Below, piece after piece: positions 1 to 64,000 of a stretch of DNA of 64,000 bases. Origin of the DNA: Cafeteria roenbergensis (Eukaryota; Sar; Bigyra; Bicosoecida; Cafeteriaceae). Both the position numbers and the translations under genes were made by a program. Positions within the stretch are counted from its first letter, which is position 1. Each line of letters starts with the position of its first letter. The stretch is taken from NCBI GenBank assembly GCA_008330645.1, contig VLTN01000024.1:62001-126000 (forward strand). Reading direction: 5' to 3'. Under the pieces are notes generated by a model. It had not been told where the DNA came from, made no database searches, and saw only the letters and a program-made list of their open reading frames with translations.

Positions 1-1114
1 GCTGAGCGGGCGAGCGCTGTGGGGCATGCCCGGCGTCAAAGAGGAGCCTCGGGCGCCGGAGCAAGCATGCCGGCGGCGGGCGCATCGTTTGCCGCGCGTG
101 CATCTGTGCCTGGAGACGTCAGCGGCACCACCCCCAGCGCAAGTGGCGTCAGCGCGGCTGTCAGGCCGGCCGGGGCAGCAACAGGGCGAGCGCCAGCGCC
201 GTCGGCCCCGCTGCTCGTGCTCGCAAGCAAGCAGGCGCAGCCTCCGCAGCAGCCCCACGCAGCTCGCGAGGCGGCACCGCTGCAGAGACCTGCCGCTGCG
301 CAACAGGCGCGCGCCGCTGGCGGCGCGGCTGCTGCACGCGTCGACTCCACGTCGCGGCAGCCGGGTACCCTGCGCACGGGGCACCCTGTGGCAACGGATC
401 TGGCCTCGGCTCGAGCCTCAGCCACGCGCGGGGCTCTTGCGCAGGCTTGGTCGTCGCGGTGCGTCCCGCCTCCGGCGGCACCCATGCAGGAGCCTGGCGC
501 AGGCGCAGGCAGCGGCGGCCGCGCAGACGTGCTGCCGCCGAGCGTTTTGAGCGCTGTGGACGGGGCCACTGCAAGCGCGCGCGCAGCTGCGGAGCCACGG
601 GGTCGCAGTACGCCTGCCGCCTCGTCAGCCGCTGTGCACGCCGGAGTCGCAGGGGCAGCCGCAGTGGCGTCCGCTCGCGCCAGCCCCAGTGGACACCGCG
701 GTGTGCGCGCTGCGCCGTCGCGACAGCGCCTAATGCCTCGCTCTGAAGCGGCGGGCGCGTCGGCGCGCGTGCCTCTTCGGAGCGGGGGCGCCACGCGGCT
801 GGGGGGCGCGGTGATGATATCCGAGTTCGGCGTGGCATCCGTCGGACCCGGACACCGCGGCGCTCGCATGAGTGAGAGCGAGCTTCGTGCTTGAGAGAGC
901 CCCTGGCGCGTTTTGACCGCAAATGCAGCGCAGGCCCCCTCGGTTGGGGCAGGCCGAGCAAGCTTGGCCGACTGATGCACGCGCACCAAATCCATCGCGC
1001 CCGGCTCTGCTCGGAAAAAAACGTGCCGACTCGACCGCTTCCGCTGCGGAATCTCGCCGTCCCGCACGCACTCCCTGCCTTGCTCGCCCGGGACCCCCGC
1101 GGCGGCCGGCGCAG
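1..1114. other. No supportable gene; GC-rich 5' region
   Basis: Several overlapping frames are open on both strands, as expected from the very high GC content. One plus-strand frame is open from base 1 to a stop at 892-894 and is rich in Ala, Ser, Gly and Pro, like the disordered tails of other proteins here. It could be the 3' end of a gene entering from the left, but no domain or splice signal supports it. The segment 900-1114 is the presumed promoter of the P450 gene and contains a short A-run (1014-1021) in otherwise GC-rich sequence. Confidence 0.4.
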
Positions 1115-3272
1115 ATGATGGACATCCTTGCCGAATCCCTGGTGCGTGGGTGGTGCCACGGCTGCCGCGCACGGGGCATGCCCGCCACGCTTGTTGCCGC
1201 CAGCCTGTGACGACCCCGTTGTTGCCGGGTGTTCCACTCCGCGTCAGGCCCTTTGCCTTGCCCTCGCCCCCCCCCTTCCTGTTCGCGCCGTGGCTCCTGC
1301 AGACCGTGACGAACGTTTCCGTCTCGATCGCGGCCTCCGTGCTGGTTGCTGCCGTGTGGTTCTATGTACTCTCGCCGCTGTACACCCGCTCGGTAATCCG
1401 GGCCGCCTTCAAGGAGGTCGACGGCCAGAAGCTCGGCGAGACCAAGTTCGTGCCCATCTTCGGCGAATTTGCAGCGGTGAGCCTCAGTCCTTCACGGTGC
1501 CTTTTGCGTTCCGCGCGTGCCCTCGCGTGGCGGGCCGCGGCAGCACGGAGCGCTCCGTGTGTTGCTGATCCGAGACTGCTTCGCGCTTTGCGTCGGTGGA
1601 ATTGCGCGGCCCGCAGGTCGGGGCCGCCAAGTTCACCAAGGGCATCCCAGTGGCCCATGCGGCGCGCTGCACGATGGAGAACTTTGAGCACGGTGTCGTG
1701 CGCGACACGCTTGGCCGCGGCAAGTTTGCGCTGGCTCAAGGGAACCTTGCGTACCTGCCCGTGGTCACCTCCAAGTGCCGCGACGTGAACCACGACGTGC
1801 TGATCAAGCAGTCGCACAGCTTCGGAAAGCCCGACTTCGTCCGCGCCGCCCTGCAGCCGGTGATCGGGTCGAACAACCTCGTGCTGCTGGACGGCGACGC
1901 CCATGCCTCGCGCCGTCGCCTGCTCTCGCCGGCCTTCAGCATCTCCAACCTCAAGCACCTCATCCCCATGTTCGCGCGCGCCGCGCGCCTGCACGTGTCC
2001 CGCGTTGTCGACGAGACGCGCGCTCACATCGCCGGCCACGGCGGCAATGGCACGCACCATCGCGAGGTGCTGCCCTGGATCAGCCGCCTCACGCTCGACG
2101 TCATCGGGACGGCGGCCTTTGGCGGCTTCGAGGCCGCCTCCGCCGCCTCCGGCTCCGCGGTCTCGCCCGCCGTGCGCGTGGCCAACGCCATCGACGGCCT
2201 GGCCGAGGAGCACAACGCCGACCTCACGCGCAACCCCCTCTACGTCCTGCTGCCCCGCGGGTGGTGGAGCATGGTGCCCACGGCCAAGAACGTCTCCAAG
2301 GCCGCCCGCTTCAAGGAGCTCTGCCGCGTGGCGGACGCCATCATCACCTCGCGCCAGGCTCACATCGCGTCTCTGGGCGCCGACGAGCCGCCTCCCCGCG
2401 ACGTCCTCCAGCTCATGATCGACGCCCGCGACGCCAGCGAAGGCGGAGCCCGCGCCGCCCGCCGGATGGACGCCGCCTCCATCCGCGACGAGGGCCTCCT
2501 GCTCATCTTCGCGGGCCACGAGACCACGGCCGTGCTCCTCACGTGGTCGCTGTTCCTCCTCACGCAGTTCCCCGAGTGGATGCAGGCGGTGCGCGACGAA
2601 GCCGACGCTGCCAGGGCGCGCGGCGGCACGCCCTTCCTGGCCCCGGGCGCGCCCGACGCCCCCGCCCCCGACGACCCCCTCAAGGCGCTGCCCGTGGCCT
2701 ACGGCGTGCTGCGCGAGGCGCTGCGGCTCTACCCCCCCGTGGCCCTCTACAGCCGCATGGCGACCTGCGACCTGCGCGTCGGCAAGGAGGGCCGCCTCTT
2801 CCTCCCCAAGGGCACCACCGTCAACATCGCGGCCGGCGTCATCCACCGCGACCCCGCCATCTGGCCGGACCCCGAGGCATTCGACCCGTGCCGCTGGATG
2901 AGCGACGAGCAGGTCGCCGCCCTCGGCCGCACCCGCATGACCGTGGAGCAGGCTGCCGACTGGACGGCGCGCCGGCTCAGGGGCGAGCCGCCCTCCGCCG
3001 CGGAAGAGACCGCCGCCGCCCACCCCCGCTACGTGCCCTCCGCCTCGGACATGGCATTCCTCCCCTTCGCGGCCGGGGCCACCGGCTGCATCGGCAGCCT
3101 CTTCGCGCAGTTCGAGGCCATCTGCGTGCTCCCGGCAATCGTGTCCGCCCTCGACGTCACCCTCGCTGGGGACTACGTGCACGCGCCCGTGTCGCTCATG
3201 ACCACCCGCCCGCGGGAGGGCCTCGCTCTCGAGATGAAGCCGCGCGAGGGAGTGGAGCCGCTCGTTGCGTGA
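1115..3272 (+). CDS. Cytochrome P450 monooxygenase, membrane-anchored
   Basis: Three exons, 1115-1141, 1303-1476 and 1617-3272, joined by phase-0 GT-AG introns, give 618 residues. Residues ~10-33 form one hydrophobic N-terminal anchor, as in ER-bound eukaryotic P450s, so the enzyme should sit on the ER membrane with the haem domain cytosolic. The I-helix motif AGHETT is at ~366-371, the K-helix ExxR (EALR) at ~434, and a PERF-like FDPCRW follows. The haem loop reads FAAGATGCIG with the ligand Cys at ~558. Its usual Arg, which pairs with a haem propionate, is Thr. Length is somewhat above the usual ~500 because of internal insertions. The start is the first ATG of a short exon that splices in frame; the alternative in-frame ATG at 1150 would lie inside intron 1. 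The substrate cannot be inferred, and I cannot assign a CYP family. Confidence 0.9.
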
Positions 3273-3537
3273 GCTCGTGGCTTCTGCAGCACCGCGCCCC
3301 CCAGCAAGCAAGCAATCAAGCAAGCCGACCACGAACGCGCGTGAGGCATCGCCCCGAGCCCGTTCAGACCGCGCATTCGAGCGTGACCCGCCCCGGACCG
3401 CGCGCGCGCAGTCAGTCTTGCACTCACGACGTCCGGACCAACGGCCGCGCGCCGCCAACCAACAAGCCACAGCGCCACAACCTAACCGCGCGCGAGCGAG
3501 CGCGCCCTGGCCGCACGGGGCATGCGCGCGGCGGCGC

Positions 3538-6500
3538 TCAAAACTGCTCGCACCAGCCCAGGTCCGCGTCCTCGGGGATGGGGTCGGCCCTGGGGCCCTC
3601 CGCGTCGTCGTCGTAGCTCTCAAAGTGAGAGACGTCGTCCTCGCTGGCCAGGTCGGGCACCCATGGCGCCTCCACGCGCTTGGCCTCGAGCGCCTCCCAG
3701 TCCACCTCCCTGAAGAAGGGGTGGGCGGCAATGTCCTCCGCGCCGCCGCCGGTGCAGCCCAGGCGCGTAGCCACCGACACGCGCAGCAGACAGCGAATGA
3801 GGTCCATCGCCGCGACGTCGTCCAGGAAGTCCGGAAAATCGAGGACGGAGTCCGCGCTGAGAATGTTCTTGAAAGTGTCGGCCTGGGACTCCGACTCGCT
3901 GACGAAGGGGCTCTGGCCGCACAGCATCTCGTAGATGAGCACTCCCAGGGCCCAGTAGTCGGCGCTCTCGTTGTGGCCCTGCATGCGGATGCACTCGGGG
4001 GCGAGGTACTCGGGCGTGCCGCAGAGGGTGGAGGTGCGGGTGCCGCGGGGGCAGTGCTTGGCGAAGCCAAAGTCGCAGATGCGGATGAAGCCTGTGCTGT
4101 CAATGAGCAGGTTCTCGGGCTTGAGGTCGCGGTAGAGGATGCGGCGGTCGTGCAAGTGCCTGAGGCCGGAGAGGACGCAGGCCCCGTAAAAGGCGGAGTG
4201 GGAGGGCGTGAGGGTCTCCATCTGGTCGAGGAGGCCGAAGAGCTCGCCACCCTGCACGAGCTCGAGCACCATGAAGAGGCAGTCGTCGTCCTGGAAGGCT
4301 GCGATGAGGCGGATGAGGAAGGGGTGCCGAATGGCGGCGAGGACGGCCTTCTCGTAGATGACGTTCTTCTGCTGGTTGAGGCGGATGACAGTGCCCTTGT
4401 GGAGGGTCTTGAGGGCGTAGAAGCGGCCAGAGCGGCGGTCGCGGACCATCTTGACCCGGCCAAAGGTGCCGATGCCCAGGGTGGTCATGACCTCGAGGTC
4501 CGAGATTCGAAGGGTCTGGTCGAGGCCGCGGGCCAGGCGGCTGAGGGCTTCGAGGGAAGCCCCGACCGCCTTGAGGTCGACTTCTTGGGCGGCGATGCCG
4601 CCCATGGTGCGCCGCGAGGCACGGCGGCTGAGGTTGCGCGGCGAGGGTCCGGTGGCGCCCGCGGCGGCGGCGGCGGAGGAGGAGGACGACGACGAGAAGG
4701 AGGAGGAGGAGAAGCCGGGGGTCAGTGCGTGGGCTGGGGGCTCGATGGACGTGGCGGCGGCGGCAGAAACGGGCGACTGCGACGGCGTGGTCGAGGCAGA
4801 GGACACCGTGTCGGCAGGGGCGCGGCGGGTCTGCTGGCCGCCGAAGGGGGCTCGGGAGCCGTGGGCGCCAGCAGACGCTGCGGCGGCTGCGGAAGACGCT
4901 GGCGCCGCTGCGTGGGCCGAAATCCGAGCCGCTGCGGCGGGCGCCGCGGGAGTGCCCTCGGCGGCCACAGCGACTGCCGCTGCGGCCGTGGCAGAGCCGA
5001 GCGCCGCCGGGAGGCCGCTGTGCGCACCTTCGCCCGCGCGGCTCCAGTTGGGGGGCGCCGTGGCGCTGGCCAGGACCGGCCCGGAGGGGGCCGTGCCGGC
5101 CGGGATGGCCGGGGCCTCTTCGGGGAGGAACAGCTCTGCCGGGATGCGGGCGGCGTAGGCCGGGATGCTTCCGCCCACAGCAATCGCAAAGTCGGACGGC
5201 AGGATCTTGAGGAACTGGCAGGACTCGGACGTCACCATCACCGTGTGCTGGCATGGCTGGCCGGACACGACGGCGAGGTCGCCGACGGCGTCTCCAGGGC
5301 GCGCGAAGCCCGTCGTGCGGCCTCTCACTCGACATGCGGCCTGCCCTGTGACGAGGATGCGGAGCGGCGTCTCCTCGGCGGGCTGGCCTGCGCGGACGAC
5401 GACGCTGCCCCTGGGAAGCACCTCTGGCTGGGCGACGGCTACAACGGCGTTGATTTCCGCCACCGTGAGGCCGCGAAGGAGAGGCACGGAGCGAAGGGCG
5501 AGGGCCGCCACGCGGGCCCCAAGGGCGGGCGCGATGGCTGCTGCGTGGGGCTTGAGGGCTGCCGCCTCGATTCGAAGGACCACGGCCGAGTCAGACACGA
5601 CGCCCACCTCGCCCCAGCGGTGCTTCGCGCCGAAGAGGGACCGCTCGCCAAAGACTTCGCCTTGCGTCACCTGCACGGCGGCTTTGTGCGGGCCCAGGTT
5701 GCGCAGCTCCACAGTGCCCGAGCGCACGAGGTAGACTGAGTCGCAGGCGGAGCCCTTGGGGTATACCACGTCGCCCTTGTGGAGCGACAGCTCCGAGGCG
5801 GCGTCCGCCAGCAGCTCGACAACGGCCAGCGGCAGGGCCGAAAAGAGCGGGCTGGCCAGCAAATCGCGGCGAACCGCATCCCTGCGCGCCTCTGTGGCAG
5901 CCATCACCGACCGGCGAAACGTTTGGCGGTCCAGGACCCAAACTACCGACGGAACGAGAGCGCGCACAGTCGCCGCGCGGGGGGTGTTGTACATCAGTGC
6001 CAGCTCGCCAAAAGACGTGCCTGGACCGCGAGTGGCTACCCGCGTGCCCCCGACGTCGATGGCAAACTCTCCCTCGGCCACAATGTAGTAGCGGTCGCCG
6101 TCGTCGCCTTGCTTGATGATGACCTGCGGCACAGCACCGCGAAGGGCGGGTGGAGAACGGGCAGCAGGGGAAGCTCGCAAAGCGCAGGCTTGACACGGCA
6201 CAACCGACCGATCGCCAAACGTGTGTCAATTGAGGATTGCTGTCACGTCGACTGCCGGCGCACGAATCCGACGCCAGCGCCCCAAGGAGCCAGCAGCGCT
6301 GCGCCTGCTTGCCCCCAGCTGCAAAGCAGCGCACCTTGCGGGGCGCTGGCAAGGGCGGGAAGGAGGCCCTGGCGCCTGACCAGAGCGCCGAGAACTCATG
6401 CGTCACGGTTTGAGTCGGCGGCCATCCTCACCTCGTCCTTGGCCACGTTCGCTCGCGTCATCACGTCAACCACGCCCTCTAGCTGCTGCTGCCCAATGCT

Positions 6501-6758
6501 GGAGAAGATGAAATGGGAGCAAAGCGCTTCCCGAATCGCCTTGCGGTCCGCGTCCGACTTGGGAACAACACGAAGCGCGACGGGCTCGTCCGCGCCGTCG
6601 CCGTAAATCACGAACTCGCGATGGTGCCCGGCGCCCCGGGCCTCTCCGGCTTGGCGCCGGTGGGCGCTGCGCGAGCCGGCAATCGCCGCCCCGGGGGAGC
6701 TCGCCCCGCTCCCATGGCTTGCGCCCGTGGCAATCGACCGGGCGCTTCCGTCCGCCAT
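3538..6758 (-). CDS. Cyclic-nucleotide-dependent protein kinase, single chain (PKG-like)
   Basis: Two exons on the minus strand, 6758-6432 and 6123-3538 (phase-0 intron), give 970 residues. The splice restores a classic cyclic-nucleotide-binding (CNB) strand, AKDE|VIIKQGDDGD. The order is: N-terminal ~80 residues, CNB-A (~85-185), CNB-B (~195-300), CNB-C (~310-420), an Ala/Ser-rich linker to ~640, then an AGC kinase domain (~648-905) and C-tail. The kinase has GIGTFGRV, the YALK lysine, YRDLKPEN, DFGFAK and the activation segment TSTLCGTPEYLAPE, so it should be active. The site A cassette FGELALMYNTPRAATV is complete and has the Ala typical of cAMP sites; sites B and C are degenerate. The tail ends in CEQF, like the hydrophobic end of PKA. 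Kinase and regulator on one chain is the PKG arrangement. It is divergent from the XPD gene. Confidence 0.9.
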
Positions 6759-7397
6759 CAGGCTGTTTTTACGCGAGGGCACCTGCGACGGCAAAGTCGA
6801 ACGAGTCCGAGGGCGCGCGGGCGCTCGGCTGGCCGAGGCACGCAAAAGCGGGGGACCAGCAAGCCAAACTCGGCGCGCCGCTCGGCTCGGGGGAGGCTGT
6901 CGGCCGCCAGGCGCGCGCTCGCAACGCCGTCCAGGAATGGTGGCTGCAGCACGCGGGCCGGACGCCTCCCGCAAAACTGCGCCCCCCTGCCCGTGTCGCC
7001 GATGGGCACCGCCCGAAGCTGCGCCGCACCGCTCATCCGCGCCCACGCGCGCTGCTGCGACTGTGCCAGCGCGGGGCCCGCAAAGCGCGGGCAGGCGCCG
7101 CTGCGGAGGGCTCACACCCCGATCTGTGCCAGGCTGCCGCTGCGATCCCGCGCGCTAGCTGGCTGACAGGCGGAGCCCCGGCCCCAGCAGACGCGTCGGG
7201 GAGGGAACCGAGAAGCGGGGAGAGAGGCGTCTGGTCGACAGCCCGGGCAGGCCACTGCGTCCGGTGCGTTCTGCGGGTCCTGCGCTGGGGAATCGACAAG
7301 CACCACGGCAAATAACCGCCGGGCTCTGCCGGTGCTCCGACGCTCGGGCCTACCGGCACCGCCGAACGGAGGGCCAGGGCGGTCTGGCGGGGGCGCC
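6759..7397. promoter_or_regulatory. Divergent intergenic region, kinase / XPD
   Basis: 639 bases between the start codons of two divergent genes. It must hold both promoters. I see no TATA box, RNA gene or conserved motif. Open frames here are shadows of GC-rich sequence. A further 5' exon of the kinase gene cannot be excluded. Confidence 0.4.
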
Positions 7398-10300
7398 ATG
7401 CGATTCATGCTCGATGGTTAGCGTGCTGGCGGCTGGCCGCACCGACGCAAAGCCACTGCGAGGCGTCCGCCCCGTCGCCAGCGCCCGCGCTGCTTGCGCT
7501 GCTGTGGCTTGGACCGCTGCTCGCAGGCCTGGAGGTATTTTTCCCCTACGACTTCATCTACAAGGAGCAGTACAGCTACATGCAAGAGCTCAAGGTGCGA
7601 GTGGCGCTCCTCATATCCCCGCCGGCGTGCGCTGCATTGGGGGCACTCTGCCGGGGCGAGCGAGCGCGGGGCATGCCGTGGCCCGCCGGCATGAGCCCGG
7701 GCCGCGCCCCGCACCTTCCAGCGACAGCAACGGTGGCACGTAAGAGCGCGCGACTCCTTTGGCGCGGGCCACGCAGAAGGCTCTTGACGCCAAGGGCGAC
7801 TGCTTGCTTGAGATGCCCACGGGCACGGGAAAGACTGTGACGCTGCTCTCGTTCATCACGAGCTACCAGCTGGCGCACCCGGAGACCGGGAAGCTGATCT
7901 ACTGCACACGCACAGTCCCGGAGATGACCAAGGTGAGAGCGGAGCGCGCCGACGATTCCTTGGAAATTCCAGGCTGGAGCATGTGCCTGCCGCAAGCGTC
8001 TGGTCGTGCCCGGGTTTTGTCTGAGCGCGCAAACCCTGGCCGCTGCGCGGCTCGCGGTAGCACACCCCGCCTCTGTCTCCCAGCTCGCCTCTCGCCGCGC
8101 GGCTGGCCGAGGGAGTGCTGGCGCAGGCTGTGGAGGAGCTGAAGCGGGTGGTTGCCTACCGGCACGAGGAGCTTCGGAAGGACGCCGTGGCGTCCGGCTC
8201 GGATGACGCCGCTGCAGAGGCGACTGCTGCAGCGGCCGACCTTCTCGGTATCTGCCTCAGTTCCCGGCGGAACATGTGCGTTCACCCCCGAGTGATGTCC
8301 AACGAGTCGGACAGAGAGCGAGTGGACGCGCAATGCCGCAGCATGACAGCGCAGTGGGTGCGGTCCAGGGCAGAGGCGGACCCGTCCGTCCGCCTCTGCG
8401 AGTTCTTTGAGAACTACGACCGCCTGGGCACCGACGCCGACCTCCGAGGCATTTACACGCTGGACGACCTCAAGGCCGCCGGCCAGGAGCATGGCTGGTG
8501 TCCCTACTTCTTGGCCAGGCACGCCATCTCCTTCGCAAACGTCGTCGTGTACAACTATCAGTACATGCTCGACCCGAAGATTGCCAACCTGGTGTCCCGC
8601 GAGCTGGAAGACAAGAGCATCGTGGTGTTCGGTGAGTCGCTGGTGCAGCGCTCGCCGCGCGTGCCGCTCCGCCGCAAGAGGGGCCCGCCAACGCGCCCGC
8701 TCGGCTCGCCTGCGTTTTGCCCTGCCTCCCAACCCTGCACAGATGAGGCGCACAACATTGACAACGTGTGCATCGAGGCGCTGTCCGTCACGCTGGACCG
8801 CGGCACGCTGGAGGGGGCCGCGCGCAACTTGGGCAGGCTCGCGGCTGAGGTGAAGCGGCTCAAGAGCACCAACGTGCAGCGCCTGCAGGACGAGTACGCC
8901 AGGCTGGCGCGCGGGCTCGGCCTCGCGGCAGGCGGGGCGCTGGCGGGCGCGCACGAGGGCGGGCGGAGCGACGCGGAGCCGAGCACAGCCCTGGCGGCAG
9001 CAAGCGCGGCTGCGGCAGCAGCAGCTGGTGCCAGCGCCGCCGCTGCGGCGGCTGAATCCGGCCCAGCCAGCGACTCAGTCAGTCGGCCTGCACAGGCGGC
9101 AGCCGCATCCGCGGCAGGGCCCGCTGCCGCTGCCGGCGGGGAGGACCTTCCGGCGGCGCCTGTTCTGCCCACTGAGCTTGCCGAGCAGGCGATTCCCGGC
9201 AACATTCGCAATGCGGAGCTGTTTGTGCGGTTCATGCGGCACGTCGTCAGGTTCCTCAAGGACCGGATCAAGGTGGCGCACGTGGATTCCGAAACCCCAG
9301 CCTCGTTCCTTCACCGCATGGGAACCACGCTCAGCGTCGACCCCAAGCCTCTCAGGTTCGCGTACAGCCGGCTGAACTCCCTTCTGCGGACGCTCGAAGT
9401 GACCGAGGTGGACGAGTTTGCGCCCATCAGCCTCGTCGCAGACTTTGCCACGCTCCTCGCCACTTACCCCAAGGGCTTCATGGTCGTGCTGGAGCCGTTC
9501 AACAGCCGCACGCCGCACATCCCAGACCCCATCATGCAGCTGGCGTGTCTCGGTGAGAGCGGCTCCGGGCCGGGCGACTTGGGGCTGCTGCGTCCTCGAT
9601 TTCCCATGCGCCGCAAAAAGCCGCTGCAGCGCCGCAGCGTGCCGAGCTTTTGGCCAGCCTCTGCCGCGGCTGGGGAGCCTTGGTGGTGCGACCGCCACCC
9701 CACCGCTCCCCACTCGTCTTTCTCCAGCGAATCCCCCCCCCCTCCCCCCCCCCGCATCCCGGTCGCTTGCTTGGTGGCTCGCAGACGCGTCTCTGGCAGT
9801 CCGCCCGGTGTTCCAAAAGTTCCAAAGCGTCATTCTGACGTCAGGCACGCTCAGCCCCCTCGACATGTATCCGAAGATTCTCAACTTCCACCCGGTCGTG
9901 CGGGCCTCATTCGAAATGTCCCTCACCAGGCCGTGCATTCTTCCGCTCGTGGTCAGCCGGGGCCGGGATCAGACGCCGCTGTCAACCAAATTTGAGACGC
10001 GCGACGACCAGAACGTGATGCGCAACTACGGCGATCTTGTTGTGCAAATGGCCAGCACCGTCCCGGACGGCATGGTTGTGTTTTTCCCGTCCTACTCGTA
10101 CATGGAAACCATCATCACGGCGTGGCACGAGTGGGGCGTGCTGGAGCGGGTTGAGGCCCACAAGCTGCTCTTCATCGAGACCAAGGATATTGTGGCCACC
10201 ACCCTCTCGCTGGGCTCCTTCCGCCGCGCCTGCGACTCGGGCCGCGGCGCAGTCTTCTTCTCCATCGCGCGAGGCAAGGTGGCCGAGGGAATCGACTTTG

Positions 10301-11310
10301 ACCGGCACTACGGCCGCGCGGTTGTGCTGGTCGGCGTTCCGTTCCAGTACACTCTTTCGCACGTGCTGCGAGCCCGCCTTGCGTTCATGCGCGATCACTA
10401 TCACATCCGGGAGCAGGACTTTTTGACGTTCGACGCTCTGCGAAACTCTGCGCAGTGCGTGGGGCGCGTGATCCGCAGCAAGCGCGACTACGGCGTGATG
10501 GTGTTTGGAGATATGCGGTACGCCCGGCAGGACAAGCGGACCAAGCTCCCGCTCTGGGTGCAGCAGGCGATGCGACCCGCCCACCTGGCCCTGACTCCGG
10601 AGCTGGCAGCTTCCGTCACGGCAAGGTTCCTCCGGGAGATGGCGCAGCCCGAGGACGCCGAGGCGGCGGTGGGGACGTCCCTGCTGCGGCTGGAGCACGT
10701 GAAGTCGCTCGAGGCAGCCCGGCTGGCGGACGAGGCGACGGCCGAGAAGGGGGTGGCGGTTGGCGGGGGCGCAGCAGGCAGTGCCGCAGACGCCATCCGC
10801 GAGGCTCTGGCGGGCGGCTTTGCTGCGGAGGGGGACCGCGCAAAGCCTGGCTCGTCTGACCCGGAGCATGCGGCTGCTGCTGCAACGGCCGAGGCTATGG
10901 CTGCTGTCAGTTACCCGCCCAGGGGAGCAGCAGGGGCGACGGGCCTCGGCGCAACTCAGCAGTCGGTATCCGCGCCAGGGGCCTTCAGCGGCCTGGGCGG
11001 CTTCCTGGACGCCGACGACGAAGACGACGAAGACGACGCTGAGTGGATGCATGTCTTGCCAGCGGCAGCATCGTCCGCAGCTGGGACGGCTGGCGTGGCG
11101 GCTGTCTCTGCCGGCGCCAGCGCGGCCGACGTGGCTGCTGGCGAGGACGTCGAGGACGATCCTGGCGTGCTGAGCGACGAAGAGGCGCTGGCGGCTCAGG
11201 CGGAGGCGGAGGCGGAGGGCCTCGAGGCGTCGAGTCGCAAGCGACCGGCGCCAGAGGGCGGCAGAGGCCTCAGCGCCCCAAAGCGAGCCAAGGCGGCCGC
11301 CGATCCATAG
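7398..11310 (+). CDS. ERCC2: XPD/ERCC2 DNA helicase, TFIIH subunit
   Basis: Six exons: 7398-7416, 7527-7594, 7777-7932, 8127-8631, 8743-9552 and 9785-11310, giving 1027 residues. XPD is the 5'-3' helicase of TFIIH, used in nucleotide excision repair and transcription initiation. Every junction restores conserved XPD sequence, for example [15 protein letters not shown] and VVF|DEAH. Walker A GTGKT has its Lys at residue 48. DEAH is at ~250. Four Cys of the Fe-S region are visible within CVHPR..., CRS, CEFF and WCPYF. Helicase motifs [17 protein letters not shown] and QCVGRVIR are intact. It differs from the usual ~760 residues in two places: an Ala-rich insert of ~75 residues in the arch region (nt ~8930-9150), and a ~200-residue acidic/Ala-rich C-terminal tail ending in basic clusters SRKRP and PKRAK that look like nuclear signals. 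The first exon is only 19 bases and its donor GTTAGC is weak. Confidence 0.95.
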
Positions 11311-11686
11311 CGCAATGAGCGGCCGGTTGGCTGGGCCCGGCGGTGTCTGTCGTGCTTCTTTGCAGCTCGATGGGCCTCTTGCGCTGCTTCCTTGGAAGGG
11401 CCTCGGTTCTGCGCTTGACAGCGCTTTGTGCGTGCGCGAGCGCCGGGAGAGTGTTTCTCGCTGGGCAGCGCGCAAGCTGCGGTGCCGAGGCGGCTGGCAC
11501 ATCAATCGCCGGTCACTCTCTCGGCCCAGTCGCAGCTCTGGAACGGTGTCCAACCTGGCTGGCAGGCAGCCATCCGGAGCGCCCCGGCACGCACAGACAC
11601 AGGCCATGCGAGGCGCGCGCCAGCACGCTCCACACGCAAACACATCGTGGACAAGCCGCAGACTGCAGTGCGGCTGCCCTTCGCAC
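11311..11686. other. Convergent intergenic region, XPD / ankyrin gene
   Basis: 376 bases between two stop codons on opposite strands, holding both 3' ends. I see no RNA gene, repeat or clear polyadenylation signal. Confidence 0.5.
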
Positions 11687-12821
11687 CTACGAACCACCTT
11701 TTGGCCCGTGAGGTTGGCTGATCCTGTGCCACCACAGCGCGAGCAGTCGGCGGCGGTGCCAGCGCTGAATGCGATCGGCGTCGCGCAGGACCAGCAAGCA
11801 TTCCGGATAGTGGCACAGAGCCTCCACATCAGCGTCCTCCTGCAGTCGAAAGCCATATGAAACCAGCGGCAGAACACACTCCTCGGTGCAGCCCCCGCCC
11901 CCGGATGCATTTGGCAGTCCTCCCAACCCGTCACCGGTGAGGCCACTGGCGCCAGACGCACGCATTGGCGCCACTCAGCGCCAACCTCACTCCGTCTTCG
12001 TCCGCCAATGCAGCGCCTCGGCGGAGCAGCAGCTCCGCCACGTCAGCATGGCCGCGCATCGCTGCCCAGAGCAACGCTGTCCACCCGCCCTGCGAGGCAG
12101 CCACTTCGACACGCACACGATTCCCGTCGCAGCTTCCTCGCCCTGGCTGGGCTGCGGGGCGCCGCCCGTCAAGGAGTCGCCGCTCGCAGCCGCACCGTGC
12201 TCACCGTGTCTTTCGCCTCGAGGTCGGCGCCGCGGTCCAAGAGCAGCGCTGTCACAGCTTCGCTGCCGGACCTCACAGCCCAAGAGAGCGGTGTCCAGCC
12301 ACCCTGCGACCCACCGAGCGCTCAGTCACAGCGAGGCCGGGTCCGCGGCTGGTGAAGCAGAGCGGTGGCTCCAATGCCCGAAGGCCAGCGCCTTCTGGAG
12401 CAGCCGCTTGCCTCCCGGTCGCAAGGACGCAGCCCCGCAGCGGGGTGTACTGTCGTCCGCGCTCACGCTTCCCCGAGCCTCGATTTCGGCGCCTCTGTCC
12501 AGCAGCATGCGTGCCATCGCGATGTTTCCTCCCCTGCACGCCCACACGAGGGCTGTCCACGCGTTCTGCGCCGGGGGAGGGAACTTTGCCAAAACCAAGG
12601 AAGCTCACGAAATGTGCGTCAAACTGCCAACGCACTCCCGCTGCGGTTCGCGGCCGTGCCTGCGCTGCCGGGACGCGCAACCATCCGGGGCTTACCTTGT
12701 CGGCGCTCTCAATAGGCGTACCCGAGTCCAGGAGCTTTTCGGCCTCGGCCACGTCACCTAGTTTGACAGCTGCAAGCAAGGCCTTGGCCTTGACAGCGGC
12801 GCTCGCGTCGCCTGCGCTCAT
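11687..12821 (-). CDS. Small ankyrin-repeat protein
   Basis: Five minus-strand exons, 12821-12696, 12565-12467, 12303-12205, 12089-11991 and 11839-11687, all with phase-0 introns, give 191 residues. The first exon has 42 residues with a capping helix pair (ALLAAVKLGDVAEAEKLL). The next three are each exactly 99 bases and encode one 33-residue ankyrin repeat apiece, beginning NAWTALVWA, GGWTPLSWA and GGWTALLWA. The last exon gives 50 residues ending in a basic, Trp-rich tail (RIQRWHRRRLLALWW). Ankyrin stacks bind other proteins; no enzyme domain is present, so the partner is unknown. The start is the ATG directly upstream of the first helix. It shares a 197-base divergent promoter with the next gene. 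Confidence 0.85.
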
Positions 12822-13018
12822 GGCAGCAGGGTCGCAATCGCACAATGACGCGCGGTGCGGCTCGCGCGGTGTGGTCCCTCACTATTATGGGCTGCGCAAA
12901 TATACTCCGGCGACGACCCGCACTCTCGCGGCCAGCGCCAACTCCGAGGGTTGATTCAAGAGGCAGCGCCGACGAACCCGCCGGCGCATTGCAGCGCACC
13001 TCCACCAACCGTCGGGAA
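12822..13018. promoter_or_regulatory. Short divergent promoter with CAAATATA element
   Basis: Only 197 bases separate the start codons of the ankyrin gene and the E2/UFD1 fusion gene, so both promoters must lie here. The sequence GCGCAAATATACTC at 12894-12907 is AT-rich against a GC-rich background. It resembles elements at 24167, 37004 and 46099 in other 5' regions. Confidence 0.45.
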
Positions 13019-13975
13019 ATGGCAACTGCGGGCTGTGGGCTCGCAGACTCGGGAGCATGGGGCGATAGTGACGACGAGATTTCCGTGCATCTCGATCCGC
13101 CCGCGCCCCTCGGGATCGGCCTTACCGACCCTCCCGCTCACCGCATGGACGAGTCGTTGTTGTCCCCCTCGTCATTCTTTGCCAGGCGGGACGTTGTGCA
13201 GCCTTGCGGCTCGGGGAGCGCACCGGTGAGACAAGTCGGCCCGCACCAGCAAGCGCCCTGCTTCAGCCCCACACCACGCAGCGCGCCGTGCACACGCTGC
13301 AACATGACGCCCGATGCGTGCCGAGCAGTGTGCATGGGTGCTCAGCGCCCAAGACGGATGCGAGCAGACGCACTTGCCGGGAACTCGCACAGTGCCATCG
13401 CCAGCGCTGCCCTCTGCTCGCGGAACCATCGCAGACGCCCGTGTGGAACTCGTGGCTCCTCGGGACCGACGGCGAGGAGGCGCTCGCGCCCACCCCGCAC
13501 AAGCGCAAGGCCCTGACCAGGCGCTACGAGGCGGAGCTGCGCTCCTGGCACGAGGCCCACCGGGCGCAGGTGCGGGCCGCGCGGGCAGGCCGAGAAGCGC
13601 TCATTGCCCAGGGCAAGCCGGCCCCCCCGCCGGTGCCCGACGCCAGAGTGGAGGTGTCCGTCCGCGACAGGAACCCGGGCGAGTTTCGCCTGCGCATCGG
13701 CCACGCCGGGCACACGCTGGCGGTCCGGTATGCCCCCGGCTTCCGGGCCGGCCACGCGGGCCACCTCTGGATCGAGGCCCGTTCCCCCGCCATGGAGCCA
13801 GTGGCCGTGGCCACCAACCTCTTCGTGGCCCGCACCGGCTTCCCCAACTTGGCTGCCATGGTCGCCGGCTGCATGGATCGCCTCGTCGCCAGCTACTTCG
13901 AGCACCGGTCGGCAGAGCACACGGCGGAGCTGTTTAGGGCTCTCCACCACCAGAGCTCCGCGGCCCACGACAGCG

Positions 13976-14006
<31 letters not shown>

Positions 14007-17000
14007 GGAGTCTGAAGGCCGGCTGGCCCGGCCTGCCGCGCTGGCGAGCGCGTGGAGCTGCCCCGACGACGAGGGCGACGACGGCTCTGCCGAGGGCGGG
14101 GCGGGGACGGCGTCCACTCTGCTGCGAGCGGACTCCGCGGGGGCGGCCCACCCCCACGCGCGTCGCAAGGCCGGCGGACGGGGCATGACGGCTGCGTCCG
14201 CCTTCGCCGAGGTGTGGGGCGCAGTGCGCTGCAGCTCCACCCCCGCTGCTCAGCTTCGCGCCGTGCGAACGGTGCTCCGCGAGGAGCTCCGAGCTCTGCA
14301 GAGTCTCTCGTTGCATAGCTCTGCCCAGGCAGGGCAGGCTGCTGAGAGGGCGACGCAGGCCCAGCGCACGGAGGCCGACGCCGCCTCCTCGTTCGCGGCC
14401 GCCGCGGCAGCGGCCGGGTTCGTGAGCTCTGCCACGGAGGCGCTGGACCGGCAAAGGGAGGCGCGGAGCGGCGGCGCGGTGGTGCGAATCCGAGACGTGA
14501 GCCAGCTGTTCCGCTGGGAGCTGGAGCTTCTCTTCGGCGAGGAGGACGGCGACATGGGGCCCTCCCTGCGCCGGCACGCTGCCCGGCACGGCTCCTCGGG
14601 CGCCCTCCGCGTGGAGATCAAGTTTCCCGAGACGTTCCCGGCCGCCGCGCCGGTGGTGCGCGTGCTGGGCCCGGTGCTGGCGGACTTCACGGGCCGGGTC
14701 TCGCAAGGCGCGATCGCCACCTCGGTGCTCTACTCACCGGCAGCGGCGGGTGAGGGGGTGGACACCGCAGCGGCAGTGCTGGCGGCGGCCAAGGCGGTTA
14801 AGCGCCACCAGCGCCGGTTGCGCCAGAAGCAGGGCTCCGCGGCGGCAGGCTCTGCTACTGAAGGCTCCGCGGCAGCAGCAGGCTCCGCGGCAGCAGCAGG
14901 CTCTGCGGCGGCTGATTCTGCCGGCGTGCCGGCAGCCGCAGCTGGAGCGGCCGCCCCGGCAGCCGGCTTCGTCTCCAAGTCTGGAGGCCCTGCCAGCGCC
15001 GCAGCCGCCTCCGGCGCAGGGAGCGACCCCGAGGCGGAGTGGTCCCCCGTGGTGGTGCCGCTGCTGCTGCGGCTGCGCGAGACGCTGATGAGCGCGGGCG
15101 CCGCAGTGAACGAGGACGTGGGCTGCGACTACGCCGCTGATGCCTTCGAGGCGGTGCACAAGCGCCTGCTCCAGGCCTCGAGGCGGCCGTCGGCGGGCGC
15201 GCCGCGGGACTACAGCGAGAGCCTGAGCGCCTGGTCCATCAGCTGCGCGGTTTCGCAGCTGGGGCTGGAGGTCCGCGTGCCAGACGAGTTTCACTCCGGG
15301 AACAAGCTTCTCCTGCCGACTGCCATCGACATCGTGTCGGGGGGGGGATCGCGCGTGCTTGAGGTGGTTCCGCAGGACGCTGCGTTGGACTTGCCCGCGT
15401 TGGGCACCCCGTGCGGCTTTCACTCCAGCATCGCGCCCAAAGGAATGGTCGTGTTCCCCGACCACCTGCACCGCTCCATGATGCTTCAGGAGGGATCCCA
15501 GGTGCTCGTGCGCACGGTAGAGCTCCCCAAGGTGTCCCGAATCGAGCTCAAGCCGCACCGCGCGGCCTGGCGCGATGAGTGCCCCATTCCCTTTCAGCCG
15601 TTCCTGCGCACCGCCATCCAGCGCTGGGCATGCTTCTCCGCCGGAGAGGTGATCACTCTGCGCGTGTCCAAGGCGGACTTTGAATCCCGGCCGGACTACG
15701 CCATCCACCACCAGGCGAGCCCCGACTTCTCGGCTGTCTTCACCGTGCAGAACATCGCCCCCGACGTGCCCGCCGCAAAGATCTGGACCGCCTTTGCCGC
15801 GGACATCAAGTACAGCTTCGCCCCGGCGCTCGACGACCCCGAGGGCACAGGCGGCGCACCGGGCGCCATCGGCTCCTCCGGGGCGGGCGGGGCGGCTGGG
15901 AAGGGAACACAGCTGGACTGGGCGGCATCCGCGTGCTCGGGCTACGGCAGCAGCCCCTTTGCATCGCTGACCGCGACGCCAGCGAGCGCGGTAGCCGCTG
16001 CGCCCGCGGCGCTGACCAGCGCGGACGCCACCGTTCGCCGCCTGTCACTGGGGCACGTGGATTCCGACGGCACGCTCCACGACGAGCCCCCCTCCGCGCA
16101 CGCCGACGCCGACGCTGTCATATCAGTCTCCGTCGCGCTGCAGAGCCCCGCTGCCGTCGCTGCGCGCCTGCGGGCTGTGGGAGGAGACGACGCCACGGTC
16201 TCAGCATCAGTGGCCGCTCTGCTGGCAGCGCCGCTGCCGTCGAGCCTGAGCTTCACGGCCCACCCGTCCGCGCCCGTGTCGTCGCTGTACGCACTCGCCG
16301 CCCGCCACGGCGCCCTCCCGGGGGAGGCAGCGTCGCTGCCGCCGCCCGCGCCGGCGGCCAAGCTGCCCTCTGGCGCCGCCACACCGCCGGCAGCCGGAGC
16401 GGAAGTACCAGGAGCCAGCGACGAGGCAGAACCGGCCAGTATCTTTGCGGCCGCAGCGGCAGCTGCAGCGCCGCCCACGCCCATGTCGCGGGCGACGCCG
16501 CCTGCCGCCACGGGGCCGGGCCACGCAGGGGCGGCCCTGCCGGTGGGAGTGGCCGGGCTGCTTCCTCGCTGGTCGCTGGTGGCCCTGCCGGCGCGCGGCA
16601 CGGCTCTGGAGGCCGCAGGCGGAGTCCTGGGGGAGGCGGCTTGCAAGGGCTCTGCCAGCACCGCAGTGTCGATTTCGCTTGTGCAGAGCTTCGAGGACGA
16701 CGTGGAGCGCGCGGCGTCCGGGGCCCTGGCAGCTGGCTCACCCGGGGCTGCGCTGGCCGGGCCAGCGTCGGGTTCGGCGGAGCGCGGAGTCGTCGGCGTT
16801 GCAGAGTCCGTGATCGCGATCGGCGTGGTGCCGCTGCTCGGGGGCGCCACCGCGTCGGGCGACCGCCGAACCGTCGGGATCACGCTGCCTGTCGGGGCCT
16901 CGTGCGCTGACCTGCATGCCAGAGTGCGAAGCGCTGCCCCTGCGCCAGCCGACGTGCCGACCCTGCTGGGGACGGTGCCCAGCGCCAGGTGCTGCACGCT

Positions 17001-17715
17001 GTCTGTCTACAGGCCGGCGGCTGGGTCGCCGCCTGAGTCAGGAGCCGGCGGCGCGGCTGCGGCCGCGGGGGCAGGAACCGCAGTCGCGACTCCTCTGGTC
17101 AGGCGGCGCCGCGAGAGCAACACCCTTCCGTTCGACTCGGCAACGTTCGTTCCGGACGATGCGACGGTGACGCTCGAGTCGCTGGGGTTCCGCCCGGGCT
17201 CGCCGGGCCTGGTGGCGCAGTTCGTGGCTCCGGTGACGGCTTGCGCTGTGAGGGCGCGTGAGGCGCTCGAGCAGCGCGCCAACATGGCGTGGCTGTGCCA
17301 GGTCTGTGGCAGCGAAGTGGAGGCGTTTGGGGTCGAATGCGAAAACTGCGGCGCCCCCCGGGACGACCCCGATGCGCTGGCGCTTGCCAGGCGGTCGCAA
17401 GCGCTGCAGGCCAAGGCGCAGGCGGGGCTCGGACAGGGGCCGGGCGGGGAGCTTGACGCCGTGTTCGGCACGCCGCCGAGTGGCTGCAGGCACGCGCCGC
17501 CGCAGCAGGGACGCCCACGGCCGTCGTGTGCTGCGCAGCCCGCAGACGAGGCCATCGTGACGTATTTCGTGGGGGGTCAGCGGCTGGGCCTGTCGGAGCA
17601 GAACGACTGCGGCTGGCTGCGACGCCTGGCCTGTCACAACGCGACAACCGCTGCTGAAATGGAGGAGTTCTCGCCCGAGTTTGTGCTCGCGAACCTCGAG
17701 GCGCCCGCGATGTAG
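13019..17715 (+). CDS. Fusion protein: UBE2Q-like fold without catalytic Cys, UFD1-like domain, RanBP2 zinc finger
   Basis: Two exons, 13019-13225 and 13435-17715 (phase-0 intron), give 1495 residues. Residues ~421-651 resemble the UBE2Q-type ubiquitin-conjugating fold: FRWELELLF, then IKFPETFP, VVRVLGPVL, and a later EWSP helix. The usual GA[IL]C active-site motif reads GAIAT (~494-498), so the catalytic Cys is absent. An Ala/Gly/Ser insert of ~70 residues (~530-600, with an 18-base repeat at 14863-14914) splits the fold. Residues ~665-865 resemble the UFD1 N-terminal fold (NKLLLPT, CGFHSSI, FPDHLHRSMMLQEGSQV, FLRTAIQRWACFSAGEVITL), which in UFD1 binds ubiquitin and p97. Residues ~1352-1382 are a RanBP2 zinc finger, WLCQVC...CENCGAP, often a ubiquitin binder. 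The rest is disordered, with a poly-Asp run near ~250. A role as a ubiquitin-reading adaptor is an inference. Confidence 0.75.
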
Positions 17716-18014
17716 ACCAGCGTGGCCGCTGCTGTGTGCGACGGTGTTTTCCTGAAACGCGAACCTGTGCCCGTCTGCCAGCCGCCGCGCGGCTCGACCG
17801 CTCCCGACGCTCACGCGCTGGCCGCGCAGGCGCAGTGCTCGCGAGCCAGACACATCCTCGCAGGCGCTCGCAGCCAAGGCCCTCCGGTCGGGCCAGATGG
17901 GTAGGCTAGGCCTGTGCTTGTTGTACCGAGAGTCGTGGTTCAGAGTCATTTCCAAATGCGACCCAGGCAAACGAGCGAGTGGCGCCGTGGCAGCCCGGCC
18001 GGCCACAGGCAGCG

Positions 18015-18584
18015 ATGGGCGGCAGCGCCTCGCAGGCCGCAGTCCCCGCGGCCGAGCGTGCAGCAGCAGTGGATGCCATGTACGCACGCTACACGGACCG
18101 CCATGAGGCCAAGTTCGGCGTGCGCTGGCCTGACGTGTGCGCTGCGGACGCGCTCGAGCTGCTGCGCGCCACCCCGCTGCCTGCCAAGGACGAGGCGGAC
18201 CCAGATGCCGCTACGCGGGCACGCCCTATCTTCGTGGACTGCCGCACGGCGCCGGAAGTGTCTGTCAGCAAAATTCCGGGCGCGATGACCGAAAGCGAGT
18301 ATCGCGCCTTGCTGCAGGCAGCTGACCGCGGCAAGCACGAGGACCGCCGCGTGGTGGCCTACTGCACAGTGGGCTACAGGTCAGGAAAGTTTGTGGTGGC
18401 CGAGCGGGCCCGGCGCCCCGGCGCGGACGTTGTCAATCTGGCGGGCTCGCTGCTTTCCTGGACTCACGCTGGCGGCCCGCTGGTCGACAGCGAGGGCCGG
18501 CCCACCGCAAGACTTCACGTGTTCGCATCCAAGTGGGCGCTCGCGCCCGAGGGCATTGAGATGGTCACGTTCCCGCTTCTGTAA
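18015..18584 (+). CDS. Rhodanese-domain protein, possibly N-myristoylated
   Basis: A single exon gives 189 residues. The rhodanese fold is shown by IFVDCRTAPEVSVSKIPGA (~75-93) and the active-site loop YCTVGYRSGKF, whose Cys is the expected persulfide carrier; a C-terminal segment LAGSLLSWTHAGGPLV follows, as in single-domain rhodaneses. The chosen ATG gives MGGSAS, which fits the N-myristoylation pattern (Gly2, Ser6); the more upstream in-frame start is a GTG and less likely. A sulfurtransferase role is plausible, but the substrate is unknown. The gene follows the E2/UFD1 fusion gene on the same strand after 299 bases. Confidence 0.85.
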   Translation: MGGSASQAAVPAAERAAAVDAMYARYTDRHEAKFGVRWPDVCAADALELLRATPLPAKDEADPDAATRARPIFVDCRTAPEVSVSKIPGAMTESEYRALLQAADRGKHEDRRVVAYCTVGYRSGKFVVAERARRPGADVVNLAGSLLSWTHAGGPLVDSEGRPTARLHVFASKWALAPEGIEMVTFPLL

Positions 18585-18793
18585 CGACTGTCGGCGGGTG
18601 GCGCGCTGCAAGTTGGCGAGTGTTATAGGCGCCCAAGACGCGAGTGTCGAGCTAATTTTTCGGCTGCCGGTCACGCTCCCGGTTTGGGGCCCCTTTGCGC
18701 CACGCGCCGACCAAACCCAGCCCGCCTGCGCGCACTCCATACGACGGACGTGTGCGGACTCGCGCACGCCTCGCGCACCGACGGCGTGAGACC

Positions 18794-20380
18794 TCAGCGT
18801 GCTCGCGATCTGCTGAGCCGAGCTCGAAACTCGTCGCGAGCCGCCGTCACAGCGGCGGCGGGGATGGCTGGACCAATCCACGGGTGCAGCGCCAGCATCG
18901 GCGACGAGGGGCGGTCCGCGGGGCTCGGAGCGAGAAGGGCCTCGATCAGCGAGCGGAGCGCAATGTCGACCCGAGTCGTTCCAGTCACAGGAAGGCCTCT
19001 CCCGGCCTGAGTCTGCCAGAACATGGCCCAGTCGCCCTGCATGGCGGCTTTGCGCGAGACACATCCCATGCCGGCACCTTCCGCGTGGAGGTCATCGAGG
19101 CGCAAGTCCTCAAAGGGCAACACGCCGTACAAGCAGCGGAACAGCAGCACCCCGATCGCCCAGATGTCACACTTGGCCGCGTTGATGGCACTGCACCTGC
19201 CCGTGCGAAGGTCTGCTACTTCGGGCGCGAGGTACGCGGGCGTCCCACCCGGAAGGCTGCTGACGACGATGGGCCAGTGCTCCAAAGCAGCTGGTGACGC
19301 CCCTCGAGCCACAGACGACGCCCCGTGCCCAGCGCCCGACGACACATTGCTCGCAGTGTCGCAGCCCGCCCCTGCCCCAGATGCGGCAGCATCGCCGGAA
19401 TCATCTCGCGTGCGCTTGCTCCGCGAGAGGGGGCCGCTGCCCGCTGCACTGGCCCGCCTCTCAAGCGGCGCGAGGGCTGAGGAGTGCGCTGCAGGAGGGG
19501 TCCTGCGCCTGAGCACGGACACGTGGAAGTTTTGAAGCCGCACCTCGGCCCAGCGGTCACTGATGCCGATGTTTTCGGGACGGATATCCATGTGGGCCAC
19601 ACCGACCTTGTGGCAGTCCACCACCGCTGCTGCAAGCTCCTGCAGCAAAACAAGGGCTTGAGACAGTGTAAGCGGCCCCTCCGCCAGCACATCAGCGAGC
19701 GAGGCTCCGCAAACCTCTTCGTCCACGAACGTGATGTCCTCTTCAACGCCAGTCTCGGCTGCAGGGCAGACCGTCGCCCTGAAGGCGCGCCAGCGGCCAA
19801 CGAACCTTGGGTGACCACAGCTAGAGAAAGTCCTCGCCACAAGCCTGGTGCGAACGTTGGCGTCCTGCGGTTCAGGGCTTTGTGGGCAACGCAAGGAGAT
19901 GGAAGACCACTCTGAGACACATGCCACAAACCCGCGCCGCAGCTTCGGCCATTGCAAAACCCGGCCTCTCGACCCGCACACGCCCATCGCTCACTCTCGC
20001 ACGAGGCTCAAAGGACCACGCACGGCGTCGAAGTCCCATCGCTGGGGCTTCCAGTCTCCAAACCTGCGTCGTGCGACGGCTTCGTCAACGTTGACCTGAT
20101 CGCTGGCAATGAGCTACACTCGCTAGCTCCCTGGCGGTTTGGCACACCCCACCTGTTTGCGCTGCGACGCCCTTCCCCTCGCCACCCGTCGATGAGCACC
20201 TTGCACTAGGCTGGCTCAACTGTGCCGCCCCATGACACTCACTGTGCGATCCCCATCCGTGCGCTCGATCCAGCCGCTCGCCGAGACTCGCCTCACGTCC
20301 TGCCCTTGGGACTTTTTGGCCTTGAAGAGAACATGGAACTGGCGCCCTGGGACGAAAACAGCCGAACTCGTGGCAGCCAT
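18794..20380 (-). CDS. Probable pseudokinase (protein-kinase-like)
   Basis: Three minus-strand exons, 20380-20243, 20063-19995 and 19864-18794, with phase-0 introns, give 425 residues. The C-lobe is clear: a catalytic-loop-like HMDIRPEN, LAPEVADL for the APE motif, and CDIWAIGVLLF of helix F. The metal-binding DFG is replaced by QNFH, and I see no glycine loop or VAIK lysine in the short N-lobe. An inserted Ser/Ala-rich stretch lies between the DFG position and APE. This suggests a pseudokinase that acts as a scaffold or an allosteric partner. Exons 1 and 2 are less certain than exon 3; they were chosen because donor, acceptor and phase all agree. The gene converges on the rhodanese gene with 209 bases between stop codons. 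Confidence 0.65.
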
Positions 20381-20721
20381 GGTGTGCTCAGGCAGCGGAG
20401 TGCGGTGCTGGATGACTGGAATCGCTGGGGAGTGTTGGTGACTGCAAGTGGCTCTGTCGCGAAATCGCGCAGCCCTGCTGAGCCAGCGCCACAAGTGGAG
20501 CTAAGGGCATCAGCAGCATGCCGCGAAGGACTGCGCCGCGTGCCACTGCAGTGGAACTGAGTTTGGGAGGCGAGCGGCGTGTGGCAGAGTGTGCCAAGCG
20601 GCACGGCGGCGCCCGCGTGCTTTTTCGCGCGCGAAGCTCAGCTACGACCAGCGTGCTTGGTTGCGCCGCCCGCTCGCAAGCAAGCAGCCCGCCCGGTTTT
20701 CGCCGCCACCCAGCTCGGCAG
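20381..20721. other. Intergenic region between two minus-strand genes
   Basis: 341 bases separating the start of the pseudokinase gene from the stop of the glycosyltransferase gene, both on the minus strand. No RNA gene, repeat or clear motif is visible. Confidence 0.45.
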
Positions 20722-23700
20722 TCACTTCAGCGCGGCGGCGCAGCGGCGCGAGCACGCGAGGTGATCTGCCTCGTCGCTTCCACGTCGCTCGGCCGACGGC
20801 CAAGCGCTGCCTGCAAGTCCAACGCCAAGCCGCTGCGCGACGGAGTCGACTGCCCGGGCAAGGCCAGGGCACTGCGCAAGGCACGCAAAGAGGCGGAGCT
20901 GCCGTGCGGCAGCAGCTTCGGCCGAGTGCTGGTTGTCAGCCAGCAGCTTTGCCGAGGCCACCAGCCGGTCAACCCGCTCGCGGTGTTTCGTCAACTGGTC
21001 GGCAAGCAGGCGCGCGGCTGCGCCAAGCTGGTCTGGGTGGGGAAGGAGCATCGCGGTCAGACCCTCGGCCAGCACGTCCGATGTTCCGGCGCCTCCCCAG
21101 GAGGCCACCGGCACCTCGGCCCGCATCGCCTCCACAGTTGCGAGACCAAACGTTTCGAAGTGCGGCAGCCCAGGGAAGAGCAGCACTGTGCGCGCGCGGG
21201 AGAGCTCGGCCCACATCTCGTCCCCTGCCATCTGCCCCCGAAACGAAACGCGAAGTCTGGCGTTCCCATCGCTGTCGAACCTGCTGCGCCTCTGCAGCGA
21301 AGCCGCGAGCGAGCGGAGCCCGCTCATCAGCGCCCCGTCCCCGAAGAAATCGATTCCCACCGCACACTGCTCGTGGGGGGCGGTCGCCAGCGCGTCTGCC
21401 ACGGCCGCCGCCAGCCGCAGCGCCAGCCCGGGGGCCTTTTCTGGAGACAGGCGGCCCACGAAAGCGAGCGAGACGCACTCAGTCTTGGGCGCGTGCCGTG
21501 GGGGGGGGCGGGATGACCACGGAGCCCGGGCGGCCGCCCGGCTCGCAGGCCGTCCTTCGGGGGCCTCGGCACTTTCTTGCTTCGCCTCGCCGCTGCGCGA
21601 AGCGTTGACCCCGGTGTCATCGGCGCGACGCAAGGGTTTGAGCCGCGGTGCCCCCAGGGGAACGGTCACCACAGGCACAGCGCCGTCCACCTGGCCACCC
21701 GGAGAGCACCACCCGAATCGCTCCGAGCCCCGCCAGGACGCGGGCTTCGCGGAGGCTTCCCGGGCGCGCTCCTGTGGCCCCTGGCTCGGAAACAACGCCC
21801 AACGGGCCGGAAGCAGCCCGTCACTGGACATCCTCCCCGCTTCCTGGTTGCCTAGCACGTCCAGAGGCACTGCGTGCGCTGCCAGCTGGCCAGCTGAGAG
21901 CCCCGCCCAGCCCACGGCCGTCCTGCCTGCGCGGCACACAGCTGCCCCGCCAGCCACAAGCTCCACCGCCAGCACGTCCCGAGCGAACGTGGACGGCGCA
22001 GTGATGACGCTGGCGGCCCCTGCAGCGGCTTCGGCCTGCATGCCTGCGTGGAGCGACGCTGCCTGGAGGACCACCGCCTGTGCACCCGCCGCTGTGGCCA
22101 GGGCCGGCCCCACCAGGTCCTGGATGCCGCCGTGCAGCGACCCGACCACCACTCCGCACCCACGCAGCGACGCGACAACTCCAGCGACGCCGCGCACCAG
22201 CCAGCCGACGTACGCGCGGAGCGGTGCCGAGTCGCCCCTCGCTGCAGAGCTGCAGATCTGCAGCCGGGTGCGACCCCCCCGAGCAGTGCCGTTGGTGCGG
22301 CACAGCCCGGCCGCCAGCACCTCAACCAGTTGGTCGGCGCTGAGGGACGCCACCCCGTCCGCATCCGCGTTTGTCAGGACCCGGCCGCGATGGCGCGACG
22401 ACGCCAACCCCTCCCATGACTCATCCCCTGGGTCCTGGTCCGCCGACGCTGAGCGCGTCGTCGTCGACTGGCCCGCGTGCGGACTCCCGTGGCGCCCGCG
22501 CGGTTCCATCCGCTCGCGCGCTGCCAGCCACTCGCCGACCAGTGGGGCGACCCCCGACATGTGCGCTGGCAGCGCGGCCCCCAGCTCTGCCAGCCCCGAC
22601 GCCGGCACTCCCAGGAACGACGAGCCTGCCTGACGGCCGCCCGCGTGGCTGCCAGCGAGCCCCGCCAGCGACTCGGGCACGTTTGTCCATGAGTCCTGGA
22701 CATCCGCCCCCGCCGCATGGAACAGCGACCGGACGGCGCTCGCGTCCCCTTGCCCAGCAGCAGCCGCGCCAGACGAACCGCCGCCGGCAGAGGCCCCGCG
22801 TGCCGTTGGCGCCCTTGCGGAACCGCTGCTTGCGGCGGCGCGACTGGCGTCGCCGGGCCCTTCGCTGATGGAGACCACGCGCACGCGCCGTGCCGCCGGC
22901 GGAGGCGGCGGCGGAGGCGGCAGGGCGCGCTCGCCGCGGCCGTCTCTGCCGGCGCCGTGGCCAGCTGCAGGGCTGCTCCCAGCGCTGGGTGCGCTCGTGG
23001 AGCCGCGCCCCATCGTCGCGTTGCGTTCTGCTCCGCTGGCAGCCGCGTTTGCCGCTGCTGCCGCCGAAAGCTCCGCTACAAGGCCCGCAAGCGCGGTGAC
23101 CATCCCATCCAGGCTATTCAGCTGCGTGAGAATGCAGAGGCGGGGTTCCGCTTCCCCGCGTGCGGACCATCGGTCCCGCTCCGGGTCGCCTGCTGGCGCC
23201 GGCGCCGCTCGGCGCGGAGACTGGAGGCCTGGCGGCGAGGCTGCAACAGGCCTGATGGCCGCTTCGAGAATGGCCGTGCGGTGGCGCTTCGCAAAGCCCC
23301 GTGCCGCTGCGGTGTGAGCCGGCTGGAATCCGGCAAGCGCACTCCAGTCCGCTGCGGCGGGAGCGGCTGGTCCGGCGGGAGGCACGAACCCAGCGGCGGC
23401 CGCGGTTGCGGGTGCTTGCGGGGGAAGGTCGGGAGCCGGAATGACATCAATCAGCCGTGTTGTTTGCGCGGCGATGCTCCACAGACCGGCGCCCACGCGG
23501 CCGCGCAGCTCCGGCGGGGCGGGGATTTCGGCGTCGCTGGCGCCACCGGCTGGAGGCGGGGCCGCGACAGGCGCCCAAGGCCCCGCGCCAAAGCACCACA
23601 CGCGGGCTGTGATTCGCGCTGTCCCAAAGAACAGTGCCAGCGACGCCAAGTGCCTGTGCCGGCTCAAGCGGCTGCTGTCGGAGTCACTGCTTTCTCGCAC

Positions 23701-24069
23701 GAGGGCGTCCAGCCCGCCGACCCGGAAGAACCGCGGCCACGAGCCGAAGAACGCCACCACTTCGAGCTGGCAGCTGGTGCCGGGGGGCGCCGAGGCCCAC
23801 ACCACGGCGCGCGTTCCGGCCAGCTCCGAAGTTGCCCGCAACTGGGACGTTGCGGACAGCTGCAGGCTCGACGCCTCCACGACCGAGCCCGCTGCGTTGC
23901 GCCGCCAGCGCCCCCACCCGCGAATCAGTCCGTGTGTGCCCGGCACAGCATCGGGAGCCACGATGGACACCGACACGTTCGGGTGGATGACGGCGGCTGC
24001 AGGCGGAGCCAAGCTTGCTGCCCACGCTGCCCACACGGCAGCGGCCACGAAGCTGCGGCCGCGGACCAT
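20722..24069 (-). CDS. GT4-type glycosyltransferase with signal peptide
   Basis: A single minus-strand exon gives 1115 residues. Residues 1-26 form a signal peptide or signal anchor, so the enzyme should enter the secretory pathway. The C-terminal ~250 residues show the GT-B fold nucleotide-sugar half: LAFVGRLSPEKAPG (~865), DFFGDGALMSGLRSLA, then LFPGLPHFETFGLATVEAM with the ExnE pair (E-x7-E, ~972-980), and PVASWGGAGTSDVLAEG. The N-terminal ~850 residues are long for the family, with Ala/Pro/Ser/Gly-rich disordered inserts (for example around nt 22880-22930). The donor and acceptor sugars cannot be deduced. The gene is divergent from the methyltransferase gene over 376 bases. Confidence 0.8.
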   Translation of the reverse strand: MVRGRSFVAAAVWAAWAASLAPPAAAVIHPNVSVSIVAPDAVPGTHGLIRGWGRWRRNAAGSVVEASSLQLSATSQLRATSELAGTRAVVWASAPPGTSCQLEVVAFFGSWPRFFRVGGLDALVRESSDSDSSRLSRHRHLASLALFFGTARITARVWCFGAGPWAPVAAPPPAGGASDAEIPAPPELRGRVGAGLWSIAAQTTRLIDVIPAPDLPPQAPATAAAAGFVPPAGPAAPAAADWSALAGFQPAHTAAARGFAKRHRTAILEAAIRPVAASPPGLQSPRRAAPAPAGDPERDRWSARGEAEPRLCILTQLNSLDGMVTALAGLVAELSAAAAANAAASGAERNATMGRGSTSAPSAGSSPAAGHGAGRDGRGERALPPPPPPPPAARRVRVVSISEGPGDASRAAASSGSARAPTARGASAGGGSSGAAAAGQGDASAVRSLFHAAGADVQDSWTNVPESLAGLAGSHAGGRQAGSSFLGVPASGLAELGAALPAHMSGVAPLVGEWLAARERMEPRGRHGSPHAGQSTTTRSASADQDPGDESWEGLASSRHRGRVLTNADADGVASLSADQLVEVLAAGLCRTNGTARGGRTRLQICSSAARGDSAPLRAYVGWLVRGVAGVVASLRGCGVVVGSLHGGIQDLVGPALATAAGAQAVVLQAASLHAGMQAEAAAGAASVITAPSTFARDVLAVELVAGGAAVCRAGRTAVGWAGLSAGQLAAHAVPLDVLGNQEAGRMSSDGLLPARWALFPSQGPQERAREASAKPASWRGSERFGWCSPGGQVDGAVPVVTVPLGAPRLKPLRRADDTGVNASRSGEAKQESAEAPEGRPASRAAARAPWSSRPPPRHAPKTECVSLAFVGRLSPEKAPGLALRLAAAVADALATAPHEQCAVGIDFFGDGALMSGLRSLAASLQRRSRFDSDGNARLRVSFRGQMAGDEMWAELSRARTVLLFPGLPHFETFGLATVEAMRAEVPVASWGGAGTSDVLAEGLTAMLLPHPDQLGAAARLLADQLTKHRERVDRLVASAKLLADNQHSAEAAAARQLRLFACLAQCPGLARAVDSVAQRLGVGLAGSAWPSAERRGSDEADHLACSRRCAAALK

Positions 24070-24445
24070 GCGCCCTCTGTACAGCCTCGACCCACCACCA
24101 CCCCTGGCCCCGCAGTGGCTTGTCTTTGAAGGTTGTTTCGGTTGCCGTCAGCCGCGCCTGGCGGCTGCAATATTTGCGTGCTTCAAGACACCCCCTGAGA
24201 GCCGAATCGGCCGGGCTGCAACTGGCTCCTACGCCGAGCTTCTGCGGGCGCGCCGGGCCGAGCTGGGCCCGCTGCCACGTCAAACGCGGGCCGAAGCACC
24301 CACCACGTCACCTAGACCGCCTCGGCGCCCCGGGAGCGGGACTGAGGAGCGCCTGATCGCGGCCCTGGCGGCCCAGGGCCGTCGCGACCGGAACTCGCAT
24401 CGATCGCGCGCCTCGGCCAGTTGCAGCAGCTGCGACAGTCCCGCC
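24070..24445. promoter_or_regulatory. Divergent region with GCAATATTTGC element
   Basis: 376 bases between divergent start codons. At 24167-24177 lies the near-palindrome GCAATATTTGC, whose reverse complement contains GCAAATATT, like elements in three other 5' regions. The methyltransferase frame stays open through this region, so its start could be further upstream. Confidence 0.4.
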
Positions 24446-25603
24446 ATGGAACGCACTCCCAACGGCGCGCAAGTGCCGTCCACGCCCCGTGCTCCCAGCC
24501 AAGCCGCACGGCTTGCTAACCACGACCTCCTCCTCGATTCTCTGCGAGCCATGCTGCGCTCCGGGGACGCAATCCGGCGCATGCTGAGCACCGCGGAGCC
24601 GGCCGCGACCGAAGCCACGCAAAGGATCAAGGCCTGCCGGCAGGTGGCGGCTGCCGAGATCACCGAAGGGAGCATCGTCACGCACAGCATCGGCGGCTCG
24701 GTTGCGCTGCAAGAACGAGTGCGCGACATCGCGGACCGCATTCGCTCGCAGGGCAACTCGGCGTCAGCGCTGACCTCCGAGCGGCTCGAGCTTCTTGACC
24801 AGCTGCAGTCCTTCTCGCTGGGCCGCTTCCTCATCACCCACGGGGGCATGGACGCATCCAACGCCTTCGCCGTCTTCACGTGGCCCGACCAGCGGGCGAA
24901 CCTGGAGGCGTCTGCGCGGCCGATCCAGCTGCAACCGCTGGAGTCCTTCTTGCTGAACCGGTCGCCGACGATCCTGGGCCTGCAGCACCAGCACGCCACG
25001 GCCAAGCTCCTGCTCGGAGCGGCGGCCCCGACCGCAAGGGCGCTGGGATCCGTCCCCTGCCGCCTGTTTGAGGACTTTACGGGCCTCGACTGGACCTCAG
25101 ATGAGCTCGCGGGATCGCGAGCGCGGCTCTACGGCGCCGACCTGGACCCCTGCGCCGTTCGAATTGCCGCCCAGCGCGCCGCGGAGGCCGGCCTTGAGGG
25201 GCGCGCAAAGGTGTTTCACCAGGACGCGTGGGGCGTGAGCCTTCCCGAGCAGCTCGATGCGCTTGCTACCACGTCCTTGACCGACTACGAGCCAGACGAC
25301 ACGAGGGCAGTTGCACTTTTGCAAGGCATGCGCGCATCGCTGCGCAGCGGCGGCAAGCTCTTTGCAGGGTTCCTTACCCCTCCCCCGGCCCTCAGCGCCG
25401 CGAGTCCGTGGGACATGGCCTGCGTGGACGCGGAGGACGCCCTGATGGAGGCGGTGCTGCTGCACGACATCATCGGCGTGCGCTGGCACGGCGCCCGCTC
25501 CGCCGACCAGATGGCGGACCTCCTGCACCGCGCAGGCTTCTCATCCGTGGACTTTGACTTCGGCCCTGCGGGCATCGCGCCAACTGCCATCGCGCGGGCG
25601 TGA
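24446..25603 (+). CDS. Class I SAM-dependent methyltransferase, bacterial-type family
   Basis: A single exon from the ATG at 24446 gives 385 residues. The SAM-binding half is recognised by LYGADLDPCAVRIA (acidic residue after strand 2), AEAGLEGRAKVFHQDAWG, LRSGGKLFAGFLTPPP and a C-terminal LLHRAGFSSVDF. Motif I is not the usual GxGxG; the segment SVPCRLFEDFTGLDW takes its place. I recall a bacterial group of uncharacterised methyltransferases with the same SVPCGL...LDY segment, so membership there is an inference. Upstream, PLESFLLNRSPTILGLQHQHATAKLL matches the helical cap of those proteins. Substrate unknown. An in-frame ATG at 24069 is an alternative start, but the sequence before 24446 is low in structure. 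Confidence 0.7.
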   Translation: MERTPNGAQVPSTPRAPSQAARLANHDLLLDSLRAMLRSGDAIRRMLSTAEPAATEATQRIKACRQVAAAEITEGSIVTHSIGGSVALQERVRDIADRIRSQGNSASALTSERLELLDQLQSFSLGRFLITHGGMDASNAFAVFTWPDQRANLEASARPIQLQPLESFLLNRSPTILGLQHQHATAKLLLGAAAPTARALGSVPCRLFEDFTGLDWTSDELAGSRARLYGADLDPCAVRIAAQRAAEAGLEGRAKVFHQDAWGVSLPEQLDALATTSLTDYEPDDTRAVALLQGMRASLRSGGKLFAGFLTPPPALSAASPWDMACVDAEDALMEAVLLHDIIGVRWHGARSADQMADLLHRAGFSSVDFDFGPAGIAPTAIARA

Positions 25604-26147
25604 CCGCCAGGTGCCAGCTCGCCGCTGCTGCCGCCGTTGCCGCCGCTGCTGCAACAGGCAACGCACCCTCGAGGCGTCCCCCCCTCGCGCCAGACGGTGC
25701 GCCACGTCAAGCCTGCGCCCCGTTCCAGCCCCTGGCCAAATCATGTTGACCCTGGTGCGCGTTTTTTCTGTTTTGAGTGCCCCCTCGCTGTTGCTGTCCC
25801 GCGCTCCCAGACCTGCTGCACAATTCCGCTGAGAAATGCGCGACCCGCCGCCTCCCCCCTCCCCGCGCGTACCCCCTCTGCCCATGGGTCCGGTTCCCCT
25901 CCCGCATCCACCTCTCGCAAAAAACGGCCCCAACTGGCCGCCTTGCGCGCGCTGAGCGGCCATTGGCGCAACAAACAACACAACCCGAAAACGCTGCTTT
26001 CTGTCGAGCCGGGACAGAGCTGCAGAGCTCGTCCGTTGGTCGATCGCAACCCGCAACGTCGCAGCCGTGACGCCCTGCCGGGCCGTCGCGGGCAGCCCCT
26101 CGTAGGGAACACCCTCTCTTCTCGCGGCCCAACCGCAACTTTCAGGA
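25604..26147. promoter_or_regulatory. Intergenic region upstream of RPS2
   Basis: 544 bases between the methyltransferase stop and the RPS2 start, the likely RPS2 promoter and 5' leader. It contains T-rich patches (25764-25773) and a pyrimidine-rich stretch (25845-25915). A pyrimidine-rich CCCTCTCTTCTC lies about 35 bases before the ATG, which recalls leaders of ribosomal protein genes, but no transcript start is known. Confidence 0.4.
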
Positions 26148-27178
26148 ATGTCCGGTGTTGAGATCGCTGCTGGCCCCCCCGCTGACGCTGCCCCGGCAGG
26201 CGGCGAGGGCGCCTTCGAGGGCGGCCGCGGCGGCTTCGGCGGCCGTGGCCGCGGGCGCGGCCGTGGCCGTGGCCGTGGCCGTGGCCGTGGCCGCGACCGG
26301 GACGCCAAGGAGGGTGAGCCTGCTGCTCGCTCGGCGTGGGATGCCCTGCGTCGCCTTGCACGTGGTGTCGAACCGCACGGGGACGCCGGCCAGCCTGCCC
26401 CCTTGCTGTTTGTGCTGTTCGGCCCTCGCTGCCACCGCTGCTGGCCCCACCCGCCCCCCTTCGCTCGGCCGCAGAGTGGGTGCCCGTGACCAAGCTTGGC
26501 CGCCTCGTCAAGGCCAACCACGTCAACACCCTCGAGGAGATCTTCCTGCACTCCCTGCCCGTCAAGGAGGCCGCCATCATCGACCACATCTACGGCAAGA
26601 TGAGCGCCGAGCTGACCGACGAGGTGATGAAGATCATGCCCGTGCAGAAGCAGACCACTGCCGGCCAGCGCACCCGCTTCAAGGTGTTCGTCGCCGTCGG
26701 TGACCGCGCCGGCCACCTCGGCCTCGGCGTCAAGTGCTCCGGCGAAGTGTCCATCGCCATCCGCGCCGCCATCGGGCTCGCCAAGCTCTCGCTTGTGCCC
26801 ATCCGCCGTGGCTACTGGGGCTCCAAGGTGGGCAGCCCCCACACCGTGCCGTCCAAGGTGACCGGCAAGTGCGGCTCCGTGCGCGTGCGCCTCATCCCGG
26901 CCCCCCGCGGTACCGGCCTCGTCGCCGCCCCGGCCACGAAGAAGATGCTCGAGCTCGCCGGCATCAACGATTGCTACACCTCCGCCCGCGGCCACACCCG
27001 CACCATGGGCAACTTCATCAAGGCCATCTTCTTCGCCCTCCGCTCCACCTACGGCTACCTCAGCCCGGAGCTCTGGGCCGAGACCCACTTCATCGCCACC
27101 CCGTACCAGGAGCACACCGAGTTCCTCGCCAACCCCAAGAAGGCCGCCGTGGCCCTCAAGGCCGAGCCCGCTTTCTGA
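26148..27178 (+). CDS. RPS2: 40S ribosomal protein S2 (uS5)
   Basis: Two exons, 26148-26313 and 26475-27178, with a phase-1 intron, give 289 residues, the usual length. Splicing gives [16 protein letters not shown], the conserved start of the uS5 core. The N-terminus is a Gly-Arg repeat, [13 protein letters not shown], encoded by a 6-base GGCCGT repeat at ~26259-26290; such RGG tails are methylated in other eukaryotes. Core blocks are intact: [67 protein letters not shown] and [15 protein letters not shown]. It sits near the mRNA entry channel of the small subunit. This is the most secure gene in the window and a good reference for intron signals (GTGAGC, then GCCGCAG). Confidence 0.98.
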
Positions 27179-27603
27179 GTGCTTGATGGCTCTTCCCGGC
27201 GCGCCCCGCGCGCGCCCGAGTTGCGGATCAAGTCCGAGAGGGAAACCGTCCTGTCGCCGCTACTGCGCGGTACGGATAGCTGTGGAGAGAGCTTATGGGC
27301 CAAGCTGTTGGGTGTTTCCCAGCTCCGCATGCCTGTCTGTGCCGTAGCCCGGCTGTAGCGTGCTGGCTTGGGCCGTTGCCACGCGTGCCTCTTTCGCCCC
27401 CGGCGAGAGGGTGTGTGCGGATGCGGTCGCGGTCATTGTCCGCTGCCAGCCGAACAGTGCGAGCGATAGGTCACGGCTTGCATTCGCTGCTCTCAACAGT
27501 CACACACACACACAGGCCCCATAGCGGTGGGCGCACATACACGCTTGGACTCGCGCCCGTGCATTGCCCAGGGCCTCCTCTCCCTGCAAGGAGTCCTCTG
27601 GCG
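27179..27603. other. Convergent intergenic region with (CA)7
   Basis: 425 bases between the RPS2 stop and the stop of the PAS sensor gene. A (CA)7 microsatellite lies at 27501-27514. No RNA gene or clear polyadenylation signal is visible. Confidence 0.5.
27501..27514. repeat. (CA)7 microsatellite
   Basis: Perfect CA dinucleotide repeat in the 3' region between two convergent genes. Confidence 0.9.
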
Positions 27604-30600
27604 TCAGCGCCCTGAGTCGGGCCTCAGCTGGGGTGACCGGGAGTGGTCGGAGCCGGCGTCCGGCTGCCCGGCGTCCCCCGAGTACTTGAGGCCTGACATG
27701 CTGTTCACAAGGTCCCGAAACACCGGCAGCGACCGGAGAACGACGTCAGGAAAGAGCAGCACCCGCTCCCGCGTGCGCTTCATGCTGGCGTTCTCGTTGA
27801 TCATCACTGTCCGGTGCATGAACAAATACCCAAAGACCTGCACCATGATGGCGACAATGGTGAACGCCAGGTTGGCGCCCAGAAAAGCGTCCACGCTGCT
27901 CACCACTTCGTTGAAGGTGAGCCAGCTCGCTCGCTCCAGACCCACGGACATGTAGATGAAAGCAAACTCCCGAAGCTCCAGCCTCATCGGAGACTCTAGC
28001 CGCTCCAGAGTCGTGACAACCGTCCCGGACCGAATCTCCTCAGCCCGCTGACGCACAATGGACGTCGCAAGCTCGGTGAACTGCAGCAAGCCAGCATGGA
28101 GGCCCTGCCGCAGCACGCCCGACGAGAAGGCCTCGCATCGCGCCCTGTCGCTGCCGCCAAACAGGGTCGGGCAGATGTCCTCGAGGAACAGCCGCGACTG
28201 CGCCTCCGAGTCGTGCGCCGGCACCAGGTTGAGCTCCGCTGAGCCGTAGAGGATGACATCCTCCAGGTAGCGGAGGTCGTTGGCAATCGAGGTTGCTGCG
28301 TCGCAGAGCTCCAGCGCCCGGGTGCTATTCTCCTGCTCCAACGCAGTGACGACGGCAAAGTTTGTTTGGAACATCTTGGTCTGGCGCTGCATGGAGTAGA
28401 ATACGCTGCGACCGCTACGGATGGAGCTGTCTACGAAGCCCGACACCCAGAAGTAGCTGCCGATGAAGTACGCCATAGCCGCGACAAGAGGCAGATAGAG
28501 AATGACGACCATGCGCACGAAGCTCATCCATGACTTGGAAAAGGCGCGCTTCTTCTTTTTCTTGGAGTTGCGTGCAAGGCGTTGCCAGTCGAGGTGCAGC
28601 AGCGCGTCGGCGGTGGTCGTGGAAGGGTCTGTCGGCTCCCGCTCAGTGTCGTTGTTTCCCTCTCCCTCAGCCACCATGACATCCATGCCACCGATGTCGT
28701 CGTCCTCGTCGTCGTTCTCAGCAACCTTGGCGTCCAGGTGCGTTTGCACAATCCCGCGCAGGCGCCGGACGACGACCAGAGGCACATCCAGAAACATGCG
28801 CCAGATGCCGTCCTTGGTGCGCTCCACCGCAAGGGTGATGGGGCTGACCACCGCGGCCAGCGTTATGAACGTGATGGCGACTGCAATGATCAGGAGGATG
28901 GCAATTGCAAGCGTCGCCGCATGGAACGCGGACTCTGCAGTGGACTGAGCAATTTGAGTCGACTCGTTCAAGGCATATGCCATGCCCGCGGCACCGTTTT
29001 CCAGGACAAAGGCCACGTCGCCGCGACTCCCTTGCCTCCAAGCGGCCTCTGGCTGCATCGCCATGGCATGGGCGCGGAAGTTGAACTCTGAGGCGAGGTC
29101 CATCAGCCCCATCATGTGCGTGGTGGAGTTGTAGCGGTCGTGAAACCGCGTTGTCGGCAACACGGGGTCGTGGTAGTATCGCTGCAGTGCCTCGTTGTCG
29201 CCTACCGCCTGCTCCAAGTAGAGCTGCCTGTTCAGAAGCCGAAACTCCTCCAGGTACGCGCTCATGGCCCTCACCGTGGAGTTGAAGTCGAGCCCCAAGG
29301 CGAGCAGTTGCTCGCGGGTGACAGGGCTGCTCGCAGCATTCAGCGATGCCTCGGAGACTGCCTGGTGGACTGCTGACTGCATCTTCGTGATGGTCTGCAC
29401 GCCGAGCAGCTGCCGCTGGCCCGACGAGCGAACGGTGCCGAGCTGGGCCTTGAGCCCCTCCAGCAGCTGCCGCGCGGTGAGCATCGAGGCCACGTTTAGC
29501 AGGGACACAAGCACCACAACGCAGATGAGCGTGGTGTTGAGGAGCCGGAGGGAAGGCTCAAAGGCGTCGGCCGACTTTTCAATGATGCGCCGGAGCGACT
29601 TGCCCACCGACGAGCGCGAGCCCTGAGAGCCTGTGGAGCTCCCATGGTGCGACCCGGTGGCGGCCCGTTCGCCCCACTGCCCCTGCTGGTCCATGGCTCC
29701 GTCGCTGGGCCTTCGGCGCAGATCCAGGGGCCCAGCAAGTTGCGGAGGCTTCATCAGCGCCGAGCCTCGCCGCTCTCGCTTGGAGAATATTCTCTCGTGG
29801 AGCTCGCTGTCTTCTTCGCCAGCGGCGGGCCCCTGGGCGGCAGCGGCTGCTGCCCCCGGATGCCGCAGTTGCATGGAGGGCTGCGCCGTCAGGTCGAGCG
29901 CGCCGTGGCCTTCGCCGTCGCTGTCCTCGCCTTGGTCTGCAGCCGCGGAGTCGACGGACTCCAAGTCGTTCCCCGCCGGGGCCAGGCTGTCCACGTCGTC
30001 ACCAGCTTCGTCCTCGCCGTCGTCTGCCTCCTCCTCTTCGCCGTCCTTGGCAAGCAGATCGGCCGGGAACGGTGCTGAGCGAAGAGACCCAGCTAAGCTG
30101 TCATCTCCGTCCACCATGGCCAAGCCCGTTGGCTCGTCGCTGGAGGCCCGGCGAAGCCGGACCATGACCATCTCGTTGCTGCCAGACCCGACGAAGCGGG
30201 TCGACGCCCTTCGGGCCTCGGCCGAAGTGGCCGAGGGTTCGCCAGCGGCGCCGTGTTCTGCGCTCGCCACCGCGGACACTGCAGCCCTGGAGGCAGTCGG
30301 AAAGGCGGCGTCTCTGGTGCTCGAGGCGGACGGCGCAGGAGCGGGAGCAGGCGCAGCACCGTGCACGGCTGTGCTGATCGAGGGCCCAACCTGACCGATG
30401 GAAGCGAAAGCGCTCGACTGGCCGAGGCCTGCCCCCACCTGGCTTCGCGCTGCAGGGGACGAAGGCATGGCAGGCCCCGGCTCCGGCTCGTCCACCTCGG
30501 CAACAGCGCTCGGCAACCCCGTGGTGCGCACGAACGAAGGCCGATCGGTGCTGCGCGCGCTGCTTCCCTTCCCAGAGACTCTGTTGGCTGCCGCCGCCTG

Positions 30601-33585
30601 CGACGCTCGCCTTGTATCTTCGATGCGAGACGCGATTTCGGACATGACATTGCGCATGGGCTTCCCCCGCACTGGCTTCCAGCGGAGCACGGCCACTCGG
30701 TCACCCAGGGTCGCCCCCGGCATCTTGTCGGCCGACACGTAGGTGATCTGCACCCCTGCCGTGACCGCAGCGAGGCGGGAGCCCTTGCGCTCGATGACGA
30801 AGCCGCTGTGGAACGTTTTCCCCACCCGCTGAACCAGCACCTGCGTGGTTCCGTCCGCCGCAAAGACGTTCCCCGAGTGCAGCGAAGACGCCTCCGAGGC
30901 GAGCGTGTCGGCCTTGGATGGCTGCCTGCTCAGCCCTCTGCCGGACATGTCGCTCGCCACCGAGGCGTCCGATTCACCGTCCGAGGGGAAGGGTGCAACG
31001 CGCGGGGCACCCACTGCCCTGTCTCCCTCGTCACGCCCGTCCAGCGGGGCCATGGTTGCGGCGTTCATCCCCTCCGTCTCAATGCGCAACTTGGCGGCGG
31101 CGCGGCGCGCACTCTCACAGAGGAGCACGTCGACTCGGGGGAAGAAGTCGCCAACCCGCAGGGACTTGCTGGTCATGGCGTCGCGGTTGGCGCCGAGCAG
31201 CGAAAAGCTGCGCTGGCACGCGCCCGTGATGACGAGCGACTTGGTCAGGAAGATGATGATTCCCTCGCTTGACGGCACCTCCTGCAGCAAGCCTCCGAGC
31301 CCGCCCTCCATGGAGCGCACGGCAAGGAGCGCGGGAAAGATGTGCCCGGCCCGGTGCAGGGCAAGCACCTCCCGGCTTGTGTTCATCATCACCTCACGGC
31401 CTGTGGCGAGGTAGGACTTGAGGAACGAGTCGTGGATCGTGCCGAACGGCTCCGGCAGCAGGGAGCTGAGGGGCCGGCCGACCAGCTCCTTCCTGGTGTA
31501 GCCGAACGTCCGCACCGCTGCCTGGTTGGTGGAAATGATCTCGCCGAGGTTGGTGGGCTTGTCCGACACCATGACCACGGCGACGGACTCCGATGACACG
31601 TCCAGGTTGGTGGTGTGCGACATCAGCTCAAAGGGGGTGGTCTTGTCGAGGTGCTCCCTGGAGAGCTCGTCCTCAATTTCGTCCGCTTGCTGCAGCATTT
31701 GCTGCGCGACGTCCGGCATGTTCTTGACGTCCATTAGGAACTGTGCAAAGGAGCGGAGCGTCGAGAGGCTGCGCGGATTCATGCGCAGCAACGCCGCGTA
31801 GGCCTCGTCCGCTTGCTGCGTGGACTCGGAGATATCCGCAGAGATGCGCTCCAAGAGGACGACGGACGGCCTCTTTTCAAGGAGCTGCGACCAGAACATG
31901 ACCTGCTTGGCGCGCGCCCGCAGCTCGTGTTCCAGCACACGCCGCCGAAACTGCTCGAACTTGACCCTGGTCGAGATGTTCATGGTCCCTGCCGAGTTTG
32001 CCTCGTCGGCCTCGATCAGGCAGGCGCTCCGGTGAAAGGCCCAAAACTGCTCGTCGAGATAGGCACCCTTGACGTCCAGCACGTTGAGGTGCGTTTTTTC
32101 CAGGTGGCGGTTTTGCCGGTACGCCATCAAGAAGTGGGCCACGAGCAGGTGCGTCGTGCGATACGGCATGGCGGTCAGCGCCGACGACAGCACAGTCTCG
32201 GCTTCGTTCAGGGCGACGGCCTGCTTCCGGGCTTGCGCTGCGGCGGCCCTTGCGCGCGCAGTTTGGTGGTCGCTGCCTGCCATCGCCGCAACGCTGCTGC
32301 CTCCGGAGGCAGCGGCCAGTTTGGCGGCCGCAAGCGCGGCCTGGCCGGGGGACGCGCCGAACGCGAGCGTGTTCGAGGAGCTCATGAGCCACCGCACCTT
32401 GAGCTCCACGTGGAACGGCGTGGGCATGTCCAGGATGGACTCGAACGAGCGGAAGCGGGCGCGGGCGAGCGCGCTGGAGGCGAAGTAGACAAACACCCCA
32501 GTCGAGACGAGGATGAACGACGCCATGTATCCGTCGGCATCGGCCATGCCGAGCCAGAAGGCTGCGCACAGGCAGGACCACACGGCCAGTCCCAGAACGC
32601 CTGCCCGCACCTGGTTGACCCGCATGGAAAAGTATGGCAGAAAGAGCACGGTGCCCAGGAACTCGGCAACAGCAGTGGCGGTCATCATCAGCACCAGCGC
32701 GAGAGGTGAGAGCAGCTCGTCCATGGACAGAACGATGCACCCCACAGCTCGGATCAGTAGAGTCGCAGCGTGGACCCGCCCTGTGGGCATGGCAAACGGG
32801 TTGTCAGAAGAGGGACGCCGGTCGGGCAGCACGATCACCAGCACCTCCACCAGCGTCACGAAGGCTAGCAGCGCGAACACCAACACGATGGTGACTACGA
32901 TGTGGACGGGCTCCCAGCACTGCAGACCGGTGTCTCCCCAGGTCGACCCGGGCGCGCACCGGAACCCGATGAGGAGGAGGGAGCAGATGGGAATGAACAG
33001 CACTCCCGGGGCGAGAAAGTGCGCCAGGTGGGTGGCCCGCACAGCCATTTTGGACACCTTGGCCCCGTGGATGTAGGCTGCCTCTTTTACCTGGTTGTTG
33101 ATGTACACCAGGAGCCACACCCCCAGCAGAACCATTGTCACCACGGCGACGATCATGAGCATGAATCGCGAGCCAGGTCCGATGCCACCCGTCTCGGCCG
33201 CGCCGAGCATCAAGGCGTCTGCGACCATGACCGCCACCGAGGTCAGCGGCGTGCGGTGCCACGGCAGGAGCCGCGAGGCAGAAAAGTAGAGGCCGAGCAC
33301 CTGGACCATCTCGATCCCGTAGCAAAGGAGTTGGGTGAATCCCCGCGAGTTGGATTCGTTCATGCGCATGGCGCCTCGAAGCATCTCAAACGCAGCGGTT
33401 CCGGCCTCCTCTGCCCACGGAGCCTGCCCCAACGGCAGCCCAGGGCCTTGCATTTCGTCGTTGTGATCCGTGGGCGTCTTGTCAACGGCCACAGCTGCCT
33501 GCAGAACCGGCGTCTGCGGCACCACGCCGTTGATGGCCGCGTCCACATCCGTCTTGGAGCTGATGGCTGATGCTCTCACTGCCAT
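27604..33585 (-). CDS. TmcB-like multi-pass membrane sensor with PAS domain
   Basis: A single minus-strand exon gives 1993 residues. The N-terminal ~75-500 hold about ten hydrophobic helices. Near ~598 lies the block LLRMNPRSLSTLRSFAQFLMDVK...ADEIEDE, typical of TmcB/TmcC-like TPR-PAS proteins of protists. A PAS domain follows at ~685-760 (STNQAAVRTFGYTRKELVGR). Then come ~550 residues of low-complexity, acidic linker. Four more membrane helices lie at ~1345-1370, ~1560-1590, ~1690-1712 and ~1902-1923, bounding two ~190-residue loops that may be extracytoplasmic sensors. No kinase or cyclase domain is present, so the output is unknown. The ATG at 33585 is chosen because upstream codons are low in structure; the frame itself stays open to 34176. 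It is distantly related to the gene at 49260-55772. Confidence 0.8.
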   Translation of the reverse strand: MAVRASAISSKTDVDAAINGVVPQTPVLQAAVAVDKTPTDHNDEMQGPGLPLGQAPWAEEAGTAAFEMLRGAMRMNESNSRGFTQLLCYGIEMVQVLGLYFSASRLLPWHRTPLTSVAVMVADALMLGAAETGGIGPGSRFMLMIVAVVTMVLLGVWLLVYINNQVKEAAYIHGAKVSKMAVRATHLAHFLAPGVLFIPICSLLLIGFRCAPGSTWGDTGLQCWEPVHIVVTIVLVFALLAFVTLVEVLVIVLPDRRPSSDNPFAMPTGRVHAATLLIRAVGCIVLSMDELLSPLALVLMMTATAVAEFLGTVLFLPYFSMRVNQVRAGVLGLAVWSCLCAAFWLGMADADGYMASFILVSTGVFVYFASSALARARFRSFESILDMPTPFHVELKVRWLMSSSNTLAFGASPGQAALAAAKLAAASGGSSVAAMAGSDHQTARARAAAAQARKQAVALNEAETVLSSALTAMPYRTTHLLVAHFLMAYRQNRHLEKTHLNVLDVKGAYLDEQFWAFHRSACLIEADEANSAGTMNISTRVKFEQFRRRVLEHELRARAKQVMFWSQLLEKRPSVVLLERISADISESTQQADEAYAALLRMNPRSLSTLRSFAQFLMDVKNMPDVAQQMLQQADEIEDELSREHLDKTTPFELMSHTTNLDVSSESVAVVMVSDKPTNLGEIISTNQAAVRTFGYTRKELVGRPLSSLLPEPFGTIHDSFLKSYLATGREVMMNTSREVLALHRAGHIFPALLAVRSMEGGLGGLLQEVPSSEGIIIFLTKSLVITGACQRSFSLLGANRDAMTSKSLRVGDFFPRVDVLLCESARRAAAKLRIETEGMNAATMAPLDGRDEGDRAVGAPRVAPFPSDGESDASVASDMSGRGLSRQPSKADTLASEASSLHSGNVFAADGTTQVLVQRVGKTFHSGFVIERKGSRLAAVTAGVQITYVSADKMPGATLGDRVAVLRWKPVRGKPMRNVMSEIASRIEDTRRASQAAAANRVSGKGSSARSTDRPSFVRTTGLPSAVAEVDEPEPGPAMPSSPAARSQVGAGLGQSSAFASIGQVGPSISTAVHGAAPAPAPAPSASSTRDAAFPTASRAAVSAVASAEHGAAGEPSATSAEARRASTRFVGSGSNEMVMVRLRRASSDEPTGLAMVDGDDSLAGSLRSAPFPADLLAKDGEEEEADDGEDEAGDDVDSLAPAGNDLESVDSAAADQGEDSDGEGHGALDLTAQPSMQLRHPGAAAAAAQGPAAGEEDSELHERIFSKRERRGSALMKPPQLAGPLDLRRRPSDGAMDQQGQWGERAATGSHHGSSTGSQGSRSSVGKSLRRIIEKSADAFEPSLRLLNTTLICVVVLVSLLNVASMLTARQLLEGLKAQLGTVRSSGQRQLLGVQTITKMQSAVHQAVSEASLNAASSPVTREQLLALGLDFNSTVRAMSAYLEEFRLLNRQLYLEQAVGDNEALQRYYHDPVLPTTRFHDRYNSTTHMMGLMDLASEFNFRAHAMAMQPEAAWRQGSRGDVAFVLENGAAGMAYALNESTQIAQSTAESAFHAATLAIAILLIIAVAITFITLAAVVSPITLAVERTKDGIWRMFLDVPLVVVRRLRGIVQTHLDAKVAENDDEDDDIGGMDVMVAEGEGNNDTEREPTDPSTTTADALLHLDWQRLARNSKKKKKRAFSKSWMSFVRMVVILYLPLVAAMAYFIGSYFWVSGFVDSSIRSGRSVFYSMQRQTKMFQTNFAVVTALEQENSTRALELCDAATSIANDLRYLEDVILYGSAELNLVPAHDSEAQSRLFLEDICPTLFGGSDRARCEAFSSGVLRQGLHAGLLQFTELATSIVRQRAEEIRSGTVVTTLERLESPMRLELREFAFIYMSVGLERASWLTFNEVVSSVDAFLGANLAFTIVAIMVQVFGYLFMHRTVMINENASMKRTRERVLLFPDVVLRSLPVFRDLVNSMSGLKYSGDAGQPDAGSDHSRSPQLRPDSGR

Positions 33586-34551
33586 TGCAAATTCGGCCGC
33601 GTTGACCTTTGACGGCGCAACGCCCAGCGCGCCCCCAACGCCAGACGATCGCCGCTTGCGCGTTCCTTCTGCGAGCAATCGACAAAACCACCGGGGGCGA
33701 GACGGCGCGAAAGGAATCCCTGGCTTGGGGGAGGCGTGGCCGCAACGCATCGCCTGCGCCGGAGGGGAAACAGGCGACACTGCGCGGAAAGCAGGCACGG
33801 CCGAAGCCGCGCCAGGCGGCGAGGCAGAGGGCTCGCTTTGCGACTCGCAGTGGCAGTGCGAGCAGGGGGGCACTGCGATGCCAGGTCGGCCGCGCCTTGC
33901 GCGCGCCGCCACGCGGCAGAAGAGGCGAGGGAACGCGTGCTCGGCAGTCCCTGGCACCGCCGCGCCGGCGTTCCTCTCGCCTCCCGTTTGGCGCTCGCAA
34001 CCGCGAGCGCACCGCGAGCCGCCGAGGGCCATGCCCACCGGCTGTGTGAGGAGCGAGCGGCAGCGCCGGTAGGGGCTGCGCGGGAGCGCTCGGCGTGAAC
34101 ACGCTCGCGAAGGAGCAAGTGCGGTTGTCAGTGCTGCCACGCTGCGAATCGCCGAGCTGCTGGTCAGGGGGCACACTCACGTGCTCGCTCCGTGGCGGCC
34201 ATGAGCCGCGCACCGACACGCCTGCGCGGTGCAGCCCGCGGGACCCGTCGCGGCAGCGCTGCGGCTCGCGCAACTTGGCCGAGCTCCCGACAGCGCCACC
34301 TCGGTGCCGGGGCGGCCGGTCAGACTGGGTTGTCAGCTGCCTCCAGCCCGCCGACTCTACAAGCGGGTGCCTCTTGCACACACACACACACTTGTTCGAT
34401 CGATCGCCTCCGCGGGCTCTGCCGGGCGAATCGCCTGCGCCCAAGAGGGCCGCACGCTCCGACTTGCGCCCGCAGGCAGCAAGCCCGGCCCGGCCGCCCC
34501 GCCACACGCTCGCCCCCGCCCACCTTCGCGCCGGCGGATCTGGAGGGGCTG
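33586..34551. promoter_or_regulatory. Long divergent intergenic region
   Basis: 966 bases between divergent start codons of the PAS sensor and the GLG1-like gene. Both promoters and leaders must lie here. A (CA)7 run is at 34377-34390. Frames are open on both strands without recognisable domains. I see no RNA gene. Confidence 0.4.
34377..34390. repeat. (CA)7 microsatellite
   Basis: Perfect CA repeat about 160 bases before the start codon of the GLG1-like gene. Confidence 0.9.
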
Positions 34552-36699
34552 ATGCGACCTGCCTCTGCCGCGCTGCTCTGTGCGGCCCTGGCCTCAGCGT
34601 TCGCTGCGGACCCCGGCGCAGACGTGGTCAGGGTTTACAATCTCCCCGGGACCAAGGAGTGCGAGACTGACGCGCTCAAGGTGTGCTCGATGGTGGTTCG
34701 CATGTGCGCTTCGGACGAGACGGAGTGCGAGCTCCAGTGCCGCTCGACGCAGCCGCCGCAAATTTCGGATGCTTGCAAGGCGACGCACCCCTGCGCGCCG
34801 GACGCGGAGAACTTCTGCTCCGACATGGCGCCTGGGGCCATCATGGCCTGCCTCAAGTCCAACAGGGACGCGCTCGCGCCGACCTGCAAGGAGGTGAGTG
34901 GGGCAACAGGCAGCAGGGGCCAGAACGAATGCACTCCGTCCGCGGCTCACAGCGCCCCCTTCCCCGTGGTGGCTGCCTGGCAGCGTTACGAGCTCCAGCG
35001 GTCGATGCGCGAGTGGGCTCTCTCTCTCTCTCTCTCCCTCCCACACTCTCCCCGGTCGTGCTGTCGCCCTCGGTGTGCGTGCGCGCAGAGCGACCCTTGC
35101 CTGGCCAACGCGGACGTCGCTTGCCCCGAGAACACGCACGCCGCTGCCGGCGTCATGCCTTTCGACCTCCTCAACCAGGTGCTGCCTATCATCCACGCTC
35201 CGTTCAGGCCGTTCCACGGCCAGCGCCCTCACTCGTGGATCCTTCCGTCGTTCGACAGCCCTATGATCGGCGCTCTCCCGGGCGCGCCCCTGGCCCAGCG
35301 CACGGCCTCAGCCCAGGCGTGCGAGTGCGTGGAGGAGGACGACGAGGCGGGCGACCCAGCCGCCCGCCTGGACCGCAACGACGACGCGGAGACGGGCGGC
35401 ACCGCCACCGTGGAGCAGTTCAACGCCCTCGTCGCGCCCGCCTCGGCCGTCACAGGCTGCTCCGAGCACCTCGACCACGAGTTCTGCCGCCCCTGCGGCG
35501 AAAACTGCGTCGCGAACCCCTTTTGCGGCGTGGGTAAGTCCTGGTGCCGTGTGCGAGGGGGCTCCAAGTGCAGCCTCCCCCTCAAGCAGCAGATCTCTCC
35601 TCCCGGCTGCGTCGGCCCGTACGGGCCCTCCTTCCCGCAGTGCGAGGCCCGCATCGCGGCGGCCCTGGCCGCTGAGGCGGCTCAGTCGGGCTCCCCCGCC
35701 ACCCCGGTCAGCCTGACCTCGCAGGTGGTCCTGTCCGCTCCGGCCCCCGCCTCGGCAGAGCCTCTCTCCGACACCCTCCAGCGCCGCTGCCGGGCCCAGG
35801 AACGCATCTTCAACCAGGGCTTCTGCCCGCGGCCCTCGGAGGAGCAGCTCGCCTCGGCAGCGAACCCCCCCGACCCGTCCAAGGCCGCGTGGGTGCGCCA
35901 CTGCAACTCCCGCCCCGTCGAGTCTCTCGGCTCGTTCCTTCGGCACGTCATGGATGCCATGCGGCCCGCCATCGAGGAGGCGGGCGAAGACGCCGCCCAG
36001 GCCATGAGCGAGCTGGCCGCCGCCACGCGCAACCACTCCCTGGCAGCCCTGCTCAACCCCAAGACGTCCCGCCCCAGGCCGCCCTCTCCGCCGCCGCCGT
36101 CCTCGTCGTCGGGGTCTGCGAACGGCGCTGAGGTGACGCCGCAGGTGCAGCGCTTTGCCGACGCGGCGGCGATCGGGAGCGGAGCCGGCAAGATTGCAGC
36201 TGCAGATGGCGCCATTCCCAGCGGCCTGGCCTCCTCCAGCGGGATCAAGGGGCCAGTGGCGCACGTCCCGGAGGCTATGCCAGCCCCGGCAGCGAGGGGC
36301 GGCGTCGGAAAATCGACCGTGGGCGCCGAGGGCGCCACCGTGGTCGTCAGCCACGCCGATTCGGGGGAAGGGGAGGGCGGAGGCAGCGACGGCGAGGTGT
36401 GCTGGCTCGTGTGCTTGCCCAGCTGGGCTGTATGGGGGGGAGCCATCGTGCTCGTGGTGGCAGGGCTCGCCTGGTTTGCGCGCGGCGGCAGGGCGGGGTC
36501 GGGCAGGTCCCATCGGGGCAAGCGGCCTTCGCATCGGACGCCCCAGTGGAGTGGCAGCGCCGGCGCCTTTGGCGGCTCGGCCCCGTTCGAGGACGACGCT
36601 GGGCCGCTGGGGGCGGACGAGGACGCCGACGGGCTGTTTGAGCCGTTCCACGACGAGGACCTCGACACCGGCGCCGAGGTCTCGCGCCAGCGCCGCTGA
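34552..36699 (+). CDS. GLG1-like cysteine-rich type I membrane protein
   Basis: Two exons, 34552-34893 and 35089-36699, with a phase-0 intron, give 650 residues. Residues 1-19 are a signal peptide (MRPASAALLCAALASAFA). Residues ~35-115 carry spaced cysteines (CETDALKVC, ECELQC, CAPDAENFC, ACLKSN) like the repeats of Golgi apparatus protein 1. More Cys clusters follow near nt 35460-35620. A single membrane helix, WAVWGGAIVLVVAGLAWFA, lies near residue ~565, followed by a basic then acidic cytosolic tail. This predicts a type I protein of the Golgi or plasma membrane. The 195-base intron has no stop and keeps frame, so an unspliced form with 65 extra residues is possible. A (CT)n run at 35018-35036 serves as pyrimidine tract. 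Ligand unknown. Confidence 0.75.
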   Translation: MRPASAALLCAALASAFAADPGADVVRVYNLPGTKECETDALKVCSMVVRMCASDETECELQCRSTQPPQISDACKATHPCAPDAENFCSDMAPGAIMACLKSNRDALAPTCKEVSGATGSRGQNECTPSAAHSAPFPVVAAWQRYELQRSMREWALSLSLSLPHSPRSCCRPRCACAQSDPCLANADVACPENTHAAAGVMPFDLLNQVLPIIHAPFRPFHGQRPHSWILPSFDSPMIGALPGAPLAQRTASAQACECVEEDDEAGDPAARLDRNDDAETGGTATVEQFNALVAPASAVTGCSEHLDHEFCRPCGENCVANPFCGVGKSWCRVRGGSKCSLPLKQQISPPGCVGPYGPSFPQCEARIAAALAAEAAQSGSPATPVSLTSQVVLSAPAPASAEPLSDTLQRRCRAQERIFNQGFCPRPSEEQLASAANPPDPSKAAWVRHCNSRPVESLGSFLRHVMDAMRPAIEEAGEDAAQAMSELAAATRNHSLAALLNPKTSRPRPPSPPPPSSSSGSANGAEVTPQVQRFADAAAIGSGAGKIAAADGAIPSGLASSSGIKGPVAHVPEAMPAPAARGGVGKSTVGAEGATVVVSHADSGEGEGGGSDGEVCWLVCLPSWAVWGGAIVLVVAGLAWFARGGRAGSGRSHRGKRPSHRTPQWSGSAGAFGGSAPFEDDAGPLGADEDADGLFEPFHDEDLDTGAEVSRQRR
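35018..35036. repeat. (CT)n tract inside intron
   Basis: A CT dinucleotide run in the intron of the GLG1-like gene, 50-70 bases before the acceptor GCGCGCAG. It probably serves as the pyrimidine tract. Confidence 0.85.
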
Positions 36700-37175
36700 C
36701 GCTGAGGGCGCCGTCAGCCCCTTCGCCGTGTGCGTCCCCCTTGCCCATAGATCGATCTCTCCTGCTGCCCTCTGTTGACCGGAGCGGCGACCGCCGCGGC
36801 CGCTGACGAGAGCGTGTGCGTCCGACCGCGTTCGTGCCCAAATTTGTGTTCACCCGGGTTCAAAGTGCGTCATTCTGCTTGAAGGCGGCAAGCTCACAGG
36901 CCACGCAACTTCGCAGGCGTGTGCGTGCAATCCGACGTGCGCTGCAGCAGCCGCCGCTGCGGCAGAGCTCCTGTCGCGAGGCAGTCGCTGCCTCGTCGCT
37001 GCCCAAATATTCACAACCGTCGCCGAGCGTTTGACGCGCAGGGAAACTGAGCGCCAGCGGGCCATTCCTCGGCCGCCCGCCCCCACAGCCAAACGTTGCG
37101 CACTGGTTGACCTCAGGGCCTGGCAGCCTGACGGGCTGCGTGGCAGGGCGCCCGTGACGCGCCCTGGCGGTCGGG
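36700..37175. promoter_or_regulatory. Intergenic region with CAAATATT element
   Basis: 476 bases between two plus-strand genes. CAAATATT at 37004-37011 lies 165 bases before the next start codon and matches elements in other 5' regions. No other feature is seen. Confidence 0.4.
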
Positions 37176-40100
37176 ATGGCGAGTGCAGCTGTGGAGGGGG
37201 ACGGGTACTTGCCAGAGTTTTGGCGCCTGCTGTGGCAGCGAAAGGATGGCGCGCCGTGTGGGGCAGGGCTCACCATCCCCGACACGGTCGTGTTTGCCAA
37301 CCGGGTGCCCGTGGCCTGGTACTTCACAAGTGCCAAGCACGGCGGTGTGATGCGGCGCCACGCATCGCACTGCACGGAGGACGACATTGCCGCGGCCTTC
37401 CTGAAGCACCTCCCCGAGCACGGCGGCCGGGGGCGCAGGCGCCGAAGTGCGGCGTCGGCTGCGCGAGTGGCGTGTCCCATCGTGGCGCTGCTCGAGTTTC
37501 CGGGCCCGGGCGCCCTGTCAAACGGCGCGCGCCGGTCGCGGGCCGCCCTCGCCTCCGCAGCTCGCGGCGACGGCGACGCCCTCGTCTCCAGGGAGTACCT
37601 GGACGCTGACGGGCTGCTCGCCTTCTTGCGCAGCCCAGCTGGCCGGCCGCCCTCGATGGTGCTGCAACAGTTCGAGCCCGGCGCCGCCGTTGCGGCCGGA
37701 CCTGGCGCCGGCGACAGCTCGCGCATCGAGACGATCCGCGCCATGTGGACGCCCTCCTCCACGTTTGCGGAAAAGTGCGCAGCCGCGGAGCCCCTCCTGT
37801 CCCCGGGCGAGCGCGCAACGGCAGTCGCCGCAGTGGCCGCCGCCGGCGCGGCCACGGCCGTACGGCGAGCGAGGGAGCGACGCGGTCTGCCGCCAGCTGA
37901 CCTCTTTCGGCGGGCCGCCACATTCGACGCTGGGCCAGCGGCAGGAGTCAGCGTGGGATCCGTAGCGTCCGTCTCGCTCATCGGGCGAATCGCCCAGCTG
38001 TGCAACGCCGTCGCCAGCCACGCTGCGGCCGTTTCGCGAGGCAGGGTCGGGCTCTCCAGCATGCTGCTGGAGCTGCGGCTGCTCCCAGGCGGGTCTTTGG
38101 CGCTGCTTGGCTGCACTTCGCTCCGGCAGAGCCGCATCCCGGAAGGAGACTCGTGGCCCGAGGACATCAGCGCGGCAGAGCCGGGCAGTGGGTCCTCTGG
38201 GTGGGCGATCGACAGCTCCGGGCGGCTCCGCGGCGGACTGGCTGTGTCGAGCCAGGCTGAGTCCGCGCCGCCAACGGGGCAGCGGGGTGGTGCCCCGGGC
38301 AGCGTCGCAGCGTCGCCGACCCAAGACGGAGCGCCGCTGGAAGGAGTCCCCTCCGCCGTGGCCCTGCCCGCCGCCGCCAGCGGCACGGCTGGCCCGGCGG
38401 GCGCGTGTCCCGGGACTGGCTCCGACAGCCAGCGGCTGCGAGGCGGATCGACGAGGGAGCCCCCCGATGGCGCGGCGACGTCGTCAGCGGCGGTACTCAG
38501 CACGCGCAGCCTTGCACCGCAGCGCCCCTCCCCTGCCGGGAGGCGGCGATCAGAAGCAGCCGGGCTTGCTGCGACGAGCGTGGCCAGCATCGCGTCGCTC
38601 GGGTCCGCGCCGGCTCTGACCAGCCCAGCGCCTTCAAAGCCCTCTCGGCGGCCCGTTTTCGGCACGTCATCGCGCCGCGCGTTCGGCCCCCGGCCTCGCC
38701 ACGCGATCGGCATCAGCATCGCGGCGGGCCCAGCCACAGCCTCTGCCGAGGCCCTGGCTCTGCTGAGGAAGTGCCCCAGGGGCGAGGTCGAGGACAGGCA
38801 GAGCCGCTTTGGCCCACTCCGCCTGGACGCTGCTGCGTCGCCGCAGGCGCCTCCCACGCCAAGGGCAGGCACCCGCGCCAGGAGCGACTCGCGCCGACCA
38901 GCCTCGGCGTCGGCCGCCTCGCCGACAAGGGCCGCCGTGCCGGCGGTTTCGCGCGAATCTGGGCGGCCAGGTCCGCGGCCGCCGACCGCGCAGTCCGTCG
39001 AGTCGCTTGTGGTGACGGGACACACGGCCAAACGCGTTCCGGCGGGCGCGGATGCAGGCATGGCGGCGCACAACGGGCTCGAGTGGATGCAGTGGAGCGT
39101 GGGGGCGGGAGTCGGCGCTCGGCGGGGGCAGAGCGGGCCTGTGCGGCTCTGCCCGTCGTGCGGCTCTGCCACACCGGCAAGCGCAATGCACGCGGTCGCT
39201 GCTGGGGCGCTGGTGGACCACTACGACGCGCTGCTGTCGGTGCTGGGTATGCTTCCAAAGCTCCCGGCGCGACGGAGGGGGGCGCGGTGGCAGGCGCGGG
39301 CGAGGCAGGGCGTGGTGGTGGCCGGTGGCGGGCGCAGCGGCCACGCGGCCGGCCAGCGGTCCCACGCGCCCTCCGACGCGTGCGGCGGCCAGCCCACCTG
39401 CGCGGACTCCGCAGGGCGTGTCGCAGGCGCGGGCGCCGGCCCAGGGGCGGATGCGAAGGCCACAGCACCCTGCGGTCAGAGTGCCGACAGGAGCCCCAGC
39501 GGCAGCGGCGGCGGCAGCGGCATGCTCAGCTGCAGCAGCGGCGGCAGCGACAGCAGTGAGGACGCCGAATCTGCCGCCTCGGACACGCTGGACACGCGAG
39601 CGTGGCATCTGCGGGCGCAGGCGCTCGGGGCGGGGAGCGAGGGCATTGCGATGTGTCCTGCCCTGGCCGCGGGCGCGGCGGCGGCCGCCACGGCGTGGGG
39701 CGCGACGGGGGACAGGGACGCGAGAGGGCGTCTGGCCAGCTACTGGCCAGCGGAGCCAGCGTGCGCCGGCTTGCCCCCGGGTTCCAAGGAAGCCTCTTCG
39801 TCCGCCTCCTCTTCCTCCTGGACTGACGCCCGGCTGGCGCGCCGAATCCAGCAGCTCTGCTCCGGGGTGGGTCTCTTCTTCGCCACCCACGGCTGCAGCC
39901 CGGCGGAGCCCCCGCCTCGGGCGGGAAGCAGCCTCGCCTGGGCCCAGAGGTTCATCAGCGGCAGCACCTCGCGCGGCGCTGCTGCCCCTGGGCCCGCGCC
40001 CTCCTCCTGCGGGCAGGCGGCAGGTTGCCCTCCGGAAACCAGTCTTGCGCCCGCTGCGTCGGCCGGTGCCGCGCAGACTCTCGCTGCCGACGCCTCCGCG

Positions 40101-43100
40101 CCCCTTCGACCAGCGTCGCGCTCCGTTCCAGACGACCGTCGCCCCATCGGACCCGCGCCTGCCGACGGGGCCCCGGGTGCAGCCTCGAGCGCAGCTGGAG
40201 GGCAGGCAGGCGCAGCTGCGCGTCACCGAAGCGTGTCTGCCGCGGTGTTCGCCGGCGAGGGCACATCGCTGCTGGGCGGGGCCCGCTCCCCGCACCGCTC
40301 GGCGCACCGGCCCAGCAGCGCCCTGCCGGGCAGCCGCCTCAGGTCCCCCCTCCGCGGCACTGCGGCCTGGAAGGCTGTCCATGCTCGGGCCCAGCAGCCA
40401 ACGCCCTCGCCCTCCCTGGCTCTGTCGTCGGGGTCTGAGGCCTCCAGGCGGCGCACCCGGTCCAGGGAGGCGCTTGCAGCCGCGGCGGCGGTGCCGGGCG
40501 CAGCCGCCCTCTCGCTGGAGCGGGAAGCGTTCGAACGGCGCCACGCTGGGGATGCGCTGCCTGGGTCGTTCGAGGATCGCTTCCTGGCGTCAGCATCTCA
40601 CATGGGGTCCGCGTCCGCCGGGCGCGCGCCGCAGGCCCGTCGTCGCCCGCACAGTGCTGCGCTCTCCGCGTCGGCGCCCGGCCGCCACGACAGGGACGCT
40701 TGCGGCGAGGGCGTGGCAGCCTGGCCGGAGTCCTCCAGCGAACGCGCCGCCGAGCTGGAGGCCATTGCGGCTGCTGGTGGGGAGGGCGCGGGGTTGGCCC
40801 CTCTCGTGTCACCATTTGAAGCCCCCCCCCAGGCGCTGCCGGTTCCGTCGTTGGATGACGAGTCGCAGCGACCCGCCCTCACCCGGCTCGCCTTGCAGCC
40901 CGCCGCTCTGGCCCGTGGGCAGTCGTTCACCCGCGGTCCCTCCCGCCGCGGCAGGTGGGTCGTCCGGCCCGTGCCGCCCGCCCTGGCCGTTGCCTGGCCC
41001 GGTCTGACTGCGGAGGAGTTCGCTGCGTCGGGCGCCAGCCCGCTGCTGTCGGGCTTGCTGGCTGAGCGTGAGGCATGGGCGTCGGCGCTCAAGGCAGCCC
41101 GAAGGGGCTCTGCAAGCGGCGCGCGCGGTAGAGCGGCACTTGAGTGGGCAGCGGCAGTCAGCGCGTGGCAGCAGCGGCGCGCCTCTCACGGCCTGCGCGC
41201 AGCGGGCCCCCGTCCTGCCCCTCCGGCGGCTCTCGCCCTTGGCTGGCGCGGCCCGGCGCCCCCGGTTGACCTCCGCAGGCTGCCCGTGCCTGTGTGCGAG
41301 AGCTGCTACCTGGAGCTGACAGCCATTGCCGACAGGTGCCTTGGAGGGGAGACCGCCGCTGACGTCCTGGCGCTCACGGCGAGGGCGCGAGGCTTCCTGG
41401 GGCGCAGTGCGGAGGACGGCGACAAGGTCGTCAACGGCGGCGGCGGCGGCGGAAGAGGGTCCCTCGCCGGCAGCGGCGGCTGGGCTGGGGCTGCCGGCTC
41501 GCCGAGCCATTCTCAGCGACGCAGGCGGAGGGTGACGTCGGCGTCCGCAGGCACAGTCGCCGCCGCCGCGGCCCGACCCGAGTGGGGCGCTGCAGCCGGC
41601 GCGGCCGGCACCGGCGGCCGCTCAGCGCAGTACTCGTCCTCAAGCCTCGCCACAGCCTCTGAAGGCGGCAGCGCTGCCAGCAATACCAGAGGTGCAATTG
41701 GCTTCCCCGGCGCCGCGAACGCCGCGCGCACCAGGAACAGGCCTCTCAGCGCCACGCCCCATGCCAGGGGCGCGCGCCATTCCTCAGAGGCATCGAGAGA
41801 CCGCTTCCGCCCAGCCAGCGGCAGGGCCGGGGCAAGCGGCCGCCACCATCCCGGCGCTATCGACGCGTGGGCTCAAGCCGCCGAGTTCGCTTCTGCGGCG
41901 CAGAGCAGCGTGCCTACAGCGGAGGCGGTGCCAGTCCCGTTGGCTCGACAGGACGACAGCGACAGCGACAGCGAGGCCATGGCGGCGGCGGAGCGTGCCG
42001 GAGCAGCAGGCAGGCTCCCTGCGGGTCTGACCGCCGGCACCAGGGCAGCGGCTGCGGCGGCCGACGCCCCGGAAGGATCTGCGCCTGCCGCTCTGGCCCC
42101 TGCGAGCGACGGATCGCGGAGCGGGCCGGGCAGCTCTAGCTGGGAGGACATTGACACCCGCCTGCAGGCAGCGCTGCAGGAACCGGGCCCGCCCCAGCCG
42201 CGCCGCGAGAGAGCGCTTCCCAACCGTTGCCCGGATGGTTCGTCGCGGCGGCAGGCGAAGCCGCAGCCACAGCAACAGTCGCCACAGCTGCGCCATCACT
42301 GGGGGGGCTCTGCCCGCCTCTCGGCACCAGCATCGCCCGAAGCAGCTGCCGCTGACGCTGCAGCCGCCGGGACGGCGCCACCACCCGCGCCCCCTCCGGG
42401 AAGCGCCGCGGCGTTGGCTGCTGAGATCCGAGCGCAAATCGCGCAGCGCGACGGCGACGCTGACACCGCCTGGCACGGGCCATCGTCGCCTGCGCAGCGA
42501 GCACGGCTGGCGGCCAAGGCCACGGGCCAGCTGCGGGCCGGCTCGGCGTCCTCTGTGCGGAACAAGCAGCTTCCGTACGCAACTGACACCGCCTGGATGC
42601 AGCTCAACGATGCCGATTCGGCTCTGCTTCTAAGCGCTGCGGGGGCGTCGGCAACACATCAACCCACAGCTCTGCCGGAATCTGGCTCTGCCACGAGCCT
42701 GGAGTCCCACCCCCAACGGCCCGCGCCGCAGCGGCGCCAGGAGCGCGGGCTGCCATCGGCTGCTGGTGCTGCTGGAGGCGGCTCTGCGCAGGTCGGTCGA
42801 AGAGGGCGTCCCGGATCGGCGCTTGGCTCGTCCCGCCCCTCTTCAAGGCCGACGTCGTCCTCCCGAAGCCGGGCGGCGGGCACTGCAAGGACGAGCGCGA
42901 GCGCGACGGAGCGCGCTACCGCCACTGCGGCCGACCGCAGCGCCACGGTGTACAAGGCGCGCGGAGTCCCTCGGGCTCTCTATTCGCCGCCACCAGCCGA
43001 TCCCTTCGCCAATCGCCCGCAAGCCGGAAGCACAGCTCTCGTTGCGAGCGTGCTTGCAAAGGCCGGCCTGCGCAGAGCCAGCGACGCGCGCATGCGAGCG

Positions 43101-44048
43101 CAGGCAGAGCAGGGCGCCAGCCGCCAGCCACGGCTCAGTCATGCGGGGACCCCGGGCACGCCACGGGTCAGAGGGTCGCGCGCCTCTTCCGCGTCAGCAG
43201 CGCCGGGGTGGTCGCTCCCGCAGCCAGGCGCGGGGATGCAGGCCAGCGGGCCAGACGCGGGCGACCGACTGGCGGCTGCCGCCGCAGCTGCAGCATCGGC
43301 CCTCCAGCTGCCAGACGTCAGCGAACGGCACCGGGGGCCGGCCTGGGGGAGCTCCCGCCGGTTGCAGCACAGCGCCAGCGCGGTGAGAGACGCGAGCGCT
43401 CCCGGTGAGGCGGAGCTGCGCAAGACCGAGCTCCGCAGCGGGCTGCCTCTCGGGTCTCTCAGCTCCGCACCAGCTGGGTATGCGGGCGGCACGGCCTCTG
43501 TGGCAGAGCGTGACTCCACCGGGCGCAGTGGCTCCGCTCGGCGGATGCCTAGCGCGGGGTCCGGCTCCGGCGCAGCTGGCGGAGTCGGCTTTGGTGAAGA
43601 GCTGAGGCGCCTCGACCACTGCAGCGGGGAGGGCCCGCCACAGGCTGCCGCCCCGCAGCGGGGCCAGGCGAGCCATGCTGCGGGTGGCCCAGTGGCTGGC
43701 CGGGCCGTCGCTGCGCCGGCCAGGCGGCCCTCGCTGGAGGGCCGTCGCGGCCGTCCTGACTTCGATGCGCGCACGGGCCCCGCCGCCCAGGCCAGCGCAG
43801 ACGCTGCGAGGCAGTCCATGTCCCAGGCGCAGCACGACTCCTTCCGCCGGGACAGGGACCTCATTCGCAGGCAGAGCTTGGAGAGGCGAGGCAGCCGGCC
43901 TGCTTCGGCGAATATTTCGGCCGGTGCGTACGCGAGGCTCAGCGGGCGGTCGAGGCGCCGCTCCAGCGCGGCTGACCCTGGGGCGGCCTCAGCGCGGCAG
44001 ATGGCCCACGCGGACGCGGGGGGACTGCTGGCGGCACGGCCAGCGTGA
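37176..44048 (+). CDS. Very large low-complexity protein, function unknown
   Basis: One open frame gives 2290 residues. I do not recognise the family. The N-terminal ~280 residues look folded: EFWRLLWQRKDGAPCGAGL, TVVFANRVPVAWYF, and later LQQFEP...IRAMWTP. The middle is Ala/Gly/Ser/Arg-rich and probably disordered. Two short conserved-looking islands carry Cys pairs, CPSCGSA (~658) and VCESCYLEL (~1374), which could together form one zinc site split by ~700 residues. The frame may hide small introns that keep phase, since stop-free frames are common at this GC content, so the exact protein is uncertain. No signal peptide or membrane helix is seen. The start is the first ATG after the CAAATATT element. 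Confidence 0.6.
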   Translation: MASAAVEGDGYLPEFWRLLWQRKDGAPCGAGLTIPDTVVFANRVPVAWYFTSAKHGGVMRRHASHCTEDDIAAAFLKHLPEHGGRGRRRRSAASAARVACPIVALLEFPGPGALSNGARRSRAALASAARGDGDALVSREYLDADGLLAFLRSPAGRPPSMVLQQFEPGAAVAAGPGAGDSSRIETIRAMWTPSSTFAEKCAAAEPLLSPGERATAVAAVAAAGAATAVRRARERRGLPPADLFRRAATFDAGPAAGVSVGSVASVSLIGRIAQLCNAVASHAAAVSRGRVGLSSMLLELRLLPGGSLALLGCTSLRQSRIPEGDSWPEDISAAEPGSGSSGWAIDSSGRLRGGLAVSSQAESAPPTGQRGGAPGSVAASPTQDGAPLEGVPSAVALPAAASGTAGPAGACPGTGSDSQRLRGGSTREPPDGAATSSAAVLSTRSLAPQRPSPAGRRRSEAAGLAATSVASIASLGSAPALTSPAPSKPSRRPVFGTSSRRAFGPRPRHAIGISIAAGPATASAEALALLRKCPRGEVEDRQSRFGPLRLDAAASPQAPPTPRAGTRARSDSRRPASASAASPTRAAVPAVSRESGRPGPRPPTAQSVESLVVTGHTAKRVPAGADAGMAAHNGLEWMQWSVGAGVGARRGQSGPVRLCPSCGSATPASAMHAVAAGALVDHYDALLSVLGMLPKLPARRRGARWQARARQGVVVAGGGRSGHAAGQRSHAPSDACGGQPTCADSAGRVAGAGAGPGADAKATAPCGQSADRSPSGSGGGSGMLSCSSGGSDSSEDAESAASDTLDTRAWHLRAQALGAGSEGIAMCPALAAGAAAAATAWGATGDRDARGRLASYWPAEPACAGLPPGSKEASSSASSSSWTDARLARRIQQLCSGVGLFFATHGCSPAEPPPRAGSSLAWAQRFISGSTSRGAAAPGPAPSSCGQAAGCPPETSLAPAASAGAAQTLAADASAPLRPASRSVPDDRRPIGPAPADGAPGAASSAAGGQAGAAARHRSVSAAVFAGEGTSLLGGARSPHRSAHRPSSALPGSRLRSPLRGTAAWKAVHARAQQPTPSPSLALSSGSEASRRRTRSREALAAAAAVPGAAALSLEREAFERRHAGDALPGSFEDRFLASASHMGSASAGRAPQARRRPHSAALSASAPGRHDRDACGEGVAAWPESSSERAAELEAIAAAGGEGAGLAPLVSPFEAPPQALPVPSLDDESQRPALTRLALQPAALARGQSFTRGPSRRGRWVVRPVPPALAVAWPGLTAEEFAASGASPLLSGLLAEREAWASALKAARRGSASGARGRAALEWAAAVSAWQQRRASHGLRAAGPRPAPPAALALGWRGPAPPVDLRRLPVPVCESCYLELTAIADRCLGGETAADVLALTARARGFLGRSAEDGDKVVNGGGGGGRGSLAGSGGWAGAAGSPSHSQRRRRRVTSASAGTVAAAAARPEWGAAAGAAGTGGRSAQYSSSSLATASEGGSAASNTRGAIGFPGAANAARTRNRPLSATPHARGARHSSEASRDRFRPASGRAGASGRHHPGAIDAWAQAAEFASAAQSSVPTAEAVPVPLARQDDSDSDSEAMAAAERAGAAGRLPAGLTAGTRAAAAAADAPEGSAPAALAPASDGSRSGPGSSSWEDIDTRLQAALQEPGPPQPRRERALPNRCPDGSSRRQAKPQPQQQSPQLRHHWGGSARLSAPASPEAAAADAAAAGTAPPPAPPPGSAAALAAEIRAQIAQRDGDADTAWHGPSSPAQRARLAAKATGQLRAGSASSVRNKQLPYATDTAWMQLNDADSALLLSAAGASATHQPTALPESGSATSLESHPQRPAPQRRQERGLPSAAGAAGGGSAQVGRRGRPGSALGSSRPSSRPTSSSRSRAAGTARTSASATERATATAADRSATVYKARGVPRALYSPPPADPFANRPQAGSTALVASVLAKAGLRRASDARMRAQAEQGASRQPRLSHAGTPGTPRVRGSRASSASAAPGWSLPQPGAGMQASGPDAGDRLAAAAAAAASALQLPDVSERHRGPAWGSSRRLQHSASAVRDASAPGEAELRKTELRSGLPLGSLSSAPAGYAGGTASVAERDSTGRSGSARRMPSAGSGSGAAGGVGFGEELRRLDHCSGEGPPQAAAPQRGQASHAAGGPVAGRAVAAPARRPSLEGRRGRPDFDARTGPAAQASADAARQSMSQAQHDSFRRDRDLIRRQSLERRGSRPASANISAGAYARLSGRSRRRSSAADPGAASARQMAHADAGGLLAARPA

Positions 44049-44327
44049 GCTGCGCGCGCCTGGAGCGGCCGTCGCTGCGGTGGTCTGGCGTCTTTGCTCT
44101 GCTGTTGTGTTGGGGGTGCGCGCGTGGCAGTCTGCGTCTGTGTCTCTGTGTCCGTGAGTCTGTGTCTGTTGGAGGGCCCCCTGCGGCGAAGCCTGCGCCG
44201 GAGGGCACGCGTAGCTGGCAGGGGCAGCGTGGCCTGCGGCGCGGGGCTGACTTCAGGGCAGAGCGCCGCTTCCGGGCGCCTGAACACACGCACACGTGCG
44301 CCTGTGCGCTTGGGGCTGCCGCGCCGT

Positions 44328-45973
44328 TCATCGCCTGTCCTGGTCAGTCCCTGTGTCCCCCTTGGCCGTGGCGCTCTCAAGGCTCCCAGCGGCCTCGCCA
44401 ACCGCCGCCTCTTCGCCGCCGCTGGCAGCGGAGCCCGTTCCGCTGGGGGCGGACTGCGCCTCGATGCCCCTGACCTCCGCTGCCGCCGCTCCCTCGGCCC
44501 TGCGACGCTCCACGTCATCCAGGAACGCCAGCGCGGCGGCTCTGCCGTGGAGGCGGGCCTTGGCCGCGGCCTCCCGCTGTTCAGCCAGCGTGAGCTTGGT
44601 TCCAAGCTGGAAGTCAGCGTACACGTCACCGTGCACTTCTGCGGGGCGCGGGAAAGCAGCGCTCACGAGGCGGGGGGGCGGGAGGAGAGAGGAGGGGCTG
44701 AACGTGGGGGGGGGCAGCGAGGAACCGGCAACCGCGAAGCGGTTTGGTGCGCAGCTTTGAGGGGGGGAGGGGAAGGGAAGTGGGGGGGGCAGGTTGAGGA
44801 GGCCGGGCTGCACGGCCAGCAACGGCCGCCGGCGATGGGCGACGGAGAATGCCTCGACAGAGGCGGGCCGGCGCAGCACAGGGCAGGGAAGGCAGGCAGG
44901 CGGGCTCGCCCTCTGCGGCGCAGCGGGCTCGGTCTGCAAGCCGGCCAGCGCAGGCTGCGCCTGCATGGCGCGGAGGCCGACTATGCAGCACACAGGCGGA
45001 GTAGTGCCGCAGCACGGGGCGTTGGCCGGTGCTCACCGTGGAAGGGTGACTGGGCAAGGTCCTCGCTGGTCGCCGGCCACCCGATGCGCTGGGCCACGGG
45101 GTGGGCGGCGTCTGCGAACTGCATGGGCCGGTAGGAGCCGAACCCCTCGATCTGAATGAGGCTTTCGTCAGAGGGCGGGGGGGGCGTGTCGCGGAAGTAG
45201 CGCCAGTACAGGAACACCTTGAGATAGTCCTTGTCCTCTGAGAGCCACCCCGGCATGGGCAGCAGGTACCAGCGCCCTCCGGGGACGGTGAAGAAGTTTG
45301 GCGTGAGGCTGTCTGCCTCCGCCGCCTCGCAGTCCCCCCGGGGCACGGTGATGGAGGGGGGCTGCAGGAACGGGAGCACGGGCATGTGAGTGACTCGGAT
45401 ATCCTCCCCCCCGCCGTCCTCATGCACCAGTCGCTCGAGCTTGAGCACAACCTTTGTCACGCTACGCTTCATCACCTGCCACGTGGCGAGCCCCACCACG
45501 ATCAGGGCTGGAGGGCCCCAGAGTGTTGCGCCGGCGCCGCTCAGCTCCTCGGCCGCAGCAGCCACGCTGGCGCCTGCTTCGGCGACGGAAAGGCTGGCCT
45601 CGTACGCCTCTGCCGCGACTCTGCCGCCCCACCACAGCCCGCCTCCGATGGCTGCCGCCGCCTTGACGCCGAAGACGACGGACGCCGCCTGAACGGCAAG
45701 GCTGGGCCGCGAATCGTAGATGGTCACCACCGCGCCAGCCGCGTCCGGGTCGATGGCCTTGCCACCTCGCTCGTCGGGCATGGCATGCTCCGCGTGCGCG
45801 TCCGGCCTCGGCCCGTCCGTCGAGCGCGCCTGCCCGCGGCTCGAGCGCGCTCCCCGGCTGCGGCTGAACCGCGCGTCGTCCTCGGCGGACCCGGAGAGGC
45901 TTCTCGCGACTGCCAGAAGCGGCGCTTGCCGGCGGCTGACGGCTGCTCCGGCCCGCTTGGCTGCGTGAAGCAT
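44328..45973 (-). CDS. Probable mitochondrial membrane protein, unknown function
   Basis: Two minus-strand exons, 45973-45037 and 44638-44328, with a phase-1 intron of 398 bases, give 415 residues. The N-terminus is basic and Ala/Ser-rich without acids (MLHAAKRAGAAVSRRQAPLL), like a mitochondrial presequence. Two hydrophobic segments follow, around VVFGVKAAAAIGGGLWWGG and WGPPALIVVGLATWQV, then a soluble part with RWYLLPMPGWLSEDKDYLKVF. The C-terminal exon encodes a charged helix (LTLAEQREAAAKARLHGRAA). I do not recognise the family. The intron is G-rich, with a run of nine G. The start codon is 231 bases from the divergent cyclase-like gene. Confidence 0.65.
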
Positions 45974-46204
45974 GAGTCAAGGTGCCCGCACTGTCGCCAC
46001 GCCGGGAGATCTCCAGCACACAAGCTGCCTGCGCGGACGAGGGCCCTCGGCCGCCGGCAGGTGGCCACCGGCAAGGTGTGGGCGTTCGGCTGCAGGCACA
46101 ATATTCGCCATTTGGGGGCTCTGCTCCCCGCCACACCCACCGCGGCCCACAGGCAAGCACAAGCGCACGCTCCGAGGTCAAGGCGGAGGGAGGAAGCAGC
46201 GACG
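45974..46204. promoter_or_regulatory. Short divergent promoter with CAATATTC element
   Basis: 231 bases between the start codons of two divergent genes. CAATATTC at 46099-46106 lies almost midway, 126 and 99 bases from the two ATGs. It resembles the AT-rich elements at 12897, 24167 and 37004. Confidence 0.45.
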
Positions 46205-47361
46205 ATGCTGCGGCTAGCAATGCCGTCCGGGGCGGCAGCCGAGTTCGAGGCCAGCATGGGGGATTTTGTTGATTGCAGCATCGCTGTGCGCCCGGCCGAG
46301 GAGAAACAGTCCCGAGCGTTCGGGCTCCCCAACGCAACAGCCGCTCCGTTCACGGCCGGTTCGTTCGTGTGCTCCGTTTCGGCGGGGGCGAGCGTCAACT
46401 GCCCGGTGAGGCCCTCTCGATCTCGAGCCCTTGCCTCCCTTGGCGCAGTGCCCCTCAAGGTCAAATACGTCCGGCCCCGCCCTCACGCATCGCCCTCACC
46501 CCGCAGGTCCTTCACACATGCGCGCATAGCAATGGGACGCACACTGAAGGAGCGGCCCACGTCCTTCCCGGTCAGCGGACGCTCTCGGAAGCGTGGACGC
46601 CAGCGGCCGCCCCCATCGTCACAGCACTGCTTGTCAGCGTCACCCCGCGGCGCCTGGGCGACAGCAGTGACCAGTACTCGCCCGGGGCGGCCGACGACCT
46701 CGCCATCACATCGGAGGCGGTCGAGGAAGCGCTGTCGGCGCTGCGGTCAGCTGCCGCAGGCGCCGGCTCTGCGGCGAGCTCGTGGCTTGCCGAGTCCGGG
46801 GAGCGGGCTTGCTTGGGCGCGGTGTGTCTCCGCACCCTTCCGAACGACGGCGCCAAGGTTGGCCGCGACTGGACGGGCTCCAACCCGGCGTTCCTGACAG
46901 GAGAGGCAGCTTTTCTGTGTCGGGCCCTGGTGGCGCCGCCGACCGGCGAAGACAGCGACTCCACCGGCCACCTGCTCGTGGATCTCCCGTCTGTCGACAG
47001 GGAGGACGACGGCGGCGCCCTGATCGCCCACCGGTCCTTCTTCGGCGTGACGCCCTCCGGCAGAGCCTCAGCACTGGCCTCCGGTCCCGTGCTACCCGCG
47101 TCGCCGGAAGCAAGAGCCGCAGCCGGCGCGGCCGGCGCCGCGTCGCGGGACGACGCCTGCTCAGCTTCTGCTCCGGCGGCTCCTGCGGCCGCCCCCCCCG
47201 CGTACATGCCTCGCCGAGCCATCACCGAGCTATGCTTCTTCTCCGACGCGCTGAGCGACGGGCTCCACGCGCTGAACCTTCAGTGTGCAAACGTTGAGCT
47301 GGACGCGGCGCCATCTCGGCCGTTGCTGGCCCCGCTCCGTCGCGTGGCGGCAGCCCCGTGA
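46205..47361 (+). CDS. Cyclase/arylformamidase-like metal hydrolase
   Basis: Two exons, 46205-46405 and 46507-47361, with a phase-0 intron, give 351 residues. The junction lies just before CAHSNGTHTEGAAH (~71-84), which resembles the metal-binding HxGTHxDxPxH motif of the cyclase/kynurenine formamidase family, with Glu for Asp and Ala for Pro. I recall the NGTHTE variant from bacterial members. Other family-like parts are APIVTALLVSVTP, VGRDWTGSNPAFLTGEAAFLC and the late LLVDLPSVDREDDGG, which fits the second half of the fold. An Ala-rich insert precedes the C-terminal helix. The likely reaction is amide or ester hydrolysis; the substrate is unknown. The first ATG after the CAATATTC element is taken as start. 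Confidence 0.7.
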
Positions 47362-47708
47362 GAGCGCGTTGCGCTTTGTGCCTGTGTTGGGCTGCCAGGC
47401 TCGTCGAGGCGGCCGAAGTACTGCTGGTCGATTGCACTGGTTGGGGGCTTCCGATGGGTTTCCGGCCGGCGCCGAGGGCGCGCGCCGCGCTTGCGTGTGC
47501 GGGCGAGTGGGTGAGCGCAAACGCGTTGTGCCGTCGACGCCGTTTGCATTGGCTGGCTCAGAGCACGCTTTCAGGCAGGGCTCCGCGGCACGCGAGCGAC
47601 AAACGAGCTGTTGCCTCTCAATTGCTTACTTTCTTGATGCTGGGCCTCGTAAGGGGCGTCCAAGGGAGGTGGGGCGGGGGAATGGGGGGGGGCAGGCACT
47701 AAGCGGTG
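47362..47708. other. Convergent intergenic region
   Basis: 347 bases between the stop codons of the cyclase-like and PAQR genes. It contains G-rich runs (47672-47694). No RNA gene or repeat is visible. Confidence 0.5.
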
Positions 47709-49014
47709 CTACGCAACGACCATGGAGCCCGCCTTGCACGTGGCTTTCGACAAGAGCCTGTTGTAGGCCTCGATGATGGTGTTGGTCCACGCCAGGGCGG
47801 CAAGGAAGACGGCCACGTGCCACCACTGGTGGCTGGCAAAAAACAGGTCAAACTTGCCGGGCAAGAACCGCTCGGGGATGTGCAGCGCGAACACAAGAAA
47901 GCCGAGCCCGTAGAAGAAGAACATGACCGCAAGGCCGCCTGCCGCGAGCGAGAGCAGCTCGTCGGGGCCGGAAATCATCCAGTGGCTCGCGGGGATGAGA
48001 CCCCACCCAACGACGGCCGCGATGAACAAGCTGCGGTTCCGCTCGAGGGTCGGGTTGTTTCGCAGGCTGGGCACCACCAGCTGCGCGATGACCATTCCCA
48101 GCAGCGTCGCCGTCACGGCAAAGTACCCCACTGCGAGAAGCCAGCCAACAACGAACAGGCAGCGGTCGAAACGCGTCGCTGTCAGCTGTCTCCCAGGCAG
48201 TCAGGCGGGCATCGCGAGAGGTCAGCGCGCCAAGACGCGGCTCACGGGCGAGGGAGGGGTTGCAGTAGAAGCCCACGCGGAGCCCGGCAACGAAGGACGC
48301 AAGGATGAGGACCATGATGCAGACCACGTCCAGCGTCAGAAAGTGCTTGGCAAAGTTGTCCGACACGGACAGCATGGTGTGGTACAATGCCGAGCTTGTG
48401 AAGCACGCCATGGAGGCCCCGATGAGGAAGTACACGCACAGGGCATCAACAGCATCCGACGGGACCTTCCAGTGGAAGGCAGTCATATAAAAGAAGTACA
48501 CCTGCGACGAGACGGGGCGGGCCGGGGCAGGGGGGGAGTCCGAGGGCGATGGAGGCCGGGGCAGCGAGCGCGCGCGACAACTGTGGCGCGAATCACGTCG
48601 GCAGCTGCATGGACGCCGCGAGCGCAGCTGCGCCCCCAGCTCAGACCCGCGCCACTCACCGCGCCCAGCAGATGGGTCCACACGTTGAGGGTCTGGTTGT
48701 GGAGCGTGAAGACCGTGGCAAGCGCAGCGGAGGGCGACAAGTTGACGCGGTAGTCTGCGATGGAACCGAAAGGCGGAGCAGGCTGCCCCCGCGACAGGCC
48801 TGTGGGACCGAATGCGACGAAGCCGGCTGCCCCAGCACAAAAGAACGGGTGCCTCCGTCGGCACAGAGCGGGAGCCGCGGCGGAGCATCGCCTGCACGGG
48901 CTTGGCGGCCGTGACGGGCGACTCGTCCTCACACTGGTTGACGTAAGGCATGACGCTCCCCTGGTTGGCGGCCCCCACGTCGGCGAGGATCACCTTGGGC
49001 ATTGGGGGTGACAT
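47709..49014 (-). CDS. PAQR-family seven-helix receptor (AdipoR-like)
   Basis: Four minus-strand exons, 49014-48933, 48799-48660, 48501-48246 and 48130-47709, with intron phases 1, 0 and 1, give 299 residues. PAQR proteins are membrane proteins with a zinc site and ceramidase-like activity. Signature blocks appear in order: IADYRVNLSP, LHNQTLNVWTHLLGA before helix 1, SSALYHTML (the Ser and His of the metal site), LDVVCIMVLI, and near the end SHQWWHVAVF, giving the two last zinc His. Six to seven hydrophobic helices span the rest. Exons 1-2 were placed because donor GTGAGG and acceptor CCCACAG agree in phase and restore VNQC|LSRG; the larger open frame reading through is rejected. The length is normal for the family. 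Confidence 0.88.
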
Positions 49015-49259
49015 CGCGGTCCAAGCTGTGTGTGGGCGGGCGGCCGCAGCACGGCTTGTCCCCTGCCAGGCGCTTACTGGGGAGCCGTGAGGGCGAGTCG
49101 GGTGCGCCAGGCAGTTGGGAGAAACAAACAAAAAGTTGGAATATGGCAGAGGCGCACACATAGTTAGCTGCGCGTAGCGCGAGTCGTCTCTTGCAAGTTC
49201 AGCGCTTCCCCCTTCCCCCCTTCCCACAGTCCCGAAAGCAAACCTCATGGTCCGATTGT

Positions 49260-52200
49260 CTACACCATTGCAACCTCCTTCTGAGCTCGCTTCATTCCGG
49301 TGTCCAGCGCGCCTTTGCCCCCTGCAACTCCGTCGTCATCATCGTCATCGCCGTTCATGAAAAAGTCGTGAATTGCATGGTCGCGCGGCGCCTCGTCCAG
49401 CAGCTCGACCGGAAGCGTGTCCAGGAACTCGTGCGACAAGTGCGCCTCCTGCAGCAACGCTGCGATGGCTGCCCGCAGCCCCATGATGTACAACAGGCCC
49501 AGGACGGTCAAGTTCGCGGCCATGATGCTCGCCTCCACGGCCAGCTCGTCCTGCACCGTGTGCTCGCTCTCCTCGCGGAACAGCTGGATGCTCTGGAGCA
49601 GCGCCGACATGAGGGGGCCCTCGATCGCAGGGCCGATGTGGCCGTACTGCTCGTGGCTGAAGAGCTCGGACAGGTCGTGCCCGACCACCCAGTCGGCGTA
49701 GGTGGTCAGGTTCAGGCCGCCCGCGTCCACGTGGGGCAGCAGCTCCGCGTCCGAGGGCACCGGCGCTGCCTCGTGGCCGGACGAGGCCGACAGCCCTCGC
49801 TCGCTGCCCGCGCCGCCCAGCCCGCGCAGATGGGCGTGGGCCACCGTTGAGTTGGGGGCCGAGGAGTTGGTGTTGTTCGTGCCGAGAGGCCCCACCGCCC
49901 CGTCCGTGTCGAGCGACGTCGCCTGGTCATCGTGCTCGTCGGGTCTGAGCGTGACACCCTCCAGGATCATGGCCCGGTTGCGCTCGGCGATGATCAGCGA
50001 CACGGCGTCGAAGTCAGCGATGCTCACATTCAGGGCAGCGGCCGCCGACGCCGCCATCCGCTCCGCCTCGGACAGGTAGCGGTTCAGCGCCGCCGTCAGA
50101 CCGAACGACTCGATCTCCTCCGCCAGCGACGCCTTGGTCTGCTGCAGGAACGTGCGGACGCCCAAGTGCGAGCTGGTGTTGAGCACGTGCGCGGGGGGCG
50201 TCCCGGTGGCTTGGCCCGAGCCGTAGAGGAGCTCGCGCTGCGGCTCGTACCGCTGGTCGGACGAGTGCAGGTGGAGCCGCGCGTTGCCGAACCGGATGCT
50301 GTTGTGAAGCGCCCGTGCCTTGGCGGCCGCCACGCGCGCCTGCACCAGTGCGGACACCGGGTCGACCATCTCGCCGTCCCCGATGGCGAGCTCTCGGAGC
50401 AGCATCCCGGCCAGCATCGCGGCGTCGGACCGGCTCGCAGCGGCCATGATTTCCGCTGCCTCCTCGGCCGCAAGCTCGGTCGCGCTGTAGGCCGTCGTGA
50501 ACGTGATAACCTGCAGTCCGGCAATGGCGAATAGGACCACGATCATGACCCGTGACACCATGGACACATGCCGGACGGTCGGGTGCATGGGGACGCCGTC
50601 GGACGCGGTATCGAACACGCCGACGCAGCATCCGAGCTTCGTCCGAGCAGCCTTGTGCTCTGCGTGCGCCTTTGCGCGACCAGACTTGAGCTGCTCTTCC
50701 TCGGTTGCCACCCCTTGGACTTCAGATGCCACAGAGCCCGTCACGACCAAGGGCAACTTCGGCGGATTCTCCGAGCCGGCACGGCCGCCGCCGCTGCTGT
50801 GGTGACGTCTTTGCTCAGCTCCGCCGCCGAACCCTTCAGGCGGGGCAAGCTCCTTTGCTGGAGAGCTGGGCTGGGCGAGTGGCCCGAGGACGAGAGACGG
50901 GCGCTTGCGACGCGACCCAACGCGCTTCAAGAGCCTGGCCGAAGTGACTCGCTCACGCTCCCTCTCCAACTCACGCTCACGAGGAGTTGGCAATCGGAGC
51001 AGCTCGTCTAGGCTGGGGTCGTGGCTCCCAGCGGCCTCACGCTGGTTTGCGCGTCGAACTGGAGGCAGCTGCCTTGAGTGAGGCTCGCTGGAAGCGGCCG
51101 AGCGATGCTCGGCAGCTGCAGTCACATCCATTCCGTCTCCAGACGTCCCACCGAGGCGGCTGCCATCGTCTCCGAACGTGCGAGCGGACGCGCTCGAGCT
51201 CGCGTCGCGGTCTGCCTCTGCGGCCTCGGCCGCCACCTGGCCATGCGCCTTGGACAACGGCGACTGCGGCGCCGACTCGCCGTTCTCCTCCTCCGCGATG
51301 GCCACCAGCGGCTTGCCAGTGCTCGCGCCGGGCACCGCCGCGCTCCCTGGAAGCAGGCCGGCGCTGCCCACGGCCGAAGCGGACACCACGTCCTTGATCT
51401 CCCCGCCCTCCTCGCTTCCCGCCCCCGCCGCGCCCGCGGCAGCCTCGGACTCCGGCGCCCCGGGCTCCTCCTCCTCCTCGTCGTCGTCGTCGTCGCTCTC
51501 CATGGCGTCCTCCTCGCCGTGCATCCTGCGGTCCGCGCGCTGGTACATGCTCACCATCGACTCGGCGGTGCGGAGGCTCACGATCGCGGGGGCCACGTCC
51601 ATGAGCGACACGGCGCTGCGCGACACGCGGTGCGCGGCTGGCCGGTAGATGACCACGAAGATGCTCGCGTTGGTCAGGAGCAGCGTCACCAGGATGCCAA
51701 TCTGGATGGCGTGGAAGGTCACTGCCAGCGCCTCGTCGTTGAGCTCGTACAGGCTTGTGGTGGCGGCGAGGGCCGGCAGCAGCACTTGCTGCACGTTGGC
51801 CATGGCAAAGAACCAGTCCGGGCGCAGCCGCACCGACTCCAGGGTCAGCGACTCGCGCCTCGACTCGGAGGCGATACGACGAAGGGCCATGAGGCTGTCC
51901 TGGAAGAGGTCCGCCGGGTTGCTCACCCGCTCCGCGCCCTGCAAACGAGGGCTGGATCTGGCCGCTCCGTCGCTACCCAGCTGGCGCCGATGCGCGCCGG
52001 CGTCGCGGGCGTCGTGGACCAGGAGGGGCTTGGAGTGCATGAACATGGCCACCGCCCCGCTGCCCTCCGACGCGCGAAGCTCCTGGTTCGCGAGATCGGC
52101 GTGCGTGGTCGCGTCCAGCGTGGCCTCGCGGTAGTCATTCCACAGGCTGTCGTTGACGCCGGCCGACGCCAGCTGCACGGACCTGGCGCCGTAGAGCCCC

Positions 52201-55200
52201 TGCTGCATGCGCTCGGCGCGCTGTGCGCTCATGTACGTCGAGTTGATGCTGCTCTGAAACGCGTCCAGCATGATCACGGTGATGCCCAGCGCCCCGATCA
52301 TCAGACCCGCCATGACGAGCACGCCCATGCCGACGCCGCGCTGCAGGTCTGCCACTGCGCGGAAGTCGTCGTCGCGGATCTTGTTGTGGGACCTCTCCAG
52401 CAGGCCGGCAAAGCTGCCCTCGCTGCTTAGCATGGACTGCTTGCTGCCGCCCTCGCTGGTGCCCCCCGTGCCGCTGCCGCCGCCCAGCGCGTTCTGCATG
52501 GCCGACGACATGCCGAAGCTCACGACGGACTTGGGCGCCGCCGACGACCCGGACTCGGCGCGCGCGAGCCCGACGGTGGAGTCCTCGTCCTCCACCTCGT
52601 CAGCTCGCGCGAAGAGCGCATCGGCGCCGTCGGGCCGGCTGCGCACCTCGAGGAGGAAGCAGCCGAACTGCCGCAACAGCGGCGTCGCGCGCGGGTACTT
52701 GCTGACCAGCTGCACGTAGGCCGACGTGGCACGGTCCGACGCGTGCGCGAGGTGGCGGATGCGCTTGGCGAGTGGCTTCATTGCAGTCTCGGACGGGCGA
52801 GCGGTTCCCTGGCGCTCCCACTGCGCGACCCGGCCCCAGATTCGCTTGAGCTGCTTGATGGCCTTGATGTGCGACGACGTGGCGAGCTTCTCCAGCTTCT
52901 TGAACTCCAGGTAGTCAGCCGACCCCAGGCCGTGAGCGGACTTGCCCAGGCTGGTGGTCTGGCGCGACTGCTCGGCCTCCTTGAGACGGTGGAAGATGGC
53001 GAATCGCTCGTTGAACGCCGGCCCGCACGACGCCGCGGCCCGCAGGAGGCTGAGGGCCCTGTGCGTGTCTGCTGTGGTGGCCTCGACCGTGCGCGCGAAG
53101 TGGATCCGCACGCCTGCGCCCGATGGGAAGCATGCGATGCCGGCCTCGTAGATGACAAAGCATGCCGCCAGCTTGGCGCTGGTCGACAGACCGCGCCACC
53201 GCAGCGCTGACCGGGCCGCCAGCTCAACGAGGACGGGGCTGGTCATCAGCTTCGCAAGCACGATCCTGGCTCGGGGGCAGTCCTGCACGACGGCGAGCAG
53301 CGCCTTGTCGGCCGAGAACACGGGCTGCGCAGCAGCCTCCTGCTGGTCTGTGGCCGGCGGCTCCTTGCCGTGGCGAGCACTGACGTCGATTCGCAGCGAG
53401 CTCCCCACCTCGCGAAGGCCGTTTCGGCCGCTGGACTTGACCTCGGATGAGGAGGCGGCGGCGGTGAGCGGCTGCCCGCTGGAGGTGCGGTTCCCGGCGA
53501 CTGGGGCCACGCCGGAGTCGCTGCGCCGGCAGCACATCGACAGCCTGACGCAGCATCGCCACATGGCGAGCTCGACGGGGAGGTCCTGCTTCGGCCCGGC
53601 AGCGAGTCCGGCCCCTGCGACTTCAAGGCTGTCCCCGCAAAGGGTTACAAGGTCATTGATTCTCGCGGGAGATGAGCCACTGAGCGCTCCAGGTGCGCTT
53701 GGAAGGTCGCGGTGCATTCCGGCCGAGCTTCGGCGGTTTCCTGAAAGCCTTGCCTTTCCACGCTGAGCCCCGCGGCTTGGAGCTTTTTGAATCTTGGCCT
53801 CCTTCGTTGCGGTCATGACTCGCTGATCGCCGCTGTCTCGCCTCACGACTGCTCCTGGCGCAAGTGCACCCTTTCGAGCTTGTCCCGAGTCGGAAACGAC
53901 AGTTGGCACAGAGGCAACGAGAGCGATTGGCCGAATTCGGCTGCGACCAACTCCAGCATCAGTGTGCGTTCGGGTGCCACGCTCGTCAAAGGAGATGGCA
54001 GAACCCCTCCGCATCTGAGGGTCTTCAGTGTCCGCCCCCGTCACGTCCTGCGATGGGGCCTTCTCGTCTGTGGCTCCTCCCCCCTCTTCCCCCGGGACGT
54101 CGTCCACCACCATGTCCGGGTCAGACTTGCCCCGCGGTGCGGAGTACAGCGTCACCACTTCGTGCGACGATCCGCCTTCGGCAGCCGGAAGCGCGCCGGG
54201 CACGCCCTTGGACGGCGCGTCCACGATGCTGCCCACCGTCAGGCTCTGGGCCGACATGCCGCCCAGGCTGCCACGGCCCGACGGGGCCCTCAGCACCCCG
54301 GCCGAGGCGCCGAACCGGACACCGCGGTGGGCGGGGGACATGGCCGCGGCCGCCTTCTGGCGGCGAGCGTGCACCGCCGAGAGGACGTCGATCAGGTCTC
54401 GCGCGGTCGCCTCCACCATGGCCTCCCGCACGATGACCGCACGCAGCCCCACGAACATTGCCACCGGCGTGGCGATCACCCACGGAACGGCAATGTCCAT
54501 GATCGTGGCCTCATTGGTGAGCTCGTCGCCATCCAGCCGCCTGCGCACCACGTCCAGCACGAGCGTGCCGAGGGCAATCCATGCGATCCCGGCGTAGAGC
54601 GCAGCCTGCAGGCGGGAGGGCCAGTGGAGGTAGTACGGCAGCCGTGTCACCACTGCGGCGAGCACCACACCCGCCACCACGAGAAACACGAAGTTGGCCA
54701 GCCATGTGGAGTTTGCGTCGAAGCGGAACATGGCCACGACGACGAAGACGCAGCGTGCCGTCGTGACGAGCGCGTTGATGCTGCCGCTCGGGGCCCTCAT
54801 CGAGCTGGACGTGGACCCCGGGTCGCCCTCGAACACCAGCAGCGAGCCCGTGAGCGCAAACGGCACGAACAGCACCGCCGACACTGCGGCGGCGGCACGT
54901 AGCACAACGGCCCCGACGGAATCGCTCGTGAGGGAGGACGGGTCGGCAATGGCCAGCAGCAGCTGCTCGAGCAGCGGGATGAAGCCAATGCTCGTTGCGA
55001 AGGCGACGAGGACGCCGAGGGTGCGGATGGGGAAGATCCACTGGTGTTTGTTGTACGCGAAGGCCCATGCCACAAGGCCGGCGTTAATCAGCGAGGCCCA
55101 GACGATGACCATGGATGCGGTGAGGGCGATGGCCTGCCACTGGAAGAGGGCGAGCAGGATTCGGAGCAGGCCGAACACCTGCTCGCTGATGTTGGCCAGC

Positions 55201-55772
55201 TCGGCGGGCCAGGACTGTCCGGTGCGAACGACGAGGCCGACGACTTGGACGGCGTCGATGACGAGCAGCTGCGCAACAGTTGGAACAGAGAAACGCTCGC
55301 AGCAACATTCGTGCGCAGCCGAGCCGCAGCGGGCGGGCGGGAGGTAGCTCGCGAGCCATGCGCGCGCAGCGCAGAAGGTGCCCCCCATTGAGTCAGCATC
55401 GGCGACATGAGCTCGGTCGGCCTCGGGCAAGGCGTGGCGGTTTACTCTTGCCAAGGCGAGTCTTCGTGGGGAAGGCAGACCGACCCAGGGCATTCCCGAC
55501 TGGCCTTGGACCGCAGCCCGCACGCTGCCCGACCTTGGTCATTGCCAACATGGCCGATGTGGGCGCCTTGGCCGCGCAACTCATTGGCTGAGGGGCAGGG
55601 CCGGCTCGCGCGCTGCGCGGCGACACACGCTCACCAGCGGAGCCACGAAGGGCAGCAGCGGCGAGCTCGATTCCACCAGCCCCCGCCTGGACGGGCGGCT
55701 CGAGAGCACGCTGAACACCCCAAACACAGCATTGGTGACTCTTGTGACCAGGGACGGCGCGGGGGCGCTCAT
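49260..55772 (-). CDS. TmcB-like multi-pass membrane protein, array copy A (intact)
   Basis: Two minus-strand exons, 55772-55635 and 55268-49260 (phase-0 intron of 366 bases), give 2048 residues. The splice PLLPFVAPL|LLVIDAVQVV rebuilds a typical N-terminal helix, so the ATG at 55772 is preferred to the ATG at 55388 in the longer frame. About ten helices occupy ~45-400. The block YVQLVSKYPRATPLLRQFGCF...ADEVEDED (~896-940) is shared with the PAS sensor at 27604, but no PAS domain is recognisable here. Four further helices lie at ~1023-1050, ~1225-1260, ~1613-1643 and ~1963-1985, and bound two large loops that may sense ligands. Linkers are acidic and Ser/Ala-rich. The C-terminus has a poly-Asp run then VAGGKGALDTGMKRAQKEV. 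It is the left-most copy of a tandem array. Confidence 0.75.
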
Positions 55773-56414
55773 CGCCCGGCCACTTGGGGACAAACGAGTG
55801 CCTCCCTCTGGCGGGCTTGCAAAGAAGCAAGCGCAGCAGGCGGTGACGCCATCGACACAGGCTCTCTGATGACACGACGATCTGTCGCCGCTTTGCAGCC
55901 CAAGCCAAGCACTGCTCATTGCTGGACCCGCAAAAATCAACGACGAACTCGGCTCCCAATCAATGCAACACAAGTGGCTCATGCCCGGAGCGTGAGGCGG
56001 GCAACTGGGAGGCGAGGCGCGGGCGGGCAATCAACGATGAAACGCTCCGCCGGCTGCAGCCACGCGCCGCTGCGGTCCGAGACCCAACCCACAACCGGTC
56101 TGACGATGCAGAAACTGAGCAGAAGTGCGTGAAAGCAAGGCGAGTCGTGGCGGTGGTAGCCAGAAGCAGGCAACGGGCCAACTGCCTTGCACGCTGGTCC
56201 AGGAGCCTCATTTGGCAATGCTGGACTTAAGCCCAGACACCAAAGGCAACTGTTCTGCGACATGGGAGAGAGCACGGGTGCCTATGCACGGAGTTGCTGG
56301 CCAGTCGGGGCAAATGACACGTCGGGTCAGATCATTGCTGCGGATTTCGCCTGAAAAGACGGAACAGCGTTGCCCGAGAGTCGTGTTGCACCGCCGGCAG
56401 CATTCCCGCCGTCA
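49336..56414. repeat. Tandem repeat unit A, 7079 bases
   Basis: Nearly every base from 49336 to 56414 recurs 7079 to 7076 bases to the right in unit B. The left edge lies inside the (GAY)n codons for the poly-Asp C-terminus of the sensor gene; sequence left of it is unique. The unit holds one gene plus ~640 bases of its 5' flank. Confidence 0.95.
55773..56326. promoter_or_regulatory. 5' flank of copy A, repeated as spacer
   Basis: 554 bases between the start codon of copy A and the stop codon of copy B. It is the presumed promoter of A and also the 3' region of B. It is repeated at 62850-63403. No TATA box or RNA gene is seen. Confidence 0.45.
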
Positions 56415-59400
56415 TCATCATCGTCATCGCCGTTCATGAAAAAGTCGTGAATTGCATGGTCGCGCGGCGCCTCGTCCAGCAGCTCGACCGGAAGCGTGTC
56501 CAGGAACTCGTGCGACAAGTGCGCCTCCTGCAGCAACGCCGCGATGGCTGCCCGCAGCCCCATGATGTACAACAGGCCCAGGACGGTCAAGTTCGCGGCC
56601 ATGATGCTCGCCTCCACGGCCAGCTCGTCCTGCACCGTGTGCTCGCTCTCCTCGCGGAACAGCTGGATGCTCTGGAGCAGCGCCGACATGAGGGGGCCCT
56701 CGATCGCAGGGCCGATGTGGCCGTACTGCTCGTGGCTGAAGAGCTCGGACAGGTCGTGCCCGACCACCCAGTCGGCGTAGGTGGTCAGGTTCAGGCCGAC
56801 CGCGTCCACGTGGGGCAGCAGCTCCGCGTCCGAGGGCACCGGCGCTGCCTCGTGGCCGGACGAGGCCGACAGCCCTCGCCCGCTGCCCGCGCCGCCCAGC
56901 CCGCGCAGATGGGCGTGGGCCACCGTTGAGTTGGGGGCCGAGGAGTTGGTGTTGTTCGTGCCGAGAGGCCCCACCGCCCCGTCCGTGTCGAGCGACGTCG
57001 CCTGGTCATCGTGCTCGTCGGGTCTGAGCGTGACACCCTCCAGGATCATGGCCCGGTTGCGCTCGGCGATGATCAGCGACACGGCGTCGAAGTCAGCGAT
57101 GCTCACATTCAGGGCAGCGGCCGCAGACGCCGCCATCCGCTCCGCCTCGGACAGGTAGCGGTTCAGCGCCGCCGTCAGACCGAACGACTCAATCTCCTCC
57201 GCCAGCGACGCCTTGGTCTGCTGCAGGAACGTGCGGACGCCCAAGTGCGAGCTGGTGTTGAGCACGTGCGCGGGGGGCGTCCCGGTGGCTTGGCCCGAGC
57301 CGTAGAGGAGCTCGCGCTGCGGCTCGTACCGCTGGTCGGACGAGTGCAGGTGGAGCCGCGCGTTGCCGAACCGGATGCTGTTGTGAAGCGCCCGTGCCTT
57401 GGCGGCCGCCACGCGCGCCTGCACCAGTGCGGACACCGGGTCGACCATCTCGCCGTCCCCGATGGCGAGCTCTCGGAGCAGCATCCCGGCCAGCATCGCG
57501 GCGTCGGACCGGCTCGCAGCGGCCATGATTTCCGCTGCCTCCTCGGCCGCAAGCTCGGTCGCGCTGTAGGCCGTCGTGAACGTGATAACCTGCAGTCCGG
57601 CAATGGCGAATAGGACCACGATCATGACCCGTGACACCATGGACACATGCCGGACGGTCGGGTGCATGGGGACGCCGTCGGACGCGGTATCGAACACGCC
57701 GACGCAGCATCCGAGCTTCGTCCGAGCAGCCTTGTGCTCTGCGTGCGCCTTTGCGCGACCAGACTTGAGCTGCTCTTCCTCGGTTGCCACGCCCTTGGAC
57801 TCAGATGCCACAGAGCCCGTCACGACCAAGGGCAACTTCGGCGGATTCTCCGAGCGCACGGCCGCCGCCGCTGCTGTGGTGACGTCTTTGCTCAGCTCCG
57901 CCGCCGAACCCTTCAGGTGGGGCAAGCTCCTTTGCTGGAGAGCTGGGCTGGGCGAGTGGCCCGAGGACGAGAGACGGGCGCTTGCGACGCGACCCAACGC
58001 GCTTCAAGAGCCTGGCCGAAGTGACTCGCTCAGAGCTCCCTCTCCAACTCACGCTTGCGAGGAGTTGGCAAGCGGAGCAGCTCGTCTAGGCTGGGGTCGT
58101 GGCTCCCAGCGGCCTCACGCTAGCTGCTGCGCGTCGAACTGGAGGCAGCTGCCTTGAGTGAGGCTCGCTGGAAGCTACCGAGCGATGCTAAGCAGCTGCG
58201 TCACATCCATTCCGTCTCCAGACGTCCCACCGAGGCGGCTGCCATCGTCTCCGAACGTGCGAGCGGACGCGCTCGAGCTCGCGTCGCGGTCTGCCTCTGC
58301 GGCCTCGGCCGCCACCTGGCCATGCGCCTTGGACAACGGCGACTGCGGCGCCGACTCGCCGTTCTCCTCCTCCGCGATGGCCACCAGCGGCTTGCCAGTG
58401 CTCGCGCCGGGCACCGCCGCGCTCCCTGGAAGCAGGCCGGCGCTGCCCACGGCCGAAGCGGACACCACGTCCTTGATCTCCCCGCCCTCCTCGCTTCCCG
58501 CCCCCGCCGCGCCCGCGGCAGCCTCGGACTCCGGCGCCCCGGGCTCCTCCTCCTCCTCGTCGTCGTCGTCGTCGCTCTCCATGGCGTCCTCCTCGCCGTG
58601 CATCCTGCGGTCCGCGCGCTGGTACATGCTCACCATCGACTCGGCGGTGCGGAGGCTCACGATCGCGGGGGCCACGTCCATGAGCGACACGGCGCTGCGC
58701 GACACGCGGTGCGCGGCTGGCCGGTAGATGACCACGAAGATGCTCGCGTTGGTCAGGAGCAGCGTCACCAGGATGCCAATCTGGATGGCGTGGAAGGTCA
58801 CTGCCAGCGCCTCGTCGTTGAGCTCGTACAGGCTTGTGGTGGCGGCGAGGGCCGGCAGCAGCACTTGCTGCACGTTGGCCATGGCAAAGAACCAGTCCGG
58901 GCGCAGCCGCACCGACTCCAGGGTCAGCGACTCGCGCCTCGACTCGGAGGCGATACGACGAAGGGCCATGAGGCTGTCCTGGAAGAGGTCCGCCGGGTTG
59001 CTCACCCGCTCCGCGCCCTGCAAACGAGGGCTGGATCTGGCCGCTCCGTCGCTACCCAGCTGGCGCCGATGCGCGCCGGCGTCGCGGGCGTCGTGGACCA
59101 GGAGGGGCTTGGAGTGCATGAACATGGCCACCGCCCCGCTGCCCTCCGACGCGCGAAGCTCCTGGTTCGCGAGATCGGCGTGCGTGGTCGCGTCCAGCGT
59201 GGCCTCGCGGTAGTCATTCCACAGGCTGTCGTTGACGCCGGCCGACGCCAGCTGCACGGACCTGGCGCCGTAGAGCCCCTGCTGCATGCGCTCGGCGCGC
59301 TGTGCGCTCATGTACGTCGAGTTGATGCTGCTCTGAAACGCGTCCAGCATGATCACGGTGATGCCCAGCGCCCCGATCATCAGACACCGCCATGACGAGC

Positions 59401-62400
59401 ACGCCCATGCCGACGCCGCGCTGCAGGTCTGCCACTGCGCGGAAGTCGTCGTCGCGGATCTTGTTGTGGGACCTCTCCAGCAGGCCGCAAAGCTGCCCTC
59501 GCTGCTTAGCATGGACTGCTTGCTGCCGCCCTCGCTGGTGCCCCCCGTGCCGCTGCCGCCGCCCAGCGCGTTCTGCATGGCCGACGACATGCCGAAGCTC
59601 ACGACGGACTTGGGCGCCGCCGACGACCCGGACTCGGCGCGCGCGAGCCCGACGGTGGAGTCCTCGTCCTCCACCTCGTCAGCTCGCGCGAAGAGCGCAT
59701 CGGCGCCGTCGGGCCGGCTGCGCACCTCGAGGAGGAAGCAGCCGAACTGCCGCAACAGCGGCGTCGCGCGCGGGTACTTGCTGACCAGCTGCACGTAGGC
59801 CGACGTGGCACGGTCCGACGCGTGCGCGAGGTGGCGGATGCGCTTGGCGAGTGGCTTCATTGCAGTCTCGGACGGGCGAGCGGTTCCCTGGCGCTCCCAC
59901 TGCGCGACCCGGCCCCAGATTCGCTTGAGCTGCTTGATGGCCTTGATGTGCGACGACGTGGCGAGCTTCTCCAGCTTCTTGAACTCCAGGTAGTCAGCCG
60001 ACCCCAGGCCGTGAGCGGACTTGCCCAGGCTGGTGGTCTGGCGCGACTGCTCGGCCTCCTTGAGACGGTGGAAGATGGCGAATCGCTCGTTGAACGCCGG
60101 CCCGCACGACGCCGCGGCCCGCAGGAGGCTGAGGGCCCTGTGCGTGTCTGCTGTGGTGGCCTCGACCGTGCGCGCGAAGTGGATCCGCACGCCTGCGCCC
60201 GATGGGAAGCATGCGATGCCGGCCTCGTAGATGACAAAGCATGCCGCCAGCTTGGCGCTGGTCGACAGACCGCGCCACCGCAGCGCTGACCGGGCCGCCA
60301 GCTCAACGAGGACGGGGCTGGTCATCAGCTTCGCAAGCACGATCCTGGCTCGGGGGCAGTCCTGCACGACGGCGAGCAGCGCCTTGTCGGCCGAGAACAC
60401 GGGCTGCGCAACAGCCTCCTGCTGGTCTGTGGCCGGCGGCTCCTTGCCGTGGCGAGCACTGACGTCGATTCGCAGCGAGCTCCCCACCTCGCGAAGGCCG
60501 TTTCGGCCGCTGGACTTGACCTCGGATGAGGAGGCGGCGGCGGTGAGCGGCTGCCCGCTGGAGGTGCGGTTCCCGGCGACTGGGGCCACGCCGGAGTCGC
60601 TGCGCCGGCAGCACATCGACAGCCTGACGCAGCATCGCCACATGGCGAGCTCGACGGGGAGGTCCTGCTTCGGCCCGGCAGCGAGTCCGGCCCCTGCGAC
60701 TTCAAGGCTGTCCCCGCAAAGGGTTACAAGGTCATTGATTCTCGCGGGAGATGAGCCACTGAGCGCTCCAGGTGCGCTTGGAAGGTCGCGGTGCATTCCG
60801 GCCGAGCTTCGGCGGTTTCCTGAAAGCCTTGCCTTTCCACGCTGAGCCCCGCGGCTTGGAGCTTTTTGAATCTTGGCCTCCTTCGTTGCGGTCATGACTC
60901 GCTGATCGCCGCTGTCTCGCCTCACGACTGCTCCTGGCGCAAGTGCACCCTTTCGAGCTTGTCCGAGTCGGAAACGACAGTTGGCACAGAGGCAACGAGA
61001 GCGATTGGCCGAATTCGGCTGCGACCAACTCCAGCATCAGTGTGCGTTCGGGTGCCACGCTCGTCAAAGGAGATGGCAGAACCCCTCCGCATCTGAGGGT
61101 CTTCAGTGTCCGCCCCCGTCACGTCCTGCGATGGGGCCTTCTCGTCTGTGGCTCCTCCCCCCTCTTTCCCCGGGACGTCGTCCACCACCATGTCCGGGTC
61201 AGACTTGCCCCGCGGTGCGGAGTACAGCGTCACCACTTCGTGCGACGATCCGCCTTCGGCAGCCGGAAGCGCGCCGGGCACGCCCTTGGACGGCGCGTCC
61301 ACGATGCTGCCCACCGTCAGGCTCTGGGCCGACATGCCGCCCAGGCTGCCACGGCCCGACGGGGCCCTCAGCACCCCGGCCGAGGCGCCGAACCGGACAC
61401 CGCGGTGGGCGGGGGACATGGCCGCGGCCGCCTTCTGGCGGCGAGCGTGCACCGCCGAGAGGACGTCGATCAGGTCTCGCGCGGTCGCCCTCCACCATGG
61501 CCTCCCGCACGATGACCGCACGCAGCCCACGAACATTGCCACCGGCGTGGCGATCACCCACGGAACGGCAATGTCCATGATCGTGGCCTCATTGGTGAGC
61601 TCGTCGCCATCCAGCCGCCTGCGCACCACGTCCAGCACGAGCGTGCCGAGGGCAATCCATGCGATCCCGGCGTAGAGCGCAGCCTGCAGGCGGGAGGGCC
61701 AGTGGAGGTAGTACGGCAGCCGTGTCACCACTGCGGCGAGCACCACACCCGCCACCACGAGAAACACGAAGTTGGCCAGCCATGTGGAGTTTGCGTCGAA
61801 GCGGAACATGGCCACGACGACGAAGACGCAGCGTGCCGTCGTGACGAGCGCGTTGATGCTGCCGCTCGGGGCCCTCATCGAGCTGGACGTGGACCCGGGT
61901 CGCCCTCGAACACCAGCAGCGAGCCCGTGAGCGCAAACGGCACGAACAGCACCGCCGACACTGCGGCGGCGGCACGTAGCACAACGGCCCCGACGGAATC
62001 GCTCGTGAGGGAGGACGGGTCGGCAATGGCCAGCAGCAGCTGCTCGAGCAGCGGATGAAGCCAATGCTCGTTGCGAAGGCGACGAGGACGCCGAGGGTGC
62101 GGATGGGGAAGATCCACTGGTGTTTGTTGTACGCGAAGGCCCATGCCACAAGGCCGGCGTTAATCAGCGAGGCCCAGACGATGACCATGGATGCGGTGAG
62201 GGCGATGGCCTGCCACTGGAAGAGGGCGAGCAGGATTCGGAGCAGGCCGAACACCTGCTCGCTGATGTTGGCCAGCTCGGCGGGCCAGGACTGTCCGGTG
62301 CGAACGACGAGGCCGACGACTTGGACGGCGTCGATGACGAGCAGCTGCGCAACAGTTGGAACAGAGAAACGCTCGCAGCAAACATTCGTGCGCAGCCGAG

Positions 62401-62849
62401 CCGCAGCGGGCGGGCGGGAGGTAGCTCGCGAGCCATGCGCGCGCAGCGCAGAAGGTGCCCCCCATTGAGTCAGCATCGGCGACATGAGCTCGGTCGGCCT
62501 CGGGCAAGGCGTGGCGGTTTACTCTTGCCAAGGCGAGTCTTCGTGGGGAAGGCAGACCGACCCAGGGCATTCCCGACTGGCCTTGGACCGCAGCCCGCAC
62601 GCTGCCCGACCTTGGTCATTGCCAACATGGCCGATGTGGGCGCCTTGGCCGCGCAACTCATTGGCTGAGGGGCAGGGCCGGCTCGCGCGCTGCGCGGCGA
62701 CACACGCTCACCAGCGGAGCCACGAAGGGCAGCAGCGGCGAGCTCGATTCCACCAGCCCCCGCCTGGACGGGCGGCTCGAGAGCACGCTGAACACCCCAA
62801 ACACAGCATTGGTGACTCTTGTGACCAGGGACGGCGCGGGGGCGCTCAT
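56327..62849 (-). pseudogene. TmcB-like array copy B, frame broken
   Basis: Exon 1 (62849-62712) and the start of exon 2 (62344) match copy A base for base. The long exon then carries length changes against A at about 62053, 61893, 61526, 61487, 60964, 59486, 59385, 58198, 58125, 58032 and 57855. Most change a short run of C, G or T by one base. The result is several partial frames: 62344 to ~62055, 62151-60922, 60925-58175 and 57997-56327. The pair at 59385/59486 compensates. Near 58030-58200 there is also a cluster of substitutions. After the poly-Asp run the C-terminus is GGNAAGGATRLSGN..., not that of A, and the stop lies in the flank of A. Either a decayed copy or an intact copy with consensus errors; the homopolymer pattern favours the second. 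Confidence 0.7.
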
Positions 62850-63491
62850 CGCCCGGCCACTTGGGGACAAACGAGTGCCTCCCTCTGGCGGGCTTGCAAA
62901 GAAGCAAGCGCAGCAGGCGGTGACGCCATCGACACAGGCTCTCTGATGACACGACGATCTGTCGCCGCTTTGCAGCCCAAGCCAAGCACTGCTCATTGCT
63001 GGACCCGCAAAAATCAACGACGAACTCGGCTCCCAATCAATGCAACACAAGTGGCTCATGCCCGGAGCGTGAGGCGGGCAACTGGGAGGCGAGGCGCGGG
63101 CGGGCAATCAACGATGAAACGCTCCGCCGGCTGCAGCCACGCGCCGCTGCGGTCCGAGACCCAACCCACAACCGGTCTGACGATGCAGAAACTGAGCAGA
63201 AGTGCGTGAAAGCAAGGCGAGTCGTGGCGGTGGTAGCCAGAAGCAGGCAACGGGCCAACTGCCTTGCACGCTGGTCCAGGAGCCTCATTTGGCAATGCTG
63301 GACTTAAGCCCAGACACCAAAGGCAACTGTTCTGCGACATGGGAGAGAGCACGGGTGCCTATGCACGGAGTTGCTGGCCAGTCGGGGCAAATGACACGTC
63401 GGGTCAGATCATTGCTGCGGATTTCGCCTGAAAAGACGGAACAGCGTTGCCCGAGAGTCGTGTTGCACCGCCGGCAGCATTCCCGCCGTCA
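56415..63491. repeat. Tandem repeat unit B, 7077 bases
   Basis: Second unit of the head-to-tail array. Its left junction, CCGTCATCATCATCGTCATC at 56410-56429, is identical to the left junction of unit C, whereas unit A has a unique left flank. Confidence 0.95.
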
Positions 63492-64000
63492 TCATCATCG
63501 TCATCGCCGTTCATGAAAAAGTCGTGAATTGCATGGTCGCGCGGCGCCTCGTCCAGCAGCTCGACCGGAAGCGTGTCCAGGAACTCGTGCGACAAGTGCG
63601 CCTCCTGCAGCAACGCCGCGATGGCTGCCCGCAGCCCCATGATGTACAACAGGCCCAGGACGGTCAAGTTCGCGGCCATGATGCTCGCCTCCACGGCCAG
63701 CTCGTCCTGCACCGTGTGCTCGCTCTCCTCGCGGAAACAGCTGGATGCTCTGGAGCAGCGCCGACATGAGGGGGCCCTCGATCGCAGGGCCGATGTGGCC
63801 GTACTGCTCGTGGCTGAAGAGCTCGGACAGGTCGTGCCCGACCACCCAGTCGGCGTAGGTGGTCAGGTTCAGGCCGACCGCGTCCACGTGGGCAGCAGCT
63901 CCGCGTCCGAGGGCACCGGCGCTGCCTCGTGGCCGGACGAGGCCGACAGCCCTCGCCCGCTGCCCGCGCCGCCCAGCCCGCGCAGATGGGCGTGGGCCAC
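63404..64000 (-). pseudogene. TmcB-like array copy C, 3' end only, cut by window
   Basis: The last ~600 bases repeat the 3' part of copy B, including the same altered C-terminus and the stop at 63404. Two one-base changes against A and B break the frame: an extra A in GCGGAAACAG near 63736 and a missing G in GTGGGCAGCAG near 63890. The rest lies beyond the window. Confidence 0.7.
63492..64000. repeat. Tandem repeat unit C, partial
   Basis: Third unit of the array, in the same orientation, running off the right edge. The array therefore has at least three copies. Confidence 0.93.

Follow-up and report, generated by a model that had tools for sequence, protein, structure and literature searches.

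What is an E2 domain whose catalytic position reads Ala doing in one polypeptide with a UFD1 domain? The first-pass annotation of the window (the whole 64,000-nucleotide stretch analysed) had proposed a one-chain ubiquitin adaptor feeding p97 or the proteasome. As judged from its sequence, the protein is a combination of E2 homology nearest to UBE2Q, with Ala in place of Cys, an adjoining UFD1 N-domain, a zinc finger of RanBP2 spacing and a conserved tail. A collinear paralogue that has the Cys is present in the same genome, and the window gene is therefore better described as the dead copy of a Cys-bearing fusion than as an isolated adaptor.

Gene model and coding signal

The window gene (13072-17715, + strand) is uninterrupted to the stop codon at 17715 and encodes 1547 aa (P0001). 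The DNA is 70% GC, and at this composition an open frame by itself says little about coding. GC3 is 0.82-0.94 in all nine of the 150-nt steps from 13372 to 14721 and in 16 of the 18 steps from 13372 to 16071, and is lower downstream of 16071. Codon scores for the stretch 13435..14749 are +0.33 to +0.52, from a training set that is in part the window gene's own 3' half. The N-terminal region at 13435-13956 matches no Pfam family. A start at 13019 had been proposed, and residues numbered accordingly (P0001 residue minus 52, assuming the 13225/13435 splice). This first exon and its in-phase splice make a plausible but unproven gene start, the putative exon scoring +0.19 per codon overall and -0.076 on synonymous choice alone.

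Table 1. Features of the window gene. Shuffle tests (1000 each) used segments picked by eye.
Feature	P0001 residues	Window position	Strand	Evidence
Putative first exon, 69 aa, ATG start		13019..13225	+	Donor GTGAGA, in-phase acceptor ATCGCAG to 13435
Coding: N-terminal part matching no family, followed by E2 first half		13435..14749	+	GC3, codon score
UBE2Q-like E2 domain, N-terminal half	467-555	14470..14736	+	Paralogue match z 17.9, 0/1000 shuffles; UBE2Q1 2qgx
GCC codon, Ala at catalytic Cys position	549	14716..14718	+	Alignments
270-nt Ala-rich insert in active-site flap		14750..15019	+	Donor GTGAGG, acceptor GCGCAG, both phase 1
E2 C-terminal half, from WSP	656-705	15037..15186	+	Paralogue match z 7.8, 0/1000 shuffles
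UFD1 N-domain	721-922	15232..15837	+	2yuj; pair profile; paralogue match z 28.4, 0/1000 shuffles
Candidate ubiquitin-like region, tentative	1247-1387	16810..17232	+	By-eye reading
Zinc finger W-x-C-x2-C-x10-C-x2-C	1407-1426	17290..17349	+	1 match, 0.00 expected
Conserved C-terminal tail and stop codon	1491-1547	17542..17715	+	Paralogue tail z 8.4, 0/1000 shuffles

Domains of the window protein

In phmmer searches of the PDB with the window protein alone, UBE2Q1 (2qgx) is the sole E2 among five matches, at E 0.03 over P0001 460-555. When the E2 region is used without its insert, Cdc34 (0.0049 and 0.0086) ranks above UBE2Q1 (0.0093). A pair profile of this insert-free region and the paralogue places UBE2Q1 first of 102 chains at 1.2e-7 and also matches 1zuo ('LOC92912'), which we take to be UBE2Q2, at 2.2e-5. 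The E2 domain placed at P0001 467-705 fits the UBE2Q-type fold predicted earlier at residues 421-651. An N-terminal RWD domain was considered but gained no support, the N-terminal region having no Pfam family and no match to the E2 pair profile.

The earlier reading of Ala at the active site is borne out by sequence, as Ala549 is opposite the Cys of UBE2Q1, Cdc34 and the paralogue in alignments. Nor does a Cys elsewhere seem to fill the site: the only one in P0001 467-705 is residue 685, which pairs with a second Cys of the paralogue, off the active site. The available text of PMC10971424 describes UBE2Q proteins as being without the HPN motif, which is likewise not seen in the window sequence, and UBE2Q1 as carrying a Tyr-His-Trp triad. 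This triad is not evident by eye in the window protein or the paralogue, and the catalytic activity of the paralogue is therefore uncertain too. By eye, the eighth residue before Ala549 is Gly and no H-x4-W follows the E2 domain. The window protein differs from the UBE2Q family (UBE2Q1, UBE2Q2 and UBE2QL1), to which the E2 pair profile is closest among PDB chains, in its Ala for the catalytic Cys, in having no clear triad and in the fusion of the E2 to a UFD1 domain and zinc finger. A further difference may be the RWD domain, which was not recognised here; within the family UBE2QL1 has none, according to the available part of PMC6776906.

For the UFD1 domain, the window protein alone matches 2yuj at E 4.1e-5 (P0001 707-873), and a pair profile of both copies finds UFD1 first in the PDB at 2.8e-9. 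The UFD1 fold anticipated at residues 665-865 is consistent with these matches and coincides with P0001 721-922. In the Pfam check that had been suggested, the window protein alone matched all three expected families, none above its cut-off: UFD1_N1 at 20.7 bits (cut-off 29), UQ_con at 10.9 (27) and Zn_ribbon_RanBP at 12.4 (27). The window gene does not appear in the genome-wide Pfam searches. These do contain two other UFD1 loci and three NPL4 matches above cut-off, so that the housekeeping UFD1 of this genome is probably not the window gene.

The finger, earlier called a RanBP2 zinc finger, has RanBP2 spacing; its best Pfam matches are to a double zinc ribbon (E 0.0027) and a zinc-ribbon (0.0092), followed by RanBP (0.098). 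The score of its match to the paralogue is reached by 1 of 1000 shuffles, but BLASTP gives E 1.4. Ubiquitin-binding NZF fingers carry a Thr-Phe contact pair and an Asn. The window finger has Gly-Ser in place of Thr-Phe and is missing the Asn. For p97, the SHP box was scored by a sequence pattern, and no strict match was found in the window protein (0.10 expected), in the paralogue or in the UFD1 frame on contig C1. The absence from that UFD1 frame makes the missing box weak evidence. There are no VBM-like matches in the window protein, and its four loose SHP-like matches, against 2.45 expected, and single VIM-like match, against 0.36, are about what chance would give. The motif searches and the finger lend no support to the proposed adaptor feeding p97 or the proteasome. 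The domain resembles the Cdc48/p97-Npl4 cofactor UFD1 in its N-domain and differs in lying behind an E2.

The candidate ubiquitin-like region has no Pfam support; its paralogue match score is equalled by 65 of 1000 shuffles, and the paralogue counterpart matches the PDB at chance level. A Sde2 ubiquitin domain at 1054-1077 was rejected, as the weak Pfam match (E 0.031) disappears when the region is scanned alone.

The Cys-bearing paralogue and wider searches

The paralogue is on contig C3 (L011, P0003+P0002) and shares the order of E2, UFD1, zinc finger and tail with the window gene. The two are collinear in BLASTP (9e-19 and 1e-7) and are 29-30% identical. It differs in its intact catalytic Cys (GGAFCI), in having two zinc fingers and in having neither a long flap insert nor, in its gene model, a long N-terminal extension. 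On its own it matches UFD1 (2.5e-7) and UBE2Q1 (2.3e-5) in the PDB, and UFD1_N2 (9e-8) and UQ_con (1.5e-5) in Pfam, with UFD1_N2 above cut-off in the genome search. Its E2 and UFD1 regions as queries each find one of the 616 six-frame window ORFs, the window gene, at 3.8e-10 and 3.2e-12; its C-terminal part does not find this ORF at E up to 10. By sequence comparison, the fusion gene exists as a duplicated pair, of which one member has the catalytic Cys and the other lacks it.

In viral contigs none of the pattern matches was confirmed, whether for the pair alignment (62), the paralogue query (1), the E2 alignment (32) or the UFD1 alignment (61), and in GTDB genomes none of the 101 from the pair alignment was. 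These collections are of viruses and prokaryotes, and the missing relatives therefore say little about eukaryotes. NCBIfam, a prokaryotic library, has no match for either copy. The first-pass statement that no such domain set had been described holds as far as the available text of open PMC papers, in which no fusion of an E2 or UBE2Q to UFD1 was found; UFD1 is treated as a separate protein in the available part of PMC2408969.

Roles for a Cys-less copy

Somewhat more probably than otherwise, the UBE2Q-UFD1 fusions of this Cafeteria-like flagellate are a family that arose by duplication and the window gene is the member without the Cys, its product acting beside the Cys-bearing sister as a non-catalytic ubiquitin-binding partner, regulator or decoy. 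Such a protein would be unable to accept ubiquitin from E1; its E2 fold would serve as a docking surface and its UFD1 domain would hold ubiquitin chains or clients. More speculatively, the sister might make ubiquitin marks and, within a single polypeptide, deliver them to the Cdc48/p97-Npl4 pathway. A link to p97 is known from human cells, in which UBE2QL1 drives recruitment of p97 to damaged lysosomes and its knockdown abrogates this recruitment, according to the available text of PMC6776906. Weighing against the preferred reading are the Pfam scores of the window protein, all below cut-off, the lack of a strict SHP box in both copies, the ubiquitin-contact residues missing from the finger, the triad not evident in either copy, a structure prediction too low in confidence to bear on the fold, and the paralogue's C-terminal part, which does not find the window ORF. 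That one gene joins a UBE2Q-type E2 and a UFD1 domain points to marking and extraction being able to operate as a single unit, and the presence of both copies in one genome makes catalysis versus binding testable.

The window copy may instead be a decaying duplicate that lost its Cys as functionless and is drifting toward a pseudogene. High divergence from the paralogue, loss of the Cys, one zinc finger in place of two and large Ala-rich stretches would all fit. Against this, the UFD1 domain, the zinc-finger cysteines and the C-terminal tail are conserved and GC3 is high across most of the steps to 16071; the frame is also open for about 4.3 kb, though this is weak evidence at such a GC content. 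Decay is therefore considered quite unlikely. That two adjacent genes, one E2-like and one UFD1-like, have been read as one is very improbable, since a single unbroken frame runs through both domains and the same order is found in one frame of the paralogue.

E2 domains without a catalytic Cys are known from the UEV proteins (Mms2/UBE2V and TSG101), of which Mms2 pairs with the active E2 Ubc13 and presents ubiquitin. The window protein might be a co-factor of this kind, its UFD1 part selecting chains or clients; it too lacks the Cys in an otherwise recognisable E2 domain, and a UFD1 domain is attached. It differs in being multi-domain and nearest in sequence to UBE2Q, with UBE2Q1 the closest PDB relative and no E2 variant named among the best 60 of the 102 chains. 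A UEV-like role is accordingly unlikely.

An extension of the preferred reading, a Cys-less partner of the sister, is possible but doubtful. Both copies would be one-chain E2-UFD1 machines that join a UBE2Q-type E2 to a p97 ubiquitin reader, and the dead copy would modulate its live sister. If they exist, the paired machines would document, in a naturally occurring fusion, the functional dependence that links UBE2Q to p97 in human cells.

The insert in the flap encodes 90 residues at a GC3 of 0.68, and its codon score is mixed (+0.24 in total, -0.04 synonymous). It may be an in-phase intron or a low-complexity insert. A single-sequence AlphaFold2 prediction of window 14422-15852, insert included, gave a mean pLDDT of 37.1, with 436 of 477 residues below 50, and a pTM of 0.27. 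Removal of the insert lengthens the match of the E2 domain to Cdc34 across the flap.

The window gene and its paralogue

The window gene (protein P0001, 1547 aa) is an open frame. Stop-to-stop ORFs of at least 200 aa are common in the window (136 in six frames), therefore openness is weak evidence; GC is 64–75% per 2-kb step. GC at third codon positions (GC3) is 0.82–0.94 in 16 of the 18 150-nt steps across 13372–16071, the exceptions being two steps in an Ala-rich insert (0.78 and 0.60), and 0.68–0.92 further 3'. For the start at 13019 proposed in the first-pass annotation, 13225 would have to be spliced to 13435; this junction is in phase, although codon support for it is weak.

Searched against the PDB with phmmer (E up to 10), P0001 matched five distinct sequences: UFD1 2yuj (residues 707–873, 4.1e-5), three more UFD1 entries (4.4e-4 to 5e-4) and UBE2Q1 2qgx (residues 460–555, 0.03). 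Pfam matches were all sub-threshold: UFD1_N1 at 0.011 with the whole protein and 3.1e-4 with the domain alone, and UQ_con at 0.35. Searches of the genome (36,303,456 bases, 167 contigs) returned 2 matches for UFD1_N1, 40 for UQ_con and 4 for UFD1_N2, none of them the window gene. An AlphaFold2 run on 14422–15852, unspliced and from a single sequence without alignment, gave a mean pLDDT of 37.1 and a pTM of 0.27, with every residue below pLDDT 70, confidence too low to weigh for or against the folds.

A 447 aa E2–UFD1 query against its own genome (E up to 10) gave nine matches, one being the window itself. A 1030-aa frame on contig C3 was matched in two pieces (UFD1 side 4.7e-12, E2 side 9.3e-5) and a UFD1 frame on contig C1 at 0.002; the other five were weak (0.095–3.77), mainly overlapping the query where it is of low complexity. 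The C3 gene model has two exons joined by an inferred splice, and its sequence contains WLVTLADFDDGTPSGKA-FAEDL...GGAFCIPALFKEGWSP. Its order is an E2 with catalytic Cys, UFD1, two C-x2-C-x10-C-x2-C fingers and a tail. By itself, the E2–UFD1 part matches UFD1 at 2.5e-7 and UBE2Q1 at 2.3e-5, and the first finger matches Nup153 (5.2e-5) and RanBP2 (0.027) chains. Pfam gave UFD1_N2 at 9e-8 (32.5/37 bits), UQ_con at 1.5e-5 on the isolated E2 (25/27 bits), UFD1_N1 at 0.0075 and the RanBP finger at 9.5; in the genome search UFD1_N2 was over the cut-off at 38 bits.

BLASTP between window protein and paralogue gave 9e-19 (E2 C-half and UFD1) and 1e-7 (E2 N-half), with no significant match for the finger (E 1.4). 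Among 616 window ORFs of at least 60 aa, the window gene was the sole match to the paralogue E2 and UFD1 queries, and the paralogue C-terminal part had none (E up to 10). A profile of the two E2 domains, that of the window without its insert, placed UBE2Q1 first (1.2e-7) among 102 matched sequences; with the UFD1 pair profile UFD1 came first (2.8e-9) and 6 of 6 matches were UFD1. Together with the shuffle scores, these results indicate at the sequence level that the E2–UFD1 layout is real and duplicated, bearing out the earlier proposal that both domains lie in one protein. The fusion is judged novel from the open PMC papers searched, among which none was seen to describe it.

Local alignment scores of window protein against paralogue, 1000 shuffles per segment, segments picked by eye
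Segment	z	Shuffles reaching score
E2 N-half	17.9	0/1000
E2 C-half	7.8	0/1000
UFD1	28.4	0/1000
Zinc finger	5.2	1/1000
Second finger of paralogue	3.7	6/1000
C-tail	8.4	0/1000
Ubiquitin-like region	1.7	65/1000 (not significant)

Active site and insert

Alignment agrees with the first-pass reading of Ala at the active-site Cys position: GAIATSVL stands opposite GAICMELL of UBE2Q1 (last residues taken from a separate E2 pair-profile alignment), GRLCISIL of Cdc34 and GAFCIPAL of the paralogue. The only Cys in residues 467–705 is residue 685. In the flap after the Ala is a 90-residue Ala-rich stretch (residues 561–650), which may be an intron or a low-complexity insert. A GTGAGG donor and a GCGCAG acceptor, both phase 1, would excise exactly 270 nt, and without these the E2 aligns through the flap with Cdc34 (SDPEAE-WSPV / DEPDAETWSPV), matching Cdc34 at 0.0049, narrowly before UBE2Q1 (0.0093). 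The insert has a GC3 of 0.68 and mixed codon scores. Spliced or retained, the predicted protein has no catalytic Cys.

Potential p97 and ubiquitin contacts

UFD1 N-domains read ubiquitin for Cdc48/p97–Npl4, and the contact pair in ubiquitin-binding NZF fingers is Thr-Phe. A zinc finger is predicted in the window protein, as had been proposed, but ubiquitin binding by it would be putative, with Gly-Ser standing at the place of this pair; the paralogue fingers have Thr-Val and Thr-Ala. The window finger matched 13 Pfam families, all sub-threshold, with double zinc ribbon top (0.0027) and RanBP seventh (0.098). Direct p97 binding is likewise putative: strict SHP box and VBM-like matches number zero in the window protein, as do strict SHP boxes in the C1 UFD1 frame; there is one VIM-like match, against 0.36 expected.

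From its sequence, the window gene would encode a protein with no catalytic Cys that has UFD1, a zinc finger and a conserved tail, and has a Cys-bearing sister. It may act on that sister without catalysis, as its partner, its regulator or its decoy. Recruitment of p97 at damaged lysosomes needs UBE2QL1 (PMC6776906), and UBE2Q enzymes are without HPN and able to modify serine and threonine, UBE2Q1 using a Tyr-His-Trp triad (PMC10971424).

Other genes in the window and genome

A domain scan for other genes covered 9 of the 136 window ORFs. The TmcB-type TPR frames are perhaps an expanded family.

Coordinates of the window gene, its paralogue and other genes
Feature	Location	Strand
Window gene (P0001)	13072–17715	+
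Active-site Ala codon (GCC)	14716–14718	+
Insert (donor at 14750, acceptor before 15020)	14750–15019	+
Paralogue, two exons	L011 (contig C3) 4935–4795 and 4430–1698	-
Helicase_C_2 domain frame	9403–11310	+
Rhodanese-domain frame, immediately 3' of window gene	17910–18584	+
Protein kinase frame, Pkinase match in two stretches	18794–19990	-
Group 1 glycosyltransferase frame	20722–24147	-
Large frame, TmcB-type TPR and PAS domains	27604–34176	-
Large frame, TmcB-type TPR domains	58175–61036	-
Two adjacent tRNA-Met genes, behind the C1 UFD1 frame	L001 (contig C1) 2638–2713 and 2893–2967	-

The UFD1 frame on C1 is over both UFD1 cut-offs. Three NPL4 matches are over the cut-off, one each on contigs C11, C38 and C39 and all partial; the genome perhaps carries more than one NPL4-like gene.
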